Source of the DNA: Massilia sp. YIM B02763
GTDB lineage: Bacteria; Pseudomonadota; Gammaproteobacteria; Burkholderiales; Burkholderiaceae_D
DNA length: 64,000 nt
Reading direction: 5' to 3'
Assembly (NCBI RefSeq): GCF_030412015.1
Contig: NZ_JASNRD010000021.1
Coordinates: 1-64,000, forward strand
The position numbers were made by a program, and so were the translations under genes. This document shows positions 1-64,000 of this stretch, piece after piece (position 1 is the first letter of the stretch; each line of letters starts with the position of its first letter). Below the pieces are notes generated by a model. That model was not told where the DNA came from. It ran no database searches and worked only from the letters and a program-made list of their open reading frames with translations.

Positions 1-52
1 AACTCAATCAAGATACAAGGGTGGGCATCACATGCCCACCATGCACGATCAA

Positions 53-1150
53 TTATTGAACCATGCTCGGCGCCGTCGCCGCCGCCGACACGGTGACGGG
101 CACGCCCGCCGCCGCCGTTGCCGGGATGGTCGCCGGCTTCAACGCCTCCAGCCACTTGCGCATCCGCCCCGCGTCCGCGGTCCGCGACTGCTTGCCCTTC
201 GAATCGAGGAACACCATGATCACGTTGCGCCCCTGGATCATGGCCTGCATCACGAGGCAGCGCCCCGCTTCGTTGATGAAACCCGTCTTCTGCAAGCCGA
301 TATTCCAGTCCGGCAAGCCCACCAGGTAATTGGTGGTGTGGAAATTCATGGGCCGGCCGCTGCCTTCGACGACATAGCTCGGGTCCGTCGAATACTGGCG
401 CAGCAGCGGTTCCTGGTGCGCCACCATCGCCAGCTTGGCCAGGTCGCGCGCGCTCGACACGTTCTGGCTCGACAAGCCGCTCGAGTCCACGTAATGGGTA
501 TCGTTCATGCCCAGTTCCGCCGCCTTGGCATTCATCGCCGCCACGAAGGCCGTGATACCACCCGGATAGTTGCGGCCCAGCGCCGCAGCGGCCCGGTTTT
601 CCGAGCTCATCAGGGCGATATGGAGCAGGTTGCCGCGCGTCATGCGCGTACCGACGGGCACGCGCGAGCTGCTGAATTTCAGCTTGTCGACGTCGGCGTC
701 CGTGATGGTGATGACTTCGTCCAGGTTCTGGCCGGACTGCACGACGATCAGGCCCGTCATCAGCTTGGTGATCGAGGCGATCGGCAGCGCGACGGAGGAA
801 TTCTTTTCGAACAGCACTTCCGAGCTGTTCTGGTCGATGACGTAGGCGACGCTGGAACGCAGGTCGAGCGGATCGCGGGTACGGTTCAGGCCAGCCAGGT
901 CGCCGGCGGTCAGGATGGCGGCAACGGGGGCGGCATAGGCGATCTTGCGCTTGCCGCGCACCATGGCGATCCGGCGCGCCATCTGCTTGCGGTTGTCGGC
1001 GGCGATGACCCTGGCCATCTCCGTGCGCTTGGCCGGCTTGGCCTTGACCCGCTTGGTGGCCGTTGCCTTGGCCTTCACCTTGGTCGCCGCTGCAGCGGGT
1101 TCGAGCATGAAACACAGGGAAATAAGGGTAGCCAATGCGAGCTTGAGCAT
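53..1150 (-). CDS. pbpG: D-alanyl-D-alanine endopeptidase (PBP7-type, S11 family)
   Basis: This is a periplasmic penicillin-binding protein of the low-molecular-mass S11 family that trims or cleaves peptidoglycan cross-links. The 365-residue product begins with a hydrophobic signal peptide (about residues 1-21). A Lys/Ala/Arg-rich linker (about 22-75) follows, and then the catalytic domain. All three active-site motifs are visible: SITK at 126-129, SEN at 183-185 and KTG at 288-290. The absence of a clear C-terminal amphipathic anchor domain and the overall length favour PbpG over DacA/DacC. The basic linker is longer than usual and may bind the cell wall; that is inference. The gene stands alone, and its promoter should lie in the AT-richer stretch above 1150. 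Confidence 0.9.
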   Translation of the reverse strand: MLKLALATLISLCFMLEPAAAATKVKAKATATKRVKAKPAKRTEMARVIAADNRKQMARRIAMVRGKRKIAYAAPVAAILTAGDLAGLNRTRDPLDLRSSVAYVIDQNSSEVLFEKNSSVALPIASITKLMTGLIVVQSGQNLDEVITITDADVDKLKFSSSRVPVGTRMTRGNLLHIALMSSENRAAAALGRNYPGGITAFVAAMNAKAAELGMNDTHYVDSSGLSSQNVSSARDLAKLAMVAHQEPLLRQYSTDPSYVVEGSGRPMNFHTTNYLVGLPDWNIGLQKTGFINEAGRCLVMQAMIQGRNVIMVFLDSKGKQSRTADAGRMRKWLEALKPATIPATAAAGVPVTVSAAATAPSMVQ

Positions 1151-1584
1151 CTTCGAAATCCTTGAACGCGACTGATGGGCACACCCGATGAGTTCGTCGG
1201 GAGTGCGGTGGTGCGAAAGACGAGCGGACCACGACAGAATGTAACACTTGCGCGCTCGTTTTACTACAGCGCAAACTTTACTGCGTTGTAGAAATATCTT
1301 GAAGTTTCAACAGCTTGCAGGTCGACGCCTTGCCGTCCAAGTATAACGTCAAGTGCTCGTTCCGAAATACTTGTCTCCTGCCGGAACACGCTTTCAACGG
1401 CGAATTTACCGCCGCCCCTGCCAAACGCGTGGCCATTTATTGAATCAATTTATTCGGTTTACGGCGCGTGCCTTTTATCAAACACGCTCCCATGCCAATC
1501 CCTTATGTTATTGAAAGGTAAACATGAGCATGCTGGCAAATTCTTGACGATTTCCCTTTCTTAATGCCTTCACGTCATTATTAG
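1151..1584. other. intergenic region, 434 bp
   Basis: No convincing gene is present. The stretch is richer in A and T than its surroundings and separates the divergent pbpG and GMC oxidoreductase genes, so it should hold both promoters. I could not assign -35/-10 boxes with confidence. Confidence 0.5.
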
Positions 1585-3324
1585 GTGGCAATAATGCGTG
1601 GGGTTTTCGACCATTGTGCCGGGCAAAGTGGGTCGCGTATGATGATTTTTTCTACCGCATTTCTATCCGGCCAGCAGTTTGCCAAAACGACAGTGTGCAT
1701 TGTCGGCGCCGGTGCGGCAGGGATCACGCTTGCATGCGAACTCGACGGTACCGGCATCGACGTCCTGCTGCTCGAAGCCGGCGGCTTCGGTCACGACCAG
1801 CGGGTTCACGGCGACTACGCGGGCGCAGCCACTGCCCCGCATCCGGATACGACCGCATTCCGGCGCACGGGATTCGGCGGCACGACGACAATCTGGGGCG
1901 GGCGTTGCGTTCCACTCGACCCGATCGATTTCACGCGCCGGCAGCATATTCCCGGCAGCGGCTGGCCGATCGCTTACGAGGAGGTGGCGGGCTATTACCC
2001 AAAAGCCATGCAGTATTGCGACGCCGGCCACGCGGATTTCTCCGTCACGGGCTCGCTGGGCACGGCACCGCCGACCATCGATGGCCTGGAATCGGATGCG
2101 ACGATGCTTGCCGATCGCATCGAACGTTACAGCTGTCCGACGGATTTCGGAAAACGCTATCGCGCACGCTTGGCGCGCTCGTCGAATGTCACGGTATTGC
2201 TGTTCGCGCGCTGCATCCGGTTGGTGCGCGATGCGGACAAGGGGCGCATCGAACAGCTGGTACTGGTCGATCGCGCCGGCCGCAGGGTATGCGTCCATGC
2301 GGATACCTTCGTCCTCGCCGGCGGCGGCCTCGAAGTCACCCGCTTGTTGCTGGATTCCGACACGTCCGGTCCCGGCCTCGGCAACCGGCACGACAAGCTG
2401 GGACGCTATTACGCTTGCCATGCCGAGAGCATCTGCGCCCGTCTCGTCCCCGGCCATGGCAAGCTGCCATTCGCGTTCGAAAAGACGCTGGATGGCGTGT
2501 ACGCCCGCCGCAAGCTGCAGTTTTCGGAGGCGGCGCAGCACCGGCATCGCTTGCTGAACAGCGCGTTCCGGCTGCACTTCCCGCCTTACGCCGACGCCCG
2601 CCACGGCAGTGCCGTCATGTCGACGATCTACATGGCCAAGTCCGCGCTGGTCCCCGAGCATGCCAGGATCCTGCATCACGGTGTGCCGGATACCGTCGTG
2701 TCGCCGCGGCGCGCCCATGTCAGGAATATCGCATGCGGCTTGCCGCACGTCGCGGCATTCGGCATGCGGTGGCTATTCCTGAGAAAGTTCGCCCGGCGCA
2801 AGCTGCCTTATACGCTCGTCCCGAATGCCGACGGCAGCTATCCGCTCGAATTCAACTGCGAGCAGACGCCGCTCCCATCGAGCCGGGTCTCGCTGCTGCG
2901 CGAGCGTGACCGCCACGGCGTGCGCCGGATCCAGGTCGACTGGCGCCTCGCGCGCGAGGACGTCGAGGCAGCCTGCCGTGGCTTCGTCGTGCTGCGCGAT
3001 GCCCTGCGGCGATCTTCCAGCTGCCGGCTCGAATTCGACGAGGCGCGCCTCCGTGCCGCGCTGGAAAACGCGACGCCGCTCGGCGGCCACCACATGGGCA
3101 CGGTCCGCATGGGCGCCAGCCCGAAGGACGGGGTCGTGGACCGCAACTGCGCACTGTTCGAACTTCCCAACCTCTATATCGCCAGCGCGGCGGTCTTCCC
3201 TACCCCGGGACACGCCAACCCGACGCTGACGATCGTCGCGCTTGCCATCAGGCTGGCCGCGCACTTGCGCGCCGGCCGGACGTTTCCCTCGACAGCGATG
3301 ACCGAGACCGCGGAGCAATCATGA
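1585..3324 (+). CDS. GMC-family FAD-dependent oxidoreductase
   Basis: This flavoprotein is predicted to oxidise an alcohol or sugar. An N-terminal Rossmann motif (VGAGAAG) is followed by an acidic strand end, LLEAGG, for FAD binding. A middle GGTTTIWGGRC segment and the C-terminal GMC signature GGHHMGTVRMG...HANPTLTIVALA complete the family pattern. The start is uncertain: a GTG at 1585 has a plausible AGGTGG-like context, but the ATG at 1639 lies closer to where the conserved domain starts. The stop overlaps the next start (ATGA at 3321), so the gene is translationally coupled to a glycosyltransferase. The three-gene set suggests modification of a cell-surface or secreted glycan. The substrate cannot be read from sequence. 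Confidence 0.85.
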   Translation: MAIMRGVFDHCAGQSGSRMMIFSTAFLSGQQFAKTTVCIVGAGAAGITLACELDGTGIDVLLLEAGGFGHDQRVHGDYAGAATAPHPDTTAFRRTGFGGTTTIWGGRCVPLDPIDFTRRQHIPGSGWPIAYEEVAGYYPKAMQYCDAGHADFSVTGSLGTAPPTIDGLESDATMLADRIERYSCPTDFGKRYRARLARSSNVTVLLFARCIRLVRDADKGRIEQLVLVDRAGRRVCVHADTFVLAGGGLEVTRLLLDSDTSGPGLGNRHDKLGRYYACHAESICARLVPGHGKLPFAFEKTLDGVYARRKLQFSEAAQHRHRLLNSAFRLHFPPYADARHGSAVMSTIYMAKSALVPEHARILHHGVPDTVVSPRRAHVRNIACGLPHVAAFGMRWLFLRKFARRKLPYTLVPNADGSYPLEFNCEQTPLPSSRVSLLRERDRHGVRRIQVDWRLAREDVEAACRGFVVLRDALRRSSSCRLEFDEARLRAALENATPLGGHHMGTVRMGASPKDGVVDRNCALFELPNLYIASAAVFPTPGHANPTLTIVALAIRLAAHLRAGRTFPSTAMTETAEQS

Positions 3325-4574
3325 TAAGCGAGTGCAGGCAGCCGATGCGCGTGGCCTACCTGATCAACCAGTATCCTGCCGTCAGCCATGGTTTCATTCG
3401 CCGCGAGATGCTCGAACTGGAACGATCCGGCGTCGACGTGGTACGCATTGCCTTGCGCGGCTGGAAAGGCGTCGTCGCCGACGACGAGCACCGCCGCGAG
3501 CTGGAAAAAACCCTGTATATCCAGCGGCTCGGCGTGTTCGGATTGCTCATGCATTTCGCGAGGACGAGCATGACCAGTCCGGTGCGTACGATAAACATGC
3601 TGGTGCTGGCGCTGGGAATGGCACGGCACGATCCGAGCCGATTATTCATTCACCTGTTTTATGTGATGGAGGCATGTGCGGTCGCCGCCATCCTGGCCAG
3701 GGAAAACGTCCGGCACCTGCATGCGCATTTCGGGACGAACTCGACGGAAGTCGCGATGCTTGCGTGCGGACTGACGGGTGGAACATACAGCTTCACCGTG
3801 CATGGCCCCGAGGAATTCGACAAGGCAAAGTCGATCGGCCTGGCGACGAAGGTTGCGCGCAGCGCATTCGTCGTGGCAGTCAGTTCATTCGGCCGCGGTC
3901 AGCTTTACCGTTGGATCGACCACGACAATTGGAGCAAGGTAAAAATCGTCCACTGCGGACTGGAGCCCGGTTTTCACACGGAAGCATCGAGTGCCGCGCC
4001 TGTACAAAAGCGGCTCGTGTGCGTCGGGCGGCTGTGCGAACAAAAAGGCCAGTTATTGTTGCTGCAGGCAGCCGAATTGCTCGTCCGGCGCGGTTGGGAC
4101 TTCCAGCTGGTCCTCGCCGGCGATGGCGAGCTGCGCAGGCCGATCGAGGACGACATCGCATCGCGCGGACTTGGGCAGCACGTATCGATTACTGGCTGGC
4201 TGAGCAATGCGCAAGTCCGCGAACAGCTGTTGAATGCCACGGCCCTGGTCTTGCCAAGTCTCGCCGAAGGCTTGCCCGTGGCAATCATGGAGGCGATGGC
4301 ACTCAGGCGTCCGGTACTGTCGACCTATATTGCCGGCATTCCCGAATTAATCCGTCCGGGAATCAACGGCTGGCTTTTTCCTTCCGGGTCGCCCGAGGAC
4401 CTGGCCGCCGCAATGGAGCAATGTCTCCTTGCATCGGCCGGCGAGATCGACGCGATGGGAGATGCTGCGCGTGAAGCCGTCCTCCAGCGCCACGATATCC
4501 GCCTGGAGGCAAGGAAACTGAAGGAACACTTCGTCGACGTCCTGAACGGTGGTGCCTGCCCGATCCGAGGATAG
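3321..4574 (+). CDS. glycosyltransferase family 4 (GT-B fold)
   Basis: This is a predicted cytoplasmic retaining glycosyltransferase. The C-terminal GT4 domain carries RLVCVGRLCEQKGQ, the sugar-nucleotide-binding core, and LPSLAEGLPVAIMEAMA, the E-x7-E region typical of the family. The N-terminal half has the acceptor-domain HLHAHFG motif. The start overlaps the upstream GMC gene by four bases; an internal ATG at 3345 (MRVAYLINQYP) begins the conserved fold and is an alternative start. The gene ends two bases before the next glycosyltransferase, which points to one operon for glycan synthesis. Donor and acceptor are unknown. Confidence 0.88.
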   Translation: MISECRQPMRVAYLINQYPAVSHGFIRREMLELERSGVDVVRIALRGWKGVVADDEHRRELEKTLYIQRLGVFGLLMHFARTSMTSPVRTINMLVLALGMARHDPSRLFIHLFYVMEACAVAAILARENVRHLHAHFGTNSTEVAMLACGLTGGTYSFTVHGPEEFDKAKSIGLATKVARSAFVVAVSSFGRGQLYRWIDHDNWSKVKIVHCGLEPGFHTEASSAAPVQKRLVCVGRLCEQKGQLLLLQAAELLVRRGWDFQLVLAGDGELRRPIEDDIASRGLGQHVSITGWLSNAQVREQLLNATALVLPSLAEGLPVAIMEAMALRRPVLSTYIAGIPELIRPGINGWLFPSGSPEDLAAAMEQCLLASAGEIDAMGDAAREAVLQRHDIRLEARKLKEHFVDVLNGGACPIRG

Positions 4575-4576
4575 CA

Positions 4577-5758
4577 ATGGATTCCCCTCTGGAGTTCGTG
4601 TTACTGCTCCTGCTCGCGCCCATGGCCGCCATGACGGGCATGTTCCTCGTCCAGACCTTCGCCGCGACGACAAGCGACCGGCGCAACAAGCCTCCACCGG
4701 GTCCACGACCTTCGGTCGCCGTGCTGGTGCCGGCCCATAACGAGAGTGCCGGCATCACACAGACATTGCGGTCGATCCATGCGCAGCTCGGCCGCGATGA
4801 CCGCATCGTGGTCGTCGCCGACAACTGTACGGATGCGACCGCCGCGACCGCGCTTGCTTGCGGTGCCGAAGTGTTCATCAGGACGAACGCGGAGCAGCGC
4901 GGAAAAGGCTACGCGCTGGGTTCGGGCATGCACCTGCTGGACACGGCACCGCCGCAGGTGGTGATCATCATCGACGCCGATTGCGAGATCGCGGCCGGGG
5001 CCATCGACGCCCTGGCGCAGCGCGCCTGGATGACGGGGCGGCCCGTGCAGGCCCGCTACCTGATGCTTGCGCGGCCGGACACGGGAGCGACGGCGCGCAT
5101 CGCCGCCTTTGCCTGGATGATACGCAATTGCGTGAGACCGCTCGGACTCTTCCGCCTCGGACTGCCTTGTCAACTCATGGGGGCCGGCATGGCCATTCCA
5201 TGGTCGCTGATCAGTACCGCATGCCTGGCGAACGGCAGCCTGGTGGAAGATATCGTATTGGGACTCGAACTTGCGGGCCGCGGTGCCGCACCCGAGTTCT
5301 GCCCCGATGCCCTGGTCACGAGCTTCTTCCCGGCGTCCCGGCAAGGACTCAAGTCGCAACGGTACCGTTGGGAGCACGGCCATCTGGGCGTGATGCTGGG
5401 CTTGGTGCCCCGATCGCTGTTTCGCGCGTTTCGCAGGCGCGACGTCCACCTCGCCGTGCTGGCATTCGACCTGCTGATTCCGCCACTCGCATTATTGATG
5501 CTCGCGCTCGGCGCCACCTTCATCGTCGCGTTGGCAATGGCGGCATTATCGGGCCCTGCATGGCCCTTGCTGGCCTCCTCGATGCTCCTTGCCGCCCTGG
5601 CCACGGCAATTTTCATCAGTTGGTGGAAGTTCGGCCGCGAATGCGTGGGCCTGTGGGACCTGTGTCTCAGCCTCGGATATGTTGTCTGGAAAATACCGCT
5701 GTATTTTCATTTCTTCGTCAGAAGGCAAGTCCAGTGGATCCGTTCGGAGCGGGGCTAG
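4577..5758 (+). CDS. membrane glycosyltransferase family 2
   Basis: This is a processive-type or dolichol-phosphate-mannose-type glycosyltransferase with membrane segments. Residues 5-25 form an N-terminal transmembrane helix. The GT-A domain follows with VAVLVPAHNES, DADCE (the DxD metal site) and QRYRW, matching the Q-x-x-R-W motif of cellulose-synthase-like enzymes. Two or three hydrophobic helices sit near the C-terminus. It is the last gene of the GMC-GT4-GT2 operon. The combination resembles small exopolysaccharide or glycolipid clusters, but no polymerase or export gene is adjacent, so the product is unknown. Confidence 0.88.
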   Translation: MDSPLEFVLLLLLAPMAAMTGMFLVQTFAATTSDRRNKPPPGPRPSVAVLVPAHNESAGITQTLRSIHAQLGRDDRIVVVADNCTDATAATALACGAEVFIRTNAEQRGKGYALGSGMHLLDTAPPQVVIIIDADCEIAAGAIDALAQRAWMTGRPVQARYLMLARPDTGATARIAAFAWMIRNCVRPLGLFRLGLPCQLMGAGMAIPWSLISTACLANGSLVEDIVLGLELAGRGAAPEFCPDALVTSFFPASRQGLKSQRYRWEHGHLGVMLGLVPRSLFRAFRRRDVHLAVLAFDLLIPPLALLMLALGATFIVALAMAALSGPAWPLLASSMLLAALATAIFISWWKFGRECVGLWDLCLSLGYVVWKIPLYFHFFVRRQVQWIRSERG

Positions 5759-5793
5759 GCAAGCATCCGCTTTCCCCGCTACCGGCAGACGCA

Positions 5794-6513
5794 CTAGTCG
5801 AGAAAACGGACGAACGAGGCCAGCGGTTCGCGTTCCGTCACCAGCGTATTCTCGATCTTGTCCGGGTCCGCATGGCCCAGCGCCATGCCGCATACCACCA
5901 TCTCGTTGGGCGCCAGGCCGAGCTCGTCCGCGATGATGCGGTGGAATTGCGTGAACGCGGCCTGCGGGCAGGTGCCGAGTCCCCTGCCCCGCGCCGCGAT
6001 CATGATGTTTTGCAGGAACATGCCGTAGTCGAGCCAGGAGCCCTGCTGCATCACGCGGTCGATCGTGAAGATGAGGCCGACGGGGGCGTCGAAGAAGCGG
6101 TAGTTGCGGGCATGCTGGGCCGCCATGCCGGCCTTGTCCTCGCGCGTCAGGCCCAGCAGCGCATACAGGTCCCAGCCGACCTTGCGGCGGCGCTCGATGA
6201 AGGGCGACACCCACTCGCGCGGGTAGTAATGGTATTCCTCGGTGTGCTGGCGCGCGGTGTCCGGATCCGCGTAGGCGGCCAGGATCGCCGCGCTCAGACG
6301 CTCCTTGGCCGCGCCCGTCAGCACGTGCACCTTCCAGGGCTGGGTGTTGGTGCCGGACGGCGCCCGCGCCGCCACTTCCAGGATCGCTTCGATGTCGGCG
6401 CGCGCCACGGGCGTGGGCAAGAAGGCGCGGATCGAGCGGCGCGAGGTGATGGCGGCGTCAACGGCGCGGCGGCTGGTGTCGTCGGCGATGCTGGCGGCGA
6501 TGTTGGCAGTCAT
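5794..6513 (-). CDS. nitroreductase family protein
   Basis: This is an FMN-dependent nitroreductase-like enzyme of 239 residues. The N-terminal SRRSIRAFLPTPV segment is the usual phosphate-binding Arg/Ser motif of the family, and APSGTNTQPWKVHVL is the characteristic FMN-contacting stretch. The C-terminus has GLGTCPQAAF and NEMVVCGMALGHAD. Such enzymes reduce nitroaromatics or quinones with NAD(P)H, usually as dimers. The gene lies 10 bp downstream of the EamA transporter gene on the same strand, so the two are probably co-transcribed. The physiological substrate is not evident. Confidence 0.9.
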   Translation of the reverse strand: MTANIAASIADDTSRRAVDAAITSRRSIRAFLPTPVARADIEAILEVAARAPSGTNTQPWKVHVLTGAAKERLSAAILAAYADPDTARQHTEEYHYYPREWVSPFIERRRKVGWDLYALLGLTREDKAGMAAQHARNYRFFDAPVGLIFTIDRVMQQGSWLDYGMFLQNIMIAARGRGLGTCPQAAFTQFHRIIADELGLAPNEMVVCGMALGHADPDKIENTLVTEREPLASFVRFLD

Positions 6514-6523
6514 GTGATTCCTT

Positions 6524-7444
6524 TCATTTCTTGACGACGCAGGCGACGCCCAGCACGGCGACGGCCATGCCCGCCAGGCCGAGCGGGCTCAGCTTTTCTC
6601 CGAAGACCAGCCAGGCCATCACGGCCGTGGTCGGCGGGGTCAGGTACAGCAGGCTCGTCACCCGGGTCGCGTCGTTGCGGCGGATAAGGGTAAACAGCAG
6701 GAAGATGGCGCCGATCGACAGCGCCAGGATCGACCACAGCAGGGCACCCACGAATTGCGGCGTCCAGTCGACGTGCGCGAGGCTGGGCGTGAACCCTTCC
6801 AGCAGGACGGCCAGCGGCAGCAGCGCCAGCGCGCTGGCCGAGAACTGGATCACGGTGCCGGTGCGCAGGTCGAAGCCGGGGCAGAAGCGTTTCTGGATCA
6901 TCGTGCCGGCCGTGATCGACAGCAGGGCCAGCACGCACAGGCCGATCGCCAGCGGCGACAGGCCGGACAGGCTGATCTTGGCGGCCACGACCAGCGCGAC
7001 GCCGGACAGGCCCAGCAGCAGGCCAAGCCACTGGCGCGGCGTCACCCGCTCGCCGATCAGGGGCGCGGCGAACGCGGTCAGGATCGGCTGCATGCCGACG
7101 ATCAGCGCGGACAGGCCGGCCGGCATGCCGATCTTGATCGCGCTCCAGACGCCGCCCAGGTAGCCGGCCTGCAGCAGCAGCCCGGACAGCGCCACCCAGC
7201 CGATCGTGCCGCGCGGCCAGGGCGCGCGCATCAACAGCGCCAGCGGCAACAGGATCGCCACGGCGCCCAGGCAGCGGATGATCACGAAGCTCAGCGGCGG
7301 CGCATACGGCAAACCGTACTTGGCGGCGATGAAGCCGGTACTCCACAGGAACACGAAGAACAGCGGCACGGGCGCCAGCCAGCCGGGCGGCACCGTGCCG
7401 GCATGCGCACCGGCTTGCATAGCGGGACTGGAAGCGTCGGACAT
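6524..7444 (-). CDS. EamA/DMT-family transporter
   Basis: This is an inner-membrane exporter of the drug/metabolite transporter superfamily, 306 residues with about ten hydrophobic helices arranged as two EamA repeats. I chose the start at 7444 (MSDASS...) because the open frame upstream of it is polar, low-complexity and not family-like. The body starts with PLFFVFLWSTGFIAAKYGLPYAPPLSF, typical of the first EamA helix. It is followed by a nitroreductase gene with a 10-bp gap. The substrate is unknown; relatives export amino acids, nucleosides or drugs. Confidence 0.85.
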   Translation of the reverse strand: MSDASSPAMQAGAHAGTVPPGWLAPVPLFFVFLWSTGFIAAKYGLPYAPPLSFVIIRCLGAVAILLPLALLMRAPWPRGTIGWVALSGLLLQAGYLGGVWSAIKIGMPAGLSALIVGMQPILTAFAAPLIGERVTPRQWLGLLLGLSGVALVVAAKISLSGLSPLAIGLCVLALLSITAGTMIQKRFCPGFDLRTGTVIQFSASALALLPLAVLLEGFTPSLAHVDWTPQFVGALLWSILALSIGAIFLLFTLIRRNDATRVTSLLYLTPPTTAVMAWLVFGEKLSPLGLAGMAVAVLGVACVVKK

Positions 7445-7793
7445 GGGCGCGGGCGGCAGCTTGCGGTGTCGAATGAATATGGGAAAGACAAGTCTAGCAT
7501 GCTGTCCCGTTCCGCGGATGACAGGGTCGTTTCCCTGAGACTGTTGTATCGGCACCAACAAAAATCCGGAAAATGCTTGTTTTAATTGATATTGCGCAAA
7601 GAAACGCCTTTGTGTTGTGCGCCGCATCAAAACAGCTTGACGCATAATCGAAAAGCAGCAAAAATGATTCATGCTGCGGCGCACAATCCGCGCCCGGATG
7701 ACACCATTGCTGTACCGGTCCAGAGCAACATGTCCGAAGTCCGAGGGCTTTCCTGCATCACGGCCCCTATAAAATCCATTACTGGAGAACTTT
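7445..7793. other. intergenic region with divergent promoters
   Basis: No gene is supported here. The stretch separates the EamA gene (minus) from the phasin gene (plus). A TATAAA near 7768 is a candidate -10 for phaP, and GGAG at about 7783 is its ribosome binding site. Confidence 0.4.
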
Positions 7794-8360
7794 ATGTTTG
7801 CATTCCCTGAACAGTTTTCGAACGCGACCAAAGCCAACCTCGAAGCCCAGTTTGCCCTTCTGTCGACGCTGACGTCCAAGACGTTCGAAGGCGTGGAAAA
7901 GCTGGTCGACCTGAACATCGCTACCGCCAAGGCCGCAATCGAAGACTCGTCGGCGACCACCCGCCAGCTGCTGGGCGCCAAGGATCCCCAGGAGTTCTTC
8001 GCCCTGTCCGCGTCGCAAGCCCAACCGAGCGCCGAGAAAGCCCTGTCCTACGGCCGCCAGCTGGCATCGATCGCCACCGACACCGGCGCCGAATTCTCGA
8101 AAGCCGCCGAAAGCCAGATCGCCGAAGTCAACCGCAAGGTGATTTCGCTGGTCGACGAAGTAACCAAGAACGCCCCGGCCGGTTCGGAAACCTATGTGTC
8201 GGCCATCAAGACCGCCATCACCAACGCCAACGCCGGCTACGAGCAGTTCAGCAAGACCACCAAGCAGGCCGTCGAGGCGATGGAATCGAACCTGAACTCG
8301 GTGATGTCGCAGTACACCCAGGCCGCCAACCGCGCTGCCAACACCGCAGCCGCCGCCTGA
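7794..8360 (+). CDS. phaP: phasin family protein, PHA granule-associated
   Basis: Phasins coat polyhydroxyalkanoate granules and control their number and size. This 188-residue protein has no signal peptide. It is almost entirely alpha-helical and rich in Ala, Lys, Glu and Gln, and carries the family pattern FSNATKANLEAQF followed by FEGVEKLVDLN. A GGAG ribosome binding site stands before the ATG. The gene is monocistronic: its own promoter region lies upstream and a strong terminator lies 30 bp downstream. Its presence implies that the organism stores PHA, although no PHA synthase is in this window. Confidence 0.92.
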   Translation: MFAFPEQFSNATKANLEAQFALLSTLTSKTFEGVEKLVDLNIATAKAAIEDSSATTRQLLGAKDPQEFFALSASQAQPSAEKALSYGRQLASIATDTGAEFSKAAESQIAEVNRKVISLVDEVTKNAPAGSETYVSAIKTAITNANAGYEQFSKTTKQAVEAMESNLNSVMSQYTQAANRAANTAAAA

Positions 8361-8390
8361 TTGCACAGCCCTGCCCCGGCAGGGAATGCA

Positions 8391-8426
8391 AAACGGCCCG
8401 GATCGCTCACGCGGTCCGGGCCGTTT
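8391..8426 (+). terminator. rho-independent terminator of phaP
   Basis: A 15-bp stem (arms 8391-8405 and 8412-8426, one G-T pair) with a 6-nt loop is followed by GTTTTGTT. It lies just past the phasin stop codon and can also serve the opposing liv operon. Confidence 0.85.
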
Positions 8427-8485
8427 GTTTTGTTGCCTGTGGGATCTTGAACTCAGGCTTATTCGCCCAGCTTATTTCCCCCCGC

Positions 8486-9207
8486 TTATTCGCCCAAATA
8501 CGCCGCCTGCACGCGCGGATCGTGCAGCATGTCCTGGGCATTGCCGCTCATCGTGATCGTCCCCGACTCCATCACGTAGGCGCGGTGCGCCGCCTGCAGC
8601 GCCAGCCGGGCGTTCTGCTCGACCAGCAGGATCGTGATGCCCTGGCTGGAGACGTCGCGGATGACCTCGAAGATCTTTTCCACCATGATCGGCGCCAGGC
8701 CCATCGACGGCTCGTCCAGCAGCAGCAGCGTCGGATGGCACATCAGCGCGCGCGCCATCGCCAGCATCTGCTGCTCGCCGCCGGACAGCGTGCCGGCCAG
8801 CTGGCCCGATCGCTCCTTCAGGCGCGGGAATACGGCGTACCACTTCTCGATGTCGGCCTCGATGCCCGCCTTGTCGGCGCGCGTGTAGGCACCCATCAAG
8901 AGGTTCTCGTGGATGGTCATGCGCGTGAACACGCCGCGGCCTTCCGGCACCATCGCCAGCTTCCGCTGCACCAGTTTGAACGACTTGGCGCTGCCGAGCG
9001 GCTGGCCCTGGTAAGTGATGCTGCCTTCGACCTTGCTGGACGGCAGCGTGCCCGTGATGGCCTTCAAGGTCGTCGTCTTGCCGGCGCCGTTGGCGCCGAT
9101 CAGCGTGACGAGTTCGCCGCGGTCGACGCGCAGGTCGATGCCCTTGACGGCCTTGATGCCCCCATAGGCCACCTTCAGGCCGGCGACGTTCAGGATGTTT
9201 TCGCTCA

Positions 9208-9208
<1 letters not shown>
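8486..9208 (-). CDS. livF: branched-chain amino acid ABC transporter ATP-binding protein LivF
   Basis: This is the second ATPase subunit of a high-affinity branched-chain amino acid type importer on the cytoplasmic face. The 240-residue product has Walker A GANGAGKTT, the signature LSGGEQQ and Walker B LLLLDEPSMGLAP. The start at 9208 was chosen because it overlaps the livG stop (ATGA), as expected for a tightly coupled operon; the upstream extension is Arg-rich and out of character. It is the last gene of livHMGF. The substrate may be leucine, isoleucine and valine, but this family also takes up other amino acids, urea or amides. Confidence 0.93.
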
Positions 9209-9971
<763 letters not shown>

Positions 9972-9975
<4 letters not shown>

Positions 9976-11192
9976 GCCAGCTTGCCCTCATTGTCTTCTT
10001 CCTCGTCCCTGGCCGTGGCCGCGGTCGGACGGTCTTCCTTGATCGGCGACGGCCACAGGCCGGCCGGGCGGTACAGCATGATCAGGACCATGGCCAGGCC
10101 GTACAGCAGCTGGCGCAGCACCTCGGCCTCGATCACGACCTTGCCGAACAGCGTCTGCTGGGCCGGCTCGACGACGTGGCGCAGCACTTCCGGCAGCGCC
10201 GCCAGCAGCATGCCGCCCAGCACCACGCCGGGGATGTGGCCGATGCCGCCCAGCACCACCATCGCCAGCACGGAAATCGATTCCGTCAGCGAGAACGATT
10301 CCGGCGACACGAAGCCCTGGAAGGCGGCGAACATGGCGCCGGCCACGCCGCCGAACGAGGCGCCCATCGAGAACGCCAGCAGCTTCACGTTGCGGGTATT
10401 GATGCCCATCGCCTTGGCGGCGATCTCGTCCTCGCGGATCGCGACCCAGGCGCGGCCCAGGCGCGAGTGCTGCAGGCGGCTGGTCATGAAGATCGTCGCG
10501 ATGCACAGCAGCAGGAACAGGAAGTAGTAGGCGTTCACGGACGGCATGCCGAACCCGCCGATGAACACGGTGGCGCGCGAGCCCGGCTCGCCGGCCAGCG
10601 ACAGGCCGAACACGCGGATCGGGTCGATCAGGTTGATGCCTTGCGGGCCGTTGGTGAAATTGATCGGATCGTTCAGGTTGTTCATGAAGATCCGGATGAT
10701 CTCGCCGAAGCCCAGCGTCACGATGGCGAGGTAGTCGCCGCGCAGCTTCAGCGTCGGCGCGCCCAGCAGCGCGCCGAACAGCGCCGCGACGATGGCCGCC
10801 AGCGGCACGATCGCCCACACGGACAGGTGGATGCCCTCGGTGCGCACGCTCTCGCCGAAGGCGGCGACGATCGCATCCTGCAATTCCGGGTGGTAGTTGA
10901 TCAGGGACTCCAGCAGCGCCGCGAACTGTGGCGATGCGAGCAGGCCCGTCAGGTAGGCGCCGACGGCGAAGAAGGCGATGTAGCCCAAGTCGAGCAGGCC
11001 GGCGAAGCCGACCACGATGTTCAGGCCCAGTGCCAGCATGATGTACAGCAGCGCGATGTCGACGATGCGCACCCAGGAATTGCCGAACTGGGCGGCAATG
11101 AAGGGGAATACCAGCATCAGCGCCAGCACGACGGCCATGCTGGCATAGGCCTGGCGCGGCTTGTGGACCGTGTCGAACGTAAGGAGTGCCAT
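9972..11192 (-). CDS. livM: branched-chain amino acid ABC transporter permease LivM
   Basis: This is an inner-membrane permease subunit of 406 residues with about nine or ten hydrophobic helices. The family segments ALGLNIVVGFAGLLDLGYIAFFAVGAYL and GDYLAIVTLGFGEIIRI are clear. The C-terminus carries a charged tail rich in Glu and Asp (residues about 385-406), which is longer than the minimal family form. It pairs with LivH to form the translocation channel. Its start lies 14 bp after the livH stop. Confidence 0.93.
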
Positions 11193-11206
11193 GGATGTCC
11201 TCCTGC

Positions 11207-12136
11207 TTACGCGCGGTCCGCCACGCGCTCGCCCATGATGCCCGACGGGCGCACGGTCAGCACGAGGATCAGCACGATGAAGGCGAAGATGTCCTGGTAG
11301 TTACTGCCCAGGAAGCCGCCCGTCAGGTCGCCGATATAGCCGGCGCCCAGGCTTTCGATGATGCCCAGCACGATGCCGCCGATCATGGCGCCGTAGATAT
11401 TGCCGATACCGCCCAGCACGGCCGCGCAGAACGCCTTCATGCCCGGCAGCGTGCCCATGGCGAACTGGATCGACGCGTAGTTGGCGCCCCACATGACGCC
11501 GGCGACAGCCGCCAGCGCGGCGCCGATGGCGAAGGTGGAGACGATCACGCGGTTCGCGTCGACGCCCATCAGGCCCGCCACGCGCGGGTTCTCGGCGACG
11601 GCGCGCATGGCGCGGCCCATCTTCGTCTTCTCGACCAGGAACACGAGCGCCAGCATGGCGACGGCGGCCAGCACCAGCAGCAGCACCTGGGTCCGGGAGA
11701 TGACGGCGCCGCCCACCATGATCGGGTCCGACGACAGCAGTTGCGGGAACGGCAGCGGGCTGCGGCCCCAGATCATCATGGAGAAGGTCTGCAGCAGGAT
11801 CGACACGCCGATCGCCGTGATCAGCGGCGCCAGCCGCGGCGCATTGCGCAGGCGGCGGTAGGCGATGCGCTCGATCAGCACGTTGACGAGCATCGTGACG
11901 GGAATCGCGCCGACGATGGCGATGGCCAGCTGCACGCCGCCCGGCAGGCCAGGGAAGGCGCCGTCCAGCACCTTGAGGATCGACAGGCCGACCATGGCGC
12001 CGATCATGAGGACGTCGCCGTGGGCGAAGTTAATCAGGTTCAGCACGCCGTACACCATCGTGTAGCCGAGCGCGATCAGCGCATACATGCTGCCCAGCAC
12101 CAGTCCATTGAGGATCTGTTGGACAAAGGTTTCCAT
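11207..12136 (-). CDS. livH: branched-chain amino acid ABC transporter permease LivH
   Basis: This is the second permease subunit, 309 residues and highly hydrophobic, opening with FVQQILNGLVLGSMYALIAL and containing GYTMVYGVLNLINFAHGDV, both hallmarks of LivH. The start at 12136 was preferred over an upstream one because it begins the conserved first helix. It is the first gene of the livHMGF operon. No periplasmic binding protein gene sits beside it; a candidate lies at 59274-60413. Confidence 0.93.
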   Translation of the reverse strand: METFVQQILNGLVLGSMYALIALGYTMVYGVLNLINFAHGDVLMIGAMVGLSILKVLDGAFPGLPGGVQLAIAIVGAIPVTMLVNVLIERIAYRRLRNAPRLAPLITAIGVSILLQTFSMMIWGRSPLPFPQLLSSDPIMVGGAVISRTQVLLLVLAAVAMLALVFLVEKTKMGRAMRAVAENPRVAGLMGVDANRVIVSTFAIGAALAAVAGVMWGANYASIQFAMGTLPGMKAFCAAVLGGIGNIYGAMIGGIVLGIIESLGAGYIGDLTGGFLGSNYQDIFAFIVLILVLTVRPSGIMGERVADRA

Positions 12137-12313
12137 GCCGTCGTTTTTTCCTTTCGTAACAAAAACGGCACCCGGGATGCGAGTGCCGCTCTGTGGGCTG
12201 GCCTTGATGCCGCTGTTATGCAAGCAACATCATTCCAAACGCCATCATCATAACGATGTTTTTGGAAAACGAATATCGGAAAATGGATGACGGGGAGAAT
12301 ACGCACCACCAAA

Positions 12314-12402
12314 ACGTCGTCCCCGCGCAGGCGGGGACCCAATGTGCTCGCGCAGCCATCATGCAGGCAGAACTTGGGTCCCCGCCTGCGCGGGGACGAC
12401 GT
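12314..12402. repeat. paired REP-like palindromes (copy 1)
   Basis: Two inverted copies of a roughly 29-bp unit (12314-12342 and 12374-12402) each carry a short internal palindrome, core CCCCGCGCAGGCGGGG. The pair sits between livH and ispH. The same unit, with small changes, recurs at 16562, 23015, 27875 and 32353. Confidence 0.85.
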
Positions 12403-12416
12403 GATACGTGTAACTT

Positions 12417-13361
12417 TTAAGCCGCCGCCTTGCCCCCATCCAGCCCCTTCGGCAGCGGGAACGTGACGTTCTCTTCCACGCCCTCGAGCGCGCGCACATT
12501 GGCGGCGCCCAGTTCCTTCAGGCGGTCGATGACGGCCTGCACCAGCACTTCCGGGGCCGAGGCGCCGGCCGTGACGCCGATGCGGCGCTTGCCCGCGATC
12601 CAGGCCGGGTCGATGGCGGTGGCGTTGTCGACCATGTAGGCCGGCGTGCCCATCTTGTCCGCCACTTCGCGCAGGCGGTTCGAGTTGGAGCTGTTGGGGC
12701 TGCCGACGACGATCACCACCTCGACCTGCGGCGCCATGAACTTGACGGCCTGCTGGCGGTTGGTGGTGGCGTAGCAGATGTCGCCCTTCTTCGGCTCGAT
12801 GATCTCGGGGAAGCGTTTTTTCAGCGCGGCGATGATCTCGGCCGTGTCGTCGACCGACAGCGTCGTCTGCGACACGTAGGCCAGCAGCGCCGGATTGGCG
12901 ACCTGCAGGTTTTCCACATCCTCGACGGTCTCGACCAGGTGCATGCCCTCTTCCGCCTGGCCCATCGTGCCCTCGACCTCGGGGTGGCCGGCGTGGCCGA
13001 TCATGATGATCTCGGCGCCCTGCTTGCGCATCTTGCCCACTTCCACGTGCACCTTGGTCACCAGTGGGCAGGTGGCGTCGTACACCTTCAGGCCGCGCGA
13101 TTCGGCTTCGTCGCGCACGGCCTTGGAGACGCCGTGGGCCGAGAACACCAGGGTGTTGCCGGGCGGGACGTCGTCGAGGTCTTCGATGAAGATGGCGCCC
13201 TTGGCACGCAGGTCGTTCACGACGTAGGCATTGTGGACGATCTCGTGGCGCACGTAGATCGGCGCGCCGAACTGCTGCAGGGCACGCTCGACGATCTCGA
13301 TGGCGCGGTCGACGCCGGCGCAGAAGCCGCGCGGCTGGGCTAACAGGATCTCGTTTTCCAT
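12417..13361 (-). CDS. ispH: 4-hydroxy-3-methylbut-2-enyl diphosphate reductase
   Basis: IspH (LytB) catalyses the last step of the MEP isoprenoid pathway, turning HMBPP into IPP and DMAPP with a [4Fe-4S] cluster. The 314-residue product has the three cluster cysteines in their usual settings: RGFCAGV near residue 14, [11 protein letters not shown] near 96, and the third in [11 protein letters not shown] near 192. The HGVSKAV and SSNSNRL substrate-binding motifs are also present. It follows fkpB with a 7-bp gap, the same order as in many proteobacteria, so the two form an operon. Confidence 0.96.
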
Positions 13362-13368
13362 GTGGTCT

Positions 13369-13827
13369 TTAGAGTACGGAAATCAATTGCACTTCGAACC
13401 GCAGCGGCTGGCCGGCCAGCGGGTGGTTGAAGTCGAACAGGGCGGCATCCTCGCGCAGTTCGCGCAGCACGCCGGCGAAGCGGCCGCCGCCCGGCGCGGC
13501 GAAGTCGACCAGGTCGCCGACCTGGTAGTCGGCGTCCGGCACGGAATTCTCTTCCAGTGTCTTCTTCGACACCAGCTGGATCAGCTCGGGATTGCGCGGT
13601 CCGAAGCCCTCTTCCGGGCCCAGCTCGAAGGTCTGGTGCGCGCCTTCCGGCATGCCCAGCAGGCGCTGCTCCAGGAACGGCGCCAGCTGGCCCTGGCCCA
13701 GCATCAGCGTGGCCGGCGTGCTGCCGAAGGTGGTGACGATGTCGGTGCCGCCCTGCGTGGCCAGGCGGTAATGCAGGGTCAGGTAGGCCGATTCGGTGAC
13801 GACGGGAACGTGAGTGGTGTCGGACAT
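13369..13827 (-). CDS. fkpB: FKBP-type peptidyl-prolyl isomerase (SlpA/FkpB-like)
   Basis: This is a small cytoplasmic FKBP-type prolyl isomerase and chaperone. The 152-residue product has the split FKBP fold with the inserted-in-flap domain: [32 protein letters not shown], then [21 protein letters not shown], the signature of SlpA-type enzymes. The start at 13827 was chosen because the frame upstream lacks family features. It is co-transcribed with ispH. Confidence 0.92.
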
Positions 13828-13959
13828 GGTGAAGGTGTGCGGTTTGGCGTGCAAAGCGCTATTGTAAGCCAGAAGCGCTCCTTCCCGCCGCGTTCGGGGG
13901 CATTCCAGCCGCAAGCTGTTGCACGTTTTTTCGGCAGGCCGGAGATGAATGCTGCTTCG

Positions 13960-14904
13960 TCAAGCCGCTTCCCGTTCCACACCGCGTTCCTGCGGCTGGC
14001 GTGCAAACCGCGCCGGCGACACGCCGACATGGCGCAGGAAGGCGGCGCCGAAGGTGCTGGCCGAGCTGTAGCCGACCTGCTCCGCCACCCGCGCGACGGA
14101 CAGGCCGCCCTCGCGCAGCAGGCGCTGGGCCAGCGCCATGCGCCACAGCAGCAGGTAATCCATCGGCGTCGCGCCGACCGTCCTGCTGAAGCGCTCGAAG
14201 AAGGCCGAGCGCGACATCGCCGCCGCCTGCGCCAGCTGCTCGACGGTCCAGGCACGCGCGGGCTCCCCGTGCAGGCAGCGCAGCGCCGCGGCCAGGCGCG
14301 GATCGGCCAGGCCGCGCGCCACGCCCGGCGAGGCCGCGCGGCAGTCGTCCTGGCAGGCGGTCAGGCGCAGCGCCTCGATCAGCACCACTTCCAGCAGGCG
14401 CGCCAGCACCACCTCGCGCGCCGGCCGCCCGGCACGCGATTCGTCGTTGATCATCTGCACCAGCGTGGCCAGGCGCGGCTCGCCGCGCACCAGCAGCCAG
14501 CGCGGCATCAGCGATACCAGCAGCGCCGCATCGGGCGACTCGAACGTGCAATGGCCGATCAGCATGCGCGCGGCGACAGGCCCGTCCGGATCGCCCACGT
14601 GCACGCCGCCCGGCACCATTTGCACGGGCGAGGAGACGGCGTCGCGGTCGACCGCGCGCGGATTGCCGACATCGCTCGTCGCGAAGCCGTGCGCGGCCGG
14701 GATCAGCACGAAGTCGCCCGCGTGCAGGGTGATCGTGTCCTGGCCGTCGATGGCGAGATCGCAACTGCCCTCCAGCACGGCGCAATAGAAGGGCTGGCCG
14801 GATCCGGTACGCCGCACCAGCCAGGGCGCCGCGCAGGCGACGACCTTGGTCGTGGCGGCGCGGGGCTGCAGCAGCGAGACGACTTCGGCTAACGGGTCGG
14901 TCAT
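13960..14904 (-). CDS. AraC-family transcriptional regulator (cupin_6 type)
   Basis: This is a DNA-binding regulator of 314 residues. The N-terminal cupin-like domain (about residues 10-190) resembles the AraC_N/cupin_6 group, with FYCAVLEGSCDLAIDGQ and LHAGDFVLIPA. The C-terminal AraC domain has two helix-turn-helix units: WTVEQLAQAAAMSRSAFFERF and LSVARVAEQVGYSSASTFGAAF. It is divergent from an SDR oxidoreductase gene starting at 15004. Regulators of this subgroup commonly control such a neighbouring oxidoreductase, so the SDR gene is the likely target. The ligand is unknown. Confidence 0.92.
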   Translation of the reverse strand: MTDPLAEVVSLLQPRAATTKVVACAAPWLVRRTGSGQPFYCAVLEGSCDLAIDGQDTITLHAGDFVLIPAAHGFATSDVGNPRAVDRDAVSSPVQMVPGGVHVGDPDGPVAARMLIGHCTFESPDAALLVSLMPRWLLVRGEPRLATLVQMINDESRAGRPAREVVLARLLEVVLIEALRLTACQDDCRAASPGVARGLADPRLAAALRCLHGEPARAWTVEQLAQAAAMSRSAFFERFSRTVGATPMDYLLLWRMALAQRLLREGGLSVARVAEQVGYSSASTFGAAFLRHVGVSPARFARQPQERGVEREAA

Positions 14905-15003
14905 GACGGACGCTCGCGATAGAAAGATGGACTTCCGAGTGTAGCAAGTCCAGGCCCGCAGGTCTATCGTTCCGGTTCCACATCACCAACACAAGGAAAT
15001 GCC

Positions 15004-15750
15004 ATGCAAACCGTCATGATCACCGGCTGCTCGTCCGGCTTCGGCCTCGATACCGCCAAGCTGTTCCTCGAGCGCGGCTGGAACGTCGTCGCCACGATGC
15101 GCACGCCGGACCCGGACCTGCTGCCCCGCTCCGAGCGCCTGAAGATCGTCGCCCTCGATGTCACCGATGCCGCCAGCATCCAGGCCGCCCTCGACGCGGC
15201 CGGCCCCATCGACGCGCTGGTCAACAATGCCGGCATCGGCGTGCTGGCGGCGCTCGAAGGCACGCCCATCGCCACGGCGCGCGAGGTCTTCGAGACGAAC
15301 ACCCTCGGCACCGTCGCGATGACGCAGGCCGTGCTGCCGCAGTTCCGCGCGCGCCGCGCCGGCGCCATCGTCAACGTCACCTCGAGCGTCACGCTCAAGT
15401 CGCTGCCGCTGCTGTCCGTGTACACGGGCAGCAAGGCCGCCGTGAACGCGTTCACGGAATCGCTGGCGCTGGAGCTGGAACCGTTCGGCATCCGCGCCCG
15501 CCTCGTGCTGCCGGGCCGCGCGCCCGCCACGCGCTTCGGCGAGAACGCCCGTTCTCGCATGGGCAGCGCCTTCCCCGAGCCGTATGCGCAATTCGCCCAG
15601 GGCGTGTTCGCCGCCCTGCAGGACATGTCGACGCCGACGACGGCGTCGCAGGACGTGGCCGAAGCCGTGTGGCACGCCGTCACCGACCCGGCGGCGCCGA
15701 TGCGCATCCCCGCCGGCGCGGATGCCGTGGCGCTGGCGAACGAAGACTGA
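15004..15750 (+). CDS. SDR-family oxidoreductase
   Basis: This is a classical short-chain dehydrogenase/reductase of 248 residues. It has the cofactor motif TGCSSGFG (TGxxxGxG), the NNAGIG motif, and the catalytic Ser and YTGSK (Y-x-x-x-K). AGGAAA-like bases precede the ATG. It is transcribed away from the AraC gene across a roughly 100-bp shared promoter region, and should use NAD(P)H on a small carbonyl or alcohol. Substrate specificity cannot be inferred. Confidence 0.92.
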   Translation: MQTVMITGCSSGFGLDTAKLFLERGWNVVATMRTPDPDLLPRSERLKIVALDVTDAASIQAALDAAGPIDALVNNAGIGVLAALEGTPIATAREVFETNTLGTVAMTQAVLPQFRARRAGAIVNVTSSVTLKSLPLLSVYTGSKAAVNAFTESLALELEPFGIRARLVLPGRAPATRFGENARSRMGSAFPEPYAQFAQGVFAALQDMSTPTTASQDVAEAVWHAVTDPAAPMRIPAGADAVALANED

Positions 15751-15790
15751 ACGTTGTCTACAGGCGCGCGCGGCATGCTATCGTTGGCAC

Positions 15791-16552
15791 ATGTCCCACC
15801 GTGAATTCGCGCCGCCCGCGGCCTTGCGGGAATCGGTCCGCTGCTTCTGGCACGAGCGGCGCGCCGGCCCGGCACGCATCGACGTCCTGCCCGACGGCCA
15901 TCCCGAAATCGTCTTTCATGCGGGCGGCCCCTGCCGCATGGAAGACGGCAGCCCCCTGCCTTCGCCGTTCGTCATGGCGCTGCTCGACGGCCCCGTTGCC
16001 TTGCGCACGGACGGCCCGCTCGACATCCTCGGCATCCGCTGCTTTCCCTGGACCGTGTACGAGCTGCTCGGCCTGCCGTCCGGCACGGCGGCGATCGATT
16101 TGACCGCTCACCCGATCGCCACGCTGCAACCCACCGTGGCCCGCGCCCTGCTCGACGGCCGCGTCGACGATGCGGTCGCCGCGCTCGCCCGGCACCTGTC
16201 GGCCGGACGGGTCGACGTCGATCGCCTGCTGGCGCGCGCGGGCGGCGCCATGCGCGACGCGGGCGGCACGCTGCCCGTCGTCCGCGTCGCGGCGGCGGCC
16301 CATGCGACGGTACGCACGCTGGAACGCCGGTTCAAGCGCGCGTCCGGGCGCACCGTGAAGGACGTGTCGGGCCTGATGCGCTTCGAACAGGTGCGCAACC
16401 GGCTGTGGATCGATCCGGACGCCGACCTGGCCGGCCTGGCGCAGGAATACGGCTATGCGGACCAGCCGCACCTGAGCCGGGAATTCAAGCGCTACAGCGG
16501 GACGACGCCGGCAGCGTTCGCGCAGGGGCGCCGCGAAGAAAACAAGTCCTGA
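15791..16552 (+). CDS. helix-turn-helix transcriptional regulator, AraC family
   Basis: This 253-residue regulator has an N-terminal DUF6597-like sensing domain (VRCFWHERR, VLPDGHPEIVFHAGG) and a C-terminal AraC-type DNA-binding domain. The second helix-turn-helix reads LAGLAQEYGYADQPHLSREFKRYSG, typical of the family. The start at 15791 is the ATG that opens the conserved sensor domain. It lies 40 bp after the SDR gene on the same strand, so the two could share a transcript. Its target is unknown. Confidence 0.88.
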   Translation: MSHREFAPPAALRESVRCFWHERRAGPARIDVLPDGHPEIVFHAGGPCRMEDGSPLPSPFVMALLDGPVALRTDGPLDILGIRCFPWTVYELLGLPSGTAAIDLTAHPIATLQPTVARALLDGRVDDAVAALARHLSAGRVDVDRLLARAGGAMRDAGGTLPVVRVAAAAHATVRTLERRFKRASGRTVKDVSGLMRFEQVRNRLWIDPDADLAGLAQEYGYADQPHLSREFKRYSGTTPAAFAQGRREENKS

Positions 16553-16561
16553 TCAATCAAC

Positions 16562-16650
16562 CCGTCGCCCCTGCGAAGGCAGGGGCCCAAGTCCTGCAAG
16601 CATCGCCGCGACGCCGGCAACATTGGGCCCCTGCCTTCGCAGGGCGACGG
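16562..16650. repeat. paired REP-like palindromes (copy 2)
   Basis: Inverted units at 16562-16590 and 16623-16650 share the core CCCTGCGAAGGCAGGG. The pair lies between an AraC-type gene and a monooxygenase gene. Confidence 0.85.
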
Positions 16651-16733
16651 TGCATGACGTTTGTCGCATTCGTGCAAGCCATGACCTGCACCTGCCCCGT
16701 ACCGTGCGGCTTTCATTACCGGAAACCCGCACC

Positions 16734-18227
16734 ATGCACCCTAGCTACGACGTCATCATCGCCGGCGCCGGCCCCGTCGGCCTGTTCCTGGCCTGCGAAC
16801 TTGCCCTGGCCGGCTGCGCCGTCCTCGTCCTGGAACGGGAACCGGATCCTGACTCACCATTGAAGCGGCTGCCCTTCGGCCTGCGCGGCCTGAACGCGCC
16901 CACGATCGCGGCATTCGAACGCCGCGGCCTGCTGGACGAGCTCGCCATGCCGGCGCCCCTCGCGCATACCGCCGGTGTACCCGGTTCGCGTCCTGGCGGC
17001 CACGTCGCCGGCATCCAGTTCTCCATCGACGACGTCGACACCACCCAGTGGCCGTGGCGCCTGCCGGATGCGGGCGCTCCCACGCGCATGGCCGAGATGG
17101 CCGCGCTCGAACGGGTGCTGGCGCGTCGCGCGCAGGCGCTCGGCGTGACGATCCGGCGCGGCGCCGCCGTGGATGCCGTGCGCCGGCATGCGGATGGCGT
17201 CACCGTCACGGCCGGCGGCGCGACCTTCGCGGCCGCCTGGCTCGCCGGCTGCGACGGCGGCCGCAGCGCGGTGAGGAAGGCGCTCGGCGTCAGCTTCGCC
17301 GGCACCGAGCCGGCGTTCACGGGCTATACGGTGAGCGCCGACATCGCCCACCCGGAGCTGCTGCGCCCAGGGCGCAACCTGACGCCGGCCGGCATGTACC
17401 TGCAGTCCCAGCCGGGCTACCTCGTCCTGCAGGACTTCGACGGCGGCGCCTTCCACGACAGCGGCGAGCGCCCCACGCGCGCGCATGTGGAGGCGCTGCT
17501 GCGCCGCATCTCCGGCACCGGCGTCGCCATCGAGGCCCTGCACGTCGCCACCACCTGGACCGACCGCGCGCGCCAGGCCGTCGCCTACCGCAGCGGCCGC
17601 GTGCTGCTGGCCGGCGACGCGGCCCACATCCACGCTCCGCTGGGCGGCCAGGGCCTGAACCTGGGCATCGGCGACGCCATGAACCTGGGCTGGAAGCTGG
17701 CCGCCACCATCCGGGGGAAGGCCCCGGATGGCCTGCTGGACAGCTACCATGCCGAGCGCCACCCGGCCGGCGCGCGCGTGCTGGACTGGTCGCGCGCCCA
17801 GGTCGCCGCGATGGCGCCGGAACCAGGGGCCCGCGCCCTGCACGCCGTCCTGCGCGACCTGCTGGCGACGCGCGACGGCGCCACCTATGCGGCGGGACGG
17901 GTCTGGGGCGTGCTGCAGCGCTACGACCTCGGCCAGCCGCACCCGCTGGCGGGCCGCGGCATGCCCGCCTTCGCCTTCGACGACCGCAGCGCCGTCGATG
18001 CCCTGATGCGCGCGGGACGCGGCTTCCTCCTCGATTTCTCCGATGCTAGTTCTCGCGCGACATTGGCTGGCGAATATGGCATCGCCTACGTTCCGGCCAG
18101 CGCGCCGGAACGCCTGGGCACCAGCTGCCTGCTGGTCCGCCCCGACGGCATCGTCGCCTGGGCCAGCGAAGGGCGGGACGATTGCGGCGGCCTGCGCGAT
18201 GCCATGGCCCGCTGGTTCGCCGCCTGA
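16734..18227 (+). CDS. FAD-dependent aromatic monooxygenase
   Basis: This is a class A flavoprotein monooxygenase of 497 residues that should hydroxylate an aromatic or polyketide substrate using NAD(P)H and oxygen. Motifs are the N-terminal [14 protein letters not shown] (GxGxxG), the middle [13 protein letters not shown] (DG motif) and [34 protein letters not shown] (GD motif plus FAD ribityl contact). The C-terminal third is thioredoxin-like, as in phenol hydroxylase relatives. The start at 16734 is the ATG just before the first beta strand. It stands alone, and no degradation cluster is adjacent. Confidence 0.9.
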
Positions 18228-18294
18228 ACGCACATCAGTATCTTCGGAACATAGCGAGCCGATAATGCATCCCGGGCATCCGACGGGAGAACGC

Positions 18295-18969
18295 ATGGGC
18301 ATCAATGACTGGATCGAGGGAGAGCGGCCGCGCGAGCGCCTCGTGCGCGAGGGGGCGGCGGCATTGTCGAACCCGGAATTGCTGGCGCTGCTGCTGCGCG
18401 TGGGCGTGCGCGGGAAAAGCGCCGTCGAGCTGGGACGCGACATCCTGCAGCACTTCGGCTCGCTGCACGGCCTGTTCGGCGCGTCGCTCGACGATTGCAC
18501 GGAGGTGCACGGCCTGGGCATGGCGAAATATGCGCAGTTGCAGGCCGTGATGGAACTGGCGCGGCGCGCCATCGCCGAGCAATTGCAGGCCGGCGAGACC
18601 TTCGCCTCACCCGAACTGGTGAAGCGTTACCTGCGCATGAAGCTGTCCGGCAGGCGCCACGAATCCTTCGTCGTGCTGTTCCTGGACGTCAAGAACCGCC
18701 TGATCGCCGACCGGGAACTGTTCCGGGGCACGCTCACGCATGCGAGCGTGTACCCGCGCGAAGTCGTCGTCGAGGCGCTGGCGCACAATGCCGCCAGCGT
18801 CATCCTCGCGCACAACCATCCGTCGGGCGTGGCCGAACCGAGCGCCGCCGACCTCGGCCTGACGCGGCAGCTGGCGCAGGCGCTGGAACTGGTCGACATC
18901 CGCGTGCTCGACCACATCGTCGTGGCCGGGCCGCTGGTGCATTCGTTCGCCGAGCACGGGCAGTTATGA
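18295..18969 (+). CDS. radC: DNA repair protein RadC, JAB/MPN domain
   Basis: RadC is a conserved JAMM-motif protein of uncertain role, once linked to DNA repair. The 224-residue product has an N-terminal helix-hairpin-helix part ([20 protein letters not shown]...[15 protein letters not shown]). The C-terminal MPN domain carries the metal motif [15 protein letters not shown] (H-x-H-x(10)-D). The ATG at 18295 was chosen because GGGAG stands about 7 bases upstream. It converges on the hybrid kinase gene, overlapping it by six bases at the stop codons. Confidence 0.93.
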
Positions 18970-20670
18970 GGTCGTGCGGGCCAGCGCGCGGTCGACGCTG
19001 GCCGCCAGGTCGGCCAATTGGAAGGGCTTGCGCAGCAACATGTCGTTCCCGAGGATTTCCTCGATGGCGCGCATGTCCGCATAGCCGGTGGCGATGATCA
19101 TCGGCATGTGCGGGAAGACCTCGCGCGCCTTGCGCATCAGTTCGGCGCCCGTCATGCCGGGCATCAGGTAGTCGGTGATCATCAGCGCCGGGTGCTCGCG
19201 TTCCAGCGCGGCCAGGGCCGCCGTCCCGTCCGCCGCCTGGATCACCTGGTGGCCGAGGGCCTGCAGCGATTCCGCGACCGAGTTGCGGACCACGTCGTCG
19301 TCCTCGACCAGGAGGATGCGCGCCCGCACCTGGGGCCGCGGCGGCAGGTCCGGGGCGGTACCGGCATCGGCTTCGTCCGCCGCGGCGCAGCGCAGCCAGA
19401 TCTCGACCGTGGTGCCCTGGCCGGGCAGGCTGACGATGCGCGCGGCGCCGCCCGACTGCTGCGCCATGCCGTACACCTGGCTCAGGCCCAGGCCCGTGCC
19501 CTTGCCCACCGGCTTGGTCGTGAAGAAGGGTTCGAACACCTTGGCGGCCACGTCCGGCGGCATGCCCTCGCCGTCGTCGGCCACGGCGATGCGCACGTAA
19601 TCCCCGTCCGGCAGCAGACCTTCCGGCGGCACGGCGCGCGCCGCGTGGAAGCGCAGGCTGCCGCCGTCCGGCATGGCGTCGCGGGCATTGATCGCCAGGT
19701 TCAGCAGCGCCATCTCCATCTGGTTCGCGTCGGCCAGCACGGCGCCGCAGGCATGGTCGAGGTCGAAGCCGAGCGCGATCGCTGAGCCGACCGACGTCGC
19801 CACCAGTTCGCGGATGCCGTCGAACAGCGCGTCCACGGGAACGGGACGCAGGTCCAGGCTCTGGTTGCGCGAAAACGCCAGCAGCTGGCCCGTCAGCTTG
19901 GCGCCGCGCTGGCAGGCGTTGCGCGCCACGCCCGCGCGCTTTCTGGTCGCCTCGTCCGCCGACGTCAGCATGATCAGGTCCATATTGCCCTGCACGACGT
20001 TGAGCAGGTTGTTGAAGTCGTGCGCGATGCCGCCCGTCAGGCGCCCGATCGCTTCCATCTTCTGCAGCTGGGACACGGTCTGCAGCACCCGTTCGCGTTC
20101 GATGATCTCGTTGGTCAGGCGGTCGTTGGCCTGGGCCAGCGCGCGCGTGCGCTCGTCGATGCGCAGCTCCAGCGTCTCGTTGAGCTGCACCAGCTGTTCG
20201 CGGCTGCCACGCAGGTCGCGGGCATCGCGTTCGCGCTCCACCACCATGTCGCGCGCATGGTACTGGCGGCGCCGTCCGCGCAGGGCCGAGGCGGCCGCGC
20301 TGCGCAGCGTCTGCACGTTGAGCGGACGCTCGAGCAGCAGGATGTTGCCCAGTTCGGCGAGCCGGCCGCGCACGCCGATGCCGTCGCGGCTGACGGGCCG
20401 CGACACCAGCAGCACCAGGGGAAAGTCGGACCAGGGCGGCTGGCGCTCCAGGCTGGCGGCCAGACGGTCGATGCCGGCGTCGTCGAGCGCTTCCTCGGCG
20501 ACGATGGCGGCGCCGGCGCCCTCCGCGATGCCGGCCAGCAAGGCGTCCAGCGAGGCCATGACGGCGCAGCCGAACTGCTCGCGTTCCAGCACTTCGGCGA
20601 TGACCTCGGCGTCGCGGCCGCGCGGCGCAAGCACCAGGAGGCGCAGCTCGGGGGCGTCAGGACTGGCCAT
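18964..20670 (-). CDS. hybrid histidine kinase with degenerate N-terminal receiver
   Basis: This is a soluble signalling kinase of 568 residues. Residues 8-125 form a receiver-like domain in which the phospho-acceptor aspartate appears replaced (AAIVAEEAL around 54-61). A coiled-coil linker (about 140-200) follows. HisKA then carries the phosphorylatable His217 in [11 protein letters not shown], and the HATPase has N, G1 and G2 boxes around 328, 366 and 390. A canonical C-terminal receiver has Asp500 in MITDYLMPG. There are no membrane segments. Its start lies inside the 3' end of the KaiC-like gene, and that pairing is found in other proteobacteria. The likely model is that the KaiC-like protein controls or is controlled by this kinase. 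Confidence 0.9.
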
Positions 20671-22186
20671 CGCTTCCCAGGTCGACCCGGTTGTCCATCA
20701 TGGGCGTGCGGCCGCGGTAGGCGGGAACGCCGCTCAGCACGCCCTCGAAGCCTTCGAGGGGGGCGCCGATGCGCACGCCGTCCGGGCCCAGCAGCATTTC
20801 GTGGATCGTCAGCGCGTGGGTGGTCGTGCGGCTCTTGATCACGGTGAGCGCGCGCCGCACCCGAGCGTGGGCTTCGAAGAAGCGCAGCAGCACCGTCGTG
20901 TCGCTCAGGTAGCTGAGGTCGACGTCGGTGCGGACCTCGCCGACCAGGCCGTGCTGGCCCAGCACCAGCATCGTCGTCACGCCGCGCAGGTTCAGGTAGG
21001 ACAGCAGCTCGTGCATCTGCAGCGTCAGGTACTGCTCTCCCGGCATCGCCTGCAGGTAGGCGTTCAGGCTGTCGATGGTGACGAACTTCACGCCATGCAG
21101 TTCGACGGCGTCGCGCAGCATCTGGGTGAATTCGCCGGGCGTGAGCTCGGCCGGGTCGATGTGCAAGACCGACAGCTGGCCGTTGTCGAGGTAGGACTGC
21201 AGGTCCATGCCGAAGTTCGTGTTGCGGGAAAAGAAGGTGCCCATGCCTTCGTCGAACAGGTAGAAGGCCGCCTTCTCGCCCCGCTCCAGCGCGGACAGCA
21301 TGCAGCGCACGGTCAGCGTGGTCTTGCCGATGCCGGACGGCCCCACGATCAGCGTATTCGTGCCGGCCACCAGGCCGCCGCCGAGCAGGTCGTCGAAGCC
21401 CTGCGAGCCGCTCGAATGCATCTGCGGCGCGAACGCGCGTCCATGCTCGGCTGCCACCAGGCGGGGGAAGATGCGCAAGCCGCCCGTCTCGAGCACGTAG
21501 TCGTGGTAGCCGCCGCGGAACTGGATGCCGCGCATCTTGAGGATGTTCACGCGGCGCCGTTCCTTGCCGAATTCCTTGGCGATCTGCTCCAGGCTGATCA
21601 CGCCGTGGGCGATGCTGTGCAGGTGCTGGTCCGACTGGGCGGTCTTGTCGTCGAGCATCAGCACGGTACAGGCACGTGCCGTGAAAAACTGTTTCAGCGC
21701 GAGGATCTGGCGCCGGTAACGCAAGGGATTCTGGGCCAGCAGGCGCATTTCGGACAAGCTGTCGAACACGACGCGCAGGGGTTTGACGCGGTCGACCTGC
21801 TCCATCACGTTCTGCGTCGTCTCCCCCAGCTCCACCTCGGCCGGGTGGAACACGGATTGCTGGGACTCGGGATCGAGCGCCGTATCGCCGGCGAGCTCGT
21901 AGATGTCGATGCCGTCCATGACCCAGCCATGGCTTTCCGCCACGGCCTCGAGCTCGTCGGTCGTCTCCGACAGCGTGATGTACAAACCGCGTTCGCCGCG
22001 GGCGGCGCCTTCGAGCAGGAATTGCAGGCCGAGCGTCGTCTTGCCGGCGCCGGGCGAGCCTTCCACCAGGTACACACGCTGGGCCGTCAAGCCGCCGTTG
22101 AGGATGTCGTCGAGGCCAGCGACGCCGGTGGAGATACGGGAAGTGGATATACGGCCGGGACGGCGTGTGCTGGAAACCTGGGTCAT
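20657..22186 (-). CDS. KaiC-like double-domain RecA-family ATPase
   Basis: This is a soluble protein of about 509 residues with two tandem KaiC domains. The P-loops are GSPGAGKTT (residues 43-51) and GPSGIGKTT (about residue 285), each followed by Walker B-like hydrophobic strands (LRVVFDSLSE, VKFVTIDSLNAYLQ). In cyanobacteria KaiC is the circadian clock ATPase; in heterotrophic proteobacteria the relatives act in stress or light signalling with histidine kinases and no KaiA/KaiB. The gene overlaps the downstream hybrid kinase by 14 bases. I chose the ATG at 22186; an in-frame start at 22267 is possible but adds non-conserved residues. Confidence 0.88.
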   Translation of the reverse strand: MTQVSSTRRPGRISTSRISTGVAGLDDILNGGLTAQRVYLVEGSPGAGKTTLGLQFLLEGAARGERGLYITLSETTDELEAVAESHGWVMDGIDIYELAGDTALDPESQQSVFHPAEVELGETTQNVMEQVDRVKPLRVVFDSLSEMRLLAQNPLRYRRQILALKQFFTARACTVLMLDDKTAQSDQHLHSIAHGVISLEQIAKEFGKERRRVNILKMRGIQFRGGYHDYVLETGGLRIFPRLVAAEHGRAFAPQMHSSGSQGFDDLLGGGLVAGTNTLIVGPSGIGKTTLTVRCMLSALERGEKAAFYLFDEGMGTFFSRNTNFGMDLQSYLDNGQLSVLHIDPAELTPGEFTQMLRDAVELHGVKFVTIDSLNAYLQAMPGEQYLTLQMHELLSYLNLRGVTTMLVLGQHGLVGEVRTDVDLSYLSDTTVLLRFFEAHARVRRALTVIKSRTTTHALTIHEMLLGPDGVRIGAPLEGFEGVLSGVPAYRGRTPMMDNRVDLGSDGQS

Positions 22187-22536
22187 GTATAGCGGCAAGT
22201 CATTGGTAAAAGAGATACCGAAACGAGATACCGAAACGCCACCGGCACGGAATGTTGGCGGGAGCAACGCTTCGATACGCGGTCGGCAAAGGATGCGATT
22301 GCTGGGCAGGCCACATGTTCATTATAGGCCGAGTAGGCGCCGGGCGGTGTGCGCTTGGCCGGGAATAACAGTGTGTAAACAGGAACTTAGAAGTGAAATA
22401 TTGCGGAAGAATACGATTGTTAAATTTTGCGAGTTTTTTGAGAAACAATTTTTTTTCGCAAGTTGTTGATTACGCTGCTGTTTTCACGCTATACTCTCGT
22501 TTTTCCAATTGTGGAAGTTTACTCAAGGAGTGCGCT

Positions 22537-22773
22537 ATGGCACGTGTTTGCCAAGTTACTGGCAAGGGCCCGATGGTTGGCAACAACGTCTCCCACGCCA
22601 ACAACAAAACCAAGCGTCGTTTTCTGCCGAACCTGCAGAACCGTCGCATCTTCGTAGAATCGGAAAACCGCTGGGTCTCCCTGCGTATTTCGAATGCCGG
22701 CCTGCGCGTCATCGACAAGCTGGGCATTGACGCTGTGCTGGCCGACATGCGCGCCCGCGGCGAGAAAATCTAA
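22537..22773 (+). CDS. rpmB: 50S ribosomal protein L28
   Basis: This is a large-subunit ribosomal protein of 78 residues. The sequence opens [20 protein letters not shown], the universal L28 start, and ends with the family-typical [13 protein letters not shown] region. A perfect AAGGAG stands 6 bases before the ATG, which fixes the start. It is the first gene of rpmB-rpmG, the usual bacterial pair. Confidence 0.98.
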
Positions 22774-22786
22774 ATAGGGAGTCATC

Positions 22787-22954
22787 ATGGCAAAAACTGG
22801 CCGCGACAAGATCAAACTGGAATCGACCGCAGGTACCGGTCACTTCTACACCACGACCAAGAACAAGCGCACCATGCCGGCGAAGATGGAAATCACCAAA
22901 TTCGACCCGAAAGCACGCAAGCACGTTCTGTACAAAGAAACCAAGATCAAGTAA
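22787..22954 (+). CDS. rpmG: 50S ribosomal protein L33
   Basis: This is a 55-residue large-subunit protein opening [18 protein letters not shown], with the family core [19 protein letters not shown]. It lacks the CxxC pairs of the zinc form, so it is the zinc-independent paralogue type. The ATG at 22787 is preceded by AGGGAG, 13 bp after rpmB. Confidence 0.98.
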
Positions 22955-22973
22955 TCCTGGTTTTGCGTCGAAG

Positions 22974-23000
22974 AAGCCGCCACTGAAAAGTTGGCGGCTT
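22974..23000 (+). terminator. rho-independent terminator of rpmBG
   Basis: A 9-bp stem (22974-22982 with 22992-23000) and a 9-nt loop are followed by a run of T. It is placed about 20 bp after the rpmG stop. Confidence 0.9.
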
Positions 23001-23014
23001 TTTTTTTGGTGCAG

Positions 23015-23090
23015 CGTCGCCCATGCGCAGGAAGGGACCCGATGTCCCGGTGCTCATGACACCTGGATCCCTGCCTGCGCAGGGACGACG
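23015..23090. repeat. paired REP-like palindromes (copy 3)
   Basis: Inverted units at 23015-23040 and 23065-23090 belong to the same family as the copy at 12314. They lie between two terminators. The left unit is slightly degenerate (GCGCAGGAAGGG). Confidence 0.75.
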
Positions 23091-23097
23091 GCATAAA

Positions 23098-23123
23098 AAA
23101 ACGGCTCCGGAAGGAGCCGTTTT
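23098..23123 (-). terminator. rho-independent terminator of the desaturase gene
   Basis: Stem arms ACGGCTCC and GGAGCCGT with a GGAA tetraloop are flanked by A runs on the left, giving a T tract on the minus strand just past the desaturase stop. Confidence 0.85.
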
Positions 23124-23143
23124 CATTGACCGATCACGGACGA

Positions 23144-24355
23144 TCAGGCATAGCTGCGCAGGCGCATCGAGAATTCCTGCAGCGACTTGATGCCCGACGC
23201 TTCGGCGCGCGCGCACCAGTCCTGCAGTTGCTGCAGCAGCTGGTCGCGGGTCGAGTGCGAGCGTTCCCAGATCGCGCCCAGTTCCACGCGCATCTGGTGC
23301 ATCGTTTCCAGCGCCTTGCTGTGCTGGAACAGCTCGACCAGCTGGGCCTGCTGAGCGGCGGGCAGCTTGGCCGGCTCGCGCTGCATCGACTTGCGGGCGC
23401 TCTTCAGGAAACGGGCTTCCAGCTCGGCCTTGTGCTTCAGGTGCTCCACTTCTTCGCGGAACGCCGCCTTGACGGACTTGGCGTATTTCGCCATCACGTC
23501 GTAGCGGTTGGCGATGACGGCCTGCAGCGTGTCGAAGTCGGCTTCCAGCTTGTTCTTGGCCAGGCGCGGCTTCGGGATCGTCTTCTTGATCTTGGCCAGG
23601 CCCACCGCCTGCATCATGCGGATGTAGGCGTAACCGATGTCGAACTCGTACCACTTGCTCGACAGCTTGGCCGAGGTGGCGAAGGTGTGGTGGTTATTGT
23701 GCAGTTCCTCGCCGCCGATGATGATGCCCCATGGCATCAGATTGGTCGCCGCGTCATTGCAGTCGTAATTGCGGTAGCCCCAGAAGTGGCCCAGGCCATT
23801 GATGATGCCGGCCGCCGTGATCGGGATCCACAGCATCTGCACGGCCCAGATCGTGATGCCGACCACGCCGAACAGCATGAAGGTCAGGGGCAGCAGCAGC
23901 GACACGCCCAGCCAGCTGTACGGGGTATAGAGCTTGTTCTCGATCCAGTCGTTCGGGCAGCCGTGGCCGTACTTGTCCAGCGTTTCCTTGTTCTTCGTCT
24001 CGGCACGGTACAGTTCGGCGCCTTCGAGCAGCACCTTCTTGATGCCGTGCGTCACCGGGCTGTGCGGATCCTCGACGGTCTCGCACTTGGCGTGGTGCTT
24101 GCGGTGCACGGCCGCCCATTCCTTGGTCACCTGGCCCGTGGTCAGCCACAGCCAGAAGCGGAAGAAGTGGCTGGCGATGGGGTGCATGTCCAGCGCGCGG
24201 TGCGCCTGGTGGCGGTGCAGGTAGATGGTGACGCTGGCGATCGTGATGTGCGTGACGACCAGCGTGTACACGACCATCTGCCAGACCGACAGGTCGAGCA
24301 GACCGCCGTCCAGGAAGGACAGCACGGCGTGCAGGGTATTGCTCAGAGAATTCAT
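23144..24355 (-). CDS. membrane acyl-CoA/fatty acid desaturase
   Basis: This is a di-iron integral membrane desaturase, most like delta-9 acyl desaturases that make monounsaturated fatty acids. The three histidine boxes are present: HRHQAH near residue 47, HRKHH near 84 and ELHNNHH near 216. Four or so hydrophobic helices surround them. The C-terminal 150 residues are charged and helical (LAKNKLEADFDTLQAV...), which lengthens the protein to 403 residues against a core of about 260-300. The gene has its own terminator and no partner; a ferredoxin or cytochrome electron donor is not adjacent. Confidence 0.92.
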   Translation of the reverse strand: MNSLSNTLHAVLSFLDGGLLDLSVWQMVVYTLVVTHITIASVTIYLHRHQAHRALDMHPIASHFFRFWLWLTTGQVTKEWAAVHRKHHAKCETVEDPHSPVTHGIKKVLLEGAELYRAETKNKETLDKYGHGCPNDWIENKLYTPYSWLGVSLLLPLTFMLFGVVGITIWAVQMLWIPITAAGIINGLGHFWGYRNYDCNDAATNLMPWGIIIGGEELHNNHHTFATSAKLSSKWYEFDIGYAYIRMMQAVGLAKIKKTIPKPRLAKNKLEADFDTLQAVIANRYDVMAKYAKSVKAAFREEVEHLKHKAELEARFLKSARKSMQREPAKLPAAQQAQLVELFQHSKALETMHQMRVELGAIWERSHSTRDQLLQQLQDWCARAEASGIKSLQEFSMRLRSYA

Positions 24356-24488
24356 CGATGCTCCACTGAAGGAAAAGTAAGTCGTTCTTTCTGTGGAACG
24401 ATCACAAGGGGAAAACAGTCATTCGAACTGCATGACGCAAATACGCATTTTACGCGGATCCGCTTCCGCGCGGCATAAGCACTCTCAA

Positions 24489-25838
24489 TCAATGTGCTGG
24501 TGGCGATGAATCTTCCGGCGTTTTTGCGATCCGCGCCACAACCGACGCTATATGGGAGTCGAGCAGACGCGTATCAACCGAAGGATAGCCAAGTTTGATC
24601 TCGCCCTTTGATACGAGCGCATAGATCTTCTTGTTGATTTCCGACACCACACCGCCCTGCCCGTTCTCCGGATCGGCGATCCAGAAGCCGAGGTCGAGTT
24701 CGTAGCCATCCGGGCCGAAGCGCGACAGCGAACAGCCTGGCGCCGGATCCTCCAGCACGCGCGGGGTGCCGGCGGCCTGCTCGATCAGCAGCGGCATCAC
24801 GACGTCGAGGTCGCTGCCATAAGCTACCGTGATCTTGGTGCCGGCGCGCACGCGGCGACTGCTCAGCGACTGGTTCTGCACCGTACCGGAGATCAGCATC
24901 TCGTTCGGCACCACGGTCTCCACGCCGTCCAGGCCCTGCAACACGGTATAGCGGGTATTGATCTGCGTGACCTTGCCGGTGAAACTGGTCACCGAGATCA
25001 TGTCGCCGATGGACAGGCTGCGCTCCATCAGGATGATGAAGCCGGACACATAATTGCTGGCGATCCGCTGCATGCCGAGACCCAGGCCGACGCCCAGCGC
25101 GCCCCCGAACACGGACAGCACGGTCAGGTCGATGCCGACCCAGCGCAGGCTGGCCAGGATGGCGCCGACGATCAGCACGGCGCGGCCGACCCTGGCCAGC
25201 GCCACGCGCAGCGAGCTGTGCAGGGCCGTCATGCCCATCAGGCGCTCTTCCAGCGCCGTGCCGGCCCACAGCGCCAGCATCAGCATGACGACGATCGTCA
25301 CGATGCCCTGCAGCAAGTCGTCGATCGACACGAAATCGTTCTTCTTGGGGCCGTACTGCAGCCGGTAGCTGCCCAGGAAGTCGGCGATGTCCGGCCACAG
25401 CCCCGTGATGTACAGCACGACGGCCAGCCACACCAGCAGCACGAAGATCTTCTCGAACGTGACGAAGGCTTCGCCCAGCTGTCCGCGCCGTGCGAACACG
25501 CGCCGCAGCAGGTAGAAGGCGGCGCGGATCAGCGCCAGCGACCAGAAGATCGGGATCGCCACCTTCACGATGTTCGTATGGAAGCGATACTTGTTCAGGA
25601 CGAATTGCGCCAGCGTGAGCAGGGCCACGACCAGCAGCGGCGCCATCACGCGGGCAAAGCTGTCCACGCCCGCGTGCATGGCATCGGCCACGCCGCGGCG
25701 GCGCTGCCACCAGCCGCGCGCCAAGCGCGTGACGACCAGCCCGAGCAGGATGGCCGCGACGATCGACCCGATCTGCCACGGCATGCCGGGGCGGCTCAGG
25801 TCGTCGAGGAGGTCACCGATCAGGTTGGTCAGCGGCAT
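24489..25838 (-). CDS. mechanosensitive ion channel, MscS family
   Basis: This is an inner-membrane channel of 449 residues that opens under membrane tension and protects against hypo-osmotic shock. Five or six hydrophobic helices (about residues 15-260) are followed by the pore-lining TM3, rich in Gly and Ala (LTVLSVFGGALGVGLGLGMQ). The MscS beta domain then appears as FIILMERSLSIGDMISV. The extra N-terminal helices make it longer than E. coli MscS (286 residues). It lies 9 bp downstream of an RsmB-like gene. Confidence 0.92.
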   Translation of the reverse strand: MPLTNLIGDLLDDLSRPGMPWQIGSIVAAILLGLVVTRLARGWWQRRRGVADAMHAGVDSFARVMAPLLVVALLTLAQFVLNKYRFHTNIVKVAIPIFWSLALIRAAFYLLRRVFARRGQLGEAFVTFEKIFVLLVWLAVVLYITGLWPDIADFLGSYRLQYGPKKNDFVSIDDLLQGIVTIVVMLMLALWAGTALEERLMGMTALHSSLRVALARVGRAVLIVGAILASLRWVGIDLTVLSVFGGALGVGLGLGMQRIASNYVSGFIILMERSLSIGDMISVTSFTGKVTQINTRYTVLQGLDGVETVVPNEMLISGTVQNQSLSSRRVRAGTKITVAYGSDLDVVMPLLIEQAAGTPRVLEDPAPGCSLSRFGPDGYELDLGFWIADPENGQGGVVSEINKKIYALVSKGEIKLGYPSVDTRLLDSHIASVVARIAKTPEDSSPPAH

Positions 25839-25847
25839 GGGACGTGC

Positions 25848-27131
25848 TTACTCCTCGTCCGCCTCGGCCGCGGCCGGCTTCGCAGCCGCCTTGCGCTCCA
25901 GCACGGCGGCAAAGAAGCCGTCGGTACCGTGCTTGTGCGGCAGCATCTTGAGGGTATCGCCCATCTCCAGCGCGATGCGCTGCTCGGCCAGCACCTTGCT
26001 CACCGGCACCAGCTCGAAGTCCGGGTGCGTGGCCAGGAAGCCCTGCACGATGGCATCGTTCTCTTCGTCCAGCAGGCTGCAGGTCGCGTAGACCAGGCGG
26101 CCGCCGAATTTCACGAGGCGCGACGCGCCGTCCAGGATGGATGCCTGCTTTTCCGTCATCTCGGCGATGGCGCCTTCCTGCTGGCGCCATTTGACGTCCG
26201 GGTTGCGGCGCAGCGTGCCCATGCCCGAGCACGGCGCATCGACCAGCACGCGGTCGATCTTGCCGGCCAGGCGCTTGACCTTGGCGTCGCGCTCGTGCGC
26301 GATCACGACCGGGTGCACGTTCGACAGGCCGCTGCGGGCCATGCGCGGCTTGAGCTTGGCGAGGCGTTTTTCCGACACGTCGAAGGCGTACAGGCGGCCC
26401 GTGTTGCGCATGATCGCGCCGATGGCCAGCGTCTTGCCGCCGGCGCCGGCGCAGAAGTCGACGACCATCTCGCCGCGGCGCGCGCCCAGCAGCTGGGCCA
26501 GCACCTGGCTGCCCTCGTCCTGGACTTCGATCGCGCCTTCCTTGAACAGCGGCAGGTTCTGCAGCGCCGGCTTCTTCCACACGCGCAGGCCCAGCGGGGC
26601 GTACGGGGTCGGCTCGGCCTTGATCGGCGCCGTGGCCAGCTCTTCGATCACCTTGTCGCGGTCGGCCTTCAGCGAGTTTACGCGCAGGTCGAGCGGGGCC
26701 GGCGTGTTCAGCACGGCGGCCAGTTGCTGCGTTTCCTCTTCGCCGTACTGGGCGACGAATTTCTCGTACAGCCAGTCCGGCAGGTTGGCGCGCTGCCTGG
26801 GCGGCAGCAGGCTGCGGTCGATTTCCTGGATGCGCGCCACGAAGGCGGTTTCTTCCTCTGTCAGGCCGCCGAGCGACTCGGCGCCGATCGCGTCGGCCAT
26901 GCCCATCAGCACCAGGCGGCGCATGGTGGCGCCGCCGGCGAAGTCGGTATAGAAGGTTTTATTGCGCAGTACGGCATAGATGCACTCCGCGATGGCACCG
27001 CGCTCGCGGCCGCCTAAGCGGGGGTGGTCCTTGAAGTAACGCGACAGGGTGACGTCGGCCGGGGCGGTAAAGCGCAGGATCTCGCGCAATACCTCTTCCG
27101 CATTGCCGAGAATCGCGGGTGGCAATCTCAT
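25848..27131 (-). CDS. RsmB/NOP-family RNA (cytosine-5) methyltransferase
   Basis: This is an S-adenosylmethionine-dependent methyltransferase that should modify cytosine C5 in rRNA, or possibly tRNA. The 427-residue product has an N-terminal NusB-like helical part. The Rossmann methyltransferase domain follows with VVDFCAGAGGKTLAIG (SAM site), the PCSGMG motif and the TCSLLDEEN motif; the last two hold the two catalytic cysteines. The start at 27131 was chosen because it begins MRLPPAILGNAEEVL, the usual first residues. The gene follows purN with a 16-bp gap. Confidence 0.9.
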   Translation of the reverse strand: MRLPPAILGNAEEVLREILRFTAPADVTLSRYFKDHPRLGGRERGAIAECIYAVLRNKTFYTDFAGGATMRRLVLMGMADAIGAESLGGLTEEETAFVARIQEIDRSLLPPRQRANLPDWLYEKFVAQYGEEETQQLAAVLNTPAPLDLRVNSLKADRDKVIEELATAPIKAEPTPYAPLGLRVWKKPALQNLPLFKEGAIEVQDEGSQVLAQLLGARRGEMVVDFCAGAGGKTLAIGAIMRNTGRLYAFDVSEKRLAKLKPRMARSGLSNVHPVVIAHERDAKVKRLAGKIDRVLVDAPCSGMGTLRRNPDVKWRQQEGAIAEMTEKQASILDGASRLVKFGGRLVYATCSLLDEENDAIVQGFLATHPDFELVPVSKVLAEQRIALEMGDTLKMLPHKHGTDGFFAAVLERKAAAKPAAAEADEE

Positions 27132-27147
27132 GGTGTTCCTTGAATTT

Positions 27148-27765
27148 TCAACTACTGGTGGCCGCGGCGATCCGGACTGCGCCGTCGTCAATGCTCAGTT
27201 TGCCTTCGACGAACAAGCGTACCGCTTGCGGATAAATCACGTGTTCCTTTTCCAGCAGGCGCTGGGCCAGGCTCTCTTCGGTATCGCCGGGCAGCACCTC
27301 GATGCGGGCCTGCAGCACGGTCGGGCCATGGTCCAGCTCGGCCGTCACGAAGTGCACGGTCGCCCCGTGCTCGAGCACGCCCGCCTCCAGCGCCTGGCGG
27401 TGCGTGTGCAGTCCGGGGAACAGCGGCAGCAGCGAGGGATGGATGTTCAGCATGCGGCCGGCGTAGTGCTCGACGAACGGCGCCGTCAGGATGCGCATGA
27501 AGCCGGCCAGCACGACCAGGTCGGGCGCGAAGCCGTCGACGGTCTCCCGCAGCGCCGCGTCGAAGGCTTCGCGCGAGGCGAATTCCTTGCTGGGGACGAC
27601 GGCCGTCGGGATGCCGCGCGCCTGGGCGAATGCGAGGCCCTTGACGTCGGGCTTATTGCTGATCACGGCGGCGATGCGGGCCGGCCAGCGCTCGGCGTCG
27701 AGCGCACGGACGATGGCTTCCATGTTGCTGCCGCGGCCAGAAATAAGGATCACGATATTTTTCAT
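27148..27765 (-). CDS. purN: phosphoribosylglycinamide formyltransferase
   Basis: PurN transfers a formyl group from 10-formyl-THF to GAR in purine synthesis. The 205-residue product has IVILISGRGSNMEA at the N-terminus, the catalytic NIHPSLLPLFPGLHTHRQA (Asn-His pair) and HGATVHFVTAELDHGP with the catalytic Asp. The start at 27765 (MKNIVIL) gives the expected length. Confidence 0.96.
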   Translation of the reverse strand: MKNIVILISGRGSNMEAIVRALDAERWPARIAAVISNKPDVKGLAFAQARGIPTAVVPSKEFASREAFDAALRETVDGFAPDLVVLAGFMRILTAPFVEHYAGRMLNIHPSLLPLFPGLHTHRQALEAGVLEHGATVHFVTAELDHGPTVLQARIEVLPGDTEESLAQRLLEKEHVIYPQAVRLFVEGKLSIDDGAVRIAAATSS

Positions 27766-27874
27766 AATCGCGTATTGTAACCCGGGGCTGGGTGTGGGCC
27801 CAAGGAAACGGAGGGGCTGCAAAGTTGGGACGTTGCAGGAATGGCAGACTGAATGACATCGCCAAGCTGTTCAA

Positions 27875-28028
27875 CGTAGTCCCTGCGAAGGCAGGGATCC
27901 AAGCTGAGCTTCCGGAGTTAACAGGACAAAAACGATCGTGAAGCCGGCGACTTCGTGGTCGTTAATGGTTTGCGGAATTCCCGACGTCGGGAACGATGCT
28001 TGGATCCCTGCCTTCGCAGGGACGACGG
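27875..28028. repeat. paired REP-like palindromes (copy 4)
   Basis: Inverted units at 27875-27903 and 27999-28028 have core CCCTGCGAAGGCAGGG and about 95 bp between them, the second widest pair in the window. They lie between purN and the barstar-like gene. Confidence 0.85.
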
Positions 28029-28054
28029 TCTATAAGCTAAGGGCTGGATCGGGC

Positions 28055-28504
28055 TTACTCGAACGGCCGCGCGCCCACCCACCCCACCGACTGCGGCGAC
28101 TGCGGTTCTTCGAAGGAATAAAACACGCGGAACGGCACTTTCTTCTCGGCCCAGAATTCCGCCGCATCGCGGAACACGTCGAGCAGCGTTTCGCGCGCTT
28201 CCTTGTCGAATTTTTGCGTATTCGGCAATTGATCGAGCACGGCCAGGAAACCCGGTTGCGGACCGGCGTCCGCGATCACATTGGTCAGGCAATTACGCAG
28301 CGCATCGAAATTCTTGCTGCAGGGCTTGGGGAAGAAAAATTGCTCGCCGATGCGGGAGCAGACTTGCTGCTTGGTCACGGCATTGGTGCACAGGGCATAG
28401 AGAAAATGATGGCCCATGCGGAGCGCTTCTTTCTGCAACTCCGTAGGACGGTAGGCGCGGATCGACTGCACAAGATTCGGCGGTACTCTCATCAACAAAC
28501 TCAT
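28055..28504 (-). CDS. barstar-family protein
   Basis: This 149-residue cytoplasmic protein resembles the barnase-inhibitor (barstar) fold: FFFPKPCSKNFDALRNCL is the conserved alpha-helical inhibitor face, and RVFYSFEE ends the domain. Many proteobacteria encode such a protein without an adjacent ribonuclease, and none is adjacent here. Its role may be to block an endogenous or incoming ribonuclease toxin; that is inference. Confidence 0.8.
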   Translation of the reverse strand: MSLLMRVPPNLVQSIRAYRPTELQKEALRMGHHFLYALCTNAVTKQQVCSRIGEQFFFPKPCSKNFDALRNCLTNVIADAGPQPGFLAVLDQLPNTQKFDKEARETLLDVFRDAAEFWAEKKVPFRVFYSFEEPQSPQSVGWVGARPFE

Positions 28505-28657
28505 CTTTTCCTCAAATACCCGGTCGCCAGCGCGTGGTCTTGTGGAAGCGTCGGGCTTGCTCGCTTTCTCCTGGTCTCGTTTCCACGCGCCAATAAAACC
28601 CTAAGTCTCCTAAGGGTAACGTTTTGTGGTATGGGAATCAACCCGAATATGGCCGAG

Positions 28658-28684
28658 CACGGCATATTTGTAAAAAATGCCGTG
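28658..28684 (+). terminator. orphan terminator-like hairpin
   Basis: An 8-bp stem (CACGGCAT with ATGCCGTG) and an 11-nt A/T-rich loop are followed by TTTTC. No gene on the plus strand ends nearby, so it may end a short RNA or serve as an attenuator; this is unresolved. Confidence 0.4.
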
Positions 28685-28883
28685 TTTTCAGAGAAATTCA
28701 TGGCGGTTTTCTAACGTTTTTACTATCCGAAAGACCGTGGTGGCATGTGCATACCAGCTGTTACATTTTGTTGCCACGCGGATCGTTTCTTCCCGCTTTT
28801 CGGCGCTACCATAGAATCGTGGCGTAAAAAACGCTTTCCACCAACACCGCAAACGTCAAGCACCCAGAATCCAGAATCGAGGT

Positions 28884-29411
28884 ATGACCATGAAACTGCA
28901 AGCCAAATTGATTGTTTCCGCCCTGGGCATCTGCGCCCTGCCGCTGGCCCAGGCCCAGGCTGGCGCCTTCGAGGACTTCGGCCAGGTCGTGCGCGTGCAG
29001 CCGCGCGTCGAGCAGATCCGCACGCCGCGCCAGGAATGCCGCACCGACTATGTGCAGGTGCCCGTGCAACAGCAACGCAGCCAGGCCGGCACCGTGATCG
29101 GCGGTATCGCCGGCGCCCTGCTGGGCAGCCAGGTCGGCAGCGGCAACGGTAAAGTGGCCGCTGCGGCAGCGGGCGCCATCGCCGGCGGCATGGTCGGCGA
29201 CCACGTCGACAACGATGGCCGCCAATACGGCAACGGGGTGCAGGAACAGGCAGTGCAGAAATGCCGCACCGTCGACGCCGTCGAGACCCGCACCAACGGC
29301 TACGACGTGACCTACGACTACCGCGGCCACACCTACACGACCGTGATGGACCGCGACCCGGGCAACCGCGTGCGCCTGCGCGTCTCGGTCGACCCGGTCC
29401 AGTACCAGTAA
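28884..29411 (+). CDS. glycine-zipper 2TM-domain outer-membrane-type protein
   Basis: This is a secreted or outer-membrane protein of 175 residues. A signal peptide (residues about 1-26, ending AQAQA-GA) is followed by a soluble part and the glycine zipper TVIGGIAGALLGSQVGSGNGK...AGAIAGGMVGDHV, typical of the 17-kDa surface antigen/YmgG group. There is no lipobox cysteine at the cleavage site. ATGs at 28884 and 28890 are both possible starts. The function of such proteins in envelope integrity is poorly defined. Confidence 0.85.
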   Translation: MTMKLQAKLIVSALGICALPLAQAQAGAFEDFGQVVRVQPRVEQIRTPRQECRTDYVQVPVQQQRSQAGTVIGGIAGALLGSQVGSGNGKVAAAAAGAIAGGMVGDHVDNDGRQYGNGVQEQAVQKCRTVDAVETRTNGYDVTYDYRGHTYTTVMDRDPGNRVRLRVSVDPVQYQ

Positions 29412-29553
29412 GCGGTAGCAATAAGCAGCAATCAGCGGCTTTTCGCTTTTCCGGGCGCGGTCCCCCTCCTCTTCGCCGCGCCCTCGGCTTCCCCGGTGCT
29501 TGCACCGGGGAAGCCGGTCCAACGATAATAGGACGTTCCCTTCAGGTCGCCCT

Positions 29554-30354
29554 ATGCTCATCAAACGCAAATCCATCGAACTGGCCGAATCCTCGCGCCG
29601 TCCCGCCCGCAAGCCCAAGTTCGCCCCCGTCACCCTGTCCGAACAGGACGGTGTCCGCTATCTCCACTTCGGTACCGAATGGGTGCAAGGCGCCATGCGC
29701 ATCCGCAAGCCCGACTGGCCCGAGCTCGAATACGCCCAGCAGATGATGGCCTGGATGCTGTTCGTCGAGCAGCCGCGGGCCATCGCGCAGCTGGGCCTGG
29801 GCGCCGCCTCGCTGACCAAGGCGACCTACCGCCTGTTCCCGGACGCCACCGTCACGGCCGTCGAACTGAACCCGTCCGTCATCGCGATCTGCCGCTCGAT
29901 GTTCAAGCTGCCGGAAGACGACGCGCGCCTGCAGGTGCTCGAAACGGATGCGCTGGACTTCGTGCTGGACGACGCGAACCACGGCGCCTTCGACGCGCTG
30001 CAGTGCGATTTGTACGACGCCACCGCGCGCGGCCCCGTGCTCGACACGCCCGAGTTCTACCAGGCCTGCAACGACTGCCTGCTTGATACCGGCGTCATGA
30101 CCGTCAACCTGTTCGGCGACCACCCGAGCTTCGCCAAGAACATCAAGGCGATGCGCTTCGCCTTTGCCCACGTGATCTGCCTGCCCGAGGTCCACGACGG
30201 CAACGTGGTCGCGCTGTGTTTCAAGACGGCCCCCGACCTCGATCCTGCCCGCCTGGCCGCGCGCGCCGCGCAAATCGTGGCCGACACCAAGCTGCCGGCC
30301 AAGTCCTGGCTCAGGGACCTCAAGGCAGGGATCCAGGCCGCCGGCAAAGCCTGA
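29554..30354 (+). CDS. spermidine-synthase-like methyltransferase-fold protein
   Basis: This 266-residue protein has the Rossmann fold of polyamine aminopropyltransferases. GLGAASLTKATYRLFPDATVTAVELNPSVI is the nucleotide-binding region, with Glu at the end of the second strand, and DALDFVLDD and CDLYDA follow. The true SpeE catalytic tetrad context (GGGDG, DG.E) is altered, so it may not make spermidine. The start at 29554 is the ATG before a Lys/Arg-rich N-terminus. The gene lies 10 bp upstream of a GspE-type ATPase; the functional link is unknown. Confidence 0.8.
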   Translation: MLIKRKSIELAESSRRPARKPKFAPVTLSEQDGVRYLHFGTEWVQGAMRIRKPDWPELEYAQQMMAWMLFVEQPRAIAQLGLGAASLTKATYRLFPDATVTAVELNPSVIAICRSMFKLPEDDARLQVLETDALDFVLDDANHGAFDALQCDLYDATARGPVLDTPEFYQACNDCLLDTGVMTVNLFGDHPSFAKNIKAMRFAFAHVICLPEVHDGNVVALCFKTAPDLDPARLAARAAQIVADTKLPAKSWLRDLKAGIQAAGKA

Positions 30355-30364
30355 CTGGAACGCC

Positions 30365-32161
<1,797 letters not shown>

Positions 32162-32216
32162 TTTGTATCGCCCCTGGCGCAAACGCGAATCACCCGCTAT
32201 AATGCGTGCCTTCTTC

Positions 32217-32292
32217 GGGTCGTTAGCTCAGTTGGTAGAGCAGCGGACTTTTAATCCGTTGGTCGCTGGTTCGAGCCCAGCACGGCCTACCA
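32217..32292 (+). tRNA. tRNA-Lys(UUU), copy 1
   Basis: This is a 76-nt cloverleaf with an encoded CCA and the anticodon loop ACTTTTAAT (anticodon UUU). The T stem is fully paired (GCTGG with CCAGC). The acceptor pairs include G1-U72 and U4-G69, as in the other two copies. TATAAT at 32198-32203 is a good -10 box about 14 bp before the gene. Confidence 0.96.
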
Positions 32293-32308
32293 GAGAATTC
32301 AGCGAGAA

Positions 32309-32333
32309 CGCCAGCCTTCGGGCTGGCGTTTTT
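32309..32333 (+). terminator. tRNA-Lys terminator
   Basis: An 8-bp stem CGCCAGCC/GGCTGGCG with a TTCG loop is followed by TTTTTG. Near-identical hairpins follow tRNA copy 3 and stand at 59225. Confidence 0.92.
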
Positions 32334-32352
32334 GTTTTTGGCTGCCACCTCC

Positions 32353-32480
32353 GCGTCGCCCCTGCGAAGGCAGGGACCCATGCTGAAGTCCCGAAGCCTC
32401 TCTTTCAATCATGCTGCGGCATTTCAAGGATCCTGAATCCTGATGCTCAGTATGGGTCCCCGCCTTCGCGGGGACGACGG
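32353..32480. repeat. paired REP-like palindromes (copy 5)
   Basis: Inverted units at 32353-32384 and 32449-32480 belong to the same family as the other four copies. They lie between the tRNA-Lys and the multi-PAS kinase. Confidence 0.85.
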
Positions 32481-32488
32481 TTTCCACG

Positions 32489-35400
32489 TCAGCGGCGCAC
32501 GCTCGCCAGGATGTTCTCCACATCCCCCATCTGCACCGGCTTGGTCAGGTGATGGTCGAACCCCGCCTCGCTCGACCGGTTGCGGTCGTCCTCCGCGCCC
32601 CACCCCGTCAGCGCCGCCACCAGCACCACGTGTTCCAGTGCCGGGATGGCGCGTATCGCGCGCGCCGTCTCGTAGCCGTTCATGCGCGGCATGCCGATGT
32701 CGAGGAAGGCCAGCTGCGGCGCGAAGTCCCGTACGGCCGCCAAGGCCTCGACACCGTCGTGCGCCACGCGCGTCACGTGGCCGTTCAGTTCCAGCACCAT
32801 CGCCAGCGTGACGGCCGCGTCCACGTTGTCGTCCACCACCAGCACGCGCACGCCGTCGGCCTGCGGTACCACGGCCTGCTCGCCCGCCGCCGGCGCGGCG
32901 CCGGCCGGCGCGACGGAGGCCAGCGGCAAGCGCACGGTGAACGTGCTGCCCGCGCCCGGTCCGGCGCTCTCCGCCTTCACGCTGCCGCCGTGCATCTCGA
33001 CCAGGCGCCGCACCAGCGACAGGCCGATCCCGAGCCCGCCCTGCGCACGGTCGATGCTGCGGCCGACCTGGCTGAACATCTCGAACACGCCTTCCAGCGC
33101 ATCGGCCTGGATGCCGACACCCGTATCCGAGACCGCGATCACGGCCTCGCCGCCGTCGCGCCGCAGCGCCAGCACGATATTGCCGCCGGCCGGCGTGTAC
33201 TTGGCCGCGTTGTTGAGCAGGTTGGCCACGACCTGGGCGATGCGGGTGGCGTCTACGTCGGCCGGGAACGGCTCGCCCGCCACGTCCAGCTGGAGCAGGT
33301 GCTGCCCCGCCTCGATGACGGGCAGGCTCGTCTCGACGGCGCTGGACAGCACGTCGGCCAGGTCCACGCGCGCCCTCTTGAGTTCCAGCTTGCCGCCGCT
33401 GATGCGGGCGATGTCGAGCAGGTCGTCGATCAGGTGCACCATGTGCGACACCTGGCGTTCCATCATCGCGCGCACCCGGGCATTGGACGCGGCATTGTCG
33501 CCGCCCAGGCGCATCACGCCCAGGCCGCTGCGGATCGGCGCCAGCGGGTTGCGCAGCTCGTGCGCCAGCGTGGCCAGGAACTCCGTCTTGCGGCGGTCCG
33601 CCTCCTTCAGGTCCGCGGCCAGCTGGCGCAGCGTGTCGTCGGCCCGCTTGCGCGCCGTGATGTCGGAAAACAGCAGCGCGACGCGGCGGCCGGACGCATC
33701 GCCCATGCGCGTGGCGTAAACGTCGAACCAGCGCCCCATCGCCGCGGCCTCGCTCTCGAAGTGCTCGGACTTGCCCGTGCGGGCGACGCGGCCGTAGGTG
33801 TCGATCCAGAGGCGGTCCAGGTCCGGCACCAGCTCGCGCGCCGTCTTGCCGGTGGCGCCGGCCAGGCCCGTGTGCTCCTCGAACATCGCGTTCATCTCGA
33901 CGAAGCGGTAGTCGATTGCCTCGCCCGCATCGTCGAGGATCACGTCGATGATGCAGAAGCCCTGGTCCATCGACTCGAACAGCGTGCGGTAGCGCTCCTC
34001 GCTGGCGCGCAGTCGTTCCTGCGCGCGCTTGCTCTCGGTGGTATCGAGCACGATCGCGACGATGCCCTGGATTTCGCCGTCCGGCCCGCGCAGCGCGTTC
34101 ACGCTGCTGGTGGCCGGCATCAGGGAACCGTCCTTGCGCAGGTATTCCTTGTCGATCGCGGCCTGCATGCCGTCGACGAGCAGCTTGCCGACCGTGGCGA
34201 GCGTCGAGCGCACCGACGCGGGCGCGGTGACCTCGATGACGCTGCGGCCCACCAGCTCCTGCGGCGCATAGCCCAGCATGTCGCCGAATTTCTGGTTCGC
34301 GAAGGTGATGCGGCCCGTGGTATCCATCTCCACCACGCCGGTCGCGGCCTGGTCGACGATCTTCTGGAAGCGCTCGCGGCTCGCATGCAGCTCCAGCTCC
34401 GCCTGCTTGCGGTGGGTCTGGTCGACACCGTGCGCGAGCAGGCCCGTGACGCGTCCTTCGCCGTCGCGCAGCGCCATGTAGACCAGGTCGAGGAAGCGCT
34501 CCTCGAGCGGCATGCCGGGCTCGCGCTGCAGCATGACGGGCATGTCGAGGCCGACGAACGGTTCGCCCGTCGCGTAGACGCGGTCGAGCAGCTCGAAGAA
34601 GCCCTGCCCCGCCACCTCGGGCAGCGCCTGGCGCACGGGCTGGCCGACCAGGTCGCGGTTGCCGACCAGCTGCAGGTAATGGTCGTTGACGAGGTCGAAC
34701 ACGTGCTCCGGCCCGGTCATCACGCACATGAACGCGGGGGCCTGGCGGAAGATGTCGTTGATGCGGTCGTTGGCCGCCCGCAGCTCCCGCACCAGTCGCT
34801 CGCGCTCCCCATCGGCCTCGATGTCGGCCGAGATGTCCGTATGCGTGCCCACCCATTCGACGACGACGCCGGCCGCATCGACGATCGGCACGGCCTTGGC
34901 GCGCATGTGGCGATAGCGGCCGCCGGCATCGCGCAGGCGGTGCTCCACGCAGTAGATGCCGCGCGTCTCGACGGCGCCAGCGCGGGCCTCCAGGGTGGCC
35001 GCGCGGTCGTCCGGATGCACGGCGTCCAACCAGCCGTCGCCGCGGTACGCATCCGGCGCCTGGCCCGTAAACGCCTGCCAGGCCGGCTGCGGCGCATCGA
35101 AGCGGCCCGTCGCCGAGGTGACCCAGACGATGGCGCTGGTCGCCGTCACCAGCGAGCGAAAGCGCGCCTCGCTGGTCGCCAGCTCGCGCTGCGCCTGATG
35201 GGCGGCGGTGACGTCGCGCGACACGGCCAGCAGCCTACCGCCCTCGCCGCCCAGGTCGACGGGCGTGACGACCACGTCCCACCACTTCGGCGTTCCCCTG
35301 GCCGACGGACAGGCCGCCTTGAACTTGCCGGTACCGCCCTGCGCGGCGACATCGATGGCCGCCTGCACGTCGGCGCGGCTGTCCTCGGGCCAGAGCGAGA

Positions 35401-35626
35401 CCCAGGCCGTTCCCGCGACGGTGGCGACATCATCGATCTCCATGGCCCGCAGGCCATTGCGGTTGATGGCCAGCAGCCGGCCATCGGTACCGAGCAGCTT
35501 GACGCAATCGGGGCTGGTTTCGAACAGCAAGCGCCCCAGGTCCGGGTTGGCCAAGGACGCCGGGAAGACACATTCATCCTGCATGGAGCGAGCGATTTCT
35601 TTGAATATCTTTGCTTGGAGATCCAA
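32489..35626 (-). CDS. multi-PAS hybrid histidine kinase
   Basis: This large soluble signalling kinase of 1045 residues has no membrane helix and should sense small cytoplasmic cues. Four to six PAS/PAC-like repeats fill residues about 25-650; examples are LLFETSPDCVKLLG, FQKIVDQAATGVVEMD and YRTLFESMDQGFCIIDV. HisKA follows with LATLAHELRNPLAP near 690, then HATPase with GLGIGLSLVRRLVEMHGG. A receiver domain at the C-terminus has VLVVDDNVDAA and the acceptor Asp in LAFLDIGMPRMNG. Output is unknown because no separate response regulator gene is adjacent. Confidence 0.92.
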   Translation of the reverse strand: MDLQAKIFKEIARSMQDECVFPASLANPDLGRLLFETSPDCVKLLGTDGRLLAINRNGLRAMEIDDVATVAGTAWVSLWPEDSRADVQAAIDVAAQGGTGKFKAACPSARGTPKWWDVVVTPVDLGGEGGRLLAVSRDVTAAHQAQRELATSEARFRSLVTATSAIVWVTSATGRFDAPQPAWQAFTGQAPDAYRGDGWLDAVHPDDRAATLEARAGAVETRGIYCVEHRLRDAGGRYRHMRAKAVPIVDAAGVVVEWVGTHTDISADIEADGERERLVRELRAANDRINDIFRQAPAFMCVMTGPEHVFDLVNDHYLQLVGNRDLVGQPVRQALPEVAGQGFFELLDRVYATGEPFVGLDMPVMLQREPGMPLEERFLDLVYMALRDGEGRVTGLLAHGVDQTHRKQAELELHASRERFQKIVDQAATGVVEMDTTGRITFANQKFGDMLGYAPQELVGRSVIEVTAPASVRSTLATVGKLLVDGMQAAIDKEYLRKDGSLMPATSSVNALRGPDGEIQGIVAIVLDTTESKRAQERLRASEERYRTLFESMDQGFCIIDVILDDAGEAIDYRFVEMNAMFEEHTGLAGATGKTARELVPDLDRLWIDTYGRVARTGKSEHFESEAAAMGRWFDVYATRMGDASGRRVALLFSDITARKRADDTLRQLAADLKEADRRKTEFLATLAHELRNPLAPIRSGLGVMRLGGDNAASNARVRAMMERQVSHMVHLIDDLLDIARISGGKLELKRARVDLADVLSSAVETSLPVIEAGQHLLQLDVAGEPFPADVDATRIAQVVANLLNNAAKYTPAGGNIVLALRRDGGEAVIAVSDTGVGIQADALEGVFEMFSQVGRSIDRAQGGLGIGLSLVRRLVEMHGGSVKAESAGPGAGSTFTVRLPLASVAPAGAAPAAGEQAVVPQADGVRVLVVDDNVDAAVTLAMVLELNGHVTRVAHDGVEALAAVRDFAPQLAFLDIGMPRMNGYETARAIRAIPALEHVVLVAALTGWGAEDDRNRSSEAGFDHHLTKPVQMGDVENILASVRR

Positions 35627-35807
35627 GAAGCCAAGATGTTTTTGACGAAATCGTATCTATACCATACAAAAGGATGCCATTACGCCAATCATTCGTGCGC
35701 GGCGGGCGCTTGTGGCGTTTTCCGTCCCCGACGGCGCTTGCCGACCCAACATTGCAAGAAAAACCTTAGCAGATCGGCGCCGACCCGCTATAATGCACGC
35801 CTTCTTC

Positions 35808-35883
35808 GGGTCGTTAGCTCAGTTGGTAGAGCAGCGGACTTTTAATCCGTTGGTCGCAGGTTCGAATCCCGCACGGCCTACCA
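35808..35883 (+). tRNA. tRNA-Lys(UUU), copy 2, attachment site of the island
   Basis: This is a 76-nt tRNA with anticodon UUU and TATAAT at 35789-35794. Its last 46 nt are partly element-derived: the T arm reads GCAGG-TTCGAAT-CCCGC instead of the GCTGG-TTCGAGC-CCAGC of copies 1 and 3. The changed T stem pairs at four positions but leaves an A opposite C at its middle position (51:63 by standard numbering). The 5' half is native. The displaced native 3' end lies at 50900-50945. The mismatch may weaken the tRNA or be tolerated. Confidence 0.93.
35838..35883 (+). other. attL core, tRNA-Lys 3' end
   Basis: This 46-nt stretch matches 50900-50945 except for five T-arm positions. It is the left attachment site of element A and reconstitutes a full tRNA gene, the standard outcome for integrases that use tRNA 3' ends. 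Confidence 0.85.
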
Positions 35884-35895
35884 TGAATTACAAAG

Positions 35896-35923
35896 AAGCC
35901 CACGAATTTCGGTTCGTGGGCTT
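35896..35923 (+). terminator. element-borne terminator after tRNA-Lys 2
   Basis: An 11-bp stem AAGCCCACGAA/TTCGTGGGCTT with loop TTTCGG is followed by TTT. The same hairpin stands at 50958, at the left end of element B. It replaces the native tRNA terminator, now displaced to 59225. Confidence 0.9.
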
Positions 35924-36280
35924 TTTGCGTTCTGGTCACCCTCTGGTCGCTTCGAAAAAGGTCCGCCCCCCCCCCTGCCGGGAGTTTTTCCGCGTTGATT
36001 TCCTGCGCCGCCCTGCCTGTCGAGTACTGCCTGACGTTGATGACCGGACGGGCTTTGACAGCTAGGTCAGCGAGGAAGCTGACGGTCTAGTAGCCTGGTC
36101 AGGCGTAATTTACGCAACAAAGCTAATCAAACTGGAAACTAACAAAGTTCTTCCGCGCAATCTTCTCTCTTTAATATCCTTAAATGAAATAAAATTGCGC
36201 GAGAGCCCGTTTATTATAGAACCTATCTACTTTGAATTTACAAATCGTCTTTTAACATTCGCCTATAAATAATATTTTCC
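35924..36280. other. left-end noncoding stretch of element A
   Basis: No gene is seen. It holds a pair of CTGGTC half-sites (35931-35955) that recurs at the left end of B and near the right end of A. It also holds an IS903-like right inverted repeat (36107-36124) and a strongly AT-rich segment next to fdhA. Confidence 0.55.
36107..36124. mobile_element. IS903-like terminal repeat, orphan right end
   Basis: The sequence AATTTACGCAACAAAGCT resembles the right end GATTTATGCAACAAAGCC at 38272-38289. No transposase lies beside it. Together with the left end at 37518 it brackets fdhA, as the inner ends of a composite transposon would. Confidence 0.55.
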
Positions 36281-37420
36281 TTATTTATTAGGTTTTAGCA
36301 CGACTTTGGTCCACCCTTCCGCACGTTTATCAAAATTCCGATAGGCAGTCGGTGCATCATCTAGTCCAAGCTGATGTGAAATGATCTGCGAAGGCGTTGC
36401 TTTACCTTTATGGATCAATTTTGCCAAATAACGGTTGTAATGCTTGACGTTGGCTTGACCGGTGCCAATCTTCTGACCCTTGAACCAAAAATTGCCAAAA
36501 TCGAAGGCAATTTTACCTTCCTTTCCTAACGCGTCTGGACTCTTTGGATCTTGTGGGAGGAATACACCAACTACGCCAATGCCGCCAGTAGGCTTGACCG
36601 TCTGTACCAAGTTATTCATTGTTAAATTTGGCACTTCCTTACCGTGCTTGTCGCAACATTGATAACCAACGCATTCGCAGCCGCAGTCGGCACCTTCGCC
36701 GTTAGTAAGGTTCAAGATTTTCTCGACGCCGGCGCCTTCGGTGTCGTCGATCGCCACCGCGCCCATCTTTTCGGCCAGAGCCAAACGATCCTTGTGCGTG
36801 TCCACGACGAAAACTTCGCTTGCGCCTTTAATGAACGCAGACATGGTCGCCATTAGGCCGACCGGGCCGGCGCCGTAGATCACGACCGATTCACCCGGCT
36901 TGAGGCCAGCCAATTCGGTAGCGTGGTAGCCGGTCGGGAAAATGTCCGACAACATCACGTAGTCATTTTCCTTTTCCTTAGCGTCTTCCGGCAGCACCAA
37001 GCAGTTGTAATCGCCGAATGGCACCCGTAGCAGTTCGGCCTGGCCGCCGCTGTACGGACCCATGCCGGCAAAACCGTAGGCAGCACCGGCCGTGCCAGGG
37101 TTTGCCGTCAGACAAAAGCCGGACAAGCCCCGTTCGCAGTTTTGGCAAAAGCCGCAGCCGATGTTGAACGGCAGACAGACAACGTCGCCGACCTTAACGC
37201 GTTCGACAGCGTTGCCGATCTCGATGACTTCACCCATGTTTTCGTGGCCCAAAATACGGCCCGTTTCCATGTTGGTGCGGCCTTCGTACATGTGCAGGTC
37301 AGACCCGCAGATATTAGTTGTTGTGATACGGACCAAGACGTCAGTCGGCTTTTCAATCTTGGCGTCCGGCATGTCTTTAACTTGGACGTCGCACGGACCA
37401 TTATAAACGAGTGCCTTCAT
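36281..37420 (-). CDS. fdhA: glutathione-independent formaldehyde dehydrogenase-like Zn alcohol dehydrogenase
   Basis: This is a cytoplasmic zinc- and NAD-dependent medium-chain dehydrogenase of 379 residues, most like the P. putida formaldehyde dehydrogenase/aldehyde dismutase group. The catalytic zinc Cys38 is in CGSDLHMY, GHENMGE follows, and the structural zinc loop is CGFCQNCERGLSGFC. The Rossmann motif is YGAGPVGLMA. AAAGGA precedes the ATG. Base use is more AT-rich than in neighbours, and the gene lies between IS903-like ends, so it is probably acquired cargo for aldehyde detoxification. Confidence 0.88.
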   Translation of the reverse strand: MKALVYNGPCDVQVKDMPDAKIEKPTDVLVRITTTNICGSDLHMYEGRTNMETGRILGHENMGEVIEIGNAVERVKVGDVVCLPFNIGCGFCQNCERGLSGFCLTANPGTAGAAYGFAGMGPYSGGQAELLRVPFGDYNCLVLPEDAKEKENDYVMLSDIFPTGYHATELAGLKPGESVVIYGAGPVGLMATMSAFIKGASEVFVVDTHKDRLALAEKMGAVAIDDTEGAGVEKILNLTNGEGADCGCECVGYQCCDKHGKEVPNLTMNNLVQTVKPTGGIGVVGVFLPQDPKSPDALGKEGKIAFDFGNFWFKGQKIGTGQANVKHYNRYLAKLIHKGKATPSQIISHQLGLDDAPTAYRNFDKRAEGWTKVVLKPNK

Positions 37421-37517
37421 GATTATCCTTTCAGAACGAGGGTAAATTCATCGCAAATAGCGGCATTAGGGAAGAAAGGTATAACAAATTTCTTCACGAG
37501 TGCGCACTGTTGAAAGC

Positions 37518-38289
37518 GGCTTTGTTGCGTAAATCAGGACTAACCAGCGTGCAGCGCGTAAGTATGGCAGTCTGGCCAAACTACAGCACCGTCAGCAGGC
37601 GGCAAAAGACGCTGCAGGTGGCAATCGGCACTATGCCGACCACGACGGGCTTGCAATTGCTGGTGGACAGCACTGGCATCAAGATGCTGGGTGAAGGCGA
37701 GTGGAAGACGAAGAAGCACGGGGCAAACCATCGCCGCCAGTGGCGCAAGGTGCATCTCGGGATCGATGCGTCCACGCTCGAGATCCGGGCCATGGGAGTG
37801 ACCGATAACGGTATCGGCGACGCACCTGTCCTGCCAGCGCTGCTGAGCTAGATTCTGCTGACGAGCGCATTGCCAGCGTCAGTGGCAACGGTGCGTACGA
37901 GACGAAGGGCGTTAAAGGCATTGCATTGCGCACTGCGCATGTCATCATCCCGACCCGGAAGAACACCATGCCCTGGAAGGCAAACAACCGTGGTGCCGAT
38001 GCACATAACGACATCCTGCGAGTTACAAAAAGGCTGGGACGGGCAATCCGGAAGAGATGGAGCGGCTACCACCGGCGTAGCCTTGTTGAAACCAAGATGC
38101 GCTGTTTCAAGTTGCTGGGCGAACACGTCATGGCACGCGACTTCGAACGTCAGGTCGCCGAGCTACAAGTACGGGCTGCCATGCTGAACCGCCTCACCCG
38201 GCTGGGCACAACGGTTACGGTCCCAATGTTATAAAACGAACTACAAAGTAGCGTCCGCTCGGCCCTCGCTCGATTTATGCAACAAAGCC
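37518..38289 (+). mobile_element. IS903-like insertion sequence (IS5 family), internally deleted
   Basis: Left end GGCTTTGTTGCGTAAATC and right end GATTTATGCAACAAAGCC are inverted repeats of the IS903 group. The 772-bp length is short of the roughly 1.05 kb usual for the group; the first part of the transposase gene is missing. Confidence 0.8.
37561..38234 (+). pseudogene. IS5-family (IS903 group) transposase, truncated and frameshifted
   Basis: Two frames hold the remains. The first reads NYSTVSRRQKTLQVAIG then LLVDSTGIKMLGEGEWK, which includes the first catalytic Asp. It is cut by a stop at 37851. The second frame (from about 37926) reads LRTAHVIIPTRKNTMPWK and RSLVETKMRCFKLLGEHVMARD, which includes the catalytic Glu. 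The N-terminal third and a central part are lost, so no active transposase is made. Confidence 0.85.
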
Positions 38290-38655
38290 GTTTTACTCCA
38301 TAAACAGCCTCACCTTTACTTCAAAGAGCGGTGGTTCGCGTCGCAAGATCGGCAAGGCGTAACGCAACTATCAAACCATGTACTTACCTCCAGAGCAACA
38401 AGCGCCGTACACTGAGCATTGCGAACGGCCGGGTTCGGCCAAGAGCGGGAGTTCGTCGGATTACCCATCTGGTTGTATAAGTGTTGAACTTATGGCAGTC
38501 ACTAAAGTGTTGAGAAACCCAGTGTCGCCCTCTATATACTCTTTGCCACGTGCAGGAGGCGGCTTCGCCGCAAATGGTGGCGGTGCGGTCATCATTGCAT
38601 TTGGCTCATTGGAAAGTTGATAATTTGGTGGCTGTTTAACTACAGGAGATATCTC
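38290..38655. other. noncoding stretch between IS relic and monooxygenase gene
   Basis: I see no supported gene or clear repeat. It should carry the promoter of the small monooxygenase gene that follows. Confidence 0.4.
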
Positions 38656-38958
38656 ATGGTCAAACTTGCATTGTTCGTTCGTCTAGAAGCCAAGCCGGGT
38701 AAGGAGAAAGAAGTAGAGAACTTTCTGTTAAGTGGTCTTCCCCTAGTTCAGGCAGAGCCGGCTACTACAGCTTGGTTCGGCATCCGCCTAGGGCCATCAA
38801 CCTTTGGCATTTTTGACGCGTTTTCAGATGAAGCTGGGCGGCAAGCTCATCTTTCCGGCCAAGTCGCAGCGGCGCTTATGGAAAAAGCGGGGGAGTTATT
38901 TGCCGAGCCGCCGTCAATCGAAAAGGTTGACGTTCTTGCGGCAAAGCTGCCAGGCTAA
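38656..38958 (+). CDS. antibiotic biosynthesis monooxygenase (ABM)-domain protein
   Basis: This small protein of 100 residues has the dimeric ferredoxin-like ABM fold: LALFVRLEAKPGKEKEVENFL opens the first strand and helix, and FGIFDAFSDEAGRQAHLSG is the conserved second half. AGGAG stands 8 bases before the ATG at 38656; an upstream in-frame start is less likely. Family members act as cofactor-free monooxygenases or in stress responses; the substrate is unknown. It lies between IS relics, so it may be cargo. Confidence 0.82.
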   Translation: MVKLALFVRLEAKPGKEKEVENFLLSGLPLVQAEPATTAWFGIRLGPSTFGIFDAFSDEAGRQAHLSGQVAAALMEKAGELFAEPPSIEKVDVLAAKLPG

Positions 38959-38992
38959 GCAACCCCAGTAAGTCGCCCTGGCCGACGACTTA

Positions 38993-39221
38993 GAGCCTAT
39001 CCCAGTAGACCTGCTGAACGCCAGGCAATGACTCCACAAACGAGGTGAAGGCAGGCGAGATAGTTGCCTGCCTTCTTCGGCCAACGGATCAGCAGGCCAC
39101 GGAATCGATTCATCCAGCTGTGCGTGCGCTCGACGACCCAACGTCGGGCGCGAAATCCTGCATCCTTGTTCAGTTCTAAAGCTTCTTCATCGCGCGCTCT
39201 GAATGTAGGCAATGAAGCCAA
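38993..39221 (-). mobile_element. IS5-family (IS427-like) transposase 3' fragment
   Basis: The C-terminal transposase remnant reads RRWVVERTHSWMNRFRGLLIRW, carrying the catalytic Glu, followed by NYLACLHLVCGVIAWR. The IS end GAGCCTATCCCAGTAG starts at 38993. The 5' part has been replaced by an unrelated IS fragment. Confidence 0.82.
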
Positions 39222-39631
39222 GATCCTCGACCCATTGACGTACTTACCGGCAAAGCGCCGATCGCTACCTGCAGCGTCTTTTGCCTACGGCTGACCGTAC
39301 TGTAGTCCGGCACCGGCCAGTCGAGTCTAGCCAGGTGCAGCAGGCTTTGCATCATACCCATGGCCTGGCGCAGCGGCAAATTGAAGAGGCACTTGATGCT
39401 CAGGCAGAAATGGATCGCCTGCTCGCTGAACATCTGGCTGCGCCCGCGCTTGCCGTTTGGCTCGCCATGCCAGGCCATGTTCGGATCGAGCCAGATGAGC
39501 CGCGTGCCTTCAGTGCTTCGTTGTATGTTTTCCAGTTCGTGGTGCGGTATTTCTGAGGAGCCGGTTTATGCGCTCAGGCTACCAGATGTCCCGGCTCTAC
39601 CCTGGCCAGGGTCGATTTGTGCAACAAAGCC
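39176..39631 (-). mobile_element. IS903-like 5' fragment
   Basis: The outer end GATTTGTGCAACAAAGCC (39614-39631) and the N-terminal transposase part (MAWHGEPNGKRGRSQMFSEQ ... DWPVPDYSTVSRRQKTLQVA) are preserved. The rest is lost at the junction with the IS427-like fragment. Its insertion point lies just beyond the end of the CoiA-like fragment. Confidence 0.78.
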
Positions 39632-39643
39632 GGTCATGACCGT

Positions 39644-39901
39644 TCAGCCTGCCTTGACCGCCGCCTTAGCAACCAGCGTCTTGAGGAACACGTGCTCCGC
39701 GCTTTCTGGCGCAGTTGTGCATTCCCCCGCCTCGCATGCGAAAAAATTACCGAGCTTACTGATCTTCGGTATGGCTTGGCTATCGCAGCATGGCATTCGA
39801 AGATCAGCCATCTTATAGGTTTGCTTGACGTATTCCCATGCGATCAAATCGCAGTCGAACGCATAGACGTCGGCGTCACCTCTTCGAGCTCTAAGCGGCA
39901 A
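39644..39901 (-). pseudogene. CoiA-like protein, N-terminal fragment
   Basis: The reading frame of 85 residues contains ACEAGECTTAPESAEHVFLK and LRMPCCDSQAIPKISKLGN. This pattern resembles the N-terminal zinc-site region of CoiA-family and related nuclease-like proteins. Full relatives are much longer. The frame stops at 39644, just short of an IS903-like end at 39631, so the gene was probably cut by IS insertion. The identification is by pattern only. Confidence 0.5.
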
Positions 39902-40403
39902 AATTAATTTCCAGATTACCTATCCAATCCGCTCGTCTCGTTGGGCGAAGCTTTCCGAACCACTTAGACGGGTTGTACGGAGGATCGTAGCCTTCATCGT
40001 TCTGATGTGCAAGATGTGCAGAACCCCTGTCGGCTCTAGGATGCAGGGGCTACTGAACAGGTGTGCTGCGTGTGCAAAACATCACCTGGACTACGACATC
40101 GAAAAATCTGCTGGTTAGAGCCACCCAGATTGGACGTGGCACATCAAAAAAGGCCCATTTCGACCGGACTACGGAGTGCGCTGAATGCCCCCCGGTGATC
40201 TATCAAGTCCTTCCACCGTTTTTCCCAAGCTGTAAACGCTGTAAGCGCTTGTCGAGAATCGACCTCGCCGCGTCTGGTTCAACTGGCGACGGGATTCCAC
40301 GCCACCGCACTTTGCCCCAGCTGCCAACAAAGATCTCGCCCCAACCAGTGCGCAAGGTGTGCAGGCCCAACCTGTACGCCCTGCACAGTCATGCCAACAC
40401 ACC
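39902..40403. other. noncoding stretch upstream of integrase A module
   Basis: No gene of its own is supported. It contains the TGTGC repeat pairs, and its counterpart at 57.7-58.5 kb before integrase B has the same repeats. Confidence 0.5.
40006..40079. repeat. 9-bp iterated motif TGTGCNNNN, upstream of integrase A
   Basis: TGTGC occurs at 40006, 40015, 40062 and 40071, in two pairs each spaced exactly 9 bp; a degenerate pair follows at 40349/40358. The same motif forms triplets at 50661-50687 and in several clusters at 58079-58312. The position beside integrase genes and element ends suggests protein-binding arrays. Confidence 0.7.
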
Positions 40404-40697
40404 ATGAAAAATCACGAAGACAAGTCCCCCCTATTTTCCCTTGGCGACATTTACATCACCAAACGCGCAGACGCCGAGCTGGACGCTCGCGCCGTCACCT
40501 CGGCAACGCTACTGGAACGGTACGTTACCGGCGACTGGTCAAACCTGTCGGCTGAAGACATCAAGGCAAACCGCGCCGCTATCCATGATGGCGGACGTAT
40601 CCTCGCCTCGTACCGCATCGCGCCCACCGTCCGCATTTGGATCATCACCGAGGCCGACCGCGCCAGCACGACGATTCTGCTACCCGACGAATACTGA
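40404..40697 (+). CDS. small mobile-element protein of unknown function
   Basis: This 97-residue protein has the pattern DAELDARAVTSATLLERYVTGDWSNL followed by GGRILASYRI and IWIITEADRASTTILLPDEY. It matches a small family often found in integrative elements and plasmids, sometimes misnamed as a restriction subunit. The ATG at 40404 begins just before the conserved part. It precedes the integrase gene, and no biochemical role is known to me. Confidence 0.75.
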   Translation: MKNHEDKSPLFSLGDIYITKRADAELDARAVTSATLLERYVTGDWSNLSAEDIKANRAAIHDGGRILASYRIAPTVRIWIITEADRASTTILLPDEY

Positions 40698-40930
40698 CCC
40701 CTCAGCTGTTTCGCCGAATGGCACTGGCCCGCCGCCACTCCGACCGGAAATAGACCGGAGGCCACCCCGGCAGCGGAGCCGAAAAAGCGTGCGTTGTAAT
40801 GATCCACGCCCAGCCACAACCATTTGACCGTGAACGCCGCCGTTCCGGTCCGCTCCACGGATTCGAACTTCCCGGAACGCCTACCGCGCTCCGCATCTGC
40901 GCATCAACCCACCATCGAGAATCTAAATGT

Positions 40931-42115
40931 ATGAACAGACAATTTCGCTTCAACAAAAAACTTATCGATGCCCTCCCCCCGCACCCCGAGGACGCCAAGT
41001 CCAAGGAAAGCGAGTATTCCGATACCGAGGTCGCGGGACTGCGCATCATCGTCAACCGGCGTGGCCGCAAGTATTTCCTCTTCCGTTACTCCTTCGACGG
41101 AGCCAAGCGCAGCATGAAGCTGGGCGATTATCCGCAGATGGAAGTCACCGACGCCAGACACCGCGCGCTCGACTGTCGCCGTCAAGTCGCTACCGGGACG
41201 GACCCGCAGGCAGCGGCTGCAGCCGTAGCGGCATCACAACTGGCACTGCGTCGGTTCGTGATCGACGACTACCTGCCGCACGCTTATGCCACCAAACGTA
41301 GCGCCAAGGATGACGAGGGCCGGATGCGCAACATCCTGCCGGAGTTTGGCGACTTGCAACTGTCGCAGATAAGCAGCCATACCATTCAACAGTTCCATGA
41401 CCGGTTGCGCGTGCAGAAGTGTGCAGCCACTGCGAACCGCCATCTTGCACTGTTAAAGCGATGCTTTAACCTCGCCATCATCTGGGGCAAGCTCGACGGA
41501 CCGAATCCGGTACGGGGAATACGCATGCATCAGGAGAACAACCAGCGGCAGCGCTACTTATCAGACGGCGAGCTGCGCTCGTTTTTGAGGGCACTTGACG
41601 AGGAACCAAACCGCCCGCTGGCAGACGCGCTGCGCTTCTTACTCATGACCGGCGCGCGCCGTAACGAGGCGCTGATGGCACGGTGGGATTCGATTGACCT
41701 CGACAAAGGTCAGTGGTTCCTGCCGAACACGAAGAGTGGCAAGAGCAGATTTATCTTGCTGAACGACGCTGCCATCGAGTTACTCCGCCAGTGTGGTCGG
41801 CCTGCTGGCCACGTTTATGTGTTCCCAGGTAAGAATGTGGGCGAGCCCATCTGCAACCCGTACAAAGGCTTCAAGCGGGTACTGAAGCGGGCGGGCATTA
41901 GGGATCTGCGGATTCACGACCTGCGACACAGCTTCGCCAGCTTGGCGATCAACAACGGGGCGACGCTCTATGAGGTGCAGCACCTGCTCGGCCACGCCGA
42001 TAGCAAGACCTCGCAGCGATACGCGCACATGGCGTCGGACAACCTGCGCAAGGCCAGCGCGCAAGTAGCCGCAGTGATCGCACAGGCCCGGCCACAAGCC
42101 GAGTCCGTGGCGTAA
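40931..42115 (+). CDS. tyrosine recombinase integrase of element A
   Basis: This site-specific recombinase of 394 residues should insert the element at tRNA-Lys. The N-terminal arm-binding domain (DUF4102-like: LPPHPEDAK, SEYSDTEVAGLRIIVNRRG, YSFDGAKRSMKLGDYP) is followed by a core-binding SAM-like domain and the catalytic domain. The catalytic residues are R in TGARRNEALMARW (about 243), H and R in HDLRHSFAS (about 330-333), H in LLGHADSKT and Tyr in QRYAHM. The ATG at 40931 is preceded by a conserved leader shared with integrase B. A strong terminator follows. Confidence 0.94.
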   Translation: MNRQFRFNKKLIDALPPHPEDAKSKESEYSDTEVAGLRIIVNRRGRKYFLFRYSFDGAKRSMKLGDYPQMEVTDARHRALDCRRQVATGTDPQAAAAAVAASQLALRRFVIDDYLPHAYATKRSAKDDEGRMRNILPEFGDLQLSQISSHTIQQFHDRLRVQKCAATANRHLALLKRCFNLAIIWGKLDGPNPVRGIRMHQENNQRQRYLSDGELRSFLRALDEEPNRPLADALRFLLMTGARRNEALMARWDSIDLDKGQWFLPNTKSGKSRFILLNDAAIELLRQCGRPAGHVYVFPGKNVGEPICNPYKGFKRVLKRAGIRDLRIHDLRHSFASLAINNGATLYEVQHLLGHADSKTSQRYAHMASDNLRKASAQVAAVIAQARPQAESVA

Positions 42116-42120
42116 ACGAA

Positions 42121-42149
42121 AAATCGCTCAAGAGTGACTTGAGCGATTT
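42121..42149 (+). terminator. integrase A terminator
   Basis: A 12-bp stem AAATCGCTCAAG/CTTGAGCGATTT with a 5-nt loop is followed by a T run. It lies five bases after the integrase stop and can also end the convergent DUF927 gene. Confidence 0.93.
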
Positions 42150-42174
42150 TTTTTTACTCCGTTCGGAGTGGGCA

Positions 42175-43869
42175 TTAAGCTGCGATCGGGACTCCATCTG
42201 GCCAGATGCGTTTGGTAACGATGGCGTAGCCACGGAAGCGATTGTTGCAGAAGCGGTGGACTCGTCGTCCAGGCTGTTCCGTCTTGAGTGCACCCAACCC
42301 GGCCAGCTCATCGAGAATCCGCGTCGCGTCGTCACCGAGTTCGCGGTTCAACACATCGACGGAAATGACCGTGATGTCGTTGTCTACGAATGCGACGGCC
42401 TCGCAGTTCAAGTCGGGTCTACCCGGATGAAGCTCGTCGATGCGATCGGTGAGAAACTGACGAATACGCGCTAACGAGCTGGCACGCGTACTCCACCATA
42501 GTTCAGTCACCATCTTGAGTGCTGCGTTGATTTTTTCGTCCGCGTTCTCATCGAATACACCTGCCATTACCGCGATCCGTCCGGCTACAACTGCCCCGGC
42601 GAGCCGCTTGACGACGCGGCGCTCACCGGATTCGCAGTCGGCGGGCAACAGGACGTTCTCGATGTCTGGGGCCATCGCCAGGAGCTCGTTTAATTCCTCC
42701 GGATTGTCGCAGCAATACTGGATGATTGCCTCACCAGCCGTACCGTACTGCTCGCTGCAGGCACGCTTGAGGTGGCTGGTCGCAGCATTGAACGAACCGA
42801 ACTCTCCGTAGTTGTTCAGCACCCCGACATCGGTAATAGGGATGTCGATAGCACGGTCTGCCTGACCACCATGCATTTTCCGCCCGCTCGCCGCGATGGT
42901 GTCAGCGATCGTCACTTCCGCCGACACGATTACATTCGACTGCCAGCGTTCGCGGTCCGCCGCTTCGCCCGTCGATTTCATGCGATGCTTGCCTTCGCCG
43001 GACGCCATCATATAGCACGCCTGATGGACGATCGCCGCACTGCTTTCAGTCAGTTCGTCGAGAAGCGTCGGCAGCGGGCTTTGCTTGCCGAGCAATGCCT
43101 CGAAGCCGTTAAGGGTGCCGTTGAACCGTGCGATAAATGCCGGGTCCTCGACCTGCGCACCTTGCGCGGGATCGACTCCATTGCCGAAGATACTGGCGGC
43201 GCATTGTTCCGCGAGCGTCTTTCCGAGCCCCTTCTGTCCGCAGAAGTTAAACATGCTAGAACTCAGGCCGAGGCGGTCCAGGAAGATGCTTGCGATGGCG
43301 ATACAGGTCATCGCGAGGATGATCGGGTTTTCGACGATCAACACGCCGATCTTCGCGCGCCATTCGTCGAGTGTACCGCGCGAACACATCGCGCCCGCGC
43401 CAGAGGGGTCGATCCAGAAGTCGTCCGGATCGTTGTCATCGCTGGCGATCAGCTTGCGCCCGGTAAAGAAAGCCTGATGATCTGCGATCCAGCGAGTGTT
43501 CGTGACCAGTTCGCGCGTCGAGAGCTTGGCAACCGCAGCGGCGGTGGCCATCAGGTAGTCCGACAACAGCTTAGGTTTGTAGATGATCGTCCCGCGCGTG
43601 CTGAGGATTTCGCTGATCGCCTTGGGCGTGCCGAGCGTCCCGTTGTCAACACGCACCATGCAGGGAAGTACGCCCTCGACGAACGGGGTAATCGCCACCG
43701 CACACGAGGTGGTGTTCGTTGCGGGATCGAACACGAAGCGCTCTACGTATGCTTCGCCATGCATGACAACAGTGAATCCTGCGTCTCCTCGATCGAACTG
43801 CACGGAGCCGTTCTGGACAATGTATTTGTCGACCGTGCTCGGCGCGGCGGTATTGCTAGGCTTATTCAT
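42175..43869 (-). CDS. DUF927 domain-containing element replication/helicase-like protein
   Basis: This 564-residue cytoplasmic protein has a P-loop in FCGQKGLGKTLAEQCA (Walker A GQKGLGKT near residue 218). A helicase-like segment before it reads NPIILAMTCIAIASIFLDRLG. This is the DUF927 family, found in primase-helicase proteins of integrative elements and phage satellites. A primase domain is not evident at the N-terminus. It is followed 9 bp away by the alpA gene on the same strand, so the two form the element's regulation/replication operon. Activity is inferred. Confidence 0.82.
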   Translation of the reverse strand: MNKPSNTAAPSTVDKYIVQNGSVQFDRGDAGFTVVMHGEAYVERFVFDPATNTTSCAVAITPFVEGVLPCMVRVDNGTLGTPKAISEILSTRGTIIYKPKLLSDYLMATAAAVAKLSTRELVTNTRWIADHQAFFTGRKLIASDDNDPDDFWIDPSGAGAMCSRGTLDEWRAKIGVLIVENPIILAMTCIAIASIFLDRLGLSSSMFNFCGQKGLGKTLAEQCAASIFGNGVDPAQGAQVEDPAFIARFNGTLNGFEALLGKQSPLPTLLDELTESSAAIVHQACYMMASGEGKHRMKSTGEAADRERWQSNVIVSAEVTIADTIAASGRKMHGGQADRAIDIPITDVGVLNNYGEFGSFNAATSHLKRACSEQYGTAGEAIIQYCCDNPEELNELLAMAPDIENVLLPADCESGERRVVKRLAGAVVAGRIAVMAGVFDENADEKINAALKMVTELWWSTRASSLARIRQFLTDRIDELHPGRPDLNCEAVAFVDNDITVISVDVLNRELGDDATRILDELAGLGALKTEQPGRRVHRFCNNRFRGYAIVTKRIWPDGVPIAA

Positions 43870-43878
43870 AGTTAGCTC

Positions 43879-44067
43879 TTAGATGTTCTTATTCGTTTCC
43901 ACCCATGCACGCACGTCTTCGCATGCGTACCGCACCGCTCGGCCCACCTTGACGAATGGGATTTGCGGACCCAGCCCGGTAGAGCGGGCTTTCTCTAGGG
44001 TCTGCGGCGCGATGCGCAGCAACGATGCCACTTCCTTCGTTGTTAGATAACTGCTCGGTTCGTACAT
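43879..44067 (-). CDS. AlpA-family helix-turn-helix regulator/excisionase
   Basis: This 62-residue DNA-binding protein of the AlpA/MerR-like group opens YLTTKEVASLLRIAPQTLEKARSTG, a winged helix-turn-helix. FVKVGRAVRYACEDVRAWVE, the usual second half of the fold, follows. Such proteins activate integrase or act as excisionases in P4-like satellites. Its gene precedes DUF927. It is a candidate binder of the 9-bp TGTGC arrays, though there is no direct evidence. Confidence 0.88.
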   Translation of the reverse strand: MYEPSSYLTTKEVASLLRIAPQTLEKARSTGLGPQIPFVKVGRAVRYACEDVRAWVETNKNI

Positions 44068-44400
44068 TGGATGCTCCTTTAGGTTGCGTTAAGAAAATTC
44101 AGCAAGCCCATATTAAGCGGATGAGCTAACGAAGAAAAGTCTTGAAAAACAGTGACTTACAACAATAAACATAAGCAAATAGAAGGCGGCGGATGAGGGT
44201 TTTACCGGCCTCCAAGACCGTCAACCGATTTCGCCCTGGTAACTCGTTCACGCACCGAAAAATCGGCGGCATGCCGATACTTCAGCCGGGCAAGGCGATT
44301 CCCGCCTCTTTTAAGCCCGGATTCACTTCCTTTTTTCGCTGTCCACCGAGTGAAAATATTTTTGGAATGTCGTAGTCTTGCGACATTCCAGTACCTTCGA
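44068..44400. other. noncoding stretch with an inverted repeat
   Basis: No gene is supported between alpA and the second integrase. It includes the inverted repeat GGAATGTCG (44364-44372) with CGACATTCC (44381-44389). That lies just past the integrase-2 stop but without a clear T run on the minus strand, so it may be a weak terminator or a recombination site. Confidence 0.5.
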
Positions 44401-45585
44401 TCACACCAACTCGCCAACCAAGTTGTTCGCATCGATCAATGCTTGGTCCTGCAGGTGTGCATAGCGTGCAGCCGTGACGTTCGGTGACGAGTGGCGCAGC
44501 GCCTTGGAAACGGTGAACAGGGGTACGCCCGCGTTGACAGCAATCGATGCCCAGGTGCGGCGCAGGTCGTGGATCGTGAAGCCCTCGATGCCCGCGCTCG
44601 CACAAATGCGCTCGAACACCTTTGCGGGCCTCGTCATGGGCTTGGCCGGGTCCTTGCCTGGAAACAGATAACCGGCCTTCCGTTTGCCGATTACCACGCG
44701 CAGCAGTTCCACCGCCGTTGAGCTGAGGCAGATATGTGCCGACTTGCCCGACTTCGTCATCGGCAAATGCCACGTGCAGCTTGCCAGATCGACGTCATGC
44801 ACCTTGGCGGCGAGCGCTTCGCCGAGCCGCGCCGCAGTCAGAAAGAGCAGCATGAACAGCGACGCCGCAGCCCGGTTGCTCTCGTGATCGCAAGCCTCCT
44901 TGAACGCGGCACGCTCGGCCGTATCCAGCACTCGGGTACGGATGTTCGCCTCTGCGAGCGGACGGATGTGCTTGGCGGGGCTCTTCGTATGCAGGTCATT
45001 CTCGACGGCGTAACGGAATATCGCCTTCAGCAAGGCGAGGTAGCGATTGACGGTCGCGGGCGACAGGTGCTCGCGCTCGCTCAGCATGTCGAGGAAGGCC
45101 ACGATGTTCGACGACCTGATGGCAGCCAGCGGCAGGTGTCCGAATTCGCTGGACAGCCAACGCTCGAATTTCTGCACGTCGTCCTTGATGCTGCGCTTAC
45201 GAGCTTTTACAGCCGGGTAGTAATGGTCGGACCAGAGCTGAGAGAACGTGATGCCGACGCGGCTCGGTGCGCGCGGATCGATGCCCTGTGCAGCCTGGAG
45301 GCGTGCAGAGGTGCAGGCGAGACGTGCCTGTTCGACCGTGAAGTGGGCGCTGTAATCCCCGAGCGCCAGGGATAGGCGCTGCTTGTGAAGAACCGGGCGA
45401 GCGCGGAAGTTGATGCGACCACTGCGATACAGGACCGCGATCAGCCCGACGCATTTCGTGTCGTAGCAGTCGAGTTGATCCTTGTCGCTGTAGGCAAGGA
45501 ACGAAGCCAAGGCCGTATTGAGGCTGGCCTTCGTGAAGCAGAACTTGGTCGAAAAATTGTGGTTACTTGTTTTGTCGGGCGGCAT
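44401..45585 (-). CDS. second tyrosine recombinase integrase
   Basis: This 394-residue recombinase is unrelated in detail to integrase A. An N-terminal arm domain (LALGDYSAHFTVEQARLACTSARL) and a SAM-like core precede the catalytic domain. R lies in TAARLGEALAAKV, H and R in HDLRRTWAS, H in ALRHSSPN and Tyr in AARYAHL. Its presence inside element A suggests a nested element or a captured recombinase. No second pair of attachment sites was found around it. Confidence 0.92.
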   Translation of the reverse strand: MPPDKTSNHNFSTKFCFTKASLNTALASFLAYSDKDQLDCYDTKCVGLIAVLYRSGRINFRARPVLHKQRLSLALGDYSAHFTVEQARLACTSARLQAAQGIDPRAPSRVGITFSQLWSDHYYPAVKARKRSIKDDVQKFERWLSSEFGHLPLAAIRSSNIVAFLDMLSEREHLSPATVNRYLALLKAIFRYAVENDLHTKSPAKHIRPLAEANIRTRVLDTAERAAFKEACDHESNRAAASLFMLLFLTAARLGEALAAKVHDVDLASCTWHLPMTKSGKSAHICLSSTAVELLRVVIGKRKAGYLFPGKDPAKPMTRPAKVFERICASAGIEGFTIHDLRRTWASIAVNAGVPLFTVSKALRHSSPNVTAARYAHLQDQALIDANNLVGELV

Positions 45586-45789
45586 GTTGATAGTCCTTTA
45601 CTAGGACTACCGGGATCAATCATAACGATTCGCCATCGAGAGCGCATCCCTGACCGTCAAGCTTGGTCAAGGAACCCGACCACAGCATTAGGAAGCGCTC
45701 GCCCGTGAGACACTTATTTGCTTCGCCTGAAGGGTAAATCACGCATAGAGCCGATCAACATCCGACGAGCCAACTGGGCGATCACCTAT
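45586..45789. other. noncoding stretch between integrase 2 and the RT gene
   Basis: There are 204 bp with no supported gene. It should contain the integrase-2 promoter and the end of the reverse transcriptase transcript. Confidence 0.4.
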
Positions 45790-46839
45790 TTAGTCCCAAG
45801 GTGCAGGTTCCGAGTTGGAAATGCCAACGGCTTGCCGGCCTACCTCTTGTGTACGTTGCAGGCCCTGAGCAGCATCTTCAATCATTTTCCGTAACTTTTT
45901 TAAGCGCGCCTTTAAGGGTGCCCCTTCGGAAGGATGAAAGCTGTTCAACAGACCAACACGGCTCGATACCGTTAAAAGCTCTTTATGAAGTGCCTCATCA
46001 TGCTCGCCAAAGGCAGCTCTGGCCTCAAGCTGAAAGACGGACGTGCGAATGCCTCGGCGCATTTCCTTGGGCAAAGCAACTCTGACGTTATGCACGAGCT
46101 TCGTTGTTACGATTCGCGCCCCTGCTGTGTGCACCTCATGCTTCTGGCGCTTGGGTTGAACGCCAGCGCTGCGGAGCATCGCATAGACACTGGAGATAAT
46201 TTCCGACTTCTCGCTATTGGTAATGCGACGCTTGCATGAAACGCTAATATCATCTACATAGCGGGTGTACTGGTAGCCGCGACGCTGGAACTGCTTGTAG
46301 AGTTGGGGCTCTCTGGCCCAAAAGACCAGGTTAGCCAAGTAGGAACTGGTAACGGCCCCCTGCGGCACGCCGTCATCCTTCACCGTGAGCAGTGTCAGGA
46401 GATTTGCGACCTCCTCAGAAAACCCAAACAGGCTGCACCACATCGCCTTCACAAGGGTAGACGAAATTGTCGGGAAAAAGTTGGCAATGTCTTCGCCAAT
46501 TGTAATTTTTGCGCCTACGTGGGCTTCAGCATTTTTACGAGGACTGCGTCCCTTAAGACTTCCGTTCAAGTAATCCGGGTACTCGACACGGCTTAGAATG
46601 CGATCTTTGATGCGTCTCTGAGCATATTTCAGGCGCGGATAAGCGTCGAAGGTCTGGCGCTTGCTTCCGTCTTTTTTTATTTCTTCCGCTGCCAGTCGAT
46701 ATGATTGATTTGCTGCCGCAGCGATGCGCTTTAACCATCGCTCAGGGATTCCCAGTGCCATTTCGAGCGCAGCGATGCTATGGATTGGCTCACACGGATA
46801 ATACGGAATACTCTTGTCACTATTCGGGGGCTTTTTCAT
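45790..46839 (-). CDS. retron-type reverse transcriptase
   Basis: This RNA-dependent DNA polymerase of 349 residues matches the retron clade by motifs. NAEAH (103-107) fits the retron NAxxH box. DIANFF (117-122) holds the first catalytic Asp. GVPQGAVTS fits domain 4, and YVDD (194-197) is the active site. The VTG-like box of retrons reads VTTKLVHN (244-251), with Thr in place of Gly. No maturase or intron endonuclease domain follows, which argues against a group II intron. It overlaps the upstream XRE gene by 20 bases. Retrons are anti-phage systems that need a structured ncRNA; a candidate lies at 47400-47640. Confidence 0.87.
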   Translation of the reverse strand: MKKPPNSDKSIPYYPCEPIHSIAALEMALGIPERWLKRIAAAANQSYRLAAEEIKKDGSKRQTFDAYPRLKYAQRRIKDRILSRVEYPDYLNGSLKGRSPRKNAEAHVGAKITIGEDIANFFPTISSTLVKAMWCSLFGFSEEVANLLTLLTVKDDGVPQGAVTSSYLANLVFWAREPQLYKQFQRRGYQYTRYVDDISVSCKRRITNSEKSEIISSVYAMLRSAGVQPKRQKHEVHTAGARIVTTKLVHNVRVALPKEMRRGIRTSVFQLEARAAFGEHDEALHKELLTVSSRVGLLNSFHPSEGAPLKARLKKLRKMIEDAAQGLQRTQEVGRQAVGISNSEPAPWD

Positions 46840-47119
46840 CCAAAAGCTCCAAAGCAGTCAATGCTAACTGTCCCGCAAGCTCCTTGTTAATGCCTGCAAG
46901 TTCGCCCTTCTCAGCAGCAAGGAAAAATAAAATCTCGACAGGAATCTTTAGTGCAGCTGCAATCTTCTCGACCGTAGATATGGTTGGGTCGCGCTTGGAG
47001 TTCTCAAGCATCGAAAGATAGGAAACCGAACACCCGGCCAGCTTCGCAAGAGCCTCTTGAGAAAGCTTTCGGCGTTGGCGACTAGTCTGGATCGCTTTGC
47101 CAAGGTTCATGATATTCAA
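46820..47119 (-). CDS. XRE-family HTH protein of the retron-like operon
   Basis: This 99-residue protein has an HTH_3 domain: LGKAIQTSRQRRKLSQEALAKLAGCSVSYLSMLE and TISTVEKIAAALKIPVEILF. A helical C-terminus of about 30 residues follows. Its stop lies inside the RT start region, so the pair is co-translated. Small HTH proteins accompany several described retron types, where they may be regulators or toxins. An internal Met at residue 4 is an alternative start. Confidence 0.85.
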   Translation of the reverse strand: MNIMNLGKAIQTSRQRRKLSQEALAKLAGCSVSYLSMLENSKRDPTISTVEKIAAALKIPVEILFFLAAEKGELAGINKELAGQLALTALELLDEKAPE

Positions 47120-47162
47120 TCAAAAAATTAATGGGCTTGTTGTGCAGGAGCTCGGCTAAACA

Positions 47163-47393
47163 TCACATCAGGTCTCGAATGTTGCTAACCAGACGAAGGA
47201 AGTCTGCAATTACTTGAAACGCACGATAGCAAGCTACCGTTCTGCGCTCCGATCCTTCCTGTCGGCTGACAATCTCCAATTCAGCGATGACGGTGTTCAA
47301 CTCAGCAACTGCACGCATGTCGAGCTGGCTATGATACGTATCGCGCAGGTTTTTCAACGTGCTGATACTTGTTTCGAGAGTATGTGGCTGCAT
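47163..47393 (-). CDS. small helical protein, first gene of the retron-like operon
   Basis: This 76-residue predicted all-helical protein (LETSISTLKNLRDTYHS, AVAELNTVIAELEIVS, FQVIADFLRLVSNIRD) has no domain I recognise. AAGGA stands 8 bases before the ATG. It ends 43 bp before the XRE gene on the same strand, so it may be the third component of the retron system, either effector or antitoxin. Function is unknown. Confidence 0.6.
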   Translation of the reverse strand: MQPHTLETSISTLKNLRDTYHSQLDMRAVAELNTVIAELEIVSRQEGSERRTVACYRAFQVIADFLRLVSNIRDLM

Positions 47394-47399
47394 AATAAG

Positions 47400-47640
47400 C
47401 GTCCTTCAATCCGGGCGAAATTGCCCTGCCCCGTTAGCAAATAAGCCGGAAGGTGCCAGCCCGACATAACAAGCCCATTACCAGTCGAAACCCTTCGAGC
47501 GCTGCCCCACCGTTCGTTCGCTGCACATGGCAACTGGCTCGCGGTCGGTTAGCACTCGTCGCTCCGGGCAATGCGGCCCGTTGCGGGGAATTTAGCCTAC
47601 TTCTGGAAGTGGGCAATCCTGAAAACGTCCAGGATCGTTA
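47400..47640 (-). ncRNA. candidate retron msr-msd ncRNA (unproven)
   Basis: This region sits immediately upstream of the operon, where retron RNAs usually lie, and carries no convincing gene. Read on the minus strand it starts with two hairpins: ATCCTG with CAGGAT (47617-47636) and GCCCACTTC with GAAGTAGGC (47594-47613). It also has short complementary ends, ATTGCCC near 47608-47614 and GGGCAAT near 47414-47420, which could act as a1/a2. The long msd stem is not obvious by eye, so this call is tentative. Confidence 0.35.
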
Positions 47641-47757
47641 AGCAGCTTTTTGCTATCAAACTTCGGGTACTGAAGTACACATACATCGAACATCATCCGA
47701 GCGGTATCACTCGGCCTGAAGCTATTAGAACACAGCCGTAATGCAGAAATCAACAAG

Positions 47758-47780
47758 AATTTTCACTGTCAGTGAAAATT
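47758..47780. promoter_or_regulatory. perfect 23-bp palindrome, candidate operator
   Basis: Arms AATTTTCACTG (47758-47768) and CAGTGAAAATT (47770-47780) flank one central base. Its position about 370 bp upstream of the retron-like operon suggests an operator for an HTH protein or a recombination site. No adjacent promoter was assigned. Confidence 0.55.
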
Positions 47781-48393
47781 TACGCACATACGGTCGTGAC
47801 ACAGTGCATACGTAGTGGCTCGGAACGTCCGTCAGGTGCGCTACTTGCGACCGAAGTAAGAAAGCCCTTTGACGTCGCACTTAGCGCTCTTGCTAGGTGC
47901 GAGCCGCGTAGCGCGTGCTCGCCAAGCGCAGCCATTGCTGCTTGTCATAGCATGGCACGCCATGCGTCTTCCGCGCACCTCGGCCACGCTTGCTACGCAG
48001 CGCTATGCGAGTCTCGCACCGACTGCGTAAGCCTTTTGAGGATTTGCGTCAGTGACGGGACCGAGAAAAGCGAGTTCCTTGACCAGGAACTTGCTTCAAG
48101 CCATTAACACTCAGCGCAGGACGAAGAGCCGTCTTCAAGGTGGTACCCAGCGAGCCAAACCGCTATTGTAGGTATCGCAAATAATATCGGGAGACGTAGC
48201 CATTCGATAATGTGGCCACCGGATGGACACTTATCTCTACACCGCACTAAATGCCGAGCGCTCGCAGATACAGCTGCTTTGTGCTAAAGCGTCGGGAGCC
48301 TGCTCCGTAGACATGCAAGGCACCGACTGCACTTAGCCACATTCGAAATTACAGCGCTTCTAGTCATATATTATTTATTTGCAACAAATCATG
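47781..48393. other. noncoding stretch rich in inverted repeats
   Basis: No reading frame here looks like a protein gene. Several hairpins can be drawn: GCACTTAGC with GCTAGGTGC near 47878-47904, GCATGGC with GCCATGC near 47951-47966, and a 12-bp stem at 48068-48079 with 48085-48096. The stretch may encode structured RNA or be decayed sequence. Confidence 0.45.
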
Positions 48394-48426
48394 AAGCCCC
48401 TTGCCCGCAATCCGGACAAGGGGCTT
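48394..48426 (+). terminator. terminator-like hairpin
   Basis: Stem AAGCCCCTTG with CAAGGGGCTT around a 13-nt loop is followed by TTCT. It lies 35 bp before a small gene and may end a transcript from the upstream noncoding region. Confidence 0.55.
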
Positions 48427-48460
48427 TTCTATTTCAGCGTGTATCAAGGAACTCTAATCA

Positions 48461-48628
48461 ATGAAGAAATTTATCACTCCTCCGAACTCGCAATGGTCGA
48501 GCAACAAGATCAACGCATCGCCCCGGACAACTAGGCCGAACAATTACCCGACCATGCTGCCTGACATCAAGGAAACATTTCTGCCGAGCAGTCTGGACCT
48601 GACGTTCACGCTGAGCTTCCGGCGCTAG
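48461..48628 (+). CDS. small hypothetical protein, 55 residues
   Basis: An open frame from ATG 48461 encodes a basic, Asn/Ser/Pro-rich protein opening MKKFITPPNSQWSSNKIN and ending LDLTFTLSFRR. AAGGA stands about 9 bases upstream. It precedes three co-oriented genes, and the leader style resembles theirs. No family is recognised, so coding status is plausible but unproven. Confidence 0.45.
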   Translation: MKKFITPPNSQWSSNKINASPRTTRPNNYPTMLPDIKETFLPSSLDLTFTLSFRR

Positions 48629-48747
48629 AACTGTGGAACGGTGAGCGTGTATGCCGCCGCTACCGAGCATCAATGAAAGCTCCATACCGGTAAACGGTGC
48701 GGGGCTTTTCTTATCCCAACCAGTTAAACGACCTGTAGAGAAATCAA

Positions 48748-49308
48748 ATGAACCAAGCAGAAACAACAAACATCGGCGACGTGCCCGCCGAAACGACCGG
48801 AGCGACCGGCCTCCGGGGCTGCTGGCTGCTCAAGTCCGCCAAGGCTATGAAGCTGGGCAAACATGCCGAAGGCGGAATCCACTATCAAATCCTTACCGAC
48901 AACCAGCGTCATGACCCGTCGTTCAAGATCGTGGGTAACGAGGGCGGCGGCTACTTCAGCAAGGAAGTCATCGCCTTCGGTAACGTCGAATCCTGCCTTA
49001 CCGCGCATCCGCAAGATCAGCCCTTCCCCTCCAAATTGTTGCAGACGGCGTTCACCGGCCGGTCCAGCAATAACGCGGGATTCCTCGCCGCTATCCTGCG
49101 CGCCGAGGGCTTGCTGGCTCTCGCTCCCGACACGGAAGGCCGCCACGTTATGTCCGGCGATTGGGCCGCATGGAAAGCGTCCGTGCTCGCCGAGCCGGGG
49201 CGGCTGCTCGAATCAGAGCCAGTAAGTAAGGAAGAGAAGGCCGAAGATAAGGAAGCCTCTACGCCGTCCGCTGACGAAAAAGATCCACCTCGGCGCGTGA
49301 AGAAATAG
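48748..49308 (+). CDS. hypothetical protein of the element A right-end cluster
   Basis: This 186-residue soluble protein has a mixed alpha/beta core (LRGCWLLKSAKAMKLGKHAEGGIHYQIL, GGGYFSKEVIAFGNVESCL) and a charged C-terminal tail rich in Glu, Lys and Pro (about 150-186). I do not recognise the family. It is followed 28 bp later by a nucleotidyltransferase-fold gene. The tail looks disordered and could bind nucleic acid or a partner. Confidence 0.7.
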   Translation: MNQAETTNIGDVPAETTGATGLRGCWLLKSAKAMKLGKHAEGGIHYQILTDNQRHDPSFKIVGNEGGGYFSKEVIAFGNVESCLTAHPQDQPFPSKLLQTAFTGRSSNNAGFLAAILRAEGLLALAPDTEGRHVMSGDWAAWKASVLAEPGRLLESEPVSKEEKAEDKEASTPSADEKDPPRRVKK

Positions 49309-49336
49309 CAAACACAATCACTCAAGGACCGACCTC

Positions 49337-49891
49337 ATGACCAGCAACTACTCAACAGCGTGGGAAGCGGGGCGGCTCGTGCGTTACCTGATGCGCGCGC
49401 CGAACGTCTACATCTTCGGAGGCCTTCTAAAGCACATCGCCTGCCCCACCGTACACCCCGAATTCACCGATATAGACCTCATCGCAACCGACAGCCGGGA
49501 ACTGGTTCGCATTCAGGACACCTTCGACTACGTGTTCAGGGAGCTACCCAGGATCGGGAACCGACCACGCTACTTCATCGGAAAGTCACAACGAACCGAC
49601 AAGGTAGTCCAACTCGTCCTAATGCGCTCCCACGTCCAGGCAATGCAGTTCGCAGTCGAGGGTCCGCAGTACGACATCGACCGCGCAGCGTTTGGCAACC
49701 GCCGGTTCTACTTCGATGAGGCCATCGGAGAAGTAGCCATCCGGCATGCCATTAGGACGAAGCGAGCAAGCCGCATCACCGCACCCCGCAACCTGACGCA
49801 CTACGCGCCGCACCGGCCGCAGATCGAACAGCGCCACAAGCTCAAGCTGATGCGCAAGGGCTTCACCGTCATCGACTGCCCCGCCCCGTAA
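49337..49891 (+). CDS. nucleotidyltransferase-fold protein
   Basis: This 184-residue protein has the GG-x(n)-D-x-D pattern of polymerase-beta-like nucleotidyltransferases: VYIFGGLLKH (Gly28-Gly29) and FTDIDLIA (Asp45 and Asp47). The third acidic residue is not certain; VVQLVLMRSH may be the matching strand. The basic C-terminus (HRPQIEQRHKLKLMRKGF) could bind RNA or DNA. Relatives act in tRNA repair, antibiotic modification or toxin-antitoxin pairs. Its neighbours are unknown proteins, so its target is open. Confidence 0.6.
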   Translation: MTSNYSTAWEAGRLVRYLMRAPNVYIFGGLLKHIACPTVHPEFTDIDLIATDSRELVRIQDTFDYVFRELPRIGNRPRYFIGKSQRTDKVVQLVLMRSHVQAMQFAVEGPQYDIDRAAFGNRRFYFDEAIGEVAIRHAIRTKRASRITAPRNLTHYAPHRPQIEQRHKLKLMRKGFTVIDCPAP

Positions 49892-49911
49892 CCAACCCAG
49901 AAAGGCCACCC

Positions 49912-50649
49912 ATGACCGTCACGATCTACGTAACAAAGGAAGCGATGGCGACCGTCCACAAAATCAAGGATCTCGACTACTACGACCGCTGCTGCTTGGC
50001 GGACAACGAAGCAACTGACCTCACCCACAAGGAAGGCTACTATCTCAAGACCACCCACAAGCTCAATCTCGCCCCGTTGCCGGAAGGTGCCCTACTCGTC
50101 GCCAGCCTGTGCACCGGCGGCGCCGACTACTCGGAGCGCGTGAGCATTCCCGCCAACCTACGCGGCTGTATCTTTGAGAAGGCCCCCAATCTTCCCCCGC
50201 GCTACAAGGAGATCATCGAATACTGGTCCGGCGAACCGCTGAACACGAATGCGGGCGGCGCTGTCTACTACCAGAACCCGATGAACGCCTACGTGGTCGA
50301 CCTGTCCCTTCTTGATGCGGCGAACGCGGCAGGCAATTACGGCGGCAATGTGGAAGGGATGGACGCCCTATTGTCGGAAGGGGTCGTCGTGCACATCGCG
50401 GGGCTAGGAAAGGTCCTCAGCAACGCTCTAGATGAAGCGTTTGTCGAGGTCGAAATCCCGCTGGATGACGCGATGCTCGCCCTGGACAACCCCGAGTTCC
50501 TGACTGGTCAGCCCTACGTGCAATCGATGGGCCAGCGCTCCGAACGCATCTTCTTGAAAGTGTCGGACATACGCCACTCCCCCGACCCCGATCAGATTTT
50601 CGTGGACGCGCTGCGCTACGAAGAACTCGATTACGGTTTCTATTACTGA
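49912..50649 (+). CDS. hypothetical protein, last gene of the element A right-end cluster
   Basis: This 245-residue acidic protein has no signal peptide or membrane segment. Segments YYLKTTHKLNLAPLPEGALLVASLCTGG and FVEVEIPLDDAMLALDNPEF look like regular secondary structure. I recognise no family. It starts 20 bp after the nucleotidyltransferase-fold gene, so the two are likely one operon. The nearest downstream features are the TGTGC triplet and the right attachment site. Confidence 0.7.
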   Translation: MTVTIYVTKEAMATVHKIKDLDYYDRCCLADNEATDLTHKEGYYLKTTHKLNLAPLPEGALLVASLCTGGADYSERVSIPANLRGCIFEKAPNLPPRYKEIIEYWSGEPLNTNAGGAVYYQNPMNAYVVDLSLLDAANAAGNYGGNVEGMDALLSEGVVVHIAGLGKVLSNALDEAFVEVEIPLDDAMLALDNPEFLTGQPYVQSMGQRSERIFLKVSDIRHSPDPDQIFVDALRYEELDYGFYY

Positions 50650-50660
50650 CTCCATAGCGG

Positions 50661-50687
50661 TGTGCGAGATGTGCAGAGTGTGCTAGC
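50661..50687. repeat. 9-bp iterated motif TGTGCNNNN, near attR of element A
   Basis: TGTGC occurs at 50661, 50670 and 50679, exactly 9 bp apart. It lies 12 bp after the last gene of element A and about 210 bp before the displaced tRNA 3' end. Confidence 0.7.
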
Positions 50688-50899
50688 CACCCTCCTGCCT
50701 ATTGTGGAAAGGGCATTCTGGTCGCTCTCTGGTCGGGGCCACAGCCAATACGATCAAGCTGAATCCATTAGCGGCAAGTTGTCGCTGACGCGCACAAGAG
50801 TAAGGCCATTCATCCATGATCCTTGTGCAGCAAGGAGATACCTCGTGCAATCGGATAGAATGGCTGGCAAGTTATCTCGCAATCGCGGCTGCTTCTGGC

Positions 50900-50945
50900 A
50901 CTTTTAATCCGTTGGTCGCTGGTTCGAGCCCAGCACGGCCTACCA
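50900..50945 (+). other. attR: displaced tRNA-Lys 3' end
   Basis: These 46 nt are identical to the last 46 nt of tRNA-Lys copies 1 and 3 (anticodon loop through CCA). They have no 5' half, so they are not a functional tRNA. This marks the A/B junction and is the strongest evidence for element A's right end. Confidence 0.9.
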
Positions 50946-50957
50946 AGTATTTCCAAG

Positions 50958-50985
50958 AAGCCCACGAATTTCGGTTCGTGGGCTT
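50958..50985 (+). terminator. element B left-end terminator
   Basis: The stem is the same 11-bp AAGCCCACGAA/TTCGTGGGCTT as at 35896, followed by TTT. Confidence 0.88.
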
Positions 50986-51455
50986 TTTGCTTTTCTGGTC
51001 CCTCTCTGGTCGCTTCGGAAAGATCCCGCCGCTCCTCCTCTCTAGGTCAGTAACTATTTCTCTCACTAGGCAGGTCTAAGTCTGACTCGGCACAGGAAAA
51101 ATGGCCCACTTTAGCGAGCTGACCAATAGCTCTGAATGGGGTCCGGCGAGCTATCCGAGCTTTCCCTCCTCTTTCCCCGGCTCAAACCCTTAAAAAGCTC
51201 GCGCCTGCCGCCACTTTGTGTCTTTTCCGACCTGGGCCAAGCGGAGGTTGTATCGCACACCAGGGCGCCACATGTTATTAGTTGCACCAAGCTTTGCAGA
51301 TAAGTAACATGATGAACAGCGCGCATAAAACCAGTCCAGGTGACTTGCAGTGCCATTGCGCGAACTGCCATCGCTTCCTTCACAGATTATTAAAGACGAG
51401 CGCGCAGGCCGACAATGATAGTGGCGCAACGGAAACTAGCAATTGAGGGTAATAA
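50986..51455. other. left-end noncoding stretch of element B
   Basis: It contains the paired CTGGTC half-sites (50994-51018). The rest has no convincing gene; it should hold the promoter of the restriction enzyme gene. Confidence 0.5.
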
Positions 51456-52379
51456 ATGGCTGAAATTACGCGCAAACGAACCGGCGAACTCTTGCAAGCG
51501 CTTTTCAAAATCCTGTTGGCTAGCCCGACAGGTCTACCTGCACGTGATGCCCTTTATCAGCTCGCTTCAAAAGTGACCCTTACTCCTTACGAGGCTGGCG
51601 ATTACGAGTCAGGCGGTCGGCGTTTCGAAAAAGTGGTGAGATTTGCGACTGTGGATTGTGTTAAGGCGGGGTGGCTCATCAAGGAAAAGGGGACGTGGTC
51701 CGTTACAGACGAGGGAAGACAAGCTTTGGGCGATTATTGGGAGCCAGAGGCCTTCTACCGAAGGGCAGTTAAGCTGTATTCCGAATGGAAAGCATTGCAG
51801 CCGAATGCCGATCCTAGTGATGCTGTACCGAATGCTTTTAAGCCCTCAGACGAAATCGCTGAAAAGCTAGACACATCCGCGAAGGCAGTAAGCGTAACGT
51901 TCGACGAGGCTGAGGAGCAGGCTTGGTCCGAAATCTCGACGTATTTAAGAGCGATGAATCCCTACGAGTTTCAGGATTTAGTGGCGGATTTACTTCGTGC
52001 GATGTCCTACCATGTGAGCTGGGTTTCACCTCCTGGAAAAGATGGTGGCGTCGACATTCTTGCTTGGCCAGATCCTCTCGGCACTCGGCCACCCCGCATT
52101 AAAGTCCAAGTGAAACGACAGCAACAGGCGATCTCTGTTGATGGCTTACGGTCATTTATGGCTGTCCTAGGTGATGATGACGTTGGACTTTTTGTTTCCA
52201 CTGGAGGTTTTACAAAAGATGCTGAGTTTGAAGCACGAACACAAGAAAAGCGCCGTATTACTTTGATCAGCCTCGACAAATTATTTGATCTCTGGGTTGA
52301 GCACTACGAGAAACTCACCGATCAAGCGCGCCGCCGATTGCCTCTGCGGCCTATTCGTTTTCTTGCTCCGCTAAACTGA
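51456..52379 (+). CDS. Mrr-like restriction endonuclease
   Basis: This is a predicted type IV-like restriction enzyme of 307 residues. The N-terminal winged-helix Mrr_N domain (residues about 5-95: RTGELLQALFKILLASPTGLP, ending WSVTDEGRQAL) recognises DNA. The C-terminal PD-(D/E)xK-like Mrr_cat domain has Glu171 in PYEFQDLVADLLRAM, GKDGGVDILAW (Asp200) and the QVK triad end (218-220). Mrr enzymes cut DNA with methylated bases. The start is the ATG after GGGTAATAA. It lies 8 bp upstream of a DUF6979-type gene. Confidence 0.85.
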   Translation: MAEITRKRTGELLQALFKILLASPTGLPARDALYQLASKVTLTPYEAGDYESGGRRFEKVVRFATVDCVKAGWLIKEKGTWSVTDEGRQALGDYWEPEAFYRRAVKLYSEWKALQPNADPSDAVPNAFKPSDEIAEKLDTSAKAVSVTFDEAEEQAWSEISTYLRAMNPYEFQDLVADLLRAMSYHVSWVSPPGKDGGVDILAWPDPLGTRPPRIKVQVKRQQQAISVDGLRSFMAVLGDDDVGLFVSTGGFTKDAEFEARTQEKRRITLISLDKLFDLWVEHYEKLTDQARRRLPLRPIRFLAPLN

Positions 52380-52387
52380 AGGCGATC

Positions 52388-52786
52388 ATGCCAGACTATG
52401 CCGATGTCGCTATACGGGCCGTTTCCGAATTGCGTAGTGGACGGGCGAATTCGCCCCGCGATGCTTGGGATAATGCGGCCGTTGAAATCTTTCCCAGCAG
52501 CCCGTCAATGCAATCAAAGGGCTGCCCTAGAACCACATTTCTAACGCTCTGCGCTAGCGGCGCCGTGAAAGGGTTGCCTTCAACTGAAGTTGTGCGAGAC
52601 AGCGAAAATTCTCGGCATGCTCGCGACTGCTTGAGGTTATTAGCTAGACATCCCAACTACTTGTCCATGGGTCCACGACAATTATGGCGCCTAATAACTG
52701 ACTCATCCGGAAAAGCCTACAACCAACAAATCCATGTAATCATAGGCCTAGCCAAGGCCGGATTACTTCAATATGAGGCGATATAG
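52388..52786 (+). CDS. DUF6979-like hypothetical protein
   Basis: This 132-residue protein has the pattern YADVAIRAVSELRSG, SPRDAWDNAAVEIFPSS and KGCPRTTFLTLCASGAVKGLP, then LWRLITDSSGKAYNQQIHVI. It matches my memory of the DUF6979 family, whose function is unknown. Its close spacing behind the Mrr-like gene suggests one operon and a link to restriction. The family call rests on pattern recall only. Confidence 0.6.
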   Translation: MPDYADVAIRAVSELRSGRANSPRDAWDNAAVEIFPSSPSMQSKGCPRTTFLTLCASGAVKGLPSTEVVRDSENSRHARDCLRLLARHPNYLSMGPRQLWRLITDSSGKAYNQQIHVIIGLAKAGLLQYEAI

Positions 52787-52893
52787 TTATCCAATATATT
52801 GATGAGCAATCGAAAGTATACTTAACATATAAATGATTAAGTTAAATTCGACGCTTCAATAAAATAGTTTTGATTACTACAGCAGTATAGATA

Positions 52894-54564
52894 ATGAATA
52901 TATTTTTCAGCAAGGTAAAATTACCCACTAACATGACCGATGGATGTTACCTGACACAGGATCACGTCGGAAGCAACTATGGCAGCCCTTGGGACGACTA
53001 TGGCTACGTAATAACATTCAAATGCTATATCGTTAAAGACGGTAAGCAAGAGAATTTAGGTTCTGTAAAAATCCTGACGAAGGACGAAACCAACACAGCA
53101 AAGGTATTTGCATCCGCGAGCGCCGAATCAATTATAGAAATCACGGATATTCTAAATCCGGAGAAGTTCGTCTCGCTTTCTAGCGATTTAGACTATTACA
53201 GAAAAAAAAAAATCTTTAGTCAAATCAATGAGATCGAAAAATTTCTAGAACTGATTTGTGATGCCAGCTTTTATTATCAGCTACAAGACGTATTTCGTGG
53301 CTGGCCAGGTTTCTCGAGTGGCATATTGAGATCCGGGAGCGCCTCTGAGGCCGCTCTTAAAAAGGGTCACCAGATCGCGATCGGAAATTATGAAATTCAG
53401 GAAAACTTCATTTTTACGATAAATAATCTGCCGGACACCTTTGATCCAATCACCTTAAGCTTCGACAATGTTGAAAACAACATTAACTCTCGTCGGATAA
53501 ATGTTTTAGTTGGCGAAAATGGAGTTGGCAAATCGCATGCGTTGCTTTCCCTTGTACGAAACATTACCGGTGTTGATAACACCGGCGAATCACTACCATT
53601 TTTCCATAAGATAATATGCATTGCCTACTCACCTTTTGAAAAGTTTTATACGAAGAGTGAGATTGCGACAGCGTTACACGAAGCGCGTATAGGCCCTATT
53701 AAAAAAGATTCGAAAACGAAGAGAGAGCGACGCCGACTGAATGTAAACGCTTATGCTTATATTGGGTTCAAAAAAGAAGATGGGGAATTTTCTTTAGGTT
53801 GGCCGGCGATCCACAGCGTCATATCATTGCTAAAATTAATTTCGTACGACGAAGAAAATAGGTGGTGGCGCAACAAGTCAAAATTTGATCAGCTTTTCGA
53901 AGCGCTTAGGCGCCATATCGAGTTCGATGCGATTGGGATAAAAGAAAAAACTGGTGCGTTTCTATACATAAACAAAGAAAACTACGATCGAGTAAAACTC
54001 AAACTTGACCATCTCGATGCAAATCAAGGCCTCAACTTCTTTTTGAATGAAAAGCAAGTTAATTTGAGCTCAGGGCAGAATATCTACGCATATATGCTGC
54101 CTTCACTGATGGCAGAGATCGAAGAGGAGAGTTTAGTTCTCATAGATGAACCTGAGTTATATTTACACCCAACCCTTGAAATTGCCTTATTGGATATGCT
54201 GAAGACAGTACTAAGTGTCACAAAATCATATGCAGTAATAGCCACCCATTCACCAGTAATGGTAAGGGAAGTTGATAAGGAGGCGGTAAATATACTGCGC
54301 AAGCGAGAAGGAAGAACAACAGTTTTCCGTCCGCCCTTCCAAACTCTAGGTGAGTCGACCGATAGAATTTCTGGCGAAGTATTCGACGATTATTATACCA
54401 ATAAGCCTTTTCAACAAAGCATTAACAATCTGATCAAGGATGAGAAAATCTCGATTGACGAGATAGAGAAGATATCTGCGTTCGTCGGAGATGAAGCGTT
54501 AGCTTATGCCATAACAGTTTTAAGCGATACCGAAAATTCAGAAGTAGAAATCAGCGACCTATGA
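52894..54564 (+). CDS. AAA-family ATPase, Septu PtuA-like, with N-terminal extension
   Basis: This is a predicted ABC/SMC-like ATPase of 556 residues. Walker A is GENGVGKS at 207-214. The signature-like LSSGQN lies near 390, and Walker B plus D-loop (LVLIDEPELYLHP) near 414; this order is shared with PtuA and OLD-type ATPases. Residues 1-170 form an extra N-terminal region I cannot assign. Base use is AT-rich compared with the core. Its stop overlaps the HNH gene (ATGA), so the two are coupled. The pair resembles Septu, an anti-phage system in which the ATPase and nuclease act together; the N-terminal region is unlike the classical form. Confidence 0.78.
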   Translation: MNIFFSKVKLPTNMTDGCYLTQDHVGSNYGSPWDDYGYVITFKCYIVKDGKQENLGSVKILTKDETNTAKVFASASAESIIEITDILNPEKFVSLSSDLDYYRKKKIFSQINEIEKFLELICDASFYYQLQDVFRGWPGFSSGILRSGSASEAALKKGHQIAIGNYEIQENFIFTINNLPDTFDPITLSFDNVENNINSRRINVLVGENGVGKSHALLSLVRNITGVDNTGESLPFFHKIICIAYSPFEKFYTKSEIATALHEARIGPIKKDSKTKRERRRLNVNAYAYIGFKKEDGEFSLGWPAIHSVISLLKLISYDEENRWWRNKSKFDQLFEALRRHIEFDAIGIKEKTGAFLYINKENYDRVKLKLDHLDANQGLNFFLNEKQVNLSSGQNIYAYMLPSLMAEIEEESLVLIDEPELYLHPTLEIALLDMLKTVLSVTKSYAVIATHSPVMVREVDKEAVNILRKREGRTTVFRPPFQTLGESTDRISGEVFDDYYTNKPFQQSINNLIKDEKISIDEIEKISAFVGDEALAYAITVLSDTENSEVEISDL

Positions 54565-55430
54565 AATATCTGCCTCATATGCGGGTTAGTCCAATTGATG
54601 AGTGGCTTAATTTGGCATTAAAATGCCGGAAAGCCAACGTAACTGGACTAAATGCTCTCGCCGCCAGAATCCGCACGTCATATGAGTTGTATTCGACACT
54701 AATAGATGACGTAGGCACTAAAGTCCCCGACAGTGCTTTTGCCGCTGAAAAGTTGCTTTTACTCGACTATTACTCGGGTGCCCCGTCCGAGTTGGCGCGT
54801 CTTATGACAATGCGACGAGCTGACACCACCATTCATGAATGTCCATACTGCGGATATCCGAACATTCCTGATACACTCGACCATTTTATTCCGAAAGATG
54901 AATGGCCAGAATACGCATTTTTAGCTGACAATCTTGTCCCGCAGTGCAGAGGTTGCGCACCCACCAAAGGCCAACATTATTTTTGCGATATCGAAAATTC
55001 GGCAAAGTTTATTCATCCTTTCTACTGTGATTTGATTTCAAAATTAACGTTTCACGTTTCGATGGTATTTGCAAAACCTGTTCCTACTTTTTCAGTAGAT
55101 TTTAAAAGCAAAGGCACGTTATCTGCACATCAAAAACAACGACTTGCATTACATATAAAACACTTAAAAATAAGAACACGTATTATTAGCTATTGCCATA
55201 AAAGCTTTAATCATTGGCTGGATTTGGTTAGAAAAACAGGTGTAGACGCTTCGATTGCTTTCTCTCAGCGCCTGGAAGAAAAAGGAGGAGCGGACATGCC
55301 AAGTGAGAATTGGGATCATGCATTCTTTCATGCTGTACTGAACAATAAAGATGCTATGGATTATTTGTTATCTGAAAGAAAGTTGATAAAAAATAATGTT
55401 GTCGAGCCGCTGTCAGATTTGGGCATCTGA
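54561..55430 (+). CDS. HNH endonuclease, Septu PtuB-like
   Basis: This 289-residue nuclease has a central HNH domain with a zinc cage: C94/C97 in CPYCG, D107-H108 in LDHFI, N124 and C129/C132 in CRGC. The remainder is helical. The position directly behind an AAA ATPase, with a four-base overlap, matches the PtuA-PtuB order of Septu. It is longer than many PtuB proteins. It should cut phage or host DNA once the ATPase is triggered; this is inferred from the pairing. Confidence 0.8.
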   Translation: MKYLPHMRVSPIDEWLNLALKCRKANVTGLNALAARIRTSYELYSTLIDDVGTKVPDSAFAAEKLLLLDYYSGAPSELARLMTMRRADTTIHECPYCGYPNIPDTLDHFIPKDEWPEYAFLADNLVPQCRGCAPTKGQHYFCDIENSAKFIHPFYCDLISKLTFHVSMVFAKPVPTFSVDFKSKGTLSAHQKQRLALHIKHLKIRTRIISYCHKSFNHWLDLVRKTGVDASIAFSQRLEEKGGADMPSENWDHAFFHAVLNNKDAMDYLLSERKLIKNNVVEPLSDLGI

Positions 55431-55506
55431 CTCTTTCATCGCAGCTCAGCCGGCCGGCCGCTGATGGGGCCAGATGAGCTAATTTTTTAACGATTAGAAA
55501 AGCCTT

Positions 55507-55944
55507 ATGTCCGACGCGATCCTTACGCTGAAGTGGCCAGAGGTCATTAAGAACCTCTGGGCAGCACAATAGGCATTTGCAAAGCACTATAAAGATACCG
55601 GCCTAAAATTTACGCTCGATGGCCGCCTAGTAGGCGATATCGCCGAAGCCTTGGCGCTCGACTACTTCGACCTAGAGCTTCCTCCGAAGCGTACAGGAGG
55701 CGTCGATGCCTGGACTCGTTCAGGAAAGACTGTTCAGGTAAAGGCAACCGGGAACCCAAAATCCGGCCCAGCATTTACACCGGGCAAAGGACGCGCGGAA
55801 TACCTTCTCTTCTTCGCGATCGAGTTCCAGGCAAACACAGCGTCAGTCATCTATAACGGTCCAGAGGCACCGGTACGAACCCTGCTACCAGCTGAGGTGC
55901 TTCGACTTGGCCTGTGTGGTCACGACCACACTTCCCCGCCCTAA
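55507..55944 (+). pseudogene. DUF6998-like gene broken by an in-frame TAG
   Basis: ATG 55507 opens MSDAILTLKWPEVIKNLWAAQ and meets TAG at 55570. The same frame then continues for another 120 residues (AFAKHYKDTGLKFTLDGRLVGDIAEALAL...) with family-like features. The pattern GDIAEALAL, VDAWTRSGKTVQVKATG and LLFFAIEF resembles the DUF6998 group, which has a nuclease-like strand core. A premature amber codon would stop translation unless suppressed. A start at 55651 would give a 97-residue remnant. Confidence 0.6.
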
Positions 55945-56083
55945 TCCCGCCACGCTCGTACGACTAGAAAAATCTACTTCCGAGTTCGGCCAATTTCAGC
56001 CATAAGCAGCCGCCTTCCATCATCCTCGATTCTGTTTGCCAAAGTTCACATTTATCTCCGGTCAAGTGCGCAAAATTTCTCGA

Positions 56084-56470
56084 CTATAAGTTCATAGCTC
56101 TGCTTTCGAGATATAGCAACAAGTCAGAAAATGAAACCCCGTTACCTTTAGACTGATTACATAATGGATGCGTAAGCTGAAGGTTGGTAAATTCATTGCC
56201 ACCGCCTTTTGAGTGGGGAATTTTGTGATCCACATGGAAATATCCCCATGCAATATTTTTCCTGCAAATAGCACACTTTCCGCGCTGAGAATCATATAAC
56301 TCGTGTAGCTGGGCTTCTATCCAAGAGCGTCGCTTTATCGGCGAAATTTCTTTCAGAATTTCAACCGCTTCCTGGAGAATGAAGGCCAACTGCAGTTCAC
56401 TTGCCTTTTCCTTTCTAGTTGCAGATTTTAGGCAATCTGTAAGCCGATCTATTTCATTGCTCATAATCAC
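56084..56470 (-). CDS. HNH endonuclease
   Basis: This 128-residue protein has a C-terminal HNH domain: C66-x2-C69 (CAIC), the catalytic D81-H82 in VDHKIPHSKGG, N97 and H101-P-L-C in LTHPLCNQSKG. The N-terminal 55 residues are helical. It overlaps the coiled-coil gene by four bases (ATGA at 56467-56470), so the two are translated together. This small stand-alone nuclease may be a defence effector or phage-derived; function is not proven. Confidence 0.82.
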   Translation of the reverse strand: MIMSNEIDRLTDCLKSATRKEKASELQLAFILQEAVEILKEISPIKRRSWIEAQLHELYDSQRGKCAICRKNIAWGYFHVDHKIPHSKGGGNEFTNLQLTHPLCNQSKGNGVSFSDLLLYLESRAMNL

Positions 56471-56766
56471 GCCGCCAATGCTTTTGCAATTCTAGTTTGA
56501 TTATTCCTGAGGCGACGTAGCACAGATTTTGCCCGCAGAATATCCGATTGATTGATAGCGTCTTTCACTAGAATCTCGCAAGTGCTGACCATGAGTCCTA
56601 TTTGCTCTTTCATCAAATTTAATTCGTTCTGTGGTCGATTCTTATAGTTTCCGAATTGATCAAGTTGTGATGACATTAATGCGAGACTTGTCTCAAGGCT
56701 CGATACGCGGGATTCGAGCTCGGCTGTGCGGCGCTCTAGCTCCGCGATTCGTTCTTCGATATTCAT
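56467..56766 (-). CDS. coiled-coil small protein paired with HNH nuclease
   Basis: This 99-residue protein has an N-terminal coiled coil with clear heptads (RIAELERRTAELESRVSSLETSLALM), then two helices. AAAGGA precedes the ATG. It is the first gene of a two-gene unit with the HNH nuclease and may serve as its multimerisation partner or inhibitor. No family is recognised. Confidence 0.65.
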   Translation of the reverse strand: MNIEERIAELERRTAELESRVSSLETSLALMSSQLDQFGNYKNRPQNELNLMKEQIGLMVSTCEILVKDAINQSDILRAKSVLRRLRNNQTRIAKALAA

Positions 56767-56852
56767 TCCAAAAATCCTTTCCGGGGAACTTTTCTTTTTC
56801 CGATAACGAAAGTACTGGTGAGTACTATCGCACGCGCTTTTATGGGCGAGTA

Positions 56853-57620
56853 TTAGAACGACTGCCCACTACGATGATCAATCACACGCTGGACAACTAC
56901 GCCTATGATTTCTATGTTCAGCGAATCAAAAGGAATAGGGCTAAAAGGTGCCGCAGAATCGAGAGGTACAAGCATTGCGGTTGGTAAGCCAGGTTCGCGG
57001 ACCAAACGACGCAAGCCAGCTTCATTTTCAGCGCCGCGTTGTCGGAATATCACATCCGCGCCGTTAGGAATAACGTCGGCTGTATGCGGAGCTGCTTCAA
57101 ATATGACGATGCAGCCAGCCGGATAGGCTGCATTGTCTGGCTTTGTACCTGGGTAACGAACAGCGGTATGGCGACCAAAAAAATTTTCCGCAAAAGGGAC
57201 GAAACGATCTAGATCTGCTGACTGTCGTTCGTTACTTGGACTCTCGTTGTAGACCAGCTTGGGAGCTTGCCAAATTTTGTCCCACTCCTGAACGTACAAC
57301 AACGAGATCTTGGTAGCGATTTTGGGGATCTTAGCGCGTTGCTGATCCAGATAACTAAGAGTATCTTGCGTATTGCCAGTGGCGAGCCACGTTGCGTCAA
57401 CATTAAGTACCTGCGCGATCTTTGCCACCATACCCTCGCGCGGAAATTGGCGGCCGTTTTCGTACATAGAAATGTTGCGCACGTCGATACCGAGCCTGTT
57501 AGCCACGTCCTCTTGAGTCAACTTTGCGTTACGTCTCGCGTCCAAGATGCGCATAGCGAATTCATGATTTGGTCCGTCAATAACATGTACCATGTAGCTC
57601 ACCGCTCGTAAAGTTTCCAA
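56853..57620 (-). CDS. XRE-S24 (LexA/CI-like) repressor lacking the cleavage dyad
   Basis: This regulator of about 255 residues has an N-terminal HTH_3 domain (MRILDARRNAKLTQEDVANRLGIDVRNISMYE, about residues 24-80). The C-terminal fold is similar to the S24 peptidase domain of phage CI proteins. In family members the self-cleavage Ser and Lys lie in GDSM and KR motifs; here the matching places read PGTKPD and RRLVREP. The protein therefore may not self-cleave and SOS induction would fail. A Met at residue 10 is an alternative start. Upstream is a promoter with two palindromic operators, as expected for an autoregulated repressor. Confidence 0.8.
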   Translation of the reverse strand: METLRAVSYMVHVIDGPNHEFAMRILDARRNAKLTQEDVANRLGIDVRNISMYENGRQFPREGMVAKIAQVLNVDATWLATGNTQDTLSYLDQQRAKIPKIATKISLLYVQEWDKIWQAPKLVYNESPSNERQSADLDRFVPFAENFFGRHTAVRYPGTKPDNAAYPAGCIVIFEAAPHTADVIPNGADVIFRQRGAENEAGLRRLVREPGLPTAMLVPLDSAAPFSPIPFDSLNIEIIGVVVQRVIDHRSGQSF

Positions 57621-57674
57621 AAATACAACTACAACTTCATATTTTTCGGAAAATATTTAAATATTGTTCGTTGA

Positions 57675-57714
57675 AACATCATACATGATGTTCTTAAGAA
57701 GTCAACATCATGTT
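57675..57714 (-). promoter_or_regulatory. repressor promoter with two operator palindromes
   Basis: On the minus strand a -35 TTGACT (57700-57705) and a -10 TATGAT (57678-57683) are separated by 16 bp. Operator 1, AACATCATACATGATGTT (57675-57692), covers the -10. Operator 2, AACATCATGTT (57704-57714), overlaps the -35. Both share the half-site AACAT. The layout is typical of an autorepressed promoter of the repressor gene at 57620. Confidence 0.75.
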
Positions 57715-58546
57715 TGTGCTCGTCGGTTTGGTTGACCGGGGCTCGCGTTCTAAGGTTCCCTCTCTGCCTCGCTCCTGCAGGACTACTAGTTGATGGATCA
57801 CTATCTAGACTCGAAACAAATGCGCAGTTTTCGAAGTCGATCTCAACGTCCACTATGGGTCGAATCCGGAAGTAGAGGAGATGCGATACCTGTAAGCCCT
57901 TGGGTCTGCACGCCCCCTGACACACACTGACGCGGTAAATACCCTTAGCCAGCTGAACTCAGTCGGATCTGACACCGACCTCTGGGGTTCTTCGAGAAAT
58001 CCAAGTCTCTTACAACGAAATTTTGCGTTGCTGGTTCGCTCGATCCAGCCAGTCCACACTGCTCCGTCCCTCAACAGGTGTGCTGACTGTGCAGGGTGTG
58101 CGCGTCACTGGCCTTCCCTCACCTGACAAGGTGCTGGATGTACTGGCCGCCTCGCTACCTGCCATCAACAAAGCGTGCCGGATGTGCTGGGTGCGCCGAC
58201 TACTTCTCCACTCTCCCATCAAAGACGTACTGGGTGTGCTGGGTGTGCAGGGTGTGCAGCCCCAATAGCCGTTCCCATCAATAGATGTGCCCGATGTGCC
58301 GGCTGTGCAGGGCACTCCGGCCCGTCCTGCGCAAAAAGCCTTTGCCAGCAGCCACCACGACCAGAAATGGACCGGACAGCTCAGCGACTTCCGGCCGGAC
58401 TCGCTCACCGGCCGATGTCGCTCGCCAGACCTCACTCATTGGACCGTGAACGCTCCGGCCACGGCCTGAAACACGGATTCGAACTTCCCGGAACACCGCC
58501 AGCGCTTCCCATCAGCGTATCAACCTACCATCGAGAACCTTCAATA
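57715..58546. other. noncoding stretch upstream of integrase B
   Basis: No supported gene is present. The stretch contains the dense TGTGC arrays, and from about 58370 it is similar to the leader before integrase A (40735-40930). Confidence 0.55.
58079..58312. repeat. 9-bp iterated motif TGTGCNNNN, four clusters before integrase B
   Basis: Exact TGTGC copies stand at 58079/58088/58097, 58183, 58235/58244/58253 and 58286/58295/58304, all in 9-bp phase within each cluster; copies with one change add to them. The unit and phase match those at 40006 and 50661. Confidence 0.72.
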
Positions 58547-59284
58547 ATGAACAGACAATTTCGCTTCAACAAAAAACTTATCGATGCCCTCCCGCCGCAT
58601 CCCGAGGACGCCAAGGCCAAAGAAAGCGAGTATTCCGATACCGAGGTCGCGGGGCTGCGCATCATCGTCAATCGGCGTGGCCGCAAGTATTTCCTCTTCC
58701 GTTACTCCTTCGACGGTGCCAAGCGCAGCATGAAGCTGGGCGACTATCCACAGATGGATGTTGGGAACGCTAGGCAGCGCGCACTGGACTGTCGCCGTCA
58801 AGTCGCTACCCGGACCGACCCGCAGGCTGCGGCAGCGACTTCGGCGGCCGCTCGGCTGACGCTACGTGAGTTCGTGACCAATGATTACCTGCCTCACGCC
58901 TACGCCACCAAGCGTAGCGCCAAGGACGACGACGGGCGAATGCGCAACCTGCTTCCCGACTTCGGCGATCTTCCTCTAGCAGAAATCACAAGCCATTCCA
59001 TCCAGCAGTTCCATGACCGGTTACGCGTGCAGAAATGTGCTGCCACGGCGAACCGACATCTTGCGCTCCTAAAGCGGTGCTTCAACCTGGCCATTATCTG
59101 GGGCAAGCTCGACGGACGTAATCCAGCAAAAGGGATACGCATGCATCAGGAAAATAGTCAGCGACAACGCTACCTATCAGGCACTATGGAAACCATTAAC
59201 AAGATTTTGCTCTTCCAACGAAAACGCCAGCCTTCCGGCTGGCGTTTTTGTTTTCTACCCAAGCAGGTTAGCATCAGTACATGA
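58547..59284 (+). pseudogene. tyrosine recombinase integrase of element B, truncated
   Basis: The first 211 or so residues closely match integrase A (the MNRQFRFNKKLIDALPPHPE start is identical), covering the arm-binding and SAM-like domains. The homology stops at 59180, and the frame runs on into unrelated sequence to 59284. All catalytic residues (R-H-R-Y) are missing, so it cannot recombine; integrase A might act in trans on B's sites. Confidence 0.9.
59225..59250 (+). terminator. native tRNA-Lys terminator displaced by the island
   Basis: Stem CGCCAGCC/GGCTGGCG with a TTCC loop is followed by TTTTTG. It is nearly the same as the hairpins after tRNA-Lys 1 and 3. It would have followed tRNA-Lys 2 before the island inserted, and so marks the resumption of core sequence. 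Confidence 0.85.
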
Positions 59285-60413
59285 TCTTCCCACCCTCGGT
59301 AATGATGCTCAAGTCCACATAATCCGACCCATTGTGATCCCCCGCCCCGAACGTGACCGTATAGCCGCCCAGGTTATACGCCCCCATGGTCTCCAGCGCA
59401 TGGATGAAATTCTTGCGCGTCGGCTCGCCCTTCACGTGGCGCAGGCCTTCGACGAAGACCTTGGCGGCCATGAAGCCTTCCAGGCTGGCGTAGTCGGCCT
59501 CGCGGCCGGACTTGGTGAGGTAGAGCTTGCGGTATTCCTTGACGACGCCCAGCTTGTCGTCCCACGGCGACGGGATCACCTGCGAGATCATCACGCCGCG
59601 CGCTTCCGGGCCCAGCTCGCTGGCCAGTGCGCGGCTGCCGACGAAGGAGACGTTCCAGAAGAACGGCACGCTGGCCGCGTCCTTGCGCATGGCGCGGATG
59701 AAGGCGGCGCTGGATTTGTAGGCCGAGATCATGACGACGGCGCGCGGCGCGGCCGCCTTCATCCTGGCGACGGCGGCAGCGACGTCGGTGCTGTTGCGCT
59801 CCACCGATGCCGTCGCGAAGACCGCCAGCTTGCGCTTCTTGAGGGCCTGCGTCACGCCTTCCAGGCCGGCCTTGCCGTAGGCGTCGTTCTGGTACAGCAC
59901 GGCGATCTGCTTGCTGGCGCCGATGGCTTCCAGGTGCTCGACGATCTTTTCCGTCTCTTGCGCATAGCCGTCGCGGATGTTGAAGATGTTCCTGTCGAAC
60001 GGTGCGCGGAACGATTGTGCGCCCGTCATGGGAGCGAAGAACGGGATGCCCTTGCCGACCCAGGGCAGCGCCGCGTTCGAGGTAGGCGTGCCGACGTAGC
60101 CGAACAGGGCGAATACCTGTTCCTTGTCGACCAGCGCGGCGGTGTTGGCGCCGGCGCGGGTCGGATCGTAGCCATCGTCCAGCGTCGTGAGGACGATCTG
60201 GCGCCCGTTCACGCCGCCGGCCGCATTGACCGATTCGAAATACGCGAGCGCGCCGTCGCGCATCGCCGTGCCCAGCGCCGACGCGGGGCCGGACAGCGCG
60301 GCGGACTGGCCCAGCACGATGGCCTTGTCGGTGACGCCGTTGTCGGCCAGGACGCCACCCGCCGCAAGCACGAGGCCGAGGGCGGCGCATGTTTTGGTGA
60401 AATAGCTTAGCAA
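59274..60413 (-). CDS. branched-chain amino acid-type ABC transporter substrate-binding protein
   Basis: This periplasmic binding protein of the Peripla_BP_6 (LivK) family is 379 residues long. A signal peptide (about 1-23, ending in VLADNG) is followed by VTDKAIVLGQSAALSGPASALG, the classic opening. GVNGRQIVLTTLDDGYDP and the alternating two-lobe fold lie after it. It may deliver ligand to the livHMGF permease or another permease, since no permease gene lies beside it. The ligand is not predictable. Confidence 0.9.
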   Translation of the reverse strand: MLSYFTKTCAALGLVLAAGGVLADNGVTDKAIVLGQSAALSGPASALGTAMRDGALAYFESVNAAGGVNGRQIVLTTLDDGYDPTRAGANTAALVDKEQVFALFGYVGTPTSNAALPWVGKGIPFFAPMTGAQSFRAPFDRNIFNIRDGYAQETEKIVEHLEAIGASKQIAVLYQNDAYGKAGLEGVTQALKKRKLAVFATASVERNSTDVAAAVARMKAAAPRAVVMISAYKSSAAFIRAMRKDAASVPFFWNVSFVGSRALASELGPEARGVMISQVIPSPWDDKLGVVKEYRKLYLTKSGREADYASLEGFMAAKVFVEGLRHVKGEPTRKNFIHALETMGAYNLGGYTVTFGAGDHNGSDYVDLSIITEGGKIMY

Positions 60414-60625
60414 GACGAGAGACCCCTCATGAAAGTAGTTGCATACTAACTGAGTCTGATTTCTGACTGGAAAGAACTTATCGGGATGTTGTGCAAATGC
60501 GGCAGTGGATCGCGCCGCTGGGCCGATTTATCGTCATTTGCAGAAACTGTTCTCTTCGGAACAGGATTTTTCTCATGCAACGTGCGGCACATAATCGTTC
60601 CATTCTTTGCACAGGAAGAACTATC

Positions 60626-61405
60626 ATGAAAATGGCTTCACCCGATCCCTACGGCGGCTACGTCATCGCCACGCAAACCGGTTCGCTGCCGATGGGCGGC
60701 ACCGTCGCCGACACGCCCATCTATGCGTTGCGCCGCCTCCCGCCCGGCATGCTGGCCTCCGCCGGCGCGGCCGCCGCGGCGGTGCGCAGCGATATCGACA
60801 TCGGCGGCCAGCTCGCCTTCGTCATCGACAACGTCCTCAGCGAAACCGCCTGCCGTACCCTGATCGACATCGGCGAGCATTTCGGCTTCCGCGACGAGGC
60901 GCCCGGCATCAGCACGCCGCCCGGCATGCGCATGAACCAGGCGCTGCACTGGATGGCCGACCCCGAGCTGCTGGAACACATCTACCAGGCAATCGGGCCG
61001 CTGTTGCCGCAAACCCTGCACGGCCGGGCCCTGTGGCCGAAGCTGAGCCAGCGCATCAATTTGTACAAGTACCGCGATGGCGACGTCTTCAATCGCCACA
61101 CCGATGGCGACTGGCCGGGATTCGGCTTCGCCACCGACCGGATCGGCATCGAGGAATGGCTGGGCGGCCGCTCGCAGCTGACGATGCTGCTGTACCTGAA
61201 TGGTCCGGAAGACGGCGTGCAGGGCGGCGCCACCCGCCTCTACGGCGATGGCGGCGCGGTCGTCGATGTCACGCCGAAAGCCGGCTCCGCGCTGTTTTTC
61301 CAGCATGGCTTCCGACACGGGTCGGTCGTGCACGCCGGACTGCAGGTGCATGGCGACACGCCCAAGTATGTGGCGCGGATTAACGTTCTCTACGACAGCC
61401 TTTGA
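60626..61405 (+). CDS. 2-oxoglutarate/Fe(II)-dependent oxygenase
   Basis: This 259-residue protein resembles prolyl-4-hydroxylase-type enzymes. The iron ligands appear as H158 and D160 (FNRHTDGDW) and H236 (VVHAGLQV). A downstream Lys/Arg (K247 or R251) would hold 2-oxoglutarate. MLLYLNGPEDGVQGGATRLYG is the usual double-stranded helix strand. AGGAAG precedes the ATG at 60626. The gene overlaps slightly with, or sits just before, a GloA-like gene. The substrate is unknown. Confidence 0.85.
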   Translation: MKMASPDPYGGYVIATQTGSLPMGGTVADTPIYALRRLPPGMLASAGAAAAAVRSDIDIGGQLAFVIDNVLSETACRTLIDIGEHFGFRDEAPGISTPPGMRMNQALHWMADPELLEHIYQAIGPLLPQTLHGRALWPKLSQRINLYKYRDGDVFNRHTDGDWPGFGFATDRIGIEEWLGGRSQLTMLLYLNGPEDGVQGGATRLYGDGGAVVDVTPKAGSALFFQHGFRHGSVVHAGLQVHGDTPKYVARINVLYDSL

Positions 61406-61416
61406 TCGGAATCACG

Positions 61417-61836
61417 ATGAAATATCTACACACCATGGTGCGCGTCACCGATCTCGACGCTTCCCTCGCCTTCTACCGGGACGCGCTGGGCCTGGAAGTC
61501 GTCAAGCAGTTCGACCAGCCGCAAGGCCGCTTCACGCTGGTCTACCTGGCGGCGCCGGGCGACCACCAGGCCCAGATCGAGCTGACCTACAACTGGGATC
61601 CCGAGCACTACACGGGGGGCAGGAATTTCGGCCACGTGGCGTTCGAGGTCGACGACATCTATGCCGCCTGCCGGCGCCTCATGGAACATGGCGTGACAAT
61701 CAGCCGTCCGCCGCGGGACGGCTGGATGGCTTTCGTGCGCTCGCCCGACAATATTTCGATCGAGCTCCTGCAGCGTGGCGGCGGACTGGCGCCCGCGGAA
61801 CCCTGGGTGTCGATGCCCAACAGCGGCACCTGGTAG
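61417..61836 (+). CDS. gloA: lactoylglutathione lyase (glyoxalase I)-like
   Basis: This detoxification enzyme of 139 residues converts the methylglyoxal-glutathione adduct to lactoylglutathione. Metal ligands fit H5, E55 (QIELTYNW), H73 (FGHVAFEV) and E116 (ISIELLQ). MKYLHTMVRVTDLDASLAFY is the family start. GGA lies upstream of the ATG at 61417. It is co-oriented with the oxygenase gene, spaced 11 bp, so they are likely co-transcribed. Confidence 0.9.
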   Translation: MKYLHTMVRVTDLDASLAFYRDALGLEVVKQFDQPQGRFTLVYLAAPGDHQAQIELTYNWDPEHYTGGRNFGHVAFEVDDIYAACRRLMEHGVTISRPPRDGWMAFVRSPDNISIELLQRGGGLAPAEPWVSMPNSGTW

Positions 61837-61837
61837 T

Positions 61838-62800
61838 TCACGCGGCCGCCACGCCCACCTCCACCCGGTTGCGCCCGCCCTTCTTGGCCGCGTACAGCGC
61901 CTTGTCGGCCGCCTCGATCAGCGCCTCGGCCGTGTTCAGGCCTTCGGGCCGGAACGCCGCCACGCCGATGCTGAGCGTGACCATCGGCCAGTGCGCCGCC
62001 GGCGCATGCTTCAATTGCAGCGAGGCCACATGCTCGCGGATCGTGTTGGCGTGGGCCTCGGCCTGTTCCAGCGTCGTGTCGGGCAGGATGGCGGCGAATT
62101 CCTCGCCGCCGTAGCGCGCGGCGACGTCGGCCGGGCGCTTGAGCATCGCGGCCAGCGCCTGGGCCACCTGCGTCAGGCAGGCGTCGCCCTGCTGGTGGCC
62201 GAAGAAATCGTTGTAGGCCTTGAAGGAATCGATGTCGACCAGCAGCAGCGCCAGCTCTCCCCGCGCGCGCTGGGCGCGGCGCAGTTCGCGGTCCAGGGCG
62301 ACGTCGAAGTAGCGGCGGTTGGCGATGCCCGTCAGGCCGTCCACGTAGGAACGGGCGCGCAGCGATTCGGCATGGTCGAGCAGGCGCTTTTCGCGCTCGA
62401 CGGTGCCGCTGACGTCGCGGATCTCGACCAGGCAGAAGCGCTCGCCATGTTCCTTGAACGACGTCACGCTGACGGCCTGGTCGATGCGCGGGCCGTCGAA
62501 GCTGCCCGCTTCGCGCAGCGGGAACGGGGTGCGGTTGTCCGTCGACGGAACCGTGCAGGCGTGGTCCTCGGACAGCGCACCCAATATCGCCGCCTCGACG
62601 CGCGAGCCGCGCAGTTCCGGGAACACGTCGAACAGCGAATGGCCGCGCACCCGGGCGGCCGCGCGGCCGGAGCGCGGCACCATCCAGTTGTTCCACAGGA
62701 CGATCCGGTGCTCGGCATCGAGCACGACGATCCCGCTCTGGACGAGGTTAACGGCGCGCTCGGACAGCGCGGCAAAGGTTTCGGTTTCGGTCAGGAACAC
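61838..62800 (-). CDS. PAS-GGDEF diguanylate cyclase
   Basis: This 320-residue signalling enzyme should make cyclic di-GMP. An N-terminal PAS-like sensor (about 15-130: LVQSGIVVLDAEHRIVLWNNWMV) precedes the GGDEF domain (about 150-320) with the active-site RYGGEEF. The start of the GGDEF domain reads YVDGLTGIANRRYFD. There is no membrane segment. It converges with gloA, two bases apart at the stop codons. Confidence 0.92.
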   Translation of the reverse strand: MFLTETETFAALSERAVNLVQSGIVVLDAEHRIVLWNNWMVPRSGRAAARVRGHSLFDVFPELRGSRVEAAILGALSEDHACTVPSTDNRTPFPLREAGSFDGPRIDQAVSVTSFKEHGERFCLVEIRDVSGTVEREKRLLDHAESLRARSYVDGLTGIANRRYFDVALDRELRRAQRARGELALLLVDIDSFKAYNDFFGHQQGDACLTQVAQALAAMLKRPADVAARYGGEEFAAILPDTTLEQAEAHANTIREHVASLQLKHAPAAHWPMVTLSIGVAAFRPEGLNTAEALIEAADKALYAAKKGGRNRVEVGVAAA

Positions 62801-62960
62801 GGCATCGCTTGATGTCTACGGATCAATCGATAATACCGTAAATCAATGCTCGCAAGAACATGCGATGAAGGCCATCATGCCAGGCCAAGCGGACAATTGT
62901 TGCCAATTTTCACGCAAACACTTGGCCGGGAGCCGTCGAGCCGCTATAATGCTCGCCGTC

Positions 62961-63036
62961 GGGTCGTTAGCTCAGTTGGTAGAGCAGCGGACTTTTAATC
63001 CGTTGGTCGCTGGTTCGAGCCCAGCACGGCCTACCA
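62961..63036 (+). tRNA. tRNA-Lys(UUU), copy 3
   Basis: This 76-nt tRNA with encoded CCA and anticodon UUU is identical to copy 1. A good promoter stands before it: TTGGCC (62922-62927) and TATAAT (62945-62950) with 17 bp between them. The T stem is fully paired. Confidence 0.96.
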
Positions 63037-63049
63037 GATTCAGCGAAAA

Positions 63050-63074
63050 CGCCAGCCTTCGGGCTGGCGTTTTT
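63050..63074 (+). terminator. tRNA-Lys 3 terminator
   Basis: The 8-bp CGCCAGCC/GGCTGGCG stem with a TTCG loop is followed by TTTTTG. Confidence 0.92.
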
Positions 63075-63139
63075 GTTTTCACGTCCTGCAAGGCATGCGG
63101 CGCGCCGCCCTGCGACTGCAGGCGCGGCGCGCCATGCCG

Positions 63140-63742
63140 TCACGCCGGCATGTCGATGCCTACCAGCCCGCGCTGCGCCGCCAGCACCACCGCCTGCGTG
63201 CGCGCCGAGGCGCCCAGCTTGGTCATCAGGCTGCGCAGGTGCCACTTGACGGTGCCTACCTCGATGCCCAGGTCGCGTGCGATGCGCTTGTTGCAGTGGC
63301 CCTTGGCCAGCAGCTGCAGCACGTCGCTCTCGCGGTTGGTCAGGCGGTCGCCCGGCAGGCCGTCGCGGATGCGCTCGACCACGGTCGGGCACAGGTAGCG
63401 CGAACCGGTCAGCACGTAGCGCACGGCGTGCTGCAGCTGGGCCGCCGAGGTATCCTCGAGCAGGTAGCCGCCCACGCACACTTCCAGCGCGCGGCGCACG
63501 TCCCACTCCTTGTCGCGGTTGGTCACGACCAGCACTTCCTGGCCGCGGCCCCGGCCGGCCGAGGTGCGCGCCAGTTCCAGGCCGGTGTCGTAGTCGGTGA
63601 CGACGACGTCGGCCCCGGCCATCGACTCCGGCTGCTCGGCGTGCAGGGTGACCAGCCATTCCTTCGATTGCAGCAATGCCGCCAAGCCGGCGCTCATGGC
63701 CGGATGGACGTGCATGACGTGGATCGTTTTCATCGTGTTCAT
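63140..63742 (-). CDS. LuxR-family response regulator
   Basis: This 200-residue two-component regulator has an N-terminal receiver-like domain (about 5-115) with VVTDYDTGLEL as the likely phospho-acceptor region. The C-terminal LuxR helix-turn-helix (about 135-195) is LTNRESDVLQLLAKGHCNKRIARDLGIEVGTVKWHLRSLM. AGGAGA-like bases precede the ATG. No sensor kinase gene lies beside it; the kinase may be elsewhere. It ends 21 bp from the next minus-strand frame. Confidence 0.9.
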   Translation of the reverse strand: MNTMKTIHVMHVHPAMSAGLAALLQSKEWLVTLHAEQPESMAGADVVVTDYDTGLELARTSAGRGRGQEVLVVTNRDKEWDVRRALEVCVGGYLLEDTSAAQLQHAVRYVLTGSRYLCPTVVERIRDGLPGDRLTNRESDVLQLLAKGHCNKRIARDLGIEVGTVKWHLRSLMTKLGASARTQAVVLAAQRGLVGIDMPA

Positions 63743-63763
63743 GCGGTTCTCCTGCGGATCGGT

Positions 63764-64000
63764 TCAAGCAAAACGGATGTCGCTGACGACGATCGACACC
63801 ACCAGCGGCTCGGCATTGTGGCTGCCGTCCGGATTGCGCACGTAGATCATGTGGCGGGTCGGCAGCGCGATGCCGTCGACGGTGGTGTAGTCCGAGAAAT
63901 AGTGCACGGCCGGCGTGCCGCCGTTGATGTCGACGTCGTAGTCGTGGCGGCGCAGCCTGGCATCCGCGCCGAAGTAGAACGTCTGCACGCGGCTGTGCGT
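63764..64000 (-). CDS. hypothetical protein, C-terminal part (runs off the window)
   Basis: The reading frame is open to the window edge (position 64000), and its apparent GTG start is internal. The visible 78 residues contain HDYDVDINGGTPAVHYF and GIALPTRHMIYVRNPDG. This beta-rich pattern occurs in uncharacterised proteins. No function is assigned. The stop lies 21 bp before the LuxR gene start on the same strand, so they may share an operon. Confidence 0.7.
   Translation of the reverse strand, partial: THSRVQTFYFGADARLRRHDYDVDINGGTPAVHYFSDYTTVDGIALPTRHMIYVRNPDGSHNAEPLVVSIVVSDIRFA

What the first reader, a model, noticed from the sequence alone, without database searches (positions are those of the whole stretch)
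45790..47640. Retron-like operon with a divergent VTG box and HTH plus small helical partner
The RT has NAxxH and YVDD in the retron arrangement, no intron-type domains, and an upstream XRE gene overlapping it by 20 bases, preceded by a 76-residue helical protein. The usual VTG reads VTT. HTH-containing retron types are known, but the three-gene order with this small protein is one I cannot match with certainty. It sits on a mobile element, where retrons act as defence cargo.
Basis: partly seen in the sequence, partly recalled or inferred. Interest (0 to 1): 0.8.

Follow-up and report, generated by a model that had tools for sequence, protein, structure and literature searches.

The report
Type VI retron, leader-locked small gene
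This is a type VI retron, a known kind of bacterial reverse-transcriptase system thought to defend against phages, and comparing relatives shows that the RNA in front of its small gene pairs with that gene and with the stretch just after it, which suggests how a possible toxin is kept silent.

Summary
The operon is real and lies on the minus strand of a tRNA-Lys-associated island in a Massilia-like genome. The 'VTG' column reads TTK, not VTT, and lysine there is shared by the local subclade.

About 90-60 nt before SP, two adjacent segments pair with a site inside the SP ORF (helix B) and with the gap just after the SP stop (helix A). RNAalifold finds both unprompted; compensatory changes include synonymous SP codons. 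Own-locus matches beat or tie swapped ones in 9 to 12 of 14 relatives, by test.

I infer that the leader locks SP translation and that reverse transcription acts on this lock. No classical a1/a2 repeat was found; msDNA, toxicity and defence are untested. New member of a known kind, with an RNA architecture for which I found no report in the library searched.

The parts
47758..47780 (-). perfect 23-bp palindrome (arms of 11 around one base), probable operator of the HTH protein
   Evidence: 11-nt arms; core TTCACTGWCAGTGAA occurs once in the window with up to 2 mismatches allowed, expected 0.01; same core in L003, L031, L032, L008, L022, a shorter one in L042, other or no clear palindrome in the rest of the 26 loci
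47724..47753 (-). predicted sigma-70 promoter TTGATT-18-TCTAAT
   Evidence: of the 9 loci the script puts a like promoter 8-10 bases before hairpin H1 in 7; in L009 and L011 it chose other sites
47697..47714 (-). leader hairpin H1 (7-bp stem), msr-like first hairpin
   Evidence: (46 of 49 cells paired, reached by 0 of 1000 shuffles)
47394..47725 (-). conserved non-coding leader, candidate retron RNA (msr-msd not delimited)
   Evidence: 98.2% identical to L003 versus 69.8% further upstream; fold z -3.61
47468..47480 (-). helix A, 5' arm
47454..47467 (-). helix B, 5' arm
47163..47393 (-). SP gene, 76 aa, PADLOC SP_VI; amphipathic C-terminal helix
   Evidence: (2.4e-24)
47316..47330 (-). helix B, 3' arm inside the SP ORF (about codons 22-26)
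47310..47314 (-). helix C, 5' arm (SP ORF)
47142..47146 (-). helix C, 3' arm (SP-HTH gap)
47129..47141 (-). helix A, 3' arm, just after the SP stop
46820..47110 (-). HTH (XRE/HTH_3) gene, 96 aa from the likely ATG, PADLOC HTH_VI
45790..46839 (-). retron-type reverse transcriptase, 349 aa, NAEAH, YVDD, TTK in the VTG column
35838..50993 (.). probable mobile island between tRNA-Lys and a repeat of its 3' end; core 39.6-50.66 kb shared with two Massilia genomes, left part variable; integrases 40799-42115 and 44401-45585, DUF927 gene 42175-43869
   Evidence: the relatives too have tRNA-Lys about 5 kb beyond the shared core

Best explanation
A type VI retron expressed as one transcript: leader RNA, SP, HTH, RT. 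Shown: the three proteins, the palindrome by a predicted promoter, the conserved leader, and the co-evolving pairing of the leader with the SP ORF (helix B) and the post-stop gap (helix A), closed by a small helix C into a three-way junction. Inferred, in falling order of confidence: (1) the HTH protein represses its own operon at the palindrome. (2) The leader-SP junction keeps SP mRNA untranslated, much as fold-back RNA silences type I toxins such as hok (recalled). (3) SP is the effector, probably a membrane-active or growth-stopping helical peptide. (4) The RT uses the leader as template; its cDNA would cover or remove the arms that pair with SP, so that reverse transcription, or a phage change to it, frees SP for translation and stops the cell before phage release. 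The sign of step 4 is the least certain; I put steps 2 and 4 together at about 0.4.
For: Type VI. Same SP-HTH-RT order on plasmids of Pseudomonas, Alteromonas and Psychrobacter and, by tblastn with all three window proteins, in L031, L032, L042, L043, L005. RNA: RNAalifold on 8 loci finds helices A, B and C unprompted. Cells paired: A 92 of 94, B 107 of 112, C 38 of 40, reached by 2, 0 and 1 of 1000 dealt shuffles; sliding the partner by 1-3 columns leaves at most 47, 42 and 23. Pairs with a change on both sides: A 3 of 12, B 5 of 14, C 3 of 5. In B, synonymous third-position changes CAG/CAA and GAC/GAT are matched in the leader (few independent events, since the changed loci are kin). Leader shuffles (200 per locus): A at p<=0.05 in 14 of 15 SP-family-A loci, B in 11 of 15. 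Cross-locus swaps, 14 loci: own leader ranks first or ties against its own post-stop site in 11 of 14 rows and 12 of 14 columns; for the ORF site 9 of 14 and 9 of 14; own means 27.3 and 28.1 versus 18.1 and 17.6 for other loci (the windows were set). Of 315 mechanical ORFs of the window only SP reaches both of its own scores. SP third codon positions are kept in 74 of 77 versus 293 of 349 in the RT. Whole RNA folds with z -4.56.
Against: The region that is reverse transcribed is not known: no a1/a2 pairing (own mean 13.4 vs other loci 12.7, and no excess in two further windows), no Rfam msr hit, no conserved AGC branch site that I could see by eye. L020 lacks helix A, and L043, L011, L044 and L046 have helix B that is not significant alone. 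In the phage branch, shuffles support A in 0 of 11 and B in 1 of 11 loci; the swap test supports B in 5 of 6, two of which share the same arms, and does not support A. RNAduplex swap energies were uninformative. The pairing structure tested was derived from the same alignment, which holds kin. The SP start codon and ribosome site lie in the loop of B, not in a helix, so blocking would have to be indirect. A ribosome moving through SP would open B and C. The amphipathic helix beats shuffles at p<=0.05 in 12 of 26 SPs, and SP has no structural match. No toxicity, msDNA or phage data.
Confidence: 0.55

Rival explanations
1. Ordinary tripartite retron toxin-antitoxin: SP (or HTH) protein is held inactive by the RT-msDNA complex, and the RNA pairing only shapes or processes the primary transcript, for example as an RNase III substrate that separates the retron RNA from the mRNA.
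For: This is the stated mode for studied retrons (passages of PMC12409349, and PMC12948488). A long double helix just before and after SP would suit RNase III processing. The junction is conserved whatever its use.
Against: Processing needs no pairing with an internal site of the SP ORF; helix B targets codons inside SP, at about +54 to +74 in family A and about +17 to +24 in the five supported phage-branch loci, which fits mRNA targeting better.
Confidence: 0.25
2. Reverse sign: the leader, or its cDNA, keeps SP off, and loss of the cDNA through phage nucleases or DNA modification turns SP on.
For: Loss or change of msDNA is the trigger in several retrons (passages). The present data do not fix the sign.
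Against: cDNA copied from the leader arms has the same sense as the SP sites, so it cannot pair with SP mRNA; it can only mask the repressing arms. cDNA copied from the SP sites themselves would be antisense, but no such template region is shown.
Confidence: 0.15
3. The complementarity merely reflects coding and leader conservation or common descent.
For: Several loci are close kin and share arms; helix B is weak on its own in 4 of 15 loci.
Against: L009, L011, L045, L046 and L047 have arms unlike the window's that remain complementary at one or both sites; synonymous changes are compensated.
Confidence: 0.04

Closest known systems
Type VI retrons (classification of Mestre et al. 2020, cited in PMC8541194; the paper itself is not held)
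   Same: RT_VI, HTH_VI and SP_VI all matched, same gene order
   Different: no known difference in gene content; here the leader-SP pairing is described, and the local RT subclade has K in the VTG column
Phage-borne type VI retrons of P2-like phages and Mu-like MuM16-1 (PMC8541194, passages; L016-L019, L021, L022, L024-L028)
   Same: small protein, DNA-binding protein, RT; a leader segment complementary to the SP ORF in 5 of 6 tested
   Different: RT branch separated with 100/100 support (one unclassified row, L023, lies inside it), SP of other sequence apart from an amphipathic helix, helix A not shown
Type V retrons (PADLOC RT_V; L033 best model RT_V; L034 assumed alike from the tree)
   Same: RT close to the window's (229 vs 212 bits, RT_VI vs RT_V); small ORF before the RT; weak leader pairing of the same layout
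   Different: no HTH gene hit
hok/sok type I toxin-antitoxin (passage of PMC12409349; fold-back of hok mRNA recalled)
   Same: small toxic ORF silenced by RNA pairing (if the inference holds)
   Different: here the silencing arm is in the same leader and next to a reverse transcriptase
DRT2 defence reverse transcriptases (abstract in the listing)
   Same: reverse transcription of a neighbouring non-coding RNA controls an effector ORF
   Different: here the effector ORF exists in the genome as an ordinary gene

Membership tests
type VI retron | RT of the type VI group | tested here: met
   RT_VI best of 83 PADLOC models matched, 229.1 bits; RT_V second, 211.9
type VI retron | HTH gene before the RT | tested here: met
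   HTH_VI 2.7e-27, 20-bp overlap with the RT
type VI retron | small protein gene first in the operon | tested here: met
   SP_VI 2.4e-24 over the full length
retron | NAXXH in region X and YXDD core, no intron domains (PMC6868368, passages) | tested here: met
retron | usual, not defining: VTG at the start of region Y (14 of 16 validated retron RTs per PMC6868368) | tested here: not met
   TTK in the window; xTK in L031, L032, L042, L043, L005, L008. Two of 16 validated RTs also vary, so this does not exclude membership.
retron | complementary 5' and 3' ends (a1/a2) and a priming G in the leader RNA | tested here: inconclusive
   no own-locus excess; depends on a predicted transcription start. 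Se72, validated, also lacks an apparent priming G (PMC6868368)
retron | production of branched msDNA | not testable with these tools
   needs DNA isolation
anti-phage defence system | lowers plating of some phage | not testable with these tools
   needs plaque assays

The most novel reading that the evidence does not exclude
Type VI retrons (and perhaps type V) are RNA-locked toxin switches: a two-site antisense segment in the retron leader pairs with the SP ORF and its 3' flank, and reverse transcription of that segment unlocks translation, so the cDNA works by base pairing on an mRNA rather than as part of a protein-msDNA complex; the RNA starts at a hairpin and lacks a1/a2, so priming would differ from the classical retron.
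Probability: 0.35. Interest if true: 0.8.

Novelty: new member of a known kind. Interest (0 to 1): 0.55.

Why it matters
Type VI is a retron type for which I found no mechanism in the library searched. A co-evolving pairing between leader and effector ORF gives a direct hypothesis for how the effector is controlled, says which base pairs to break and re-pair, and suggests that reverse transcription can act on an mRNA. If general, it would join retrons with RNA-regulated toxins.

Tried and rejected
Viral contig scans with the RT and with SP gave no relatives. The genome-contig scan gave two near copies and one remote RT. SP_VI model: 3 of 399 genomes of the order and 2 of 398 of the phylum, own genome counted each time. 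Not used for the RNA tests: L010 and L012 (cold-shock/Se72 effector by annotation), L013, L014, L015 and L023 (no SP-HTH-RT order annotated or seen by me; L023's RT later fell inside the phage branch and was not followed up), L004 and L035-L041 (remote RTs, neighbours not examined). L002 was left out of the RNA tests as a near copy; L003 was used but not in the swap test, which also used 6 of the 11 phage-branch loci. RNAduplex swap energies did not separate own from other loci. Rfam found no msr (only sub-threshold matches to unrelated families). An alternative pairing of the helix A 5' arm with upstream leader is, by eye, only partly kept in kin, so I do not claim it. Foldseek on the SP model: 0 matches at E<=0.001. 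My first left edge for the island (39.79 kb) was only the end of the fetched stretches; moved it to about 39.63 kb and showed tRNA-Lys further out. Literature searches: (all 10). The phrase 'type VI retron' gave one paper. From memory only, no call: a 2025 preprint title on reverse-transcribed ssDNA derepressing translation of a retron antiviral protein; I could not find or check it (0 papers), do not know its retron type for certain, and it may anticipate the mechanism above.

Full report
1. What is there. The operon lies on the minus strand: SP 47393-47163 (76 aa), HTH 47110-46820 (96 aa from the likely ATG; TTG at 47119 is also possible), RT 46839-45790 (349 aa). The HTH and RT genes overlap by 20 bases. 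NAEAH and YVDD are present. Aligned with 47 other RT rows (some of them copies of the same loci), the VTG column reads TTK; K in that column is shared by L031, L032, L042, L043, L005 and L008 and the near copies, while the other rows keep the G except L046. Pfam finds only RVT_1 in the RT and HTH_3-type domains in the regulator.

2. What kind it is. PADLOC models: RT_VI 1.5e-68 (RT_V 3.8e-63 second), HTH_VI 2.7e-27, SP_VI 2.4e-24. I could not read the classification paper; passages of PMC8541194 describe type VI retrons as RT with a DNA-binding protein and a small auxiliary protein, in P2-like phages and a Mu-like one. The same order occurs on plasmids of Pseudomonas, Alteromonas and Psychrobacter. 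With the window RT, matches were found in 12 of 62 genomes of the genus (E<=1e-20; many at 30-35% identity, neighbours mostly not examined), 3 of 245 of the family (E<=1e-55) and 6 of 369 of the class (E<=1e-50), the own genome counted each time. The phage branch is in 99 of 5426 E. coli genomes.

3. Tree. In a 41-row tree the window RT groups with SP-HTH-RT loci: 100/96 for nine rows, 82/94 for sixteen rows, one of which (L047) has no HTH hit. The phage type VI branch is separate at 100/100, with one unclassified row (L023) inside it; RTs of the type V and Se72-like kind lie nearer the window's than the phage branch does. For the window-type RTs the RT_VI and RT_V models score close together, while for the phage RT L016 RT_VI gives 345.5 bits and no RT_V match at E<=1e-30 is listed. 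Long branches make deep placement unsure.

4. Island. Window 39.63-50.66 kb is shared with two Massilia genomes (L002/L049 and L003/L048, 91-98%). The window has tRNA-Lys at 35808-35883 and a copy of its 3' end at 50900-50993 (90%); in both relatives a tRNA-Lys lies about 5 kb beyond the shared core. The probable island is therefore 35.84-50.99 kb with a variable left part. It carries two integrases and a DUF927 gene. Next door are an Mrr-like gene and a Septu-like pair.

5. The leader. Between the window and L003 the 332 nt before SP are 98.2% identical, SP 97.0%, the 52-nt SP-HTH gap 100%, HTH 95.9%, RT 93.0%, promoter and operator 82.4%, and the intergenic DNA further up 69.8%. SP third codon positions are kept in 74 of 77, RT in 293 of 349. 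A perfect palindrome sits just upstream of a sigma-70-like promoter. In 7 of the 9 loci the promoter script puts the -10 box 8-10 bases before hairpin H1; in L009 and L011 it chose other sites. This suggests autorepression by HTH and an RNA that begins at a hairpin.

6. Pairing with SP. In ten of ten SP-family-A loci examined first, helices of the same layout joining the leader to the SP ORF and to the gap after its stop were among the three best-scoring (in L043 and L011 they are short). RNAalifold on eight loci, given no hint, returned helices A, B and C; over its whole structure 38 of 85 pairs show at least one double change. Cells paired: A 92 of 94, B 107 of 112, C 38 of 40, H1 46 of 49; dealt shuffles reaching this: 2, 0, 1 and 0 of 1000; partner slides leave at most 47, 42, 23 and 22. 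The eight rows include the near copy L003, relatedness inflates such counts, and the structure came from the same alignment. In helix B, synonymous changes in the SP ORF are matched by leader changes. Per-locus leader shuffles give A at p<=0.05 in 14 of 15 and B in 11 of 15, without correction for many tests. Swapping leaders among 14 loci: own mean 27.3 vs 18.1 for A and 28.1 vs 17.6 for B (windows chosen). In the window, one of 315 mechanical ORFs, SP, reaches both scores.

7. Limits. In the phage branch B is supported by the swap test in 5 of 6 (two of these five share the same arms), A is not, and single-locus shuffles support B in 1 of 11 and A in 0 of 11. L020 lacks A. Two loci of the type V kind (L033, L034) show the layout weakly (no shuffle test run). 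No a1/a2 pairing and no Rfam msr, so the template is not located. SP has an amphipathic C-terminal helix by moment that beats shuffles in 12 of 26 loci, a three-helix model, and no structural match.

8. How it may work. Shown: proteins, gene order, leader conservation, palindrome, co-evolving pairing. Inferred: HTH autorepression; the three-way junction silences SP; reverse transcription of the leader arms unlocks it; SP stops the infected cell. Studied retrons hold a toxin in an RT-msDNA complex (passages); here an RNA-level control appears at least as likely. The direction of control is not settled by my data.

9. Novelty. The retron is a new member of a known kind. I found no report of the leader-SP architecture in ten full-text searches of the open library, which lacks most subscription papers and most preprints; from memory a 2025 preprint may describe translational derepression by retron ssDNA.

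Noticed in passing
window 51456-52379 and 52894-55430 (+): Mrr-like restriction gene (PADLOC PDC-S02, 9.7e-43) and a Septu-like two-gene system (PDC-M01A/B, 1.9e-204 and 2.2e-99) directly beside the retron island: a small defence cluster.
   Followed up: partly
window 32217, 35808, 62961 and 50900-50993: three tRNA-Lys genes and a fourth partial copy: repeated integration at the same tRNA.
   Followed up: partly
window 40807-41106 and 58423-58722: 300-bp repeat, 87%, overlapping the start of the integrase gene 40799-42115.
   Followed up: no
L047 (locus 1172-2421): SP followed by RT without an HTH hit; one leader segment matches both the ORF site and the post-stop site.
   Followed up: partly
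L033, L034: loci of the type V kind without HTH show a weak leader pairing of the same layout.
   Followed up: partly
L023: RT inside the phage type VI branch with a small lysine-rich ORF before it and no HTH seen in its translation; not followed up.
   Followed up: no
window 47468-47480: the helix A 5' arm can instead pair with upstream leader in the leader-only fold; a possible switch, by eye only partly kept in relatives.
   Followed up: partly
RT column VTG, window and L031, L032, L042, L043, L005, L008: lysine replaces the glycine of VTG throughout this RT subclade, in the region said to bind the cognate msr (PMC6868368, passage).
   Followed up: partly
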